A stretch of DNA of 64,000 nt from Membranipora membranacea (Eukaryota; Bryozoa; Gymnolaemata; Cheilostomatida; Membraniporidae): the NCBI GenBank assembly GCA_914767715.1, contig OU612072.1, forward strand, positions 6,446,001-6,510,000, in the 5' to 3' direction. Made by a program: the position numbers and the translations under genes. Positions 1-64,000 of the stretch are shown in pieces (within the stretch, counting starts at the first letter, position 1; each line of letters begins with the position of its first letter). A model generated the notes under the pieces. The model had not been told where the DNA came from and searched no databases. It saw nothing but the letters and a program-made list of their open reading frames with translations.

Positions 1-3000
1 GGACCTCAGGGATAAAATAAAAAAGGAGAGACAGCACGGCCAGGTGGGTTACACAAAACAAAAATCAAGCACAGGTGTTACTCGTACTCCAACTAAGCAC
101 AAGTTGCCTGTGATGGCATTGAACTATCAACCACTTCGCTTGTTAATAGAATTTCTTTTCTAGGGACCCAAACAGTGTTTGAGCTTATAAGCTACAATAA
201 TACAAGTTACAAAGTAGATAAAGATTCATAATAACGAAGAAATCTTGGCACAACTTCATCCCTAATCAAATTTTAATCTGATACAAAACAACAAGAGCAG
301 TACAACGCCTGGTGATTTGGTGCTGGGTGAAATTCGTGAAGTGTGTTTACTGACATTCCAAGTAATGTCATCTATTCATGGTATACAATATAATGCTACA
401 CAAAAGGTTTCCAAGTTAAATCAAAGTGTCCCCTGTTACTCCTTGGTTAAAGACTTTGTTTGAGGCTGCTTTAGAGCTTTAGAATCCAAATATTGAGGAA
501 GTTATGGCCTCTCAAACTTCCAGGGTGATTGCCTTCAATCCGCATTGGGAATAAGCGGATGTTTCCCCTGGGGTATGTCACAACCATAGACATGTGGCAT
601 AGACATTATGAGTTATTAGTTAATACACTATTAATCACATAATAATTGATGATCAAAATTCAGACCTGGGTGGGAATCGAACCCAGGGTCCCCATGCCTA
701 TAGGCACTTGGACCAACTAGGTTAGCTGGTTGTGACGTACCCTAGGGATTGCCGGCTGATTTTTACTGCCGATAAATTGCCGTCACCTTGGAAGTTTGAG
801 AGGCCATAACTTCCTCAATATTTGGATTCTAAAGCTGAAAATCGCTCACATGATAGAATAAAATATGGAGAATAAGATGTGATACAAAAGAGCAGCCTAA
901 AACAAAGTCTTTAAATCAACTCTTTTTATCTTTATAATACTCTCAAAAAAATTGATACTGACTTATAAACTTAAGGTACTATTTTTACTTTTATTTTTAA
1001 GCTCACTCTTGGATTCGATAAAGCCTACAAATAGAGGCATTTGTTAGAATAATAATAATAACAATAATAATCTATAAAAGTGCTAGATAATAACCGCTAC
1101 ATAACGTCATAACGTCATCTGCTTACAGCATTACGGAGGAGGAGGGGAGACGAACCCTGACCTTAGTATGACAGGCAGACAGAGAGCTGAACATACCCGC
1201 TGGAAGCAACAGCAGGAGAAGTTCGACCAGGAGAGAAAGGAGAGAGCTAAGAATTCTCAGGGGGACTGGAAAAGGGAGTGGGACTCAGATAAACCAGCAG
1301 TAAATCAAGCAGGGTAAGTAATTTGCATGGAAATTATGTCTTTACCCTTGTTTCCTAGAGGGATTCATATATAACTCCTCTAGTTGGACATTTAATAGTC
1401 AAATTTGAACAATTTTAAAAAATATCAAGCATACCTCATAAGCAGTAAAATGTGAAAATGTCTCAGTTTTGATCCCAAAACAACCCATGGACAACTTATA
1501 CTCCTATAACCATTCTATTAAGCCATTCTTCAATCTAGGATATTTTTCAATAATTCCACACAGATGTGCACACACTGTTTACAGATTTATTTAAATCCAT
1601 CGGACTCTCTAATTAAACTTAGTTCAGTGCTGGTCAACTTTATTATAATTTGCTGATCACAATCGATAACTTATTTTACAGTGGAAACCTGCCTCCACAG
1701 ATGAATATCTACAAACAGATGGACGACAAAAAAATTAGTAAGTTTCTATCATCATTCTTGTACATGAGTATTATGTCCTTGTAATGTTGTATATTGTGTG
1801 AGCATTGTAGGTTTTATTGTGTAGGGAATGATATGGTCATGGTACCTGTCATTTGACTGAAGTTGTCACAGTGTTACATATACATTGTAGACTGTCCCTA
1901 ATCTATGTCTATTTATGTAAGGTTTGATGTTAAGCTTAGTATCTGCTTGTTTATTTATGCACAGGGTTCACATCGTCCTCATATAAGCATTAATTTTAGA
2001 ACATTGTAGACTTATCTTGCTGAAGCTCAGCGAATTGTTCCCCCTTTATTGCTGAACGAGAAATAAGTATCTGTAAGATTATTTTCCGAAGCTCCCACAA
2101 TGGAACTGTGACCTAGAAATCCCCGGAAGATCATTCCGATCTCATATTTCATCATTTAGCTGATCTCACTGGAAATCATGAAAGTTGCATTGATGAACTT
2201 TTGTAAATGTGCTGTTTTAAGCATTTAAAGTTGGAGTACGGAGTCCTTTTTTCTATTGAAACACTATGAGCATGAGATCCCAATCTGTTTAGGTGGTTGT
2301 GGTGCCCACTATCACCCATAATGCACCATGATAGTAGTAACCTAGGCTCCATTTCAACAGCGATCCTGGCCAAGTCTGTAATTTAAGTTAGGTTATCTCC
2401 TCAAATTATTTGATGTTTATCATTCTTTACGTCTTGCTATCATGCTTCATCACTTTTTGTTATAACTACAGCTAAGAAAGTTGGCAGCGGGCGATTTGTT
2501 ATCGACTCAAATACCGCTGTTGCTACCTCACCAACTAAAAAGTCAAGTTCTAAATCAGGTATCACCGTCACCTCCAAAATCTGGTATTTCTTGCTCAGTC
2601 ACTTCTGGTTCTAGTCAAAACCGTAAGACTTTTTATCAGATGTTAAAAGTTCGATTCGGTGGGCTCATGTCTGTATCTGCAAGTGTTTACCAGACAAAGA
2701 AATCATCAGCATTAGCGGGAAAACTAGTGGGAAAACTAGCTTGGAAATCATTTCGAGAATTTAAAAGAAATTCTTGGAACCAGAAGTGATCTTAGAACTC
2801 CTTGCTTGTTCTGTGCTGGATTTGGCGTTGAGCCCGTGCTACTTTGTTGTCGGAAATGATTTTGCTCTCCAAATGCGATGTACGGTCATTTCCCACAAGT
2901 TTTATATTTTGTGAAGGGTATCGCATATTTGTATTCAGTTTAATTTGAGAACTCATCCAAGAGTTTGTAATATAAAAAATCAGTTGGTGATCCTTTTGAG

Positions 3001-6000
3001 TTGCTGTAAATGTATAGAACCCTTGCAGACATCCCCAAGTGACAATGATATTAAATTCATACACATTGTGGATGTGGTCGTATGATGCGCAGGTCTGTGG
3101 ACTTTAACACTGACCCAAATACTCAGACCGACATGTATGACGAGAGTATCGCTCAATGCATGTTGTTATGTTTCAGTGAACTGTGGTTGTACCACCGCTC
3201 CAGAACGGTTTGATTAGCTCCGCCTACTCTCTGCTTACTCTCCGCCCACTCTCTGATTACCTAGCTCCACCTACTTTTTCATGTTCAGCATCATCAAATT
3301 TGTCATATTTATCTATCTACCTTTGTCAAAGTCTTTTGTCTCTATCAATATCCCATAGACTGATATAAGCTCTCTGCTCATTTGCCAAACTTTAATTTTT
3401 CATTGAACTTATTGCCTCTAATTGTGTGATATAAATGATTGATAATGATTTTTGGGATAATAATGGGGGTATATTCGGAATTGATTTTTCTGTCTCTAGC
3501 GCAGGATCATAGCCAAGTCAGACTTTGTGATTTGACATTATATGACTGTCACATGAGGCCGGCTCGCCTTTTTTCGAGTTTTATTCTGTCATTCATTTTT
3601 CACAAATACATACACAGATTGTTACGATAGCCTCCTAGTTACAGTCTTGTGTTCCTCATGACACTTCAAGAGCTCATCTTCTCTTATTTTCTCACCTGAC
3701 ACATCTTGTTATATCTCTAGTTCTGATTTGTTTTAGTGCACACCATCGTCTTACTTCATTATTTGTGTTCTTGTTCTGTGCATGGAGTTGTGAAACTATC
3801 TATGTGAACCAATTAATGTAGAGCATGCTGTTTTGTGTAAATTATTTCTTCTATTGAAATGATGTTGGAAGTATGTTTTGTAACATCTGAAGTTTGGTGA
3901 GTAGGACCAGCTGTACTGTACACCGTATTTATTACATTATCTTGCTATAAAAATGTAAAAGTTCTGAAATTGAAGTTCCTTTTTTAGAATTGAGTTTGGA
4001 AAATTGAATAAATTATATTTCTGATCCTGAAATATTTCTACAATGTGCTTACATTTATTACATATTAGGGTGATTATTAAATCCGCCAAGTCGATACATC
4101 AGAGAGATTGTTTTGGTATATCAAAGCAATTGTGTGCACACAACTCCATATACCCATATTTCAGTGACCTTGAACTTTCCGTCTCTGTACTTTGACAGGC
4201 CCCGGTGCTGGTATGAGAGGTGTTGGTGGAGGTATAAAAGGATCCGTACCAGGAACCGGCAGAGGTCGCGGTAGGGGTAAAAAGGCTGCGAGCAATAAAC
4301 CATCACAAGATGGCGCTGCAGCGGAGAATAAGCCAGGTGTAGACGATTCCAGAAAGGTAAATATTTGTTCAAATTGAGTGAATCTGAAAGATTAGGTGAC
4401 ATTAGTCACTCAAATTAACAAAGAAAGCAGGAAATGGTCTTCATTTACAAAACCAAAATCAAACATCAAGTTTCCCTCAACATGACAGCTGATATCCACG
4501 CTTATAAATACATCCAGTAGCCTACAGGAGTTTGCAAAGAGTTTGGGGTTTTGTTCACAACCAGTTATATCTGCGTCTCTCACATCTCAGATAATGCAGA
4601 CAGAGAATGAGTTGAGGGTGACTATTAACCCAGGATCCACACCTTCAGCTGGTACCACAGGTAGGTTAGAGAGAGAGAGGTGATATCTTAATAAGCTTAC
4701 AAACAAAGATACTAAATCCCAACTTATATATGTATATATGTAGTATCCTGTAACATTGACCTCATTGACCTCATCCCTCCCGACCCTGTAGAATATGCCA
4801 AAACTGCACTATGAGAGGCTTTTTCAAATGGCTTTTGATGGCCGTCCTGTATCATTTCCTAGCCCTCTTTTTCTTAAAAGTCCTCAAATTTATCCCATGT
4901 TATATCATTGCCTCGATGAATGCTTATGAGTAACTGACACATCGCCAGTGTTAGCATTTACGGTATGACCCACACCCAACTCACCTGGCATAACCTAAAT
5001 ATTCTTCTCACTTCAAAAAATGCTAGCGTGTGGCTATGGGTAACTCTTAACAATTAAAATCTTCTTAGCAAACTTAATGGCTTGTCGTGTGGCGCCTTTG
5101 ACGGTTAATTTCTAGTTTCACTCAAAAAGAAAAGTTGGCTTATATAGATTGTGCTTTTCTGTTTCAATTGTAGGTGATAGATAGGCTAGTTAGTTGCTTT
5201 CCATGTTCTGAAATGTGCTCATTTTCAAAAGTTGCTTCACTGTTCAAAGGGTTTTAACGTTATCCTTATTGCCAGGTGCAAGGCCGAACAAAGGTCAATC
5301 TGCTTCACCCAGAAATCAAGATGTCCCACATTCACCCAATAAGCATCACCCTCAGTCTGCCACGCAAAGGCAAAACTCCAGAGATAACAAGACTTCCCCT
5401 AATAAAGGATATCAAAATCAAAATAGGCCATACACTGGCAGCAATAAAAGATATGAAGGTGAAGGTTCAAGGTCATCTGGCAGAGGTGGGCGTGGTGAGG
5501 GAGGTCACGGTCGTGGTGGAGGTAGAGGTGGGCGGAGAAATAGTGACAGTTTTAAAGGAGACAAACGTGAAAACCAGGGTAGTGTCACTTCCTCCGATAA
5601 ACAACCACAGTCCTCTGCTAATAATACAGCTAAACAGACTCAGCAAGGTACATAGTGCTCATACATCCTTGCTCTCTATGTATTTTCATTTACTGCTGAA
5701 ATTAGAAAACATAAATTCATGTCGCATTGAGGTGATGGTTATTTCTTTGCATCGATTTTCTTTTCAAACTCATCACAAGCTATCTTGGTACAAATTTGGA
5801 TCATAAATGCATTCCCTCATGAGTAGACAGAGTCTTTCCTGCATCAAGTTTGTAAACATCATGTCAAAGCTTCATGCTTGTTGTATTGTAGCAACTGAGG
5901 AGAAAATTCAGTCAAAAACAGAAACTAACCCATCAGAACAGCGAGCTACCAGTCCAGCTAAACAACAGACTGCTCCGAGTTCTAATACTAAACAGCCAGC

Positions 6001-8052
6001 AAGTAGCGGCAGTAATGCGAACAATAGGGTAAGTTTTGCAATGTAACATGGAGCATGTAAATACCATGGTATTACTATATACTCGGTATATTAAGTATAT
6101 GGTTAATACTTGCTCGTAAAGCCTCACTTAGTAGGATATCTAAATGAGTGCCACCAGTTATTGCTTATCTTCATCTCTTTTTTCAGCCCATGTTGAGTTG
6201 AAATATTCATGTTGGGTCTGCTGTATACCCAGCCAATCCTGGTACGCTAAAAATGTTGTGTTGTGTGGATACTTTTGTGTTAAGACATTTCCACAATACT
6301 GATCATAATGATTTTAATGTTCTTTGCAGCCGACTGCGTACACTAGCGGATACTACTATCCTATGTCGACGTATCCGAAGATAAAGAACGCTAAGTCCGA
6401 GGTGATCGGCGTGGACGGAGGAGAGGAAGAGGACGAGGAGGGGTGGGAGGATTGTGAGTCTGATGAGGACTATAGCACTGAGAAAACCACTGGGAAAACT
6501 ACTGAGAAAACTACTGGGAAAACTGGCGAGGTGGAAGGTAAGTGACGCCTTCGTTGTAATGTCACATCAAACAGTTGCCAGCTGTCGTTTTGTTTTCTGA
6601 TTCCGTTTAATAATGACTTTGATTCCGAATCAGCCTTGGGTGTTGACATTAAACGTCAAATGGCAGTTTTGCTTGAAGCACAAAACAATATTTTAAGTAT
6701 AGAACTCATTACAATATAAAAGAACACTATAGTATACTATAATAAAAATATAAATATAATTGTGCTCAGGTTTGGCAGTCGCCTACAATTGCAAAGCCTG
6801 CATGAAACATTCCCTAGATTCATTTTATGAAGGACTTCTGTCTGAGTACCTCCCCAAGTTTTGTGATAATCTGATTCTGCTTTGGTGAGCTTTTAGCTTT
6901 GAAACTGGGAACATCCAGCCAAATTGTTTCGATATTTTCTGATTCATGCTATTTTCTCATCATTGTTAATGATGTAAATGCTGATTCAATAAATAGTTAT
7001 GATAATATAATCAGAATAAAAATGAATAATGAGGCACAATTTTTTATTAATTCACAGATGATGATGTCACACCGAGAGCTTCCAAAGAACCGACCCCTGC
7101 TCCCTCAGATAAAACTGTGTCTAAAGAAGGAACACCGGTCCCTCAAGGTACTGAGGCTAAATCAGTGAGCTCTACAGATAATCGAACAACTGCTGACACT
7201 CAGGAGGAAGAGGGAGAGGAGGAGATCATTGTGGTATCTGACTCCCCTCCTAAAGCTGAACTACATATCGATATCAGGTTTGTTAGCCAAGCGGTATTAC
7301 CCTAATAAATAAAGTTTTCGTGGGCGGCAAAATTTGCCATTTTGCTGAGGCTTGGAATAGTGAAAATCGTGGCTACCTTTACCAACTACATTACTATATA
7401 TAGACTCCCAACTAAGCTATAGTGAAATCTGGTGCTAGCTAACACTCAGTAACCCACAGACTAACTAAGCTAGCTCAGATAGTCTCCTCTAGGTGCTACA
7501 TTTTGTTCTCAAGGTGTAAACTAACAATAAAATAAAAAGATTCTCGATTTTGATTTTCATTGTTACTTAAAAATTTATTAGAATGGAATATTTTCGGAAT
7601 ACATACTTACCTACTTATCTTATTTGGATTTATTAAAGTATTCACCAATGTGAGGTAGCTTAGGATGTCCGTCTCTGTAGATGGTTAATGGGCTTCCCCC
7701 AGTCAATCTGACCACCCTTCTTTGTTTCGTAACTTACTAACTTTTGGTAACAATCCAATAATGTAGATGTTGATTTTTCGATATATGACATGCTGTTCAT
7801 AATTGTTATTTGATATGTAATATATATTATAACTATTGATGATGTATTATATATTGTTATTGTAATTATGATTATATCATATATTATTATTATTTATTAT
7901 CGTCATTATTCATTATGTTTTATGAATTATATATTATTTTTATTGATGTATAAAGGGACCCTGTGAATGAGGAGGATGATGTTGAGGATGTACTGAAGAC
8001 ACCAGAAGGAGGCAGAGTACATATAGACTGGGCGGCTGAGATGGAGGATTAA
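1..8052 (+). CDS. CCDC9: CCDC9-family protein, 5' end outside the window
   Basis: Exons read as 1-43 (partial), 1129-1313, 1682-1737, 2472-2558, 4199-4356, 4591-4660, 5276-5647, 5892-6028, 6330-6537, 7058-7277 and 7956-8052. All junctions are GT-AG and all phases join without a stop; the ten exons after the first give 529 residues and TAA. The second exon encodes LSMTGRQRAEHTRWKQQQ followed by GDWKREWDSDK, which matches from memory the conserved core of vertebrate CCDC9 (SMTGRxRxExxRWK then RREWD). The middle is low-complexity with Gly/Arg RGG-like repeats (exon 5276-5647). The C-terminal part has an acidic EEDEEGWED stretch, as CCDC9 does, and ends in VHIDWAAEMED. CCDC9 proteins are nuclear and linked to RNA and the exon junction complex; the RGG region fits RNA binding. 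That role is family knowledge, not shown here. The intron 2559-4198 shows only AT-rich sequence. The short C-terminal exons are less certain than the core. Confidence 0.85.
447..914. mobile_element. Inverted-repeat element (MITE) with TTAA flanks and a tRNA-like core
   Basis: TTAA at 447-450 and at 911-914 flanks terminal repeats that begin AGACTTTGTTT and end AAACAAAGTCT. A second, longer inverted repeat lies inside: 475-528 pairs with 783-836 with about one mismatch. Between the arms, on the minus strand, lies a tRNA-like segment (about 663-735) with a near-consensus A box (713-724) and the B box GGTTCGATTCC (673-683). The whole sits in the first visible intron of the CCDC9-family gene. TTAA duplication is typical of piggyBac-type transposition, but no transposase is present. 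A related, decayed copy lies at about 48320-48545. Confidence 0.75.
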
Positions 8053-9873
8053 AGGTTAGCGTCACATTAATCACCACACTCAACTACTCATGCTACATCA
8101 AATATTCAAGCATATGCGTCACTAGTTGGGCTTTGTTTTAAAGTCTAAAGTTTCGGTTCACACTAGTTAGTGAGTTGGGTCTGATTAGTTGGGGTTAGGG
8201 GTTTCACTCCACCCAACCGATCAGAGCCGACACATTGCTAGGTCCACTCATGTGATGGCCTTTCAATAGGAGCAACTTACAATATTTGCCCCGTTTATCT
8301 CTCATGTAAAACATACTAGTGTAACAAAGACCTTTGGCAGTGTCCCAAATGCAACAAACTATACAGTTGTTACTGTGTTTAGTAAAATATCACATGATTC
8401 ACACAATTGAATATTTATGATTCAAAATTTTACAATACTTTGGAGTTGCCTTCTTAACATCAGAGGGGGCACAACTCCATTCCATTCTCAACTTTTCTCA
8501 AGAGCCGATCCAGGATTGAGAGATTAATTTATTATGCTTCTTGGTGATCTTGTTGTCTCCCCTACTGACTATAAACATCATCTGATTTTAGTCCTACCAA
8601 GGCAGATAGATGGGCCGAGCTGATGACATAGATTACCTGCTCTCAGATCAACTTAGTACTCAGGTATGAAACTAGAGGCATCTTTGCCAAAACTCTCGTA
8701 GAGGGCCGCGCTTTAACGTGGGTATCTGGGATAGCTAGCGCAATATTTATCTTTCACAATGGAAAGTATTTTTCTTCTGAAGAAACATATGAAATAGTTT
8801 GAATTGTTAAATCAACAGCGATTCTACTGATAGTTTCCCTTTTATTATTATTTTTTGCACATAATGACAAACTTCTTTTAATTTTCTTATGATAATGATC
8901 TTGTTTTAGTCAATGGTTTTTGTAAACTGAATGAATGAATCAATGTATTTTATCAAAGGGTGATTCTATTATTTCCGAAACATATAACCAGTTTTGTATA
9001 TTTATGACGTTTATGCTTCATGATATTTATAAATGAAAGATAATATCAATAGAAAGTTTATGAAAATCAACAATTAAAACCCGAAATTATTTCTAGTTTA
9101 AAGCTGCCTCTACCCTAGTTTGAGCCCCCAGGCTACAGCCCCCAGGCTACAGCCCCCAGGCTACAGCCCCCCGCCCACCCTCGAGGAGAAGATACTTTAG
9201 CTAGCGTTTAGTTTACCTAATTTTGAAATGAATCAATGTTAACTGCCACCAGTTTTAGCAAGCAGCTTATAGCTAGTAGTTCATATTAAGTAATGATGGT
9301 AAATAATAGCTAGAACTTCCACTAATGCAGCACTCATCTAGGGTGTTTTGGCACATGAATGAAATTTGGAAACCGAGAAATTATCTGGATGTTGGAGTCA
9401 TATTGCCTGCATACTTTCACTGAGTCATAAAATATATTTTCACTAAATTCGGGCCACACTGTAACTGCCAACAGTGTTCTTTTGGCTTTTTTAAACAAGA
9501 TTCCTAAAGGATTAATTTTCTTTGGTGTCAGGGACTCCCTACCATTCAGTGTATCAATATAATTAGATTTTTTTTTCAAAATGTATTTATACATGCAACA
9601 ATGTGAGGCTAGAATTCAATGCGACAGTAGAAAACTCCTAAAGAATGTGCTGAATATTTTACATACCCTTTTGAGCAAACTTACTACAAACAATAGAAGC
9701 TTTATACATAGGGTTGTCTCTGTGTGCCAAACTAAACAAAGGCCTACTAGTCAGAATTTGCTTCATCAAGGAAATGAATTCCGCCGGATAATAGCACAAC
9801 AGATTGTGATTCGTTTACTTGATAGCACTTGACTTAATAGCACTTGATTGGTTTACTTGACAAGCTGACTGGA
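8053..9873. other. Intergenic region between the CCDC9-family and phosphomannomutase genes
   Basis: No coding exon could be supported. The first several hundred bases should include the 3' UTR of the CCDC9-family gene, but no clear AATAAA was fixed. The region holds a short 14-bp tandem repeat near 9121-9173. The last few hundred bases should hold the phosphomannomutase promoter; no TATA box was recognised. Confidence 0.5.
9121..9173. repeat. 14-bp tandem repeat
   Basis: A unit of the form AGCCCCCAGGCTAC is repeated three to four times in a row and then runs into a C-rich tract. It is intergenic, and no function is visible. Confidence 0.85.
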
Positions 9874-12800
9874 ATGGCAGAGCAGCCCGCACATCTCGAC
9901 TCGACAGGTCGGGATCCTCTTGTGTTTTACTTATTTGATGTAGATGGAACACTCACCGAAGTCAGAAAGGTAATGGTTTTAATAATTCACTCTCATATTC
10001 TCATGATTGAAATATTCGTACTTAATTTTGCTTTTAATACTTCACTGAGATTAGAACAGGGGTCGTGTTGCTACTCAAAGAGGTATTGGGCTGTGTGCGC
10101 ATAAATAATGGACTAAGGATGAAACCTTTCACTGCCCTGTTGCAGTGTCGCACACACACAGCATTGTCTGTCTGCTATGACGAAAATAATTCGGAGGGGA
10201 GCATGTGTTTGTGTTCAACCTGTCCTGTCAACTTTTTGAACCTGTGGAAAGGGGCTAAGAAATAATCCTGGTGTGCTCTGTTTTTTCCTTATGTCCTCTG
10301 AATCTTGAGAGTTCACTAGCCGGTGCTTATGTTCTGATTAACTGTTTCAGACTATATCAAGAGAGATGATGGATTTCATGCAGGAGATTAGAAAAAAAGT
10401 ATACTGTGGCATTGTGTCTGGATCTGACCTTGAGAATGTCAATCAGCAACTCAAAGGTCAAGGTAAGTGTAGATGTGTTAAATGACGTCAGTCTCTAAGT
10501 ACATCTGTTGTGGTTGCAGAGGTTTGTGCTTTGCCCTCTATTCCTTACAGGCTTCTTAGAAACCAATCTTGGACCACAAGCTATGTGCTTTGAATTTGGA
10601 ATGATAGACCCCTCCCCCGCGCATCGTTTATATGAAACATTCTAGTTGTTCTAAAATGAGGCAAGCGTATCGGAGAAATATGGTAGGCTAGGCGGAGGTG
10701 TGGTATGAGAACTTGTGGTGCACTATTCTCAGATGTCATATTACCGAACCTCAACTAAATTCTCATTCCAATTAAATTATCGATTTAGCTTTATTTTTTC
10801 CTATATATCACAGTTTCTGAGTCGTGTGAATAATGAAATGTGTGGAAAGTCTGGCACACCAGATATCAAAATCACTTACAGAAGTTGGGCCCTGATTGAT
10901 TGGAATTGACATGGTCGTAACTTGGTGGCGAAACTCTGATGTTAATATTTTACCAATGCATACAAAACATTTGACTCTTTCACTGCTCTTATATATATAT
11001 TGAATATGTGCAACTATGATCATGTTTACAATTTACTTTACATGATACCAGCAACAGACAAATTTGACTACGTCTTCTCAGAGAACGGTCTGACATATCA
11101 CAGAAATGGCAAGCAGGTCATCAAAACAGTGAGTTATTTATGACTCTGACCACTCCGCACTTAATCAACTTTAGCTTACAGGGGTAGAAGTCACAGGGGC
11201 TTTTGCAATGAATGTGACTGTCAGACTTGAAATTGATCTGCAAGCAGTTTAACTCCAGCAGGTATACAATTTAAACTGTTAGAGGCTCAGATTTACAGAG
11301 TTCTCTGTGTAATAACAGGTGTAGACATTGATGAGTTCCAGAACAGCTCCAAATTGGCATTATCAAATACTCCTTTCGTAGTTCAAGTGCTCAGATTGCT
11401 GTCAGTGGGTTTATGTTTTAATAAATACTAATTGCCCTGGATGGAGTAGTATGTAACTGCGACTGTGTGCCGTGCCGCTTGAAGCCATTAAACACCTCTA
11501 ACTAGGTGTGGACAACTCCTCAAATACTCTAGACAAGTTAGGGATTGGTTTTGCAAGAGGAAAAGCTGCCGAGTTGACTGTAAATGTTAAATTTCTTGCC
11601 AACTAAAATTTACTCATTCTCTCTACTTCATAAAAGCTGCCACAACATCTAGCTTAACTTGGTGCCAGATAACAATAAGTCATCCAAAAACTAGCTGAGT
11701 TAAACTCTAGCTAATATTTACTGTTCTGGAGCTCAAAGATTACATCCATACATTCTGACACCTCAAATTAAATTCAATATCTTTGCAGAACATCTGTACA
11801 TATCTCGGTGAAGAAAAGCTACAAGAGGTCCTCGATTTCTGTCTCAAATATTTATCAGAATTAAAGTTACCAATAAAGCGGTAAGTCAACTTCTTAAGTG
11901 TGTGAAATAACTAATTTATGTACCACATAGACCTGAATTACTTTACATATACATTATCTTGAGTCAAACACCCGAGCCTAGATTATTTCGCAGGAGGAAA
12001 TGTTTGCATTACTGAAAAGTTGTGTTTTTGGCGACCCCCTTTTCCTCGCATTAGCGCAGTTTTGTTCTCTCCTACAAAGCCAAACCTATACTGTATTTTA
12101 ATGCTGATATCTCACATAATCTTGTCTGTTTTACCACCTCACAGAGGACAGTTTATTGAGCTGAGAAGTGGACTTATAAATGTCAGTCCTATAGGCAGGA
12201 ACTGCACAAGTGATGAGAGAGAAATATTTATCACATACGACAAGGTGGGACATGTGCTATGTGATGGTGTATGTGTCTATGTCATGGGGTATGTGTCTAT
12301 GTGATGGTGTATGTGTCTATGTGAAGGTGTATGTGTCTATGTGATGGTGTATGTGTCTATGTGATGGTGTATGGGTCTATGTGATGGTGTATGTGTCTAT
12401 CTGATGGTGTATGTGTCTATGTGATGGTGTATGTGTCTATGTGAAGGTGTATGTGTCTATGTGATGGTGTATGGGTCTATGTGATGGTGTATGTGTCTAT
12501 CTGATGGTGTATGTGTCTATGTGATGGTGTATGTGTCTATGTGAAGGTGTATGTGTCTATGTGATGGTGTATGTGTCTATGCGATGGTGTATGTGTCTAT
12601 GTGATGGTGTATGTGTCTATGTGATGGTGTATGTGTCTATCTGATGGTGTATGTGTCTATCTGATGGTGTATGTGTCTATCTGATGGTGTATGTGTCTAT
12701 GTGATGGTGTATGTGTCTACGTGATGGTGTATGTGTCTATGTGATGGTGTATGTGTCTATGTGATGGTGTATGTGTCTATGTGATGGTGTATGTGTCTAT

Positions 12801-14101
12801 CTGATGGTGTATGTGTCTATCTGATGGTGTATGTGTCTATGTGATGGTGTATGTGTCTATCTGATGGTGTATGTGTCTATGCGATGGTGTATGTGTCTAT
12901 GTGATGGTGTATGTGTCTATGTGATGGTGTATGTGTCTATGTGATGGTGTATGTGTCTATGTGATGGTGTATGTGTCTATCTGTAATGTAATGTAAATGT
13001 AATGTAAATCACTTTTTATTAGCTGCTCTCCAGCAATCTTTACAGGAATATAACATAGATGCATATACATATTCAACTTAGCGCACTCCTGTACAAGGTA
13101 GGAGTGGGCAAGCTAGGCTATTGTCCAGAGAGCTCTGATGGTGTATGTGTCTATCTGATGGTGATTTTTGTTCACGACTTTAATAAAACCAAATTTGGTA
13201 CTACATCAGATTTACATCCATTGAATTTGTATGGCGGCTTACAAGTAGAAGGGGAGGGGCTTGAAATTTAGGCAAATTTAATCAAACTTGATCTACACTT
13301 TATTGACAATTTTACCATTAGTTTTAAATTTTGGAGACATATGTACCAACCGGAATTTGATTAGGCTTAGAAACAATTCAGTTTTTCACCAGCAAATGCA
13401 TCCCCCTTTAGATGCAGTATTTCTAGTAGTTCCTTGTGGATATACTATATGCAATTTCCTTCCAAATTTCAGCTCAAGTCTTATCCTTCATTTATGACCC
13501 GATGTGCTAGTTCCTTACCTCACTTTGTTTTCCAGTTGTTTCCAAGTTTTACAAGCTGCTCTCACTAGGAAAACATGCTAATGGAAAGATTTACTTGTCT
13601 TAATGAATACATACTTCCATTTCTCAATCTAGGAGCACCACGTTAGGGAGAATTTTATAGCAGAGCTAAGTCAGAAGTTTAACGATGTAGGACTAGTGTA
13701 CAGCCGAGGAGGACAGATCAGTTTTGATATCTACCCTCGAGGGTGGAACAAGCGTTACTGTCTCGATCATATCGACTCTGATGGATTTGAGGACATACAC
13801 TTCTTTGGTGATCGTTGTGAGCCGGTAAGTGGAGACAACTAACTTTATCAATAGTATCCCACAATGCATTTTTCTGTAAATCCCAGGTTGCCTTTTTTGA
13901 GATTACCTTTACACCCACAAACTACTATACACTGACAAGATGTGATACTTATATTTGATTACCATGTTGACTATTCTCTGGTTCCCTTTTCAGGGAGGAA
14001 CAGATTATGACGTGTACAAAGACCCGAGAGTTACTGGACATAAAATAACTGGCCCCGAAGATCTCAGGAAAAAATTACAAGAACTTATTATGAAAGAATG
14101 A
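9874..14101 (+). CDS. PMM: Phosphomannomutase
   Basis: Seven exons: 9874-9969, 10351-10462, 11052-11128, 11789-11880, 12145-12244, 13633-13824 and 13994-14101. All phases agree and give 258 residues (human PMM2 has 246). The enzyme interconverts mannose-6-phosphate and mannose-1-phosphate in the cytosol and so supplies GDP-mannose for N-glycans and GPI anchors. It belongs to the eukaryotic HAD-type PMM family. Visible motifs: the HAD nucleophile loop FDVDGTLT (Asp22 and Asp24), VSGSDLENV in exon 2, VFSENGL in exon 3, [10 protein letters not shown] in exon 5, [18 protein letters not shown] and the metal-loop-like IHFFGD in exon 6, and [14 protein letters not shown] in exon 7. The first ATG after an in-frame upstream stop was taken as the start. 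Intron 5 (12245-13632) holds a long minisatellite. PMM1 and PMM2 cannot be told apart by eye. Confidence 0.97.
12250..12982. repeat. 20-bp minisatellite in phosphomannomutase intron 5
   Basis: A 20-bp unit GATGGTGTATGTGTCTATGT is repeated about 36 times with few changes (GTGATG/CTGATG/GTGAAGG variants). The array starts six bases after the 5' splice site of exon 5. Higher-order repetition of variant units is visible in the first 300 bases. One and a half isolated units recur at about 13136-13163, after unrelated sequence. Confidence 0.98.
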
Positions 14102-14211
14102 GAGCAGCCATTGTTGTGTACCGGCCTCCGCATGTATTTTTTCTGCCTAAGTCGTTTCCCCGTGTAATAATTGTTTTAGCCTGTTTCAAGTGGTTGGCTT
14201 GAATCTTCAGC

Positions 14212-14310
14212 TTTATTATCATTTATAACAATATAAACAGATATCACTCCACCAACTTGTCTAATGATTAACACATGAAGATGAAAAACATGTAATAATA
14301 CAATAATAAA
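14212..14310. terminator. Candidate poly(A) signals of two convergent genes
   Basis: AATAAA on the plus strand at 14305-14310 lies about 205 bases after the phosphomannomutase stop. TTTATT at 14212-14217 is AATAAA for the minus-strand lectin gene, about 600 bases past its stop. If both are used, the two 3' UTRs overlap by about 100 bases. Confidence 0.5.
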
Positions 14311-14819
14311 TTGTGAGCTTATTGAACAAATAAACAAAGTATGCAAGTTTAATCCAAACATATAGTAGATATAAACGATAGCGTAGTTTCGGTCATGACA
14401 GGAGTACATGCAATGATCAACTGTGTGTCAAATCAATAGTCAATGAAGGTTTGTTTTACAATGTATCATACTCTATGAATATGGCTGTCTCTGGCAATCG
14501 AACCTTTGATTAAGAGTGAAATAAGTTGGGCACCTGGGTCACATCATCATGCTTTGGGAGCTACATCTCCACTTTTCCTCCTGCCTGTTGGTGAAATACA
14601 AAATAAACATCAAAAGATCAGCTGCCAAATTAACTGAAACAGTTTTACAGCTCGGAGTAACTATTAGTGATTTTACAAATTTGAAAACATCGACGCTTAG
14701 TTATCCCCACTTAGCAAAAGTGGAGACAATGATCAAAATTACTTTTGATAGCTCACCAACCAACCAAGTTATGTTTTATGTCCAATCATTATTTTTCTGA
14801 TTTGCAAGGAGTGACAGTT

Positions 14820-17800
14820 TCAGGGCTCCAATGGCTCTCCTGTCTTGATAGTGATATAAGTCATATTGTAGGTCACATTGAGGCCATACTTACTATGTCT
14901 AAGTCGTTTGAGTAGGACTGGTACTGCGACGATTATTACCACTACACCCGCCGCTCCACCTATTACTCCTGATGTAAATGGCACGATGGATTCAGTCTTA
15001 TCATCTCTCTTGGCTTGATGTAGAAAAAATATTCATGCATTATAATTTATACAACTAATACATTTACATTGTATTTACTTATTTGAGACAATATCAATAC
15101 AAATACTAAAATTTATTCTGCAATGACCTTGAAATTAACATGACACCCATTTTTTTCACCCTGATTGAAAATTGACTCTGAGTTATGAGTGGCAAAACTG
15201 TCTGTTTGGGAACCATACACTTAATAATAAACCTAGACAGAACAGAAGACTATATATATACAGCTAAGAAGAGGAATTTGAAAAATTGCTTCAGTAGTCT
15301 GTCTTGACAAGCTTTGTTGTGTTGTGTTCCCCCTCCCCCTTTCACAACAAAGCTTGTCTAGACATTCTACTACATTCAACATCATCTTGTTATAAATTTG
15401 ATGTTGTTTTTTCTTTGAATTGTCTTAGGAACTCAAGCACATTTAATTCCATCAATCCAGTCGCTAGTCGCTACAGTGCAAAGACAACCAGCCTGAATTG
15501 ATTGGTTGCACATGCGTAAAGTTATCCCAAAGACCTTGCCCTCATGTTTTCTTGATGCTATCTCTTTTATTCAATATGGCATTGTTTTTTGGGAATTTTA
15601 GGTTCCTATAAGGCTCTAAAAAGTTTATCACCCAAAGTAAATATTGTCTAAGCAGTAAAATTTGGGGCTTACAATGACACCCCCTATCCTTACCTGAAGA
15701 TTCTGAAGTTGTTGTTTCCTCTTCACTAATGCCAACCATTGTCTTCCTAACCAGGCCATCAGATATAGTGGGATGACCTCTTGAGATACTTGTGTGTTCT
15801 TCTGCTCGTATATCCTCTTCTAATGGAAGCACAGTAGTAGGTGGCTCCAGTCGAGTTGGTGCAGTGAGATTAGGTACCGACACAGTTTGAGGAAGTAAAG
15901 TGGATCCCACCAATGGTTCATCCCCTTCTTGAAGATTTGGTAAAATTGGTGTTGGTGGAGGTGTAGTGAGTTCTTCTTCTGTTGTAGATTCCTGCGTGGG
16001 ATCTTCATAAGGTATAGTAGTGGTCGTCTCAATCTGTGCTGTGCTTGGAGGTGTCATATTGTGTTCTTCTGCATGTATTGCCTCTTCTGTTGAAAGCTGT
16101 CTTATCGCTGCCGGTTGAGTTGATGAAGTGAGATCACCTTCCGGTTCTGGAGGATATGTGTCAAACGAGTAGAAATCTTCATATGGTATAGTAGTGATTG
16201 TCTCAATCTGAGTTGTAGGTTCCTCAGTGAGCTCTTCGTGTGGCATAGTGATTGTCTCAATCTGAGCTGTGCTTGTGGGTGTCTCAGACTCAGGTTCAAC
16301 AGTGGTTGGTATAGTGGTGGTCTCAATCTGAGCTGTGCTTGTGGTCGTCTCAGGCTCAGGTCCAACAGTGGTGATGTCTGAGAGAGAACTAGATGTCTCA
16401 CAATCACCTGCAGATATGGTAAACAATGAATGATGTTATGAACTTTAAAAATTAAAAAAGTTCCAAAATGAAGTATTGATATGCATAATCATACACCATA
16501 TTTATAATAGATAGTCTTGGATAGTGCTTCGGTGTGGCATTTTTTCACTAGGACATCATGAGTTCTACTAGAGTGTCTACCTCTAGCTGGCTGTCACGGC
16601 GGGCCCATGACATATAGCCAAAATAAGTGCTTCACTATGTTAAATCATACTGAGTCTCGTAATCTCGACTGGGCATGTAGATCACCAGACACTAGGCTAT
16701 CATTACCAAAAATTAGATGTTGTAAGGGTAAGCATCCATCATATGCGACTTAGTTTTGCGCATGTGCAAAAATAATAAGCTCAGTTCAGGTTTTCATAAT
16801 GATATTGTTCAGAGAGAACGAACCTGCTTCCGTATGAACTGATAATCAATGTTAGCTAATAGTGACAATAGAAGAGAACCATTGATGTCAATTCCTCATG
16901 CAATGGAGAGAGGAGCCACCGGAGCAGGTGGCCAATCGAATGGATTCGGAATTCCGAGACTAAATGTTGCAGAAGTCAGCTCATGCCTCAGAGCAGCACA
17001 TGCGCAGCATAATGTTGATTACCCAATCAGAGCTAATCAGAGCCTCATCTTTTTAACAAGAGGTAACGAACCCAATACATGTTCAAGGATGTCAAAAGGC
17101 CACCGGCCCGCCTTCTAGGAAGGAGTACTCTTTACCTGTTGTGTGTAAGTTGTTGAGGAAATGGCATTTCCTTGTAAGAGACGGGGATAATTCCCATGTG
17201 AATTATTGCGCATATTTATTCCAGTTCTCTTTAAAATGTATGGTATGGTATATGGATATGATACTAATACAAATATAGTTTATCCAGCTCAGGTAAAGAA
17301 CAATTAAAGCGATGGACCACCAACCAAATCTTGTCTAATACCCTGACGGCTGACTCACTTGTTTCACTATCACATGTCAGCGTTTTCTCACACAGTGCCA
17401 TTAACTTTGTAGTAGCCTTCCTGTTACAAGCGATCGGCCTTACTAGAGCGTTTCCTGTAATCAACGCGAGGCAATGGGTTGAGGAGAAAGCACTGGCATA
17501 CTTGACTACTTCTGATTGGTCGATTTGCCAAATGAAAGTATTACCGTCCTTATACACTCCTATCCAGCCGCTCCGAGAAGGCGTCACTAAAAGTACAGAT
17601 TTTAATTGAATGGTTGGTTGATTGACTGGCTGCTTGATAGACTGGCTGGTTGGTTGATTGGTTGGTTGGGCGGTTGGTTGGGCGGTTGGTTGGGCGGTTG
17701 GTTGGGCGGTTGGTTGGGCGGTTGGTTGGGCGGTTTGTTGGTTTATATGGAGGAAGGCAGATCGGAGAAGGATGGGAGGGATATGGTGGGTGCGGTGTTT

Positions 17801-18636
17801 GTTTGGGGAACGGCAGGTTGGAGGGCTGTATGAATTTATTTTAATACAGCCCTATCATGTTGAAGCATTTAAAATACTATCGATTAAAAGTCCCAAATTA
17901 ATTTGTTAGTATATTCTGGGATTGTGACTTTTCCCAGCATAAACTGCGTTTAAACAATGCAGTCAAATGACACTTGTAATAGTGGTGACATCTGGTAATC
18001 ATGTTATGCTTGCTAGAAATTTTTGTTCCTGAAATAGAACTGATGTTGTTAGATAACATTGAAATGCAAGAGCCTGGAAAAACTCAAGTATATTGTTGAA
18101 ATAAATTTTATCAGAGACATAACATGTCATTATGAGTAAGTGAGAAAACTTACGGTTTATGAGCTTGGTGAGGCGTAGAGCGTCCAGATCTGACTCTACT
18201 TTGGTTAATTTACCGCCTTGACTTCCACATTTTTGTGTGGCTGCTGTAAAAGTGAACCTTCCTTCTATACTCCTTAAAAGTCAGAAAATACTGCGTCCAT
18301 ACAAAGTGACCTTGCAATAAATGTCCATTTAAAGTGTCTGCAACAAAATCTCTAACGCTGTAGAGGGCCACCCGTCACCTAGCCCTAGCCCCCAGTATCT
18401 CAACTTTGGCGACAGATAACCAGGGTGTTGTAGATGAATTCCCTCTACTAGTTATTCAAGTAGGGGCAGACTTAGACAGCCTAGTTTTTCTTGCTAATAA
18501 CACAGCTAATTTTGTTTCCAGAAGGACCCCTTACTTACTTGAGACACTTTGCTCCTCCGCGCTGCCATCCTTTGTCACATAGCATCTCTCCTCTAGTCAG
18601 CGAACAAAACAGCAGCAGTGATACCAGAAACCTCAT
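14820..18636 (-). CDS. C-type lectin-domain receptor with mucin stalk and one membrane span
   Basis: Exons on the minus strand: 18636-18539, 18243-18154, 17586-17359, 16407-15694 and 15013-14820. Exon 1 encodes a signal peptide ([17 protein letters not shown]) and the first lectin-domain cysteines (CDKGW...KC). Exon 2 carries the [20 protein letters not shown] segment typical of a C-type lectin domain, and exon 3 has [10 protein letters not shown] ... CLAL ... CNRK ... MALCEK. Exon 4 (about 238 residues) is Thr/Pro/Glu-rich and repeats a STAQIETTT-like unit, as in mucin stalks. Exon 5 has a hydrophobic span ([20 protein letters not shown]), then KRLRH and a tail of about 30 residues. All phases agree except between exons 1 and 2, where one small exon carrying the conserved Trp is probably missing from this reading. 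The EPN/QPD and WND calcium-sugar motifs are absent, so classical sugar binding is doubtful. The ligand is unknown. Confidence 0.85.
15306..15358. repeat. Short perfect inverted repeat
   Basis: Sixteen bases at 15306-15321 (GACAAGCTTTGTTGTG) are exactly complementary to 15343-15358, around a C/T-rich loop. It lies in the last intron of the lectin receptor gene and may be a very small inverted-repeat element. Confidence 0.9.
17646..17745. repeat. 12-bp G-rich minisatellite
   Basis: GGTTGGTTGGGC is repeated about six times, with a degenerate lead-in of GGTTGATT units. It lies 60 bases upstream (in gene direction) of the third lectin exon, inside the intron 18153-17587. The runs of GG and GGG could form a G-quadruplex on the plus strand. 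Long open frames across it are repeat artefacts. Confidence 0.95.
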
Positions 18637-20240
18637 CGTAAGGTGAACAACTGTAAAAAAAAGATCATATTTACAAGCATTTGATGTAAACGAAATAAAG
18701 TCAGCCTTTCATTCATTGACGCTCACATCGATATTAATTAAGACATTTATATTGTATGTTGAATAAAATAAATATAGTATAAATAATGCGATAAATATAG
18801 TATCTATAATATATAAGATACCCTTGTGATCATTGAAGTATTTGCAGGAGGAATGGTTTGCCCTTTTACAACGGCTTAGCAACGGTAAGCTAGTATATAC
18901 TCTACCTCATTACTGATGTCAAACTCCACCTAAGCTGGTAAACGGTTGTGGTAGCTAACGTCAAGTCACCCCCAAACTTGTGTATTTTCTGGTGTCAAGG
19001 ATTAGTGATAAACTCATAGGAAAATCTAAACATGTTTTGTGATGCTGATTTTATATATTTCACAGGTCAAATGCTGCTCAAAGCAAACAAGGCCATGTTT
19101 GGGAAGATATTTAGAGAATTAAAAAACAAGAAAATTAATAGTGCCTTAAAAAAGAAACTCCTTTGACGCATGGAGGTTCTAGATAGTGGATATGAGGATA
19201 TGGATATGGTTAAGGGGGAATAGTCGATGGGAGGATGATTTAGAAAACATGAAAGTCTGTGTGATACTGCAGGTAACAGTTTTCAGAAAAACGGCTAGTC
19301 CAAGGATATTATTGGTTACAAGACTTTAAGTCCTGAATACTTTAAATATTAAATGAATGAGAGTCAAATTAGAGTTGGGCCCTGTTAAATAAATGCTGCT
19401 CTTACTCAAGGAGGCCAATAGGGTGATGATGATGTTGTACTTTTTGGGAGCGTTGTGTGCAGCCAGAGTAAAAAATAAGATGCCACTTACCGGAATCTCC
19501 CATATAGTGATTCTAGATTAATTTCCCAGTATGATCACCTTTGCTCTTTCGATAATACACACTGTTTGAAATACTGCAGAATCAGATAAACCGATTCACT
19601 CAGAAATTGCTACCGACTTGAGCTTCGGTTGGGAAGGCTTTGTGTACGGACTGTGATGATGTAGTTTAATAACAATTTTTGTTGCCAACCAGTAATTGAA
19701 TCAAACACCTCACTTAAAGTGGCTCGACCGGTATATAAGGGCCAGTCAATGTAAAGCGATCACCCAGCCATATCAAATTCAAATGAGGTTAGCAGCATTC
19801 AAATTCCTCCTGCTTTTTCGGAATTAAGAGGAGAAGCAGTGACTTATTTTTAATGGGAATCAGACGTGCTGATGCGGAATTGTGTGATACACATGCCCAA
19901 TAAATTTTCATTCCAATAATGGCATTGGAAAGTGGTGAAAATATGACTGATGCCATACGAAATCGCCCAGTTCCGATGATTTCAAATCATCCGCTTCAAA
20001 ATATACGAGCTCTTATTGGTCAATTTTGACGTTATGATTTATGGTTTTAGAGGTTGCCTAGATACCGTTGTCAAGATTGAAATTGACCGTTGTAATTAAA
20101 CCCGATAATCCCAAGCGTGATGAGCCAACACAACAATAGCTATATCATACGCTTCTATTCAACTTTATTTATGGGTGTCCGCGAATCACAATATCTTATA
20201 TAACACACTTGACCACTTGAAAACGCAACGTGGACTGGCT

Positions 20241-20278
20241 GTTAGAGGCGGAGACCAAGGCCATTCTCCGCCTCTAAT
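20241..20278. repeat. Short inverted repeat
   Basis: GTTAGAGGCGGAGA (20241-20254) pairs with TCTCCGCCTCTAAT (20265-20278) at 13 of 14 positions around a 10-base loop. A CCAAT motif follows within about 20 bases. No adjacent gene is visible. Confidence 0.8.
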
Positions 20279-22234
20279 AACATTGATCAGCCAATGGTCT
20301 TGCCTGTCACTTCACATGATTAATCCCCGTGCACCCCCTTCGATTCCTTCCTCTTTAATGCCCTGTATATTGTTTGCAGATTGTTTGAGTTATCTGAGCT
20401 TATTAGTTAATTATGCTGATTTTGCCGTTTGCTAAAGCTGTAGCTCCACGAGACGATGTAATCACAGGCGGATGGCATGTCTAGACATGCTCAGCCGATC
20501 TCACACTGCTACACAGGCCTATGAGTTAGTACACGATGGTTTAGTGAGTCATAGTGGGGTCATAAATCAGGTGCCTAGATCGACCAATGAACTCCCTCAG
20601 TTCAATCGATTGACCAATGATATTTAATGGGCGTGTTAACAAATGACCGGATATAGATGTCATATTAAATCCGGGTCTTTGTCACTTTGAATCTTCACCA
20701 AACAAAATTTCAGTCTTCTGTAAAATTGATTTTCCTATGCTATACTATGGATGTCATGTCAGGAAAGCTTCCATTTTCAAGTGATACAGCTATTACCTTC
20801 CATATTTTCACTGCAGCACCACTCCTATCTTTGTAGTTATGGTCTTTTTTATCATAAATAGGAGGATGTGATTTTACTACAGATATTATCAACTCCTTCA
20901 TTTTTGATAGCCTGTCACGATTTGATAGATGACGTGTTTAACCGCGTAATCATTGAAGCAAGCAATCAACAACCAATCAGCATAGAGGATCGTCCAGATC
21001 ACTCGGGCAAAAGACCAACAAGTTCGATGTCCACTTAACACGAGTAATCACTTGTGCAGATCCACCGATTAACCACTCGTGACCCCAAATCGATGTAAAA
21101 ATCGACACGTGTAGCTAGAGCTTAATTGTGTGGATTTACATGTAGCAGACATTATTATGTAATGATTTTGAATTGACCTAGATTGTACAGGCACTTATTC
21201 TGCCTTGTTTTATGAATTGAGAGCAGAGCAGTGTTCGACTTGTGAGAGAGTGGACCTGCACCAGCGTAAATAAAGATCTTTTAACCTTTAACCTTTTAAC
21301 CTTTAAAGTACTAGCTAGTGAATATGTAGACAGCAATATATAAACGTTTTTAAGACTTTCACCATGAACCTCCCTGCCTAAGACAGCGAGCCCTGCTCGA
21401 CAGTACAACCTTCATTTAGTTGTAACATCCCCATACGGACCTGGTTTTTACAAAATTTTCATTGAATCACATTAACATGTAGCATGCAATTAATTGAACA
21501 ATTAAAATCCTGCTCCTGAGATTCTATTTATTTAGTTTGGTAATAGAATAGTTTTTCAATTACTTTTTAGGATGTCACCAGTTCTAGGAACACTGTGGCG
21601 GAGTAATCAAAACAGTAAGATTGTGTCAATATAATATTTCAGGACTCTAAGGTGGATTTATTTGTACTGCCATAGAGCGGTACATCCTGTTGACGTAACC
21701 GAGCTTCTGTTCTACTCCCAGGGCTGTAGATTAGAGGGTCATTAGAAAACAATGGTAGGGGAGGCAAGAATCCTTGAGGGCATTTGCCACTCAGTCTTAG
21801 TTTGAAGCACTAAAAAAACTCACGTCACCACAGTATTTATAGATATACAAAAAGAAATTGGCAACCAAATGAGGGTATTTTAAGCCGATTCTGACATGGG
21901 TTTCTAAATTATTGTTCTTTAGGTTACTCTATTCATGTGTTTGAAGTTTGCAGTTGAAGTTTGATGTTTTTTTATCGCCTAAATCTAATGTCCATCCTGT
22001 AACAGATTGATAGCATCAAATGTATGGCACATAAATGGAAAAATAAAATAAAAAGAGTCTGGGCTTAATTAGTTGGAAAGGCGTATATAAAATTCCAAAA
22101 AGGTCTTTCAGTGTTTTACACTTGGATGGCTTGTATTTAATTATTTTTGCTCTACGAGCAGATTCTCATTTTGCATTTATTTTACTACAAGAGATCAAGG
22201 GGTGATGATTGCCGTGGTCATTTTTAGTGAAGTG

Positions 22235-22525
22235 CTAACTGCAAGCGGGGTGCAATAATGATTGCATACTGTACCATGCAGGGCAGGCGTAGGCTATTAC
22301 AGATTTAATATTAGCTATATAGAAGGTTTTCAGGCCATCTCTATCCATGCCCATTCGTTTTAGTAATCTCATCAAGTATAATCGTTGGGAGCTTTTAGAT
22401 ATAATATAGTCAACATGATTACTGAATGTTAATGTGTGATCTAAAAGCTTCAAGGGAAGGCACTGTCTCCTTGTAGCCCCCAGAACTTCAGATCTGAGCC
22501 GTGCCCTGAGAAGTGGGAATATCAA
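22235..22525 (-). pseudogene. Non-LTR retrotransposon fragment, after the reverse-transcriptase palm
   Basis: The translation contains LLDHTLTFSNHVDYI, SKSSQRLYLMRLLKR and IKSVIAYACPAWY. In CR1/L2-like LINEs the same order follows the reverse transcriptase catalytic region (LG...WsxHVxyi, ka.kRLy.Lr.LKR, y...ir.vleYa.pvW). Only about 90 residues are open, with no catalytic YxDD and no endonuclease nearby, so it is a dead fragment. Confidence 0.8.
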
Positions 22526-23799
22526 TTTTCAATGCTGTTCAAATTTGAACATTTTTAGGCAGGGTCGGAGAGGCGATGGTCATTAAAGTTAATTACATAT
22601 TGGGATAATCAAAAATGTGAGGCACCAGAAAGGCATCAATCACTGTGTTTCCAGGTAAATTTTAAGCTTGAACTGAGCTGTCACCTCTTGGCCTGCCCTA
22701 GAAATTACATCTGTTTCCATGAGCAAACCTGAAAAACATCGGCCACTGCCGGGACCCTGATCTGCAGCCTTTGCTGATAACTGCTCAGCTACGAGGCTCG
22801 CCCTAGTTTACAAACAACTCAGCTCACCAAACAGCCTCGAAAATTGCTCAGCTCCATCTCATGGAAACACAGTGAATTAGTTTAAATAGTCTCATCACCA
22901 TCTTAAAAAACCTTGAAGGGCAACCACGGTTTCGCAGCAATGCATTAATGGTTAGTAGATAATGTGCTAGACAGCATCAGCTTTGTGTATTACGCGATGC
23001 AAAACTCAAAGTAGTTGCTGACTCTAAGCGGAGTAACACTTCCGTTTAGGGAAGGTTCCAAGACATTGCCGTAATGATGATTATTATTATGAACTTTTAT
23101 TAACCACCGATCAATGCATGAAGCAAATAAGACCATGTGAAAACAAAAAAAAACAAAAAAAGCAATAAGAAGCAATAAGAAGGCATTGACGTATTTATGA
23201 GTATTTATAAAAAAGGCTTTTTCAGCAAAGAGCAATATTGGATTTAGGGAGGGTCCTGGTTTTACGATGGTGCCTGTCATTTGTTGCTAGGTGATGTAGA
23301 TGATGGTGATGTGGATGGCTGGTGTTCTTTCTCACATTATTGACATACTTTAGGCAGCATATGTCTAAATAAACACTTAGTTCTGTTAAATGTAATGCTG
23401 CAGGACGCTCATCATAATGTTCTAACCATGGCAAAATAACCCTGTGACATAACTTGCTAAATTGATTGACCACATGCTAAATGATAACAGCATCAGGAGA
23501 CTGCTCTGTGGTATACTATTTTAATAATAATAATAATAATAAAGTTTATTTATGAAACGCTTAATAAAATTGTTTAAAAATAATGATTTCTAAGAGTTGT
23601 ACATGTGATAAAAGGTTAATATAGAAACATATACCATGAAATAAGCCTGTTGCTGGTGAAATAAATAAAATTGATTAAAATTTTGTTATCATAAAAATAA
23701 TTAAAGAGATGAGATAAAAAGATGATAAAGGATAAGATAATTAAAACCTACAAGTGGCAACTGCCCAGCACCTAAAAATCCACTAAAAAACCTACATAT

Positions 23800-23910
23800 A
23801 TGGGGTATAAGCTTCCCGGAAAAGATGCGTTTTTAACAGTGACTTAAATGAGGAGGTGGAAGGAGGTCGCGAAGGTAAGATGGTAGGGAGTTCCATACAT
23901 CTGGTAAAGT
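23800..23910 (-). pseudogene. LINE C-terminal tail fragment
   Basis: On the minus strand the sequence reads WNSLPSYLRDLLPP, then a stop, then KRIFSGKL. This resembles the usual end of CR1/L2-type reverse transcriptase proteins (WNsLPs.lr....l..Fk..LK..LF). The upstream part is missing. The AAT repeat at 23521-23541 may be the element's 3' tail. It may belong to the same family as the fragment at 22235-22525. Confidence 0.55.
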
Positions 23911-24571
23911 GGAATTTATCTGAGTTTGAGTACCTGATGGATGAAATGTTTCACAAGAATTCTGGCTGAATAATCATCCGAATTAGATTTTGTCTTTTTC
24001 CTCATGCAGAAGGTGCAATCTGCTGTTAATCAATGAGAAGTTGTTTGAAACCCTGGTTGCCCTTTAAGTGGAACAAAAGCAGAATTGTGAAATCCAAAGG
24101 AATGATAGCAAACAGAATGCTCTTAACAAACACAAAAAAGGGAAAAATTTAGCACAGTAACATACATCAGATTGAATAACAACGAATCTCGTTTCAAGTT
24201 ACATTCAAGAGCTGTTAGTCTTAATGAGAATGCTATGACAGAATCCAAACCAGCCTGCGGCCCATTTCCAATTGATTTTTAGTTAGAACGGAGGTGCGAA
24301 GGGATGAAAAAGGGACCTATTTTTCCAACTTTGTAGTTGTGTACACATGTAGCCTTTGTCTTTTTGAGTGATGGAAAGTAGTAATAGATTACGTCCTCGA
24401 TTGTGACCTCTGTAACATTCTTATCATTGTTGTCGCAAAGCAATTCCCTGTACATCAGAAGCATTGCGTTTTTTTGAAATAACAATCTTCGATAATAAAG
24501 TTGACAAACTAAACAACTCGCTGACTATTTACACTTTGCTGTGTTGTACGCGCATCGCGTAATAGGTTGGG

Positions 24572-27286
24572 ATGGCTAAGAAATCCACCACACGGCCGAG
24601 TGGCGCAACCGAAGATGATGTAAAGGAAACAAACAAGGAAAACAAGAAGAAGGGTAAAGAAAAAGACAAGAAGAAAGCAAAAGACAGAAGGGATAGTAAG
24701 AAGAAGGACAACAAAGTACGAGATAGCGTAGAAGTACGGAACAGTTTAGGGGGCAAAGGTGACGGAAAGGATGTAAACCCTAAGAACTATGGCAAGTGAG
24801 TAAATCTATGGGAATGGGATGGTAAGAGCGCCATCTTAGGTTTGAATTCCACTACTGGGGTTTGTGCCTGCAAACAGGGAGCAACCCGGCACAGATATTA
24901 CGGCCTCGCCACTAACTAAGGCAACGAATTTCGCCGACCATGCTTCGGGATATGGCATGTGACAAGACTCTGATTATAAATAACTTTTTGTATAACTTTC
25001 TTTTCAACCATTGTTATTAATGTTGATTATTTTCACAAACTGATGATACTGATGCGGATCGGATACTGGATAAAAAAAAAAGTTCAACAAAATGCTGTCT
25101 CAGATTAGCAATAAAAAAGAAATTGATTGGGACTCTAAACAAAAAATATAGCATAGCATTGAAGAGTAAGGATATGCATATATCCTTACTCGTGGTGCCA
25201 TGCAACCACTCTTAAATCAGGTTTTCAATTGAGTAATTAGGCTGTAATAATGGTTTGTGATTATTGGGGGCACTAAACACAGCTAGTGTGTTTTAAAGAT
25301 GTAGCTAGTCATAAATTTAACGCATACTACTATACAGTAGTGTTTATATATTAGGCATGTTATAGTGTTTAACGGCAGTTCTAGCGGTGGCAGGGAGTTA
25401 CCGCCTCTCCTGGAAAGCTAAATAAGGCAGCCTAAAATGCCATAACTGAATAATCCATGTTGGAATCAGCTCAAGAAAAAGCTCCGTTGATATTTCTAGT
25501 TAATATGCACAACACCCCATCTGTTGCTGCTTCACACCCTTCAGAGTTTTGCCTACCCTACCTTTTTTTCATAGACCAAGGCCCGGAACAGTCATCATAA
25601 CTTTGGGTGATGAAGCCCATTGACATCTTGTAGATCTTGTAGACATGTAGAGTGTACGGCTGGTGTGTGTAAAGTGTTAGAGAAGATCATCTCAGACGAC
25701 CCATCAGAAGCTCTGAATGAGGAGGACATGTTCTGACCCATAACAGGACAATGTGGCAGGCGATCCACAGTAGTCAAAAAAGCCGACCAGGAGACGGAGA
25801 CGATTGTTAATGTGGAGTACTGGTATGTTTATTTTCTTCCCTCCTTTTTTCGAGAACTGGTATGAAATGTTTTCCTCCAGTGACTTTTTGTCCAAATCCT
25901 AGGAGGGTTAAAAATATAAAAACTTCTGTCCAATCTAATGGAGTCTCAAAAAATGATAAACACATTGTGAGTTATCTCAATGTCCTCTTGAAAGTTGGTA
26001 TTATATTTCGATCCCTCTCAAATTTCAAGACATACAGAAGACCTTATACCGAGACATCTTAAGTAATAATAATCTCGTCTCATTCTTGAAGGTTTGCTAC
26101 CACTTTGGTTAAAAGGGATTCAATCGCACTATGTGATTGGCCAGTCAAACCTAGCCTTATCTCAGCGGCCCTATTTTTCTTTTGTTTGGGGCTTCTAAGA
26201 TAAGGCTTGTCAGATCATAGTCTAAGTGCTCAATTGGAGTGTTCGTTAATGTAATGCCACTAACTTAGATCAAGTTTGATCCATTTTTCTCTCCTTGAAT
26301 TGCCCCCCTCTACTGACACGGGCGTGGCAGTAGAGGGGGCAATACAAGGAGGGAAAAATGGATCAAACTTGATCCAATGAACTGAGTTCATTGCTTGATC
26401 TACCACTAACTCACATTGCAGCTGTCTTAGCACTAAGATTAGTCAAACCTTAGAAGATAACGATCCTAGAGTGTTTCACAATGTATCTCCTCTCATAGAC
26501 GGTTAATGTATTTCAGTGAGAGATGAGCGCACGGAGCTCAGTTCAGAAGATTACGTAAACTCCTAACACAGAGGCTGGAGAAAGTTATCGTCGTGGGTAT
26601 TAAGGGTAGAAGAGGTATGATTGACAATTACAGTACTTACTATACATTAAAAAATATGATTAAAATCTCACCCATAACTTCTTCCAATCTATAATTTAAT
26701 TAAATGTGATTACTGTCTACATACCCTATGTGATGTCCAGAGGCAAGCTTAATTATAACCTCACCCATAACTCATACCCATCTATAACTTACTCCTAAGA
26801 AAAGAATTCATCAGAGTTTGTCTTGTAAAACACTCACTGTTACTGAAAATGATCTCTGAACTCCACAGGGAAATCTGTATAAACTGTCTTTTACTATACC
26901 AAGCACATACATATGAATTAAGAGCTCATTTGAACTCTTTTACTCCTAGTTTAAACATTAAATTCTTTGTTGTTTGGTTCAAATGTATTCAAAAGTTACA
27001 GGAGTTATGTGCTCTTTCTCATGGTGGAGACAACTTTTTGATCGATTGCATAAATAAGCTTACTAAAGATCATTATTCCTATCTTACAGATTCATTTGAG
27101 GTAACAGTCAATGGAACTTTGATATTCTCTAAACTTGAGGACAAGAAATATCCTGACCTGTATCAGATGGTGGATGAGGTGGTGAGGGTATCGGAGGGTG
27201 AGAAGCCTAAATATGTCACCGATAAACAATGTCTTACAGGGCCGCTAGCGTACCTCACTCTCTGCTTCCAGACATTTCTCTGCTAG
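24572..27286 (+). CDS. SELENOH: Selenoprotein H, with UGA read as selenocysteine
   Basis: Four exons, 24572-24795, 25760-25822, 26517-26614 and 27090-27286, join in phase to 193 residues if UGA at 26524-26526 is selenocysteine (residue 99). Exon 1 starts at an ATG preceded by an in-frame stop. It encodes a Lys-rich, probably nuclear N-terminus (KENKKKGKEKDKKKAKDRR). Exons 2-3 give IVNVEYCERU, the CxxU redox motif of the thioredoxin-fold Rdx family. Exons 3-4 give KGRRDSFEVTVNG, close to the PRRGSFEVTLL of human selenoprotein H as remembered. The basic N-terminus and the spacing separate it from selenoproteins W, T and V. Selenoprotein H is nucleolar and thiol-redox active. The C-terminal 20 residues past YQMVDEVVRV are not recognised. 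A SECIS lies 360 bases past the stop. Standard gene callers will truncate or split this gene. Confidence 0.9.
25164..25191. repeat. Palindromic insert, diverged copy
   Basis: GAGTAAGGATAT, a 4-base centre (GCAT) and ATATCCTTACTC form an interrupted palindrome. It shares its 12-base arm with the palindromes at 39047-39080 and 43319-43348, but the outer TCACA/TGTGA ends are degraded and no flanking duplication is clear. It lies in intron 1 of the selenoprotein H gene. Confidence 0.85.
26257..26410. mobile_element. Fold-back element between direct repeats
   Basis: An arm at 26268-26315 pairs with about 26328-26374 with only two mismatches and a one-base indel, around a loop of about 12 bases. 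CCACTAAC occurs just before (about 26257-26264) and again after (about 26403-26410), like a target-site duplication, although some single-copy sequence lies between the right arm and the second repeat. It lies in intron 2 of the selenoprotein H gene and has no coding capacity. Confidence 0.7.
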
Positions 27287-27645
27287 TTTAATGGCTATAA
27301 AACATTCTAGACCTAGAATCTCTTCCCTCAAGGAGTTTGAAAACTGTAACTACCTGCTTCCCTTGATATGTCAAAACCAAATCAAATACCAACTGAACAC
27401 AGATAATCATAATCAACTTTGGCCTTATACTGTACAATATGCATTGGGAAGTGATATGGCTATGTGCAGATTACCTATTGGAGAGATTTCAATGGTGACA
27501 TTCTAGCAACTCATGTGTATAGTTAATATTTGCCTGCCATCAACTCCCGACTCCCTCATGCCAACATAGAAGACGATCTCCTACGTAAGTTTTTACTCCT
27601 TGCCTGAACTGAGCTCAAATGATTTTTTATGTGCCTTTCTTCTTT

Positions 27646-27719
27646 TTTTGCACAGCCTATGACCACATTCTGGGAAGCCCTCCACAGGGACCGGCATGTG
27701 CGATGATTTCTGTGTAAAA
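27646..27719 (+). promoter_or_regulatory. Type II SECIS element for selenoprotein H
   Basis: Helix I: TTTTGCACAG (27646-27655) pairs with CTGTGTAAAA (27710-27719), with one G-T pair. The quartet is ATGA (27659-27662) opposite CGAT (27701-27704). Helix II: CACAT and CTGG pair with CCGG and ATGTG around a single T-C mismatch. Unpaired AA (27675-27676) sits on the 5' side. A mini-helix CCCT/AGGG closes a 4-base loop, the mark of form 2. All required SECIS parts are present in order, in the 3' UTR of the gene whose frame holds the UGA. Confidence 0.88.
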
Positions 27720-27751
27720 CCAGTGTAGTGTGTATTTTTTTATCAATCTTT

Positions 27752-27758
27752 GTTAATA
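27752..27758 (+). terminator. Candidate poly(A) signal of selenoprotein H
   Basis: AATAAA about 35 bases after the SECIS, followed by a T-rich stretch. It would give a 3' UTR of about 490 bases that includes the whole SECIS. Confidence 0.65.
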
Positions 27759-27789
27759 AAAAACTTTATCATTTATTCCATCTGTACAC

Positions 27790-28440
27790 TTATTTGCTTA
27801 TACCTACCTTTCCACTTGTTGCAATATTTGACTGATGCAGGAAACCAAGTTAACAAGCCCTCTCAATCTGATTAGATTAGATAGATAGATAGAAAGATAA
27901 TGAGTTTTGTAACAAGGCTACATACTGTTTCAACCAAGACCATAACTCACACCTTGTACCATTTCAAACCTTAGTTCATCTGCTATACCCAAACCCTTCA
28001 CATTTTACCATCCCTTTGACCATTACCACAACAACAAAAAAAGACATGTTTGTTGACCGTCTCAGAAAACCTAGAACTCTTTGACTTGAACATCTCTGAA
28101 CTTCAGTCAAATATATTATTTTAACATCACCTTCGGTCAATGATAGACTATTTTTTCAATCCTTCTCTTGGTCCTTGGTCCAAGACTAAATATAATCTCA
28201 CATTTGTAGTGTACACTCTAAAAGGCTAGAGGACGCAAGCCCCTGATGGCAAGCTAAGCTGGCAATTTGTTTCCAGTAATGCTGGACATAAGTTGCTTTC
28301 AGTGAAATACGCTTGCTTTTGTTGCCCGGTATAATGATAATTGTGGTCACAGTCCTAATACTACAGTAATACCAGTGTAGACTGTATTTTATCAATACTT
28401 AGTATGATTATAATAAAGGCAACATGACCTTAGCGCATGA
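27790..28440. other. Intergenic spacer before the CArG array
   Basis: About 650 bases with no open frame of interest. A short ATAG microsatellite lies near 27880-27896. No conserved element was recognised. Confidence 0.5.
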
Positions 28441-28448
28441 TAATTATA

Positions 28449-28585
28449 CCTAATATGGGACATTGAGAACTTCCATGCTTACAAAACATGCCTAATATGG
28501 GTCAACCATGCATTCAGCGCATGATCGCATTACCTAATATGGCACAGCGTAGACATCTTGAGAAAGCGGAACATTCCTAATATGG
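28449..28585 (+). promoter_or_regulatory. CArG tetrad 1 (SRF-type sites at 42-bp spacing)
   Basis: CCTAATATGG occurs at 28449-28458, 28491-28500, 28533-28542 and 28576-28585, all in one orientation, at start-to-start distances of 42, 42 and 43. Each fits CC(A/T)6GG, the binding consensus of the MADS-box factor SRF. 42 bp is four turns of B-DNA, so all sites face the same side of the helix. The spacers differ from each other, so this is not a simple tandem repeat. A TATA box starts 13 bases after the last site. Confidence 0.85.
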
Positions 28586-28598
28586 GACAGTGCTCATC

Positions 28599-28606
28599 TA
28601 TATAAG
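28599..28606 (+). promoter_or_regulatory. TATA box downstream of CArG tetrad 1
   Basis: TATATAAG, 13 bases after the fourth CArG box. A start site would fall near 28630. Around 28613-28627 lies a small perfect stem-loop, TCGGGC-GAA-GCCCGA. Confidence 0.65.
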
Positions 28607-28672
28607 CCAGAATCGGGCGAAGCCCGACATAGTTCCTTGTATCTCTGGCAGCGGATAACCATCACTGTTATA

Positions 28673-28789
28673 ATGGAGTCACTTTTGGTCCTCACACTGA
28701 TTCTGAGATCACAGAGTGTTGCCTGGAGGCTGACAGACAAACATAATATTCTTTTCAGACTTATAATTGATAGCTATCCACACAACTAA
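28673..28789 (+). CDS. Possible small secreted peptide or first exon behind a CArG/TATA promoter
   Basis: The first ATG after the TATA box (about 45 bases after the expected start site) opens 38 codons. The product begins MESLLVLTLILRSQSVA, a plausible signal peptide with a short hydrophobic core, and ends in SYPHN. The family is unknown and no cysteine is present. It may be an entire short peptide, a chance frame in a non-coding transcript, or part of a first exon. The only support is position and the hydrophobic start. Confidence 0.3.
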   Translation: MESLLVLTLILRSQSVAWRLTDKHNILFRLIIDSYPHN

Positions 28790-29133
28790 CGCTTTTTACA
28801 AATTCCTATATTTTTACATCGTTATAAATAAATCATTTTTTGACACAACCTTATCTATATCAGCCACTGATTTGGACTTTGCTCGGTGTGCTCAGTCTTT
28901 TTTTTATTTATGTGTGGTTTTGATTTATAATTTTTCCTCTAGCTGTTAGATACTAAATTCTGCCTGAGGTTGCAATGAATGGTTTATTTATATCATCTCT
29001 GTCTAAAAGACCTCACAATTCTTTGGTTGCTGAGATGAGGCCGACACTTAACTCTTGACCGAACTAAAAATAATTACTGTGGTTTTCCTGATGCAGCACT
29101 TTTGGTGATTCCCTTCCCAAGTAACGGAATTTG

Positions 29134-29185
29134 CCTAGTATGGTTTGGCCATGGGCTTACTGCATGATCAGCAAACCTAATATGG
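29134..29185 (+). promoter_or_regulatory. CArG pair at 42-bp spacing
   Basis: CCTAGTATGG (29134-29143, one base off the strict consensus) and CCTAATATGG (29176-29185) lie 42 bp apart. The spacer has a GGCCATG ... GCATGATC arrangement like that between sites 2 and 3 of both tetrads. Confidence 0.7.
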
Positions 29186-29568
29186 CTGAAGAGGTTGACT
29201 CTTTGGAAGTGAGTCTATCTCACTATACCAGGAGAGCGGAAAGCCAATCTGTAAGGCTGGAGGGGGGCGTGTCTGGGGTTTGGGGGTCAAACTAGTAAGG
29301 CTATAGTATTCTATCCTTCCCACTGATTAAGGTCAGACATCCCTCTCCTAGCTGACCATCAAATACCTGCTAAAATAATAGATAAATTTTGTGTTCAGAT
29401 GTTACCAACCAGGCTAGGGATGTTAAACTGATACAAAAAAAGAAAATATGGTCGGCATTGTCTTCTGCTTGGATGGGTAGTTCAAATATTTGAGATATGG
29501 CACTCCTTGAGTGTTCCAGATTCTAGGAGATAGACTGAGCTGATGCTTTTGTCCAAACAGGAAATTTT

Positions 29569-29636
29569 CCTAATATGGGTACCAGGCAGACAGCAAACCA
29601 GTTGCGTCTGGATTGTGCCAATTTGACCAAATATGG
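29569..29636 (+). promoter_or_regulatory. Two further CArG boxes
   Basis: CCTAATATGG at 29569-29578 and CCAAATATGG at 29627-29636. The latter is the form found in vertebrate muscle actin promoters. They lie 58 bp apart, outside the 42-bp register. Confidence 0.7.
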
Positions 29637-29740
29637 GTGTGTGCCAGCTAAATCCACCGTATCTGTAGGAGGACCGGTACCTCAGTTGCTAGGATGTAGT
29701 TGGGAGGGATATGACTGTGGTCACTTGAACTGTATTTATA

Positions 29741-29877
29741 CCTAATATGGCTCACATCCAAAATTCCATAAAGTGGTATTTTCCTAATATGGGTCGACCA
29801 TGCGCTAAAAGCATGAACAGCGTACCTAATATGGCATAGCTAGAGAGTTCTTTGCTTCAATATCTTCCCTAATATGG
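29741..29877 (+). promoter_or_regulatory. CArG tetrad 2 (same 42/42/43 spacing)
   Basis: CCTAATATGG at 29741-29750, 29783-29792, 29825-29834 and 29868-29877 repeats the orientation and exact spacing of tetrad 1. The spacer between sites 2 and 3 (GTCGACCATGCG...GCATGA) matches the equivalent spacer of tetrad 1 (GTCAACCATGCA...GCATGA). Other spacers have largely diverged, so spacing is better preserved than sequence. No TATA box directly follows. Confidence 0.85.
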
Positions 29878-29992
29878 GACATTAGAGCTCTCCCGCTACT
29901 GGCGTAAGTTAATTATGGGATTAAAATTATACAGCCTATTTACATAGCCCAAAGTTTGAGTCTAAAGAAAAGCTCGTTGCTTAGAGCAAATA

Positions 29993-30239
29993 CCTAATAA
30001 GGGAGGAGGCTGATAAGTGGAAGTGACTGGCACCATATAATCAATGGTTGCTAGGATACAAAGCTGTTTTGTCTACTGTTTTCCTTTCTGTGACACGCAT
30101 ATTTTGATTGATTTTTAAGCTTCAACGCAGATTCTGGAACCTTCTACTGTATTTATTCCTAATAAGGCACATAGCTACACTACACTACAGCTAGACTTAA
30201 TCAATATTTCCTAATATGGGAGTTAGTAACAGTATAAAG
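29993..30239 (+). promoter_or_regulatory. Distal CArG boxes and second TATA box
   Basis: CCTAATAAGG at 29993-30002 and 30158-30167 and CCTAATATGG at 30210-30219 all fit CC(A/T)6GG. TATAAAG at 30233-30239 again lies exactly 13 bases after the last box, as downstream of tetrad 1. A short frame starts at 30270 (MADVMPMLVRSHYNQG..., 21 codons) but has no recognisable feature. Confidence 0.65.
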
Positions 30240-30849
30240 GTTGTGCGACAGCGCATCTAGCTATTAAAGATGGCTGATGTAATGCCGATGCTAGTCAGAA
30301 GTCACTATAACCAAGGATTTCAATCCTTGCTATAACATGGCTACCCAGTCTGGTCCAATTGCTTACCCAATCGTTTAAGGCGGCTCTAACTCAGATTTGA
30401 TGCTCAAAACATTCAAACCAAATAAAAGTCACAGTATGTAGGCTTGCATCATGCTATGACAAAAAACTTACTTCCAACGAATAGCAGCCCTATCAGAACA
30501 CCTAATGTGAAACCAATTTGTTTGCCCCCACTCCATCCAGCACACAGAGTGCAATTTCAAACACCATAACACCATTCATTACTACATTAATGATGAACTA
30601 AAATTTTTTACCCAACATTTACCCTACCCACACTTTTAAGTTTATGGGGTAATAGACACATATATACATAGACAAAAACGCAAGAGACATCGTGACCGAG
30701 ATTGTAATTTAATGCAAGTCATACTTCGCCTAATTAAATAAATGTTCGCTGTATGACCGCATGTACTAGCAGCTGAGGAAAATTCCTATCCAAAGCGAAA
30801 CTTATACATGTGTTTACAACTTGGGGGAAAATGCCGTTTACATCTATCA

Positions 30850-30935
30850 TCACATTGGCCAATCAAATGAAGTCTATTGTATCAGATTATAATTTGACAA
30901 ATCACAGACAGGGCTGATAATCTCACTAGCCAATC
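30850..30935 (+). promoter_or_regulatory. CCAAT boxes upstream of PSAT
   Basis: CCAATCA at 30859-30865, overlapping ATTGG on the other strand, and CCAATCAGAG at 30930-30939 lie about 70-150 bases before the first in-frame ATGs of PSAT. CCAATCA is the NF-Y type and is common in housekeeping promoters. No TATA box is near. Confidence 0.5.
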
Positions 30936-31005
30936 AGAGCATACAGCACGGGCCAATTTATTTTCATTCATCGACCTCATGTTAATATCTATGGAATATT
31001 TAATC

Positions 31006-34000
31006 ATGCTCACTTCACTGAAGATTCTTTTGCTTGCGAGACGCAGTTTTGTAATTTTGACCAAGAGATTAAATTCAACTATGGAGCACCCAGCACAGCC
31101 TCATCTTCTAGACGGACGAAAACTCAATTTCGCACCAGGACCAAGCGCATTGCCGATTGAGGTAAGAAAACTTAAGTTTAAGTTAAGTGTCATCTGGGAG
31201 GGATCATCATTGAAACTTCACGCATACCAAGGGCTACCAACAATGAGAGCAATGAACTAAACTAAGGTTTAGTTCATTGATGAGAGGGAGTTCATTGCTA
31301 CCAGACATTATCATCTGAATCGGCGCGAATTTGCAGCGCTGAGTGAAAGTTTGACAATTCCATCGTTCATTGAATGAGAATAGATTAACTCTGCTGCATA
31401 TCACATTTTATTGTAACAGTTCTATGATTGGAAACTTTTAATCCTTTTATGCTATCAATCAGGCCTAATGTTGACGGAAGCACTGCATTAATAAACTCTT
31501 ATAGAATTCATTGAGTTCCCGGCCATATGGTGCTTATGCACCTATTAATACTACCTCTATCAATTTGTGGCTATAATACTCGTAATAGAAGGCTAGATTT
31601 TGTGGTCTGTAATAATGGTCCATGAGATTTCATAAGCATCTTTTGTCCTCAGTGGAAATTTTCCATTCATTTACCACAAGATATTATTATCCCTGCTTTA
31701 TAAGCTAAAATTAAAGGATTCAAGGGCAATTACAAAAGGGAGTGAATGGGGTGTGACCAATCAAATTCGTTTGCTCCCAGCAAGCTAGTGATAATATTCC
31801 CAGGAAAAAATGAGCATGCGCTGGGTAGCTGATTTTTTATTCGCCTTTGTTGAAATTTAAATCCAAAACTTCTATTTGACCCCCACATGAAGTTAGTAAT
31901 ATCATAGGTGTAGTTAAAGTTCATTCTCAAACTCTGCCCGCCCTGGTTGTTGACAGTGACAACTCATTATCAATCACATCCCATCCATAGGTAGGTGGCA
32001 CTGTGGTTGCTAATGAAATGTCGCAACCATCAAGCCAGGCACACTTTCAGCTAAGGTTGCAATAGCCACCATCTTGTCGCATGCTGAATGAGTTATGTAT
32101 TTTTAACTGCCATACATCAATATTGATTGTTTTGTCAAATGACATGGGAGGTTTTTTTTTAACTATGCTTCCCAATTTCATCTTTGTAAAGCTGCACAGT
32201 GTAGAACAATATTTTCTTGTTTATATTGTTAGACTGCAGTCGGTAATATTGATTTTAATTCTGTCAGCTGAACTACTATACTATATGGGGCCCATGTACA
32301 TAATTACATAGTGTGATAAATTACATATCAGCTGATTCAGTAGTAAGCCGGCATGGCGTTGTTCTAAACCTCACATAGTCTGTTAGACTGAGCTAAGGCT
32401 ATAATCAAATTAAAGCCATACGCACTATCCCACATCAGGCAAGGCTGGCCGAGAGAAAGTGTATTTACTCATGATTTAAACCTAAAGGATCAAACCAACA
32501 ATAGGGGCAAATTAAAGTAACTTTTCTTTTTCTTATATTCCTGAAGATGATGCTTTACTATTGTCCCTGAAACCTAGATAGTGGGGTGGGGGGTACCTCT
32601 CCGTGGGGGGAAGTGGGTGGCATTTTCCGTGGGGAAGGGTTGGACCGCTCCGTGGGGGAGGGGGCGGACCTTTACGTGGGGGAGGTAGTATAACTATCTG
32701 TGTATTTTTCGGCAGTAGGCCTATGATAACCTTGCACATGGTACAGTCCCGATCATCAGTATGAGATTTCACCAAAAGGCATAATGCTAAAGAATTCAAG
32801 GTGCAGATAATCATGGCGGATCATTCATAGGTTGGGGTGAATATTTTATAACCCTTTTTAGTATAAAATTTAAAAAAAACGACTCTATCGCAGCCGGTCA
32901 TTAGTTGTTACCATTGATCTGTCATGTAACACAATGATCTCTTTTTATAATTTCAGGTGTTACAGAAAGCTCAGAGTGAGCTGCTCAACTACAATGGAAC
33001 TGGAATCAGTGTTATGGGTAAGTGATGACAAGGATGGGCAACTCCAAATTAGCCACCAATTTGGTTTCGTTTCATTGATAAGTGCAATGATTATGAGTTA
33101 TGCCTTATTGTCATGCTCAGACAAGTTCAACTTATCTCACAGTTTACTTGTCATATATGAACTATGATAAGAGAGTTGTCGGGGCCTCAGTGAAACAGAA
33201 CTTAGCAAAAAATAATGCAAAAATCAAATTTGAGGAAGAGTTGTCCTCTCTTGACTTATTTACATAGTTTTAGCCCAAAATACTATAAAACCCTGAGCTG
33301 TTGTTTGCTCCTATTTTAAGATCAAGTTATGAGTGCAACTAGTCTATGTTCTTTTGTCTTACGTGATGATCATATTATCATTTGGGATGCTATGCTAGCT
33401 CGACACCCTTTAGGATGTTTGATCGCCAAGCTCAGGGACAGGCTCTGACGATATGCACATGCAATGTTATGAGGGCTTAGTTTAGACAATGAATCACTTA
33501 TCCAAGACAGATTCTTGATATGTTTGACCTTAACTGACCACGCAGATAGAAGCATCCACCTTCATGTTTGATCTGTTCCTTTGTAGAAATGAGCCACAGA
33601 TCCCCTGACTTTGCGTCGATACTCAACCGAGCAGTCTCTAACTTAGTCGACCTCCTGTGAGTATTTGTTGTCTTTGTAGGAATTCCTTTATCTAACTTAT
33701 ATTCTGCAAAGGAAACTAAGAATGTGTCTTCTCCAACATGATTAATTACTCTGGATTCAGCCACACAACCTACCTAAGAGGAGTTAATATTATCTGAAGT
33801 AAGATGTGACACCAATTTACATTAGCCTAGGTGAGAGAGTATATGAAAATGACATGTTGAGTAATTGTTACCTATAGCCATATATTTCACTACTTCAAGC
33901 ATCTCATACCCATATTCGTTTGTTTCTACTCCAGAGATATCCCCACAAACTACAAGGTGATGTTTATGCAGGGCGGAGGTACCGGTCAGTTTGCTGCCGT

Positions 34001-36713
34001 AGCTATGAATCTGATGAGACTAAAGCCCGGTCACTCCGCTGACTATGTGGTCACCGGCTCATGGTCACAGAAAGCTGCTAAAGAGGCTGAGAAATACGGC
34101 AAAGTCAACCTTGTCCTCCCACCCACCAAAGTCTACAAAGGTACTTCAGATTCTTCAAGTCTTAAAAATCTGCGTTTGCTTTTTAATTTGGATGTTCTTT
34201 TCGCTAATGAGCAACCTGTGTCCAAAGGTAGACAAGAAATGCCATTTATAGTAATGTGAGCAGACTGCCATTAGAAACTTGAAAATTTCACTTCGTTGTA
34301 GATTGCACTAATCGCCTTGGACTGGTATCGGGAGTTTTTGAGCTATCATCATGAGATACTATTCCAAGGACATTGTTTTAGCAATGTGGAATTATCCTTT
34401 CTTTGACATTAGGAGGATAACTCACAACATTCTTCTCCCCAGCTAACAATTTATTATATGTAGTACTAACTGATGATGCATTGATATTTCCAGGTGTACC
34501 AAACAGCAATACATGGAACCTTGACAGCCAAGCCTCCTATATATACTACTGTGCTAACGAAACTGTACATGGTGTAGAGTTCCATGAGCCAATCAAGTAT
34601 CAGTCAGAAATACCAATAGTAGCCGATATGTCCTCAAATATGCTCACTAAATCTCTAGATATCTCCAAGGTATGTGACACTGTGTATTTTAATATGTCAC
34701 GCGTTGCATTTCCAACTTTTTCGATAAGGGTTTTGAAATAGCTGGATCGTACAAGTTGACTGAAAAGTGTTTAAATGACTATTATTTAAACAAAAAGTAA
34801 ATAAGCCCACCGTGTAATCACAAATGTTGATGCAGATGTTTTCACATTTGATTATACACATTTGAGAGGGTTTACTAGATCAGACTCGGACCATAGAATG
34901 AAGCAAGTCAAAAAAAAATTCTTTTCGGAAATAGTTGTATATCGCGACAAAAGCCGTTCACGAATCCATATTAAATGGGGCAAGGTCTCTAATTAATTTA
35001 ATCCTTCATAAATTTCTCATCTGATTAAGATTATTTATTGCTTGTAGTACGGAGTGATATACTTTGGTGCTCAGAAGAATGTAGGACCTGCCGGAGTGAC
35101 AGTAGTGATAATTAGAGAGGACCTGTTAGGACATGCCATACCTGAGACACCTTCAATATTAGATTATAAGATCATCGCTGCTAATAACTCTCTATATAAC
35201 ACACCACCCTGCTACAGGTAAACAAGACACTCAGTATATGATGGATATCTTTGTTCAAATGCTGCTGCCAGGGTTGATGGTAGTAGCATTTCATTATCAA
35301 CCACATTGATTGGAATTCCAATCAATGTGGTTGATAATGAAATGCTACTACAATGTACTCTGACTGGATTTGAACACCTGCACTACTCTTGTCTAGACTT
35401 TTTATATAATGTCAATTACTTGATCAATTTGAAAAAGCCTGTTCATCAACCATCTGCCTAACCATACAAGAGGGGGTAACTCCAATGTCAAGCCACATGT
35501 GACATTAATTAATCTACTCTTTCATTTTGCTTTCTATTCGCTTATTGCTTTATATTATTATTTTGATAGTATATACATGTGCGGTCTGGTGTTCGAATGG
35601 TTGAAATCTCACGGAGGAGTCGAAGCAATGAGTAAAAAGTCAGATCTGAAATCCTCAGCTCTTTATGATATCGTTGACAACTCTCGAGAATTTTACCAGT
35701 GAGTACAAAGTTATTAGATATCTGTGTAATTGATTTTGGTGATAAGTGTAAGACTATTTCACAAACACAGACGAATGCTTTGTCTGTCTTGACATGACAT
35801 GCGCCCGAACGATGAAGCTTGCCAAGACAGGCCAGTAAATGCTGTGTTTTTTGTGTGTAAAACTGCATATCCATATTGTATCCATCCATGACACAGGTTT
35901 CTCAAGCTATTTTTGTGGTATTAACAAAATAAATCCATTTTATAAAACAGTTTATAATGCAACTTTTAATTTGGGAATTGCCCACTCTTATTATTGTGGA
36001 GGTCCAATACTCAAAGCATATATTATGTTTTGTTCACTGAGAGACACTTCTTACCTTGTAGCTGTGCAGTAGACAAGGAACACCGAAGTCGTATGAATGT
36101 CACATTTAGAATCGGAGGACCAGATGGCAATGATAACTTGGAAAAGAAATTCTTAGAAGAGACAGCAAATTTAAACATGATCCAGCTTAAGGGACACAGG
36201 TATGCAAACCCTTTCTTTCATGACTGTTTTAGAACCCTGGCTATGGCCTAAGGCTGTGAACCTGACTTTTTCGTTTGGTCTACATCTGGTTATTTGAGTT
36301 CTTATTAATACCAAAATAAAGATATGAGATATCCAATTTAAAACTGTACCATAGGATACTCTATAAATGGGAGAATGATTGATCATTGTTCTCGACATGT
36401 TATGGCATACCATGATCGCAGAGATCCCTGCTGGGATTTGAAAGCTTTATCGATTTGAGAAAGTGCATTCAATAGCGGGCATTTGAGCCATCTCATCTGC
36501 ATGCATAAAGTTATGTGTCAATAGTATATGATTAGAACAGAACCGCCAATTATTTCTTCCAAATATGCTGTCATATAGTTCTTTTTTTATCTCTGTAGAT
36601 CTGTGGGTGGAATAAGAGCCTCCCTCTATAATGCAGTACCAGTGGAACACGCTCTGAGGCTAGCAGATTTCATGAGAGACTTTCAGTCACGGTTTGGGGC
36701 TCCAGAAGTTTAA
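31006..36713 (+). CDS. PSAT1: Phosphoserine aminotransferase
   Basis: Nine exons in phase: first exon to 31161, then 32957-33017, 33587-33656, 33935-34140, 34494-34669, 35048-35217, 35570-35698, 36062-36199 and 36599-36713. From the ATG at 31081 the product has 381 residues (human 370). An in-frame ATG at 31006 would add 25 residues rich in Leu, Arg, Lys and Ser with no acid, like a mitochondrial presequence. The enzyme is a class V PLP aminotransferase that makes 3-phosphoserine in serine synthesis. Motifs: [48 protein letters not shown], the PLP lysine in [22 protein letters not shown] and [17 protein letters not shown]. Intron 1 has a G-rich repeat and intron 6 a perfect palindrome. AATAAA at 37367-37372 may end the transcript. 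Confidence 0.97.
32577..32692 (+). repeat. G-rich imperfect tandem repeat in PSAT intron 1
   Basis: CCGTGGGGG-like units recur four times at 20-40-base intervals between other G runs. The tract could form G-quadruplexes on the coding strand or transcript. A minus-strand Pro-rich open frame here is a composition artefact. Confidence 0.7.
35280..35351. repeat. 72-bp perfect palindrome in PSAT intron 6
   Basis: The 36 bases at 35280-35315 are exactly complementary, base by base, to 35316-35351, with no loop; the centre is GGAATTCC. Arms of this length without a spacer are unstable in most hosts. Short ATG motifs flank both sides, but no clear target duplication was found. Confidence 0.97.
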
Positions 36714-39041
36714 GGTTTTGTACTTCTGAACAATTTTAGCTTAATTTTCGGACTGTTAGTTCAATGGTGTACATTTTAAGAATTACATTTTTCTTTTAAT
36801 TGTTTTTTTTAAGATGGTGGACTCTATCATCTAAGGTCTCCCTTTTTAAAAAACCGCCTTCGAATGGAAAGTTCTACAAAGTAGGTTTCATGAGACGGCC
36901 GTTGGTCTAATCTCCATCATTTTGAACCACGTATTAATGCTATTTTATTCCAGAATTTATTCAATCAATTTATCTGAGCATGGTCTGACCACACCAGCAC
37001 AAATATTAGTCCCCAAACGCAGCTATTCTTAATTTGCTTACAAAGAGTATTCTCACTCTTGTACCCTATATTTTTCGAGATTGGGAAATTTTACCATCAG
37101 TGTTTTTACAGCCCAATAATATAATGTGCTAGGGAAGTCTCCTAACCAAGTTGTTAGCTCTGATATGATTGGCCACCCACCAGCCAATCGGAGCTAACAC
37201 ATTAACTAGAGGTCTCCTTGCATCTGAAAAAAATCCTAGAGCAACACAAAGTTGATGTTGCTCCACTTTTAGCTCTTCATTTGATTGTGTGTTTTATCTG
37301 TACATATTTTCTATTCCGTCATCCAACCAACCAAGTATAAATTATATTTTTATAGCATGTAACTGAAATAAACTTAAATGAGATTATGATACAGATTACC
37401 AATCTTGTTTACGGAGTCATATGGAATTTACACTGACATCTATGCGCTAAGGATATTACAATCCAGTCTGATTGGCTCTGATCTGATTGGCTGTTGGGTA
37501 GGAAAGAGAGCCAAGGCTAGGTCACTGAAAGTACCTTATGAGATACAGTGAAAGTGAAACTGATTTTCTCTTACATCAATTGGTACTTTCCAAATAGTAT
37601 CATCTAGCTTGGCATTGGCTCTCTTCCTCCCACCGACGCACGCAAGATCACGTAATGACATCAGAGACCTTTTCCTATCCAGAATTAAATTCATTCATAT
37701 TACGGCTTAACTATTCCGAAACAGAACTACTTCACATATCATGCCATGTGTTTATACTTAGGAGAAGAGCGGCAGGTTGATCACAGAATCTAATTGAGGT
37801 AATGAAAAAGCTCCTTTCTCATTTAGCTTGTCTTGATAGAAAAAGAAAAAGAGAACTGTGAGAATTGATTAATTGTCCTCAATGCTAAGACCCAAACTCC
37901 CTGCTTTGATACGCTCGACATGCTAAGGAGGGGCAACTTCAAAATGTCTGAATCAAGTAAATCACCAACTATTCAGATCAGAAATCCCGAACCTCCTGGC
38001 TCTTAATGACATGGTTTACAACTCATGTGGATGTTACTGGTGTCAAAAATTTCTTCCTTGATGATATTTGTATGAACATTTGACACATTTAGGTTGGTGT
38101 GCTTGTAGAATAGAAAGTACACAAACCGTCCGCTGAGTCAGCTCTTCCACTAACATTGATCAACCTGACGGTGTCCTATGGGCATCATGGTTTACCAGTT
38201 ATCAGAGATTTGTCAAATTATTATCATCCTACACGGTTATTTCTATGAATCCTCTCCAACCCTCAGTACAAAACAAGCTTAATTGGGAAGATGAAATGCA
38301 ATGCTTAGAAAGTGACCATATTTATTAGATACCCGGTTTTGCTGACACTCGCGTAGTACGTATACAGTTAAAGATTAGCGTTTTTTGGATAGATGTTGTT
38401 AACTCTAGCCTGGTTTTTATATTTTGATACCAAATTGAGACCAAAGTGATAATGAAGTTCATCACCAATGTTTAAAACACGTGTAGACCTACCTGTACAT
38501 TGACTCTATGACATTACAGGCAAAAGCCTCTCAAAAAAAGGAAAACCACAGCGTGGCACGTGCACATGTATGTTGCATAAATTTGAGAAGCCATACCTGG
38601 TTACAACATGGATGTAAATTAAACAGTTAATGAGATATTTACCTTTCCAGACAAGCATGATTAATAATCACAAAGATGTGCCGCTACTGTATCGGGATGG
38701 TCATATTCAAATCCATGCATTTCTGCATGGTAATAACAAACCAAAATCAGCAACATTTATTTCGAAAATCCTTCCTTGCATAATTGTAAAATTTAGGAGC
38801 TCGCTTGCTGATTATCGATTACTATGGTAATAGATGCTAAGCGTTTCCACAGCTATTTTCCCCAGTGTGTTGCTATGGTGATTTGAATGACATGTTACAA
38901 TCTTGAACCGTAGATCTTTGCTTCAGATACTATGATTGGATTTTTCCTGTGTGTGTATGCTGACCCTGCCTTGATTCAGACTCCACATACATTTTTTCTC
39001 ACTCTCCTCAGCATATGCTAGAAATGATTTGATTTGTGTTG

Positions 39042-39085
39042 ATAAAATCACAGAGTAAGGATATATCCTTACTCTGTGATAAAAT
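39042..39085. mobile_element. 34-bp palindromic insert with 5-bp direct repeats
   Basis: 39047-39080 is a perfect palindrome built on TCACAGAGTAAGGATAT and its complement. Taking TCACAGAG...CTCTGTGA as the element, TAAAA occurs immediately before and immediately after it, as a 5-bp target duplication would. There is no internal sequence. Confidence 0.8.
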
Positions 39086-39359
39086 GTTGACAGGGTTGAA
39101 ATCTCACTGCTTGGCGACTGCAGCAAATTTGAATAGTTGGGTCAGGTTGCCTAGGGTGTAATTTTGGTGTTCATTAGGAAATTAAGAGTAAGGGCAAGAA
39201 GTTAGAGTTAAAGGTAGTATCTCTTATACCTCAGTCTGAGGGCAAGCTTCATCATCTGTCAGTCTGAGTTACCTATGACTAAAAGTAATATGTATACACC
39301 CTGAGTCAATGAGACCACTCATAGAAGCAGAACAGCCCATGAGATTTTCTTACAGATTA

Positions 39360-39870
39360 TATCCTATCTTTGCAGATCTGAGGGTGGGTTTAGAGTTGCA
39401 CATCACATACCGAACATGCTCTCAGACTAGCTTATTTCATTAAATACTTCCATGCGCGGTTTGGGGCCTCAGAGGATCAATGTTTTATAAAACAGACGTT
39501 AGCAAATGTAGATTGTTGTTAAGGTTTTGGGCCCCAACTGACTTCATCAATATTGAAATATCAAAAGATCAAGGTTTTAACGCAATATGATATGCTTGTG
39601 AGCTTGCCTCCCTCCTGAAGCCACACCATTACCAACAAAGTTGTTGGTGCTCCACTTTGACCTTTGGTAGTTTTATTGAGTTTCTTTGAATTATCTGTTT
39701 GTATCTTCCCTTTTATCATAGCCATTGAATTCCATATCTAATTCAGTGATCATAGCATACAGTGTTACTGAATTTTGTTTTCTAACAAGCACCGGAATTA
39801 ATACTATTTTATGCCAATACAGATTTAATCCCCATTTCCTACCCGTTTCCTACAGGCTGATTTGCTTTCA
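39360..39870 (+). pseudogene. Decayed duplicate of the PSAT last exon and 3' UTR
   Basis: From 39376 the sequence follows the PSAT last exon (GATCTGAGGGTGGG, then ACATGCTCTCAGACTAGC, then GCGGTTTGGGGCC), with frame-breaking changes. It is preceded by the same CTTTGCAG acceptor context, so genomic duplication rather than retroposition is indicated. Later blocks (near 39645 and 39785) resemble the PSAT 3' UTR at about 37250 and 36930. No other PSAT exon is nearby. Confidence 0.75.
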
Positions 39871-41260
39871 TTGAAGGCCAGAAATCTCTGACATGCTGGT
39901 AGTTATATATAATTATCAGTCTCATTGTGGTAAGGGGAACGAAAACGATCAACAATCCTCAATCAATCATCATCGACTACCAATCTATTTTCAAGCTGCT
40001 GGAGTACTAAGGTTAATTTGTTTAAAATTTATTTCCAAATTAATCAAGTGAATGTTACGTTTTTGTGATAGGTGTGTTTCCCATAAGCCAAGAAGCCTTA
40101 TCCAGATAGGTCTGATTACAAATATACCAATAAATGTCATACTTTGATATATAGCTAAAGGTATAGATAGCAATAGCTATATATTTATATGTATATCTGT
40201 TATGCGTTTTGTATATATAGATATTTTAACAAACAAGAAAAAGTCAATAGTATATCTGCGTCCTTATAACAACCGAAAGTGGAAGATACTGTTTAAAAAT
40301 GAGTGACAGGTTAGGAAAACGCCCATTAAAACAAGGCAAATTTATGCATAGCGTTATGGTAATATTATCAATCTGTATTCTTTGATGGAGCCGGTGGTTG
40401 TCATGCCGCTGTACAGATCTTATAAAGATCAGCTTACTGTTTTAATTAGTTTGTCTCATTATTATTCCTGGATAGCCCGGAAACCTCAAGTTGTGAGGGA
40501 CCACGGAAATGGTCCCGCAATACTAAGCAGCAGTTAATGCAGGAACTGGAGCTACCCTCACCTCACCTCAGCCACCATAGGGATATGAGATTAAATATTA
40601 TTTATTTGAGAGCTGACCAGTCAACAGGGTGTGGATCTAGGAGTGTTAAATATCATTTCTTCTTAAAGCTGCCCATTGTTGCGGACTTTAGACTGTTATT
40701 GTGAACTACAGAGGTTTACTTGTATTTTTAAAGCAGCGTGTCAACAGAATATACCGTAGTTGTACCGAGGTAAGACCATAAACATATGAATACTGTTTAA
40801 TATTTAGTATTTAGCTTTTCTATATTTATGGATACAACACAAACAATCCATGTATTTGTTTCTGGTTGGAAGAGTACCTTTTTCTTTCAAAAACACTCAT
40901 CATCAGGATATTTGCTGCTATTTACAAACATGTTTAATCTAAACTCTATTTTGTGTTGTGTAGATCTAAATCGTTTTGACAAACGTGAGTAGAAAAGAAG
41001 CTAGATAGTTTAATCACATAAAGTATAACTGGAATAAATTGTTGTCGTGTTTTATTGAATCATTTTAAAGTTATATTATTCTGTCATTTCTGTACCGATT
41101 GGCTGGTATAAGGTCTTTTATTCACACTAGACGATAGGGCAAAAGTCACTGCAATGAGCAGATAACTTCATACATTTTGTTGTTCGATTCCAGTTGATAA
41201 AATCTTTCAACTGCTATTTGCGTTTCCTTTTAGAAAAGACCCTTTAAACAAATATAAAGT

Positions 41261-43013
41261 ATGGCAGACAACCAGGCGTACCAGATGACAGAGCCCTGCA
41301 ACCAGAACCAGACTGCTAACAACAACGGTAAAACACAGTACAAGAACAATATGGCGGCTGTAGAAAATGGCAGAAATGGGAAATGTATACCTCCTAAACC
41401 AGAGTCTTCTTCTGGTGGATTCTTAACTTGTAATGTTGGATATCTGAAGTCTTGGCAATCGTTTCTAAAGCTTTGCAAAATGGTATGTAAAACTTTCATA
41501 ACTAGAAAATCACATTCACTGTCACACATCTATCGAAATTCCTGAAAGTCCCCCAATGGTGCTGGTTGATACAGCACTCATATTGGAGTTTCACGCTGCC
41601 TCATGCTTAGTAGCTGTGTGATGTCGTGTCCTTGTCTCGTCATCTACTTTCCGTTCTCTGTGAAAAATCTTACCACTAGAACAAATTTGTAACTTCTCGT
41701 AGCGGAGAGATATTGCAAAAAATTGTTATCAAGGTATCTTTTAAATATCCCTCCACCACCACCCCGACCACCACTGAGGAAACAGAGGCTTGCATCTTCC
41801 ATCAGAACAACAGTTATGGATATCATGGTCCTTGAGAAGCTAATCTTGTCTACCAATAGGCTCTAAGCTTGCTTTCACTTCAATTGAATGCCTTGTAGAA
41901 AAATATTTGTCATAGAGTAATTATGCTGGCCTATTTCCACAAAATTCAGAAGTTGGCCAAAAGATTAGCCGTCACACCTAAAAATGTTTCCTTTTTGGCA
42001 AGCTGCACTTTAGAATCAGGCTTTCATGACTTGGCAATCTATCATTTTATGATGGGTATCACAGTAGCGTGTATAATAGATAATGGTAATCTGTTCACTT
42101 CATTTTTAGGTGCGGCAAAATAGTTATGATAATTTGATAGGCGTAACCCAACACACAGTTAAAAAACAACGCCATCAACAGGCTTTTTATCAATGGGACT
42201 TCATTCAGTTCAGGCGAAATTCATTTAAACTCACAGTCTTTTTTTAAAGCAGGAAAATACGATTTTTGTAACTTGAAAAGGCAAAAAGGATAAATATCAT
42301 TTAGTTTTGGCTGTAAGGCATTTTGTAAGTTGTCTCATATTGTGAGTTATTCCATCCCCGTATGTTCTCATCCCTTCACTATAACTTATTGTTACAGTTT
42401 AGCCTAGTGGCGATGGTGATAGCGTTCAGTCTCTCATTGGACGGGATCCTAAAGAACTTACCAAGGACTGAGGTGTTCCAGTCTACATGGGATAAGGTCC
42501 CTGTACTCGAGTACGGACTCGCCCTAGCAGTCATCGGTCTGTTCATGGAGCTAGTCATCTTTATCATCTATCTCACTGGGATGAATATGCTGATTGAAGA
42601 GCTCTGTGGATCCAAGATCATGATCAGCCTTGCAGTGAGTTTGTGGCGTCTTCTTTCTTAGTAGTAAATTGGTGGTTGTTACCCTAACCAAGATTGAGGC
42701 ACTGTCTCCCTATCTTCAGGGCCCATTGCTTTACCTCAAACCATTAACATATAAATAGTATTTATATGTGTATGCCTCAACCACACAAATTTACTATCCA
42801 AGTTGTGGCCTTTAGATCAGACTTAGAGGTCGCTCGCCGATGGCTGACTTGCCGATGAGTTGCAGCATAGACCTGTTTCTTTTGGGTCTGAGACAAATAG
42901 AAACAAAGGTTATCCTTTTCTCCATTCATAGTAACAGTCATTCATTTGCCTAGCAAGTGATATAGATAACATTTTTTATTGAGTGATTTGTTGTTGTAAT
43001 TTAAACTCCAGTC

Positions 43014-43045
<32 letters not shown>

Positions 43046-44370
43046 TATATAGTTATTCTCTCATGTTACAGCTTACAACATATCATCTGGTAATGTGGAT
43101 AATGCTATTCGTTGCCCCGATATTACTACACGCCACCTGGACTGGGAAGTCAGTCACTGCTTACATAGTAAGTTAAAAATCAAACAATAATTACTCAATA
43201 CTATAGTAACACATTTGGGCTTGTGGCAATTGCTTAGGTTTATAAAAAATGGCCAATAAACATATTTAAAAAAATTTGTTCATCACTTTAGAAGACCGTG
43301 GTCTGAAATTGGGGCATATCACAGAGTAAGGATATCCTTACTCTGTGAGCATATCATACACATTATGTTATAGAGTGATAAAGACAGGACAACTTTAGCG
43401 GTTGAGAAAAATTGAGAAGAATTTTATTACCAGTAAAGCTAATAATTTCAACTGTGACCATAGGCTATTTAAACAGTTGCCATAGTGCTCGTAATTAACC
43501 TGAGACCTTCAATCTGACACCAAATATGGGGAGGCGCTACTATAGCTTTAATGTATTCACCATTTATCTTACTCTGTGGGTTCTTTAGACAGCATGCAAA
43601 GTTTTTACTTTCCTGAAGTTTTGGTGCTCAAGCGATTATGGTAATAACTTTTGACTGGTCAAGGATTTATTGAGTACTCGATATTATTGCATCCTGGATG
43701 GATTGCAAAAGAAAACAAAAAGCTCCTTGAAAAGCTCATAACTAGCCTTTATATTCACCTCCCTCAAAGGAGTAAATATCAGCTAGAATTTAGTCAGTCA
43801 GTTTGGGAAAGCTAGCTGTAAAGACAGAAAGTCCTAAACTCTCTGCTGAAATGGGAGTGGATAATTAATAATTGGGTCGAGTAAAAGTTAACTTACACTT
43901 ACACTTTTTCTAACTAACAATTTCAAACCATTTCCTCTAACGAATACTTTATTCATCTAGGGTAGTAAGCATGTTAGGCCAAATCAGAAATTGTGACATG
44001 TGAAGAGTATTTGAACCAGCCAGCCAGTTCAAAATAGGTCAGCAACTATATAACTAAGATAAAGATAAAGCAAACAGAAATGTAAGCACAATTTTCAAAA
44101 GCTTTGACTTTATCGGTTAGCGCGCTTGCCATACACTGCCAGGCGATTGGTGCCACAGGAGTTGTAGGTCCGAGTCCCGATGGGGGAGCTTTCAAGGTCG
44201 ATTGTTCTAGCACCCAGCACCCTCGGATGTATACTTTTATGACTTTTATGTAACGCTCTATTTTATAGGCTTTTGCTACGTTGGCACTGATTGGATACAG
44301 TTTTGAGTTGTACTTTAACTTGGTATGGCTGAGAGGAGGACCAGAGCACGCTGTACTGCCATGCTTTTAG
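41261..44370 (+). CDS. Four-span MARVEL/CMTM-like membrane protein
   Basis: Exons 41261-41482, 42398-42634, 43072-43167 and 44269-44370, all phase 0, give 218 residues. The N-terminal 60 residues are polar and Asn/Gln-rich. Four hydrophobic spans follow, at about residues 75-92, 118-140, 154-178 and 186-206, with a first-span entry YLKSWQSFLKLCKM like that of MARVEL domains. The C-terminal tail is short (RGGPEHAVLPCF). MARVEL proteins act in vesicle trafficking and membrane apposition. Identity within the group (CMTM, plasmolipin, other) cannot be fixed by eye, and a different four-span family is possible. The last exon begins about 90 bases after a tRNA-like SINE. Confidence 0.8.
43018..43040. 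repeat. TA microsatellite
   Basis: About eleven TA dinucleotides, 30 bases before the acceptor of exon 3 of the MARVEL-like gene. Confidence 0.95.
43314..43353. mobile_element. 30-bp palindromic insert with 5-bp direct repeats
   Basis: 43319-43348 is a perfect palindrome, TCACAGAGTAAGGAT followed by its complement, with the same ends as the insert near 39.05 kb. GCATA lies immediately on each side. It sits in intron 3 of the MARVEL-like gene. Confidence 0.8.
44105..44268 (+). mobile_element. tRNA-derived SINE-like sequence
   Basis: An A-box-like TTAGCGCGCTTG (44117-44128) and a B-box GGTCCGAGTCC (44167-44177), 50 bases apart, have the layout of a tRNA-derived SINE head. The acceptor-stem and anticodon parts do not fold as a real tRNA gene. 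The tail runs up to the polypyrimidine tract of the last exon of the MARVEL-like gene. Confidence 0.6.
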
Positions 44371-45545
44371 TTCTCGCTCAGACGTTTATTGTAATCAGCA
44401 CTAGCCGCTCTGTGAGCTGGGACTGCTACGTAATAATACAGGAATACACTCTCAGAGCTACTCAATTCAATTATACAAATACAAACTATTTTTTTTCCTA
44501 GATTGGGCCAATGAGGTAAGGCCTTCTATTTGTACAATATTTTATGTTGCCTGTATGTCTGGCTTGTGCCCACTATATTTCAGACACACCAAAAAAAAAA
44601 TTTATATATTTTTTATGCCGCAAAATCAAACTGATTGGATGCTAAATTTTATATTCACTGTTGCTGCACATATCATATGAGATATCAACTGATCAACTCT
44701 CAGTGGTTACACAAATCTATATTTCTTTTATTAGTATTATTGTGAAATATATATATCATATATATATATAAATAGTGTAGAGAAATTCAGTCGCGGTGCC
44801 ACTTATCGATAAATTATATTTTCCTTTCTGCGAGCACGGCAAGAAAGTTTGTGTTTGAACAATGTCAGCCACCTGTTTTACCTGCTAACAGGTATTTTCA
44901 TATTTCTATTACAATTAATGTAGATGATTCTGTCATTTTTTGTCATGTTTCATTTAAATTTCATCTTTTCGAGTTATTGTTTTTTCCCACAGGAGCTATT
45001 AACTCCCATATTTGTTTTTCGTTTGTAACTGCGTCCCAATATAACACATGGATTATTATTATCATTGTAATCTGTTGCGCTTAGAAATTTGGATAAAAAT
45101 ACAATAGCCTGGGTAGAGGTACGGAAGCCCATTTCAATTGAGCGAGCTTACAACATTTCCAGGAGTTCACTTCAAACTAGATTCGTTATCAAAGATCATC
45201 TAATCACCTGCTGATTGCAAATTTGTTTCTTCATGAGACTTTATTTGCTATCATTTACTCTCTTGTAAAGGAGGGATAAGTGGAGATTTGTACATTTTAT
45301 TGCATTAATATATAGATAAATAGCATTGCATATCAATTTGTGGAAATGTCATGATCCGGAAGCTAACAATAAGGCTGCTAAAAAACTGTAAGAGGTTTAA
45401 AACTTGAAGAAAAACAGAATAGAACATTTGATATGCGTGCAGAATGTGGCAAAGCTTACATATTACATACAAGCTCTAACTCCCGAAAGTGGAATTCTCC
45501 ACTATAACAAGCACGAGGGAGCACCTGTTGTCACCAGGATCTGAG
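44371..45545. other. Convergent intergenic region
   Basis: It lies between two convergent genes and probably consists largely of their 3' UTRs. TTTATT at 45296-45301 is a possible AATAAA for the minus-strand TRAF-like gene. AT-rich low-complexity sequence occurs near 44750-44775. No further exon was recognised. Confidence 0.5.
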
Positions 45546-48500
45546 TTATTGTGCTGTGACGCTCTCCTCAGTCACTCGCACTCTGAGATAGATACAGTCA
45601 TCTATGAGGAAGTTACCAGATTCCACATCAGACTTTAGAGCAAACTGAGGACATCCGCTGGCTATATTCATCTCTGTCTCTGGGCGTCCGAATGAGGAGC
45701 TCTCTGGATCAGGCTGTAAAAAGTATATACAAAGAGATATGTCAAACATCACAAACAGAAACCACAGAGTACAGTTTGGGGCTCGGTCAGCTGAAACTGA
45801 GGCTATGAAAATGTGCAAATTATCAGGCAGAACAGTTTTAGGGACTCCACAAAATTGTTATCTTAAGCATAAAACAACAAAATACTGATTTACAATGATT
45901 GGACGCAGATGAGTTTTGAGAAATGGGTTTGCGTCTCTGGTTATGCTGGGTTCATAGAGGACTCACAATAAAACTTTCATGCTTGCTGAGTGATGGATCC
46001 TTTGGACACAGCAAACTGTAAGTGACTTTCTGTTGGAATGGGAATTGGCACAGATCATCAAAATCTCCCTTCACCAGTATAAAGTAAACACTCAGATGTG
46101 TATTTTCCCCGGATCCCTCACCATTCAGATACACCTGTAAGCACATACAGTATGGCTGGCTGTAGATTATAGGGTATACATAACTCCCAGAATAGTCAGT
46201 GAAGGTCAGTCTCATAAAATATTATTATCATTGACCTGGTCTCACTGGGAATACCAGAAAACTGCATTTTGGGATACCAATTAACTTGTAACATAAAGAG
46301 TATCTTCAACTCAACCAACCGGGCCTGTGTTTTATATTAAGAATCAAACGAGCCATGTTGGTTAAATGAAGGAGTCTTTAACTCTTTGATGAAATTCATA
46401 TGTAAAATGTAAATGGTAATTTACACCTAAAAGTAAGGCTCACGTTGGTACGAATTGTTTATTGAAAGTAATTCAGAGTTTTTCTGAACAATTTTGGACA
46501 CTGCTTGATGGAGAAGAAAACCTTCTAAACTACTTTGAGAGAACATGTCCTGTCAGTTGCGATCATTGATATGAATATATCAACAGTCAATATAGGAGCC
46601 ATTTTACAAAATTCAGGTTGTAAACAGCAATTAAAAAAACGGTGAATATTTTACCTGACAGCACATTTTATATCCATATTTGGACGAGTAGAACGGAGGA
46701 CTGAAGATAGACTTCTGTACTCCTCTGACAGCGTCAGCTTTTCTCTCTCTATAGTCCTTGATCTTCATGATATAGAAGCCTTCATAGCAACCGATCTCAG
46801 CATTCTACAAGTACAGTGTTGAGACAAATAAGCTGTTTTGTAAGCCCAGCATCTACCAAGTTATGAACTATTGTCTTTAGTCAGTAAAGCTGACATGAAA
46901 AGGCTGGAACAGTAAGCACATATTTTAACTCAGTATTGTAAGTATTGATATAAGATGGGAAATTTCTGCATCCTAGAAACCCTGTTATGACAAAACAGAG
47001 GGTGGGCTGCCCCTAAAGAGAGACGCAAGTTGCCTGGAGTCCTCATACTGAGAGTGTGATACATCCTAGTAAACTAAAATGTATCCTAGAGGTGAGGCCA
47101 TGGTGGACCTCCTAATCGTGAGTGTGCAGCAAGCTGCCAGAAACTGAAACAGGCACTAATCAGCCATTGGTCATGACACTTTGATCTTAGCCAATAGGCC
47201 GAGAAGCGATCCTAGAAACACTGGGTGGGGATCTTCCATAATTGAGTGGTTCTCTCCTCGATGATAACTTGTGACAAGAGAGTAATCTGTGAAATAGTGT
47301 CTTAATCTGAATTTTCCTGTAACCTGCTGGTTATTCAATAGTTTGGCGTGTGGAAGTTAATGACATGCTCTGCCTACCTTCATACTCATATCCAGATTGT
47401 TCAGTCTCCTACTCTGATCTGTCAAGTCTACTGAGTGAAATCTAATCTGCTCATCAGCTCTATCTGAAAAATAAAAAAAATCAAGTTTACAGTGATAGCA
47501 AAGTTGTCTTCTTTTTTACAAAGGGGAAGCAACTAACTAACATAACTTGTATAGTGAGGATATTGTCATGTCATTCCCATTCTACTGGTGAGTCGACTCA
47601 AACTCTAAATGCAGGCAGACTGGATCATGCTTGATCTAGTGATGACCTATAAAAATGAGTTACCCACCCAGGTCAGACTCATCGACCAGTCTTTCAGCTG
47701 TGGCGATTCTATTTTCAAGCAGGATGACATGCGATGAGTTTCTTGACACTGTGTCCAGAGTGATTTTCGCATCCTGAGAACTTGCTTCACATAACTCAGC
47801 CTTCTTCTGTAGTGTTTCAACTACTGCTGAGATATCTGTGACTGCTCTCTGATAAATAAAGCAACGGAATAGCCAGTTTTTACATGGTAAATTCTACATA
47901 GTGAATCATCAGCATTCTCATGGAATATATCTCAGCCTTTTAAATTTGACAATTTGGGTAATTTACCTTAATGCATACATTCCCAAATTATTATCACAGT
48001 TCAATCTCCGCCATCCTGAGCGAATGGTTATATTTTTAAACATGATTTGATCATTATCATATTTTAAAATCTTTAGAAAGGGCTGAAATCTGTTTGCCAC
48101 TTTTACTCTGCGTCATAGGATAGCGTTAATAATTCACCTCTAGGGGAAGTACTCTGTTCTTAGTCTGGTTATTCACTTCATCAACAATCTACAAATAGAA
48201 GTTGGGTATATCGATTCGGTTTAGTCAAATCATGATGACCAGACAGCTCTATAAAAGATTGACAGCATAACTACAAAGGTATTCTTCTTTGCCACATCTT
48301 ATTCTCCATATTTCATTCTATCATGTGAGCAAGTTTCAGCGTTATAATCCTAATATTGAGGAAGTCATGGCAATGGGAATCAGCGGGTAAACCTAGTACT
48401 ATGTCACACATGCCTACATGACAGAATTTGTTATACTAATTATTTCGCAAATAAATTGATGATCAACATTTTGGTGCAGGTGGGAATCGAACACGGGCCG

Positions 48501-49490
48501 AATGGATTAGCAGTCAAAGGATGCTACCACTGTTAATTTACAGTAATATAGTTTCATGTTTTCACATCACAAACCTTTTCTTGTGTCTTTACTGGTTGGT
48601 CCTCCTCCTCCAGGTCCAACATTTTCATTGTCAGATACTCCATATGCACATCAAGGTCCTCTCTGAGATGCTCTCTCATATCCTCTACTGATGAGGCTGT
48701 ATATCCGCAGCTGTCAAAGTAATGACAGCGGCCTACCTGGTTTGTGCAGGTGGGGCTTACTTTCCTGTGTGTATCCAGCTTTGAATGGGAAAAAGAATCG
48801 TATCATTGGTTAACAACTCATATTCATAATGATGCGACCTGAATTATCTGGGTATCACAGAAACCTCTTTTATCTCATCATCGACTTCATATAATTTAAA
48901 ATTCTCAAAATTCTCAATAAATACTGTGATAGGAAAATTAAGTATCTCCCCTGATCTAGTTTGCACGTAAAAAACTGGCCTCAACAGTATATTTGGGGCT
49001 ATTAGGGATCGTTTGGCTCATACAAAGAGTAAGTTATGAATTTTATTTTGTGAACTTCACCATCATCTGTTGTCGCAAGATTTGTAGACACTGGATCCGT
49101 TGTATTGCCCCCAAAAACGAGAGAGATGTATGTGCAAGGATCCATGATGAGGCACCGTACATGTACTAAAGTTTGGCTTGATTGTAAGCCAATAATGTTC
49201 AGCAGAATATAGGACTGTATCATTTTGTAGCTAGAGTTTCATCAAATGAAGATCACCAATACTGACCTTTTCTTTTTAAATACCATCAATCATTTTTATA
49301 GAACTGCCCTCATCGATAGCAATATTTTTAACAAATACACCTGTTTCATTACGATATTTGTTTTATGCATGGTCTTATGTGTCATTTATGACTTGATCAG
49401 CAAATAAGATTGATATTATTAATATTGTTATCTCACCGATAGAATATCTTTGAATCCGTGTTTACAGACTACACATGTATGTGACTCCAT
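45546..49490 (-). CDS. TRAF-like protein 1: zinc finger, coiled coil, MATH domain
   Basis: Exons on the minus strand: 49490-49437, 48778-48575, 48188-48138, 47848-47668, 47463-47378, 46804-46655, 46134-45967 and 45713-45546. All phases agree and give 353 residues. Residues 1-18 hold a CxxC (CVVCKHGF). Residues 19-86 form a TRAF-type zinc finger (CTNQVGRCHYFDSCGY...MREHL...DVH). Residues 87-190 are polar heptad-like coiled coil. Residues 192-353 form the MATH/TRAF-C domain: KIKDYRERKADAV, FYSSKYGYKMC, VYLNGEGSGENTHLS, FPFQQKVTY, then PDPESSSFGRP and EMNIASGCPQF. TRAFs trimerise through the coiled coil and bind receptor tails through MATH, in NF-kappaB and JNK signalling. There is no RING, so no E3 activity of its own is expected. 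An upstream extra exon cannot be excluded. Confidence 0.88.
48320..48545 (-). mobile_element. Decayed copy of the tRNA-like inverted-repeat element
   Basis: Blocks such as ATATTGAGGAAGTCATGG, AATTGATGATCAACATT and GGTGGGAATCGAAC occur in the same order as in the element at 447-914. The minus-strand B box (48482-48494) is preserved. It lies in an intron of TRAF-like gene 1. Confidence 0.65.
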
Positions 49491-50000
49491 AATTCTAGCT
49501 TTGCTGACCAAAACAAATCTGTTTCTCCTAAGATATATAAAGTCACATCAGAGTCTACAAAACATGTTTTTTAAAGTTCGCAGACCAGTGCAATGTCGTT
49601 CCCTTTAACAGTCGCATACATAGGGAGTGGAATGAGAGGTTGGACCAGTCGTTATGAACAGCACGTACTCATTTTGTCTCAATAAAGCTTTTGTGATTGG
49701 ATTAATATAAGATAAAAATAGATAAAAAATAGCCTAAGTATCTGTTATCTTTATCTACATTTTTATGAGAACGCATGACAAATGACAAACTATCAATAAG
49801 ACAGCTCTCAAGCTAATCCAGTGAATTAAATATCAAATATCAATATCAAGCATGTGACGCTAGTGTTGCTCAATCTAACCCTGCACAATACAATAAAGCA
49901 TTGCAGATTGGTCCAATCCAATATACTATCCCATCCCACTCTATCGTGTTTGCTCTGTTCATAATAATTCACATAATTCTGACTTTTACTGCATGCACAG

Positions 50001-50040
<40 letters not shown>
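50001..50040. repeat. ACATAT microsatellite
   Basis: ATACATATACAT units, 6-bp period, about six copies. Repeat-encoded open frames on both strands are artefacts. Confidence 0.95.
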
Positions 50041-50063
50041 GTATAAAAGATTCAACGGGATGT

Positions 50064-50073
50064 GGGAATTCCC
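50064..50073. promoter_or_regulatory. kappaB-type site upstream of TRAF-like gene 1
   Basis: GGGAATTCCC is a perfectly symmetrical Rel/NF-kappaB site, about 580 bases before the start codon of TRAF-like gene 1. Function is inferred from sequence only. Confidence 0.5.
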
Positions 50074-50386
50074 ATTTAAATCAATATAAGTTAGCAAGAA
50101 AACTTAGTCCTTAGTTATAGCAAACTTATTGGTCAGCTTGTGAAAAGATCACTGATACTTTTATAGGCGATGCTGGTCGTAGATTTGTTGCATATTCGTT
50201 GTCCCTGACCGTAGTATCGAAGGTGGAACACCCCTAAGCAAAATAACCAGCACACTCAAAAGTGTTCTCACCTTGAACATTCGATATCCAGCGCCACTTC
50301 TAAGTATAATATCAACATGACAGCACTCAAACTAATCAAATGAATTAAAGCATGACTTGTAATATCACTGGTCAAACCAGTAGGCT

Positions 50387-50404
50387 GGGAAATCCCATGA
50401 CTCA
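50387..50404. promoter_or_regulatory. Paired kappaB and AP-1 motif upstream of TRAF-like gene 1
   Basis: GGGAAATCCC (50387-50396) is followed after one base by TGACTCA (50398-50404). The wider block TAGGCTGGGAAATCCC...GTGTGGAATA recurs before TRAF-like gene 2 and, weakened, before the third copy. Confidence 0.65.
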
Positions 50405-51920
50405 CTAATGTCACACAGGGTGTGGAATACGGGCAGTCAAAAGGGTTTTTATCAGCCCAACAACTACTAGGAGCATAATCAAAAAACGATTGACATGCCT
50501 ATAAATCACTTATTGATTTATTATCGTTTCATTGTGTTATCATTTTATTATCTTTTCTTGTGTGTTATACTATGAGTTGTGAGTTAATGGTGATGAGCTG
50601 CAAAGATAGGCATTGCAGAAAAATTCCAGTAGCCACTTTTATGATAAACTCCTACTAGAGGATTTGTTGGTGTAGCCCACGTCATGTACAACACATACCG
50701 TAATGTTGCAGAGCACTACAGCACCAACAACATTTCCGTATGAGCATTGAGTGCTGTAAGATATGTCCCATACAGCACCTGCAACACTGTTGTGTAGTTG
50801 CATCGGTTGGTTTGCTGTGAATGCATCTAAATGCACCTAAGACTGCCATACAACAGTCTTGCCAGATCTTACAACACCCGCCGCCAGCTGTTCAGAACCG
50901 CTTGAATTTTTGTAAAGATTTATTTTTCTTCATGACTTTATTCCAAATAATATAAAATAATTCTTATGGACTTCCTATCATGAAGCCAACAGTGTGAATA
51001 AGCAATGAGGCTTAGCCTTGTAAAATATGCATGGTCAAAGTAGTAAGAGGAGAATATTCGATGTTGCTTTATCTACCACAAGAATGATGTTATTTTAGGT
51101 CTAATTAGGATGCATGACAACAATTAAAGAAAAATCAAGAGCAACACTTGGATAAGTTGCAACAATTATGACAAAGCAATTGAATCAATATTATAGTCAA
51201 CTTAGAAGTAGTAATAATAAAATGAATCATCTCACCAACAGTAACACTTTAGGAGAATGCTTGTTTCTGTAACCCAGGTCAGCGGTTAGCCACAATACCA
51301 CAACCTAGATATCATTGTTAGGCTTGTGTTTTGTCCCCTCCCTACTTCCCATCCCATCTGTCCAGTGGACTGAAAAAAACACTGCCTAATCTCAACCCTT
51401 GAAGAGTGGGGGAGGGGAGAGGGAAGGGATGGCTTTACTTTTGGCAAACAAAGTTTACAGGCAGCATATCAGATAGGAATCAAGGCTGCAACACTATTAA
51501 GCTTGCAAGAAAAAGAGAAAAATTTAAGGAAAAATGACCTTTTAAACACAAAAATCGATGGTTAAATTGTGAATATTAATATGTTGATAATTATTAGGAT
51601 ATATTGATAGAGCAGTAGTGACTGATAATGAAATGATACCACTAGATATCCCGGCACAGTCCAAGCGCTTAAACTAGTAGAGCATCAATTAATAATTCAA
51701 TGATACCTTGCTCAACCTTTGTATATGTAGACAGGGAGAATGGATAAGAACAGGCCTACATCGAGGAGAATGGAGAATTCATTCGTCCTGATGCAGGCCT
51801 CTTATTGGCTCTGAGAAACAATGATTAATATGTGGGCAAAGAACTCTTGAATATCATCCAAATGAAATCATACAAAGGATAAACTTAGCTTGAGATTGGT
51901 GTTGTTCTAAATCGAGTAGA

Positions 51921-54900
51921 TTAGGGGACCCTATCACCGCCCTCAGCCACTCTAATCCTAACATATATACAGTTATTACTAAGGAAGTTACTAGACTCGA
52001 CATCAGACTGCAGAGCAAACTGAGGACATCCGCTGGATATGTTCATCTCTGTCTGGGGTTTTCTAAATGAAGAGCTGTCAGGGTCAGGCTGTAAGAAGAA
52101 AGATAGTATTAACTTTCATATCTCTTTTGTGTAAGAGTAAGATCTCACCATTAAAAGTACTACAAGTTGTTTCTTAAATATGATATTGAAGAATTGATCA
52201 GCTATATACATGACATATAGAAGAGAGAAAAATGCTGTTACATAATTATGGCAGAATCTGTGACACGCCGTGAACTTTCAGTTGTAGTCAACTTCGCTAC
52301 CAAGTACTGCTACCGACCGAATTGGTATCATGAACGTACAAAAAACAACATTATGCCTGCTATGTAGGGGATATCGCAGAATATTTAAATAGCTGGAGAA
52401 ATATGCCTAGATACCTCAGTGAATATTTGTAAATAAAGCCACAGATTTATTATTCTAGTAATCTCAATATACTGTAGATTTAATATATCATAAAGACTTA
52501 CCATAAAACTCTCATGTTTGCTGAGCTGAGGGTTAGTCGGGCAGAGTAGAGTGAATGTCACTCTCTGCTGGAATGGAAACTGGCAGAGTTCATCAAAATC
52601 TCCTCTCATCAACACAAAAAATAAACTCAAACATTTGTTTCTTCCGAGCCCATCTCCATTCAAGTATGCCTATAAAAATGTATTTCATACCATGAAACCA
52701 GGGTTGTTTAATAATTGGTAGTTGTGTCCTTAATGTCAAAGAGGATTTAACTCCATTGTAAAAGCTACTTTTTTGCTAAACAAGTGAGTTTCAGACAATC
52801 TAAAAACTCGCTCAATAAGAATATAATGACATAGGGTTACTGTAAGATTTGACATGATCCTAGCACACAGGAGGTTGAATTCCGCAAGCATGGTCCTCAT
52901 TCTCTTGTAGCAGGCTTTGTGTCCCAAACTCCCAGTGACAGTGAGGAGAGTTGTGTGAAAGTATTCAAGAAATGAACCTATTTAGCGACAGACTAAAAGT
53001 TCTTACCCGGCAGCACATTTTATATCCAAACTTAGATGAGTAGAAGGGAGGACTGTATATAGACATCTGTCTTCCTCTGACAGCGTCAGCTTTTCTTACT
53101 TTGTAATCCTTTATTTTCCAGATGAACGTTCCGTCATCAGAGCCAATCTCGGTATTCTAAAATAAAAGAAAGGACTTATTTTTCATCTATAGACAGAACT
53201 ATGTATGATAGGAGCCGGTGATGGTGGAAGTCCTAACTCTGCTGCGCCTATATCAACAACTTTGACATCATAGTTGCCACCTTATATCATACCTTTTTAA
53301 CACTTGGCTTTTGTACCCACTTTACGGTGATGCTCTGTAGGATCGAAAGAGACGCCATTACAGCCCCCTTCATCTTAGCTATAACAAATCATTGCTGGTA
53401 AAACATGAAACTGTCCCCAATAATGATAACTGTATAGTGAACATTCTAATCATTACTGATGCATACTCAAATTACTGTGCTACAAACAAATCAACACTAC
53501 CATATTGCCGATCAACAGAGCCCAAGGTCAGACGGCAATCCAACTATCGGATGAATTGGATGAAACTTTGGATATCACATATTCTCAAATATATCTCAGC
53601 CAAACAAATGATTGAGTTAGTTACACACTGATATAGGATATAGGACAAAGTCAGCGAGTAAAGAGACATGAGAAAAGGTGATGCTGACATACCCTCATTC
53701 TGGTCTCCATATCACTGAGTTTATAGCTGTGTCTGCTTATATTCTGTGTGTGAGAGTCTATAACCATCACTCGATCTGTTATACAAATAAAAACGTATAC
53801 AATAATAAAATAATGATAATATAAATAAATACAATCACTGGTGGATCTATGTCATTGAGATTTTCGCTGAACCTATCATTCAGTGATACGCAAAATTGGC
53901 TGCAATGAACATCTAGCACACAAAATTGTTATAGAATAATTCGTGATTAGTAATTCGATTTTTGAGAATGCTAATTCTGTCATATGTATAGATATGCAAA
54001 GGAAGCAACCAAATATCATTTTGATGAAAAAAGCTCATCAATAATGTTATGTTGATTATAAGTCACACTCTACAATGGTTTTCACTTGCAACTGCGTAAA
54101 CAGAGTTTCCCCCCTCCCCCCCCCAATCACCCTAGCCTTAATCATTCGATCCTAACTGCAGTGAGCAGCTTATTAGTTAGTTTGGGGCTGATCTAATGTT
54201 AGCTAGCATCAATTTTTGCTAAGAGGTTGTCAGGCGGACTAAATGGAGGCAAACTGTAAATTTTGCAATTTCAATCCAGTGTGGAACGGATAACTTTTCC
54301 TCTTGCAAATACTTCACTTCTCTAAGGGAAAAACTATCCCAAACTAATAGCAATGGCATGGATAATAAAATCATGGGATGACTTAACATACCGAGTCCGG
54401 AGTCTTTGATCTGCTTCTCAATAATGCCGATCTTATTACCGATCATCTCCACCTGTGTCGAGTTATTGGACACAGTATTCATAGCATTAACAAGATGATC
54501 AGAGTTTGTGTCTGATGTGTCAATTTTCTTCTGTAAGGTTTTTACTTCCATCGAAATGTTTGCTGTAGCTTTCTATAAAATAAATATAGTGTAATATTTT
54601 GGCGACCAAAGTCATCTCATTAGCAATTTTTTGCACTCAGTGTCAGAACAAAATTAGAAACAAAAAAAACAGAAAGAAAATTGAATGGAATAGCATCAAG
54701 TGAGAGACTGCGTGATTAATAAGCATGTAGTGGGAAATCCAATGACTCAAAAACCAAAATAAATCTAAACTGCCACATTTGTGCACATTCTTGTTTGCCA
54801 AAACTATTATAAGGCACAGGTTATTCTATCAGTCATATAATCGGAACTGTTTGAACTAATCAATACAGGACAAGGAAGGAATAGAAAATAACTTTGATGC

Positions 54901-56630
54901 TTGTATTCATAGCGAGACACAAATTCATAACTCTGACTTCATGTCAAAGTATGAGGGTCGTCTATCTGATGCGTTCTGACCCAAGGGTTTTAAAAATTTG
55001 AATATCGTCAAAATTACAGATATCATAATCAGAGTCGCCAACTAAGAAACGTAGAAATTCCTTTCGACAATTCTATTACCATGCAATGTCAATCACAGAC
55101 AATAAATAAATAAAGTATCTACATCTATGGTCATAGAGGGTGAGATTGGCCGATTGGACAAGCACTGGGGTTTCAAGCGATAGGGGGGGGGGGAGGGGGG
55201 TGGCAAAGGAGAACTTCCCTAAATCCACACTCACCTCCAACGGTGTGACCTTTTTCAATAGCAGAGTACTGACATCATCCTTGTACTACAAAGAATAATG
55301 ATGAAGTTATGTAATGTATGTTATACGATAATCGAAGCTATGATCCAAGGTGCAGGGTAATAGTTTTGATACAATTCTCAAATCTGAGGTGACTTTTCAG
55401 TTTCTAGCCGAATGTATTTTATGTAACAAATGACATGTTCGCGCATTGTACTGTTCAGGGCTGTATGTAGGCAGGTCTATGTAGGGTACCATAACTTCCT
55501 GTTACAAATACTGTGTTAGGCGGGAAATTGTTTGCAGTTCGAGCTGTTTGCCGAAATATTGAGAGCTTTAGTGGAGCCGTTATGGTGATAGGATAACAAT
55601 TGTTTTCATCATCATTGACAAACCAATAACAAAATTTAAAAAGGTTAAGATATGAATATTACTGCTCTCTGATAACCAAAACAACATTTTTTTATTCCAT
55701 TCAAGCAACTATGCATTGGGTTACTTTGAGGTACATGGTTGCCAAGAATAATTGAATAATATAATCAAAACTACTGTGTCAGAAGGGCAGCACGATTTTT
55801 TATTTACCTTATCTTGAGTTTTCCTTGATTCAGCTTCAATCTCTACAGCCTTCATTGTTATATACTCCAAGTGTACATCTACCGTGTCTCGGAGATGTGC
55901 TCGCATAGCCCCAATATTTCTAGTTTTGAAACCGCAGCATTCAAAGTAATGGCATCTACCATCATCTATGATTGTGGTACATGAACTACTGACTTTTATA
56001 TGCATCTTCAACTGTAAATGTAAGAGGACAATCATACAGACAATGTTAATATTGTGTGTTTTGGTGTGCAACGGTTATTGGCTGTGGGGGGAAATAAAGC
56101 AATGGCAGTCAGCAGTAACACGATACAGACACATTTATTCCAGCATTGAATGTACTTAGTACTGTATGGATTGGAACAAAGCCGGCCCATTATGGTGTTC
56201 AGGAAGGTGATCGCTGCCCGTTGGTGCTGTGGATTGGAATATGACAGACACAAATACCATTTTCGAAAAGTAAGGTTTACAGGAAATTCATAATATAATA
56301 TGTGATATAGTATTAGAGTTTTAGTTAAGTTGAAGACTCACTGTTTTCTGATTGCCAAAGTCCTTTCCACAAATTCCACAAACACTTTCCACAGCATCAC
56401 AGACGTCAATGTGGATCTGGAAGCAGAAATAAAAAATAATACTTACAAACGTTGTATGGTCACTTTGAAAACACCATCGTATGTAAAAGGCAATATTCTG
56501 TTCATATAGCACCGGCTTCAATGAAATGTGGATCTCCTAAATCACCACGCAATAGTGTAGCTTCATGTATATTTTAATCACCTACCCAGCGTACTTCTGA
56601 GCCTGCTATGTTGTTTTTTAACTCCATCAT
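51921..56630 (-). CDS. TRAF-like protein 2: zinc finger, coiled coil, MATH domain
   Basis: Exons on the minus strand: 56630-56586, 56416-56342, 56005-55808, 55285-55235, 54572-54392, 53775-53693, 53156-53007, 52669-52502 and 52088-51921. All phases agree and give 372 residues. Exon 2 holds CGICGKDF, exon 3 the TRAF-type finger (CTTIIDDGRCHYFECCGF...MRAHL...DVH), exons 4-6 the coiled coil, and exons 7-9 the MATH domain (WKIKDYKVRKADAV, FYSSKFGYKMC, AYLNGDGLGRN, FPFQQRVTF, PDPDSSSFRKP, EMNISSGCPQF). Exon order and phases match TRAF-like gene 1, so the two are tandem duplicates. Lengths are identical for the short coiled-coil exon (51 nt), the 181-nt exon and the three MATH exons, while sequence has diverged most in the coiled coil. 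The first exon (MMELKNNIAGSEVRW) is the least certain. There is no RING domain. Confidence 0.85.
54732..54749. promoter_or_regulatory. Paired kappaB and AP-1 motif inside TRAF-like gene 2
   Basis: GGGAAATCC followed by AATGACTCA, with the same 11-base offset as the upstream copies, in the intron between the 54572 and 55235 exons. The flanking sequence differs from the other copies. Confidence 0.45.
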
Positions 56631-56861
56631 ATATTGTGTGAAGTGATATAGTCAAAGAAACGCAAAACAAAAACGAAAAAAAAACGCAGCTTTCTCTAAG
56701 CCAGGCTAAATGTCAAATGAGCCCTACGCATGCCGCACCAAGATTACTTATAGTCAGTGATTTCCTATTGATAAACCCCACTAGCCGGTAACCACAAACA
56801 TAACTATTGAGTATGGCAAATGCTAATGGGCGCTGATAAAACTCTGTCATATCAATAGGCT

Positions 56862-56879
56862 GGGAAATCCCATGACTCA
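56862..56879. promoter_or_regulatory. Paired kappaB and AP-1 motif upstream of TRAF-like gene 2
   Basis: GGGAAATCCC (56862-56871), one base, TGACTCA (56873-56879), about 230 bases before the start codon. GTGTGGAATAAGGCA follows, as in the copy at 50.4 kb. Confidence 0.65.
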
Positions 56880-58319
56880 CTGGAGTAGCGTAGTGTGTGG
56901 AATAAGGCATTCATAAGGCACAGTGCGCCTAAATCAATAGTAAGCATAACATTCTAATATCAAGCAGTCTAATATCGACAGTGGGATCCCAGTAGCTCTA
57001 AAGCATATTATGCACATTTCAAGGTGCCTGATGGTATTGAAACATTTGATTGACCGAAGATAGGTGCCATTTCACTGTATGATTTAATGGATTATTTACA
57101 AAAAAATATTTTCTAAGGATAATAAGCATTCCATTGCGATTACAATTTCCACTAGTTAGCTGGGATGAAACATCAACAAACTCAGTCTGAGGGAGTTAAC
57201 TGATCACACTGTATTTTCTAATCATATGGAGATGACAAAGAAACGGATTTCCAGCTCACAAAAAGGGTGAAAAGCTAATTCTTTCCGTAAGCATTCTACC
57301 TCAAACTTTTAGAGCTATGGGGTATCCAGTTAGCTGTTTGCAACTCAAATCAACACAAGCTTAGAGAGGCTGGCCTTAATGTCCACATGCAATGTTTAAT
57401 GGTAACACAGACACAAACTTCACATCATAGACAAATTATTCATTGGCAGAAGTGGCAGCAGCAAGCCTTTAAAAATACCAGTTTAGGCAGATTAAATTAT
57501 CTAAAGAACTTGAGAACAATTTCGAAAAGAGTGCATTCAGATATCGGTATTTTACTGGCATTTGGCTGCCCTCAAGTTAAGGATGATGTTGAACATTTTA
57601 CGGCTGGATTTACAGCAGCTTGTACTTGTCTCAGGCCTCAAAGTCTCTGCTAGACACTAAATTGCCCTAATGCCGGAGTCTTATGGAGAGTTTGAATGGG
57701 TGCCAGCGCTTTATCCGATGTATCTACTTATTTGTTTGAGGTTGGGGCCTAAGAGAGAACTGTGTCACAAGTTGGAAACACAGTAAATAGCAGAGCATGA
57801 TGGGGTCATATAATTGCTCTTAAGCAAATTTTTCTTTGCTCTTTGCATCGGTTACTCAGGGAGGTGTTCTAATAAGAATGAGCGATGCTTATTAGAGTAA
57901 ATTATCAATTCGCTCAAAATCTTCGCTTATGTGGTCTATTATGATATTGTATGGTCTTAAGACCACTGTCTTTGGGCGATAACAAACAACATTTTTGATG
58001 TTTCAATTGCCTCTTATGCCATTTTTCGGCTTGATATCTTTTGCATAGCACATGAGCAAAGAGTTCAATGAGTGCCTCACTTTTTAGAAAGAAACCCAAC
58101 TGTCAGAGTCTGAAATCAATCACTTCTAAAGATGGTTCACAAATACTGACTAACTGAGAGCTTCGGTGTCATTTGTTTGAGGGAACAAAAAGAAGTTCTG
58201 TCACTAACAAGAGATTTGAATGTGGCTTTGCAACGCCAACTGATTAATAAAAGCACAATTTTCCAACTTAGATAGGTCAGCTTCGCATACTTTCCTACCA
58301 TGCTAATAACATGATATTA

Positions 58320-59190
58320 TGGGGATATGCGGTAGCGCTGTCTCTAACCAACCACCTCATGCGATGATAAAACATATACTATGTAGGACCAAGTTGACTT
58401 GTGCCAACTGCATCAAACTCTTGACTTCCCACTAATCGCATATCGATAGTGTGAATATTTGGGATATGCAGTAGTGCTGCGGCTGACCTCTTCAACTGGG
58501 TACACACTTTTTACCTACATCAAATCTGTCTCACCCTATCATGTTTTGAGCAGTCTTATGTCTAGGCTGCTTTTTGTCTTGTTCTCGTCAAGATGTAGTA
58601 GTGCTGTCGCTGACCACCTTTTGAAATGATGTGATAGTATATCTTGTTAAAATCATACATATAGTCATGTTTTCTGCTGACCATATTAATCTCTTAACAT
58701 TTCACTTACTTAACCGATTGTGAAGAAGATTGCAGGTATGCTGCCGTCCTGCCGCTAACTGAACTTTCATGAGCATCCTAAGAGCCATGTTGGCAAGGCC
58801 AATCACCATTATCTATCGATGATGAACATTCAAATACAAGTGTTATGCTTTTAGAAGAATAAATAACATTTTTATTACTGTTGTTTACACCACTGAGTTA
58901 TTCTAACCGGGTACACTCTCAATTTTGGATTCAGCACATCGTTCTACCCTAGATATACCCTTGTTTTAAACTCGTAACATTTCACTTATTACTAGCGATT
59001 TTGAGAAAAGTTGTGATATGCTGCCGCGCTGCCGGTCTTCCGCTGACATGATTGCTACAACTGGGTACACCATTATTTTTGGATTCAACACGTTCTTCCA
59101 CCCTAGAAATACCTTTTATTGAATTCTTAACGGTTCACTTATTATATGCATTTTTGAGAAATATTGCGGATATGCTGCCACAAGACAGTA
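58320..59190. repeat. Diverged tandem repeat with a period of about 140 bp
   Basis: A block like GGGATATGCnGTAGnGCTGnCGCTGACC recurs near 58320, 58460, 58591, 58735, 59015 and 59170, so steps are about 140 (one is double). Other shared blocks are CAACTGGGTACAC, TCTTAACATTTCACTTA and GATTTTGAGAA. It looks like an old, short satellite array. Confidence 0.6.
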
Positions 59191-59701
59191 TCATACTAAC
59201 CTCATAAAGATCTGACATTATACTTATTGAAAATTTTAAATTTGTCCTGATCTAACACGAGCAGACTTTCGCAAGTTTACTTGGTAAATAAATTGGCAAC
59301 AAAATCCCCACATTGCAGTTTCAACCTGGAATTCCCTGAAGATCAGATTAGTTAGATTCCACGGAATAAGAGGTATGTTCCCACACATATAATGCAAAAA
59401 CAAAACACCTTTTAATTTCCAAATATGACCACTACAACTGGGTAAACCCGGTGAATTTTACAGAAGAAACATCAATGAAGTATAATATGCGATCAGTTTC
59501 CTGCCATCACAAAATTGTCCATGCCATTATTTTATAGAGCAGTTATTGCTAGGCTGCTTCTTGCCTAAAATTATTATCACAGGCCAATATTTGCCTTCTT
59601 GGTGATACTTTTAAATATGATTTGAGCATCCTCATGTTTTAAAAGGGATGGATCTGTTTGCCACGTTTACTCAGCATCATAGGATGGCGTAAATTATTTA
59701 C

Positions 59702-60242
59702 CTCTAGGGGTAGTGCTCTTTTCTTCAGCTGGTCATTCACTTCATCAACAATCTACAAATGGATGTAAAGTTGGTAAACTCTGTTCAGTGAAATTTGAAT
59801 TATTTTTTCTTTACTTTATTGGCATAATTTTCATTCGATGAGAATGTTTTACAAAACCAGCCATCCATTCAAGTGGGTTTTAAATAGCCTTGTCACGCGG
59901 CTACTTTTTTGTTTTATTACATCCAAAACAAAGAAAGTAGCCGTATGACAAGGCTTAGGATTTATAATCATGATGACCAGACAGCTCTATAACAGGTTGA
60001 TAATTAAAACTGACTAGATAAGAAGCGTTATATTGCGTCTTTACAGAGTGGTCCTCCAGGTCCTCCAAGTCCTCCAGGTCCACCATTTTCATTGTCAGAT
60101 ACTCCATATGCACATCAAGGTCCTCTCTGAGATGCTCTCTCATATCCTCCACTGATTGGGCTGTATATCCGCAGCTGTCAAAGTAATGACAGCGGCCTAC
60201 CTGGTCTGTACAGGTGGGGTTTACCTTTCTGTGTGTTGTCAG
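59702..60242 (-). pseudogene. Third TRAF-like copy, fragmentary
   Basis: The finger exon (60242 to about 60027) is nearly identical to exon 2 of TRAF-like gene 1 (VNPTCTDQVGRCHYFDSCGY, then EHLREDLDVHMEYLTMKM), and the 51-nt coiled-coil exon (59752-59702, IVDEVNDQLKKRALPLE) is intact. The finger exon has lost its 5' splice site and gained in-frame DLE repeats (DLEDLEDLED). No further coiled-coil or MATH exon was found downstream, and no first exon upstream. Intron sequence (CATGATGACCAGACAGCTCT) is shared too, so this is a recent DNA-level duplication that is now broken. Coding use of the finger alone cannot be excluded. Confidence 0.75.
59887..59954. repeat. Fold-back element in the TRAF pseudogene intron
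   Basis: GCCTTGTCACGCGGCTACTT (from 59887) pairs with AAGTAGCCGTATGACAAGGC (to 59954) with two mismatches around a loop of about 28 bases. TRAF-like gene 1 lacks it in the matching intron, so it postdates the duplication. Confidence 0.8.
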
Positions 60243-63200
60243 CTTAAGAAAAGATATAAAGAGACAAGTTAACTGGTAATCTAAATGGTCTGACTGATTT
60301 ACTCGGGTTACCAGGAGAATGTTTGTAATACAATAACTACCTTCAGCGTTAGTTATCTCACCACGTCTCCGCAGCGTAGCCACCAAATTTAACAAGAGTA
60401 CAGTGAAAACTTGTTAATTCGGACTTTATAATTCAGCTCTCCTGTTAATCGGTCAAAATTGGTCACTTCAGTTCGATAGATCTTGATGTATTCTGATGTC
60501 ACTTAATTTAGCTTCGACTTAAAGGCTACCTAAAACCAATAAACGTTATAGATTTTTTTTAATACTTTATTGGCATCTTTATCATTTTCAAGAAAACGTT
60601 TTTTAAAAGAAACAAAAAAGGGTGACTCAAGAGAAAAATATGATTGAATTGTTATAGTTAAAATTGTAGCATGTAATATTGAAATAAGGCTTTCTTGAAA
60701 GAAAATCGTTTAGAGATGCTGCGTAAAGTAAAAGGTAGAGAATTAAATTCGGCAGAAATCAAACTGTTAAGCTTGTCATTTGGAACATTTAGAAGAATGA
60801 TTTCAATGCTCTACTTGGATGGTGGAATAACTGCCTGACTATAATATGCATTGGTCTTTGGCTTAAATTAGGACAAACTTTTGTGGTTCCCAGAGGTTTG
60901 AAATAAGTGAACTGCTCTGTAATTTGTTCTTCTCATAACTGATGGTGAAAAGTCATCCTAGAACTGCACACTAATGTGTGATTATCTGTCAGCCCCTCCT
61001 AAGCATAGCCAGGCTGCCCCCAGACTGCTCCTATACAAAAACTTCACGGAGCGAGTATCTCCCAAGGTATGTGTGTTGATCAATAGTTCTTGATGCAAGT
61101 GAATAAGCTCATTTATTAACCCGTCCAATTAATTTATTGATACAACCAGAGACTATGGGTATGGGAATGGATATGGATTATCTATAGTCTCCAATATAGT
61201 CTGAGCCCCTCAGACTCTGGCACCCCCAACTGTGCTGCAATGCAAGGCGCTGTAGAAGCAAGCTAAAGCGCTCTCGTTTGACGACAATACACCTTTGGTT
61301 ATAATGCAAAGTAATATTGCTGCTTGTCACTATTAGACTTGACATGCGGCAACCTTCTTTTGTTTTTGGCTGCGTGACATGCTATGTCACTATGGCCCAC
61401 TATGGCTTAGTTATATGCTCTAGGTGTGAATCAACTACTGTAGTTTCAAGCTATAACGCACTCTTTGAAAGTCAAAACACTTGAAATTGACAATTTAAAA
61501 AAAAAGTAGTTTGGCTCAGTGATTATTGATGGCCACTAGCGGCGTGCGGCCCCGAAAAAAAATTGCTGTTACATATTTCTAAATATTGCATTAGGAAGTT
61601 CTTTTTGTGGATTGTGCTCAGCTATAAATCTTCTACGCCAGCCGTATGAAGGAGTTCCTCAGTTTTCTTATCCGATCGTAGGCCTACATTCTTATCTAAT
61701 TTAACCATCTAGCCTGGCCCTGCTTCTTGTTTCACAGTCGATCAAATGCCGCTTCGAAATGGATCATTCCCTTTTATAGTCGATTTTATGTTTGATCAGA
61801 ACCAGTCAATAAATATTCCTCACCCTAGCCCATAATCTATTTTCTCTAAGGTGTTAACCACAAAACAGCCTATATTTCTCAGTTAATAACAATCTTTTGT
61901 GATTCTTGGGCTAGACAAGGAGTTAGATTAGATAGGATGTTTTGTGGTGAGTGCCCAACAAAATAAATTATGGGTTAGGGTTATATGGCTATGACTAATT
62001 TGCTAAGTCAAGCGACACAATTTCTATGTGCAAGTAACTCTTCACATAAAGTGTGAAAATATTTTTTTTACATGAGTTTATAACACTGATAAATATCACC
62101 TGAATCTTGATTAGTCAGTGTAATGTTTAATGTTATGTGACTATAAGGTTGTACCATAAGGTTGTGCCAACTATCTCTTGGCAATGGTGCCAATAGTGCT
62201 CCTGCTAGTGCTCAATAAGAAAAGTGGGGACTATTACTATCGATGGTAAGCAATGAAAATACGCTATATACAGCAGAATACCTGCATAGTGAACACGCAC
62301 TCTCAGAGTCAACTCCTGACAGCCGAACACCTAAGTACTTAAATTATTTTTTCATCAAGTATACTTTAATTGCTTGGCTATTTTTTTTCTGAATGTTTCT
62401 TAAATTAAATGTATCACAAGCCGATTTCCACTGGATTTTAAACCACTTCTCCACCGTCATTATTTCAATACTTTGTTATGTGAGGGTAAAAAGAAATGTT
62501 TATCATGTCATGATAAATTTGTGACTTACTATGATGACACTATTTTATTGCATTTTATGTACCGATATATGTAATTTATACATTTAATTGTATCTTGAGT
62601 GACAAATTAAAGTAATCACAAACCAAACAAAACATCATTTATATTTAGCACTGATAAGACCAATAGGCTGTGAATTCCAATGACTCAATAGTGTGTGGAA
62701 AACGCCAAGTCAAAAGAACAACAGGTTTTACACTCAGAAGTCAGTGAACTAAGGATTGGTTTGGTACTTCAGATGAAGTTATTTGTTCACCTTGTATGAC
62801 ATATCGTGTTACATGGTGAGTTACAATTATGATGATTAGCTGCTTGGACAATAACACCTGGAATCAAATGCATCAGAGATTTTGTAGCATGCCACCTGAT
62901 GGCCTATTACAATAAATTTGAAGTCAATTAATGTGAAGTTTTAAAACTTTATACAGCTTACTGGGGAGAGGCCAGACTTGACAAGACATGTTGTGTTGGC
63001 GGTGGGGGAGGGGAATGAACCCTATCAAAACAACTTATAAAGTCGCTGAATGGGGACCTACAACGATGAACTCCTATGATGGAGTAAATAGGATCAACTG
63101 TATAACTAAATCAATCAGGGGGAAAAGGTGACTGTGCTCACATTCAGCAAACAAACCTTACCTACTCACTGTTTCATCAATTAGCAGGATGATATTGTAC

Positions 63201-64000
63201 TATGAGAACACCACAACTATTATATGGACTATTATTCACAATAAATTCAAAATTTGTTGGTCATATATATAATAATTACTTATAAATGACATCGAAACAA
63301 AAAGTGCCCTGGATCATAAAGGGATGTTTGGTCAGGTGCAAAAACTTAATAACCAACTTTAGTGTGTTTAGATAGTAAAGCAAGGTTAGCAAGTAGCAAT
63401 GATCATCATTGCTACTTAAATCATTATTAGGAAATAGAAAAAAGAAATCCTGATTTCAACAAAAGAAAAAATTATACCCAATCAGCAAAATTTTTCGATG
63501 ATGAACCATGTTTATGAAACCAAAAAACTTTGATATACATAATAGTTTAATAGTGTAATAGTTTCAAAACACCGATCCCGGTGACCAATCACCCATCACG
63601 AGACTATACCTTAAGCTGTAATCTAACGACCTGAAGATTATTAAATTCTATATTAAACAGATGACTGACAAGAAGCATATAAGCTAGGGGGAAGAAGCCA
63701 TGTCACTTGTCTCACTGTGGGACAAGGAAAAGACAGGGGCTGTCTTATCATTAGAGATAAGAGAAACAACAGAAATTATAATCAACCACATCTCACATAA
63801 TAAATTGAATAGTAGAATAATATGATACTCTTGATACTACATTAGTAAACACAATTACAAATGGTTATGGCCTTTTGTCATAGGGAGCTATTCTGGTAAG
63901 GATTTAATGATCCCTTCTTCAAAACTTTCATAATACAAGGGGTGAAATTGGTAGCGGGACGTAGTTAACTGTAGTATAAGTAGGCCTATTATTATTTGCT
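60243..64000. other. Terminal region without a recognised gene
   Basis: About 3.7 kb with no open frame of interest. It holds a weak version of the kappaB/AP-1 block at 62670-62687 (GTGAATTCCA then TGACTCA). It is otherwise AT-rich, with no clear repeat. Confidence 0.5.
62670..62687. promoter_or_regulatory. Weak kappaB/AP-1 pair upstream of the third TRAF copy
   Basis: GTGAATTCCA is a degraded kappaB half; TGACTCA at 62681-62687 is intact. The preceding CCAATAGGCTG and following GTGTGGAAAACGCCAAGTCAAAAG match the block before TRAF-like gene 1. It lies about 2.4 kb upstream of the finger exon of the pseudogene. Confidence 0.45.

Follow-up and report, generated by a model that had tools for sequence, protein, structure and literature searches.

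A near-unique array of phased CArG boxes upstream of PSAT1 suggests shared regulation of serine and glycine metabolism genes in the bryozoan Membranipora membranacea

What might a dense, single-orientation array of CArG boxes be doing on chromosome 8 of Membranipora membranacea? The array occupies positions 28449-30219 of the 64-kb window (the whole stretch of DNA analyzed, chromosome 8, 6446001-6510000) and comprises 14 strict CC(A/T)6GG boxes and 1 near-match, all on the forward strand; a recount reproduced these numbers as given in the initial annotation. The strict boxes start at 28449, 28491, 28533, 28576, 29176, 29569, 29627, 29741, 29783, 29825, 29868, 29993, 30158, and 30210. Eleven of the 14 are CCTAATATGG, two are CCTAATAAGG, and one is CCAAATATGG; the near-match, which starts at 29134, is CCTAGTATGG. 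Two tetrads of CCTAATATGG, at 28449-28585 and 29741-29877, have the same spacing of 42, 42, and 43 bp, as had been reported, and the separate 42-bp pair is likewise present as unit 2 (29126-29186), where the near-match at 29134 is followed by the strict CCTAATATGG box at 29176 and which resembles boxes 2-3 of both tetrads. A pair at 29569-29636 (CCTAATATGG and CCAAATATGG, spaced 58 bp), a single CCTAATAAGG box at 29993-30002, and a pair at 30158-30219 (CCTAATAAGG and CCTAATATGG, spaced 52 bp) complete the array. The window holds 18 strict boxes, compared with a mean of 5.92 (SD, 2.64; maximum, 14) in 100 dinucleotide shuffles, which give a chance rate of about 1 strict CArG box per 11 kb, and no exact CCTAATATGG was found in the window outside the array. 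By both shuffles and Poisson estimates, the array carries more copies than expected by chance within an enhancer-sized stretch, as a homotypic cluster does, and all 14 strict boxes match the CArG/SRE sequence CC(A/T)6GG.

The array lies 0.9-2.6 kb upstream of PSAT1 (phosphoserine aminotransferase; 31081-36710, forward strand), the gene for the second enzyme of serine synthesis and the presumed target. Eight coding stretches of this gene, which has at least 1 further exon, were mapped, and the protein assembled from them shares 74% identity with that of the bryozoan Watersipora subatra, the best match being a JGI sequence at 98%. The gene upstream of the array shows a sub-threshold match to the Rdx family; a minus-strand RING-like stretch at 27.6 kb, which has no Pfam match, was discarded. 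Elsewhere, the window contains a 20-bp minisatellite (12252-12980; 36.5 copies, 95% matches), an open stretch of 297 codons that is mucin-like and threonine/proline-rich (15542-16435, reverse strand), and a local gene family of several TRAF/MATH-type fragments whose zinc-finger-like and MATH exons resemble one another (45500-60400, reverse strand). Scans of prokaryote and viral contigs yielded 8 and 7 stretches that each had 1 match, taken as chance.

Across the 339.34-Mb genome, CCTAATATGG occurs at 569 sites and the same word read backwards at 387. Same-orientation pairs of CCTAATATGG with a gap of 31-33 bp number 7 genome-wide, 6 of them in the array and 1 on chromosome 3; none was found with a gap of 34-64 bp, and 3 have a gap of 0-30 bp. 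The 10 same-strand pairs within 74 bp fall at 5 loci (the array, with 6, and PSPH, GLDC, a TRIM37-like gene, and a coding repeat, with 1 each), compared with ~0.035 pairs expected. These counts refer to direct pairs, and the positions of single sites were taken from the first 100 of the 569, which cover chromosome 1 and chromosome 2 to 32.08 Mb. Within the genome the array is nearly unique: when the 42-bp spacing was scanned for genome-wide, as the initial annotation had proposed, CCTAATATGG pairs with it were found at only two loci, the array and PSPH. Three of the four noncoding direct-pair loci are genes of serine/glycine metabolism (PSAT1, PSPH, and GLDC). Given PSAT1, the probability that at least two of the three other loci would be pathway genes by chance is 2e-6 to 9e-6, under our assumption that 15 of 17,000 genes belong to the pathway.

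The chromosome 3 locus carries 9 exact boxes between 28279481 and 28284116, including a 42-bp pair; the segment 28282350-28284200 alone contains 7 exact boxes and 6 one-mismatch forms. Two of the boxes lie in an intron of PSPH, the gene for the third enzyme of serine synthesis, and the rest 1.5-3.2 kb behind it. The joined PSPH exons match solved phosphoserine phosphatases at ~6e-42 and the TIGR00338 serB model at 9.1e-24, below the curated cut-off of that model. The longest BLAST matches between the window and the chromosome 3 array are ≤25 bp, the shared sequence consisting of the boxes and a few adjoining bases, and masking the boxes leaves a score that is equaled or exceeded in 73 of 100 shuffles. 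Because the PSAT1 and PSPH arrays share nothing beyond the boxes, CCTAATATGG was not spread between them by a common repeat. Counting against a shared switch, the PSPH array lies mostly downstream of its gene, with the boxes pointing against it. Three of its boxes are followed by GTGTCA and then by a word resembling the RFX X-box, such as GTCTCCATGGCTAC (707-745, 1324-1362, and 1543-1581 of the extracted chromosome 3 stretch); these words have 2, 2, and 3 mismatches to what we take to be the X-box consensus, and in the window array, sites with 2 mismatches to a shorter X-box form occur at 28718 and 30047.

At GLDC (glycine decarboxylase), the pair stands at chromosome 1:22599634 between two exons (GDC-P, 5.5e-111), and a third box, CCAAATATGG, follows 23 bp on; the spacing at GLDC is thus 23 bp instead of 42, which counts against the shared switch. 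Two other places also count against the pathway link: a pair at chromosome 1:11575904, near exons of a gene that we take to be TRIM37 (one MATH match, below the cut-off) and accompanied by a third site at a distance of 9.6 kb, and two exact boxes on one strand, 6.9 kb apart, at chromosome 2:12241721 and 12248574. The chromosome 11 pair was rejected as a regulatory cluster, being part of a coding PNMG repeat. The extended word TNCCTAATATGGG occurs at 38 genome sites, compared with 22 for its reversed control: 7 in the array, 1 at PSPH, 3 on chromosome 7, 1 on chromosome 11, and 26 elsewhere. The last group shows no excess over the 22 control sites, which counts against a regulon. The chromosome 7 sites, of the form TTCCTAATATGGG (4144045, 4174985, and 4214117, one box each), belong to segmental copies that surround a mucin-like gene, are nearly identical, and are spaced by 31 and 39 kb; these sites therefore represent one duplicated site.

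Arrays at PSAT1 and PSPH led to the prediction of boxes at PHGDH, the gene for the first enzyme of the pathway (at approximately chromosome 1:38601161-38606621, reverse strand). Behind this gene are an inverted exact pair, at 1.7 kb, and a further exact box, at 7.5 kb, and in front of it stands a one-mismatch box at 38607003; the Poisson chance for two exact boxes to fall within 2.5 kb of PHGDH is 1.5e-4. The inverted pair forms the middle of a perfect 79-bp palindrome (chromosome 1:38599417-38599495), with the CCTAATATGG boxes facing each other, and when it is counted as one event, the expectation is 0.017. In addition, 22 bp of the palindrome (the box and the following bases) match the PSPH array in two places at 91% identity (E 0.002), and four other PHGDH-family loci (TIGR01327) examined as a control contain 0 exact boxes in 80 kb. 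These observations are suggestive of PHGDH belonging to the box-bearing gene set.

Because the word of the array recurs at PSPH and GLDC, a shared cis-regulatory code is the best explanation, and because box clusters recur at serine/glycine genes, we infer co-regulation: the array is probably a homotypic enhancer that coordinates the expression of serine/glycine metabolism genes through an SRE-type site, the likely ligand being SRF. The initial proposal of a regulatory array is supported, with its 42-bp spacing recurring at the unlinked PSPH, but the surroundings, being serine/glycine-metabolism genes, do not point to the serum- or actin-responsive role put forward with it. Under the proposed mechanism, the array would serve as a homotypic cis-regulatory module for PSAT1 and would belong to a set of modules built from CCTAATATGG at serine-synthesis and glycine-breakdown genes. 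A sequence-specific dimer, most probably of the MADS-box factor SRF, would bind each box. The spacing of 42-43 bp corresponds to four helical turns and would place the dimers on the same face of the DNA, and because it would align them in this way, they could jointly recruit a coactivator. The joint output would be that transcription of PSAT1, PSPH, GLDC, and perhaps PHGDH is set together.

The identity of the factor that would read the boxes is a weaker inference than the co-regulation. SRF is plausible and is the first candidate because CCTAATATGG is a perfect CArG box, because its reverse complement is, as we take it, the c-fos SRE core, and because of how single changes leave the CArG form: among single-mismatch boxes in the two arrays, CC(W)6GG is kept in 5 of 10, compared with 20% expected (P 0.03), although in the rest of the window it is likewise kept in 2 of 5. 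It is nevertheless possible, if on balance unlikely, that something different from SRF reads the shared serine/glycine switch, perhaps a zinc-finger factor strict for CCTAATATGG(G/C). The boxes were aligned across the window and chromosome 3 (30 boxes chosen at ≤1 mismatch, the strict chromosome 3 boxes 28276653, 28280442, 28280757, and 28283549, which have more mismatches, being left out); 20 of the 30 are the same exact ten-mer, 23 have T at -2, and 23 have G or C at +10. Such a preference for one ten-mer seems narrower than we would expect of SRF and is the main argument for another factor. A literature search outside of which most subscription journals lay found no link of SRF with serine biosynthesis or PHGDH/PSAT1/PSPH, which also favors a different reader, and within the same limits, and as judged by title, found nothing related on SRF in bryozoans and nothing on a CArG box together with a homotypic cluster. 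Against a different reader stand the perfect CArG form of CCTAATATGG and the retention of that form somewhat above expectation.

A further possibility is that the array serves as promoter for a separate small gene or noncoding RNA and that its adjacency to PSAT1 is incidental. Boxes 28576 and 30210 each stand 13 nt before a TATA-like word on the forward strand, TATATAA at 28599-28605, a candidate core promoter by sequence only, and TATAAAG at 30233-30239, a second candidate ~0.84 kb before the PSAT1 start codon. Because of this arrangement, parts of the array may double as start sites, possibly of an upstream PSAT1 exon or of a transcript of a small open reading frame (ORF). The first TATA word is followed by a 38-codon ORF (28673-28789, forward strand), which has a signal-peptide-like start, as judged by eye, and by an AATAAA at 28827; the ORF is a possible small gene or noncoding transcript. 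The stretch from this TATA word to the presumed start site includes a short hairpin, TCGGGCGAAGCCCGA (28613-28627). The promoter explanation is nonetheless improbable: the boxes recur at PSPH and GLDC, the interval from 27.3 kb to PSAT1 (31.0 kb) shows no strong coding-like stretch, the ORF has no Pfam match at E ≤ 1 and was not picked up as coding-like in its own frame, and the TATA words near the chromosome 3 boxes are 21-33 nt away, unlike the 13 nt at 28576 and 30210.

Local duplication has probably contributed to the array, which could in principle be its relic, devoid of present function. The boxes share one orientation, and the sequence around boxes 2-3 is recognizably similar in three units that start at 28483, 29126, and 29775 (643 and 649 bp apart). 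The spacers were compared with the boxes masked for 10 pairs of regions, each against 200 shuffles. Similarity exceeded all 200 shuffles for tetrad 1 versus tetrad 2, for unit 2 versus tetrad 2, and for the 50 bp before box 29741 versus the 57 bp before box 30158; for tetrad 1 versus unit 2, the score was reached by 5 of 200 shuffles; and the remaining 6 of the 10 pairs showed no similarity above the shuffles. The three units probably descend from a local duplication, and part of the shared 42-bp spacing would be due to it, given that the sequence near boxes 2-3 is alike in all three. The earlier description of the spacers as largely diverged needs correction to this extent, that some of them are still similar. 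A functionless relic is very unlikely: the boxes are identical while much of the spacer sequence has diverged, and clusters are present at unlinked pathway genes. We read the boxes as being under constraint because they are intact while 6 of 10 masked comparisons show no similarity. Least credible is that CCTAATATGG is carried by chance on a mobile element or satellite, a reading that we rejected for the array: the three units ~645 bp apart share some sequence and the PHGDH pair sits in a palindrome, but the array lacks the many genome copies of a dispersed repeat, or of the transposon family that the initial annotation had set against a regulatory role, as pairs of its spacing are near-unique, at two loci only that are unrelated outside the boxes.

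The preferred reading, a homotypic enhancer of serine/glycine metabolism genes, has partial parallels in known systems. Serum response elements bound by SRF, such as the c-fos SRE, EGR1, and the actin CArG clusters, have CC(A/T)6GG in common with the array, but the array stands at a serine-synthesis gene and has 14 strict boxes phased at 42 bp, whereas the SRF clusters known to us are smaller and located at immediate-early or contractile genes. Homotypic clusters of transcription factor sites are found in fly and vertebrate enhancers and, like the array, consist of many regularly spaced copies of one site; here, by comparison, a near-identical ten-mer with the same four-turn spacing occurs at two unlinked loci of one pathway. 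A match to what we take to be a CARE/ATF4-type motif, TTGCATCA, lies at 30444-30451 on the reverse strand, and the same word is found near PSPH (chromosome 3, 28282151). CARE-like sites number 1 in the window between 27 and 32 kb and 2 in 10 kb at PSPH, but the class is common, with 9 sites in the 64-kb window and 7 in 40 kb of chromosome 3. The excerpted text of one report describes induction of PHGDH, PSAT1, and PSPH via GCN2-ATF4 in cancer cells and also names MYC and NRF2 (PMC10161514). As there described, mammalian ATF4/CARE control has a single regulator inducing the three genes together, much as in the proposed switch, but the box motif of the array is a different one.

If the regulon is real, DNA sequence alone would have revealed a metabolic regulon in the Bryozoa, a phylum for which, to our knowledge, there is little regulatory genomics. 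Helical phasing in enhancers could also be tested naturally on the regular spacing that the two unlinked loci share. Should the boxes be read by SRF, serine and one-carbon supply would be linked directly to a factor associated with growth and the cytoskeleton. More tentatively, and with rather less confidence than we place in the enhancer itself, this bryozoan, or bryozoans at large, might control the serine-glycine pathway through an SRF-type site in long phased arrays, such that growth, mechanical, or settlement signals would set the serine supply, replacing ATF4 or acting beside it.
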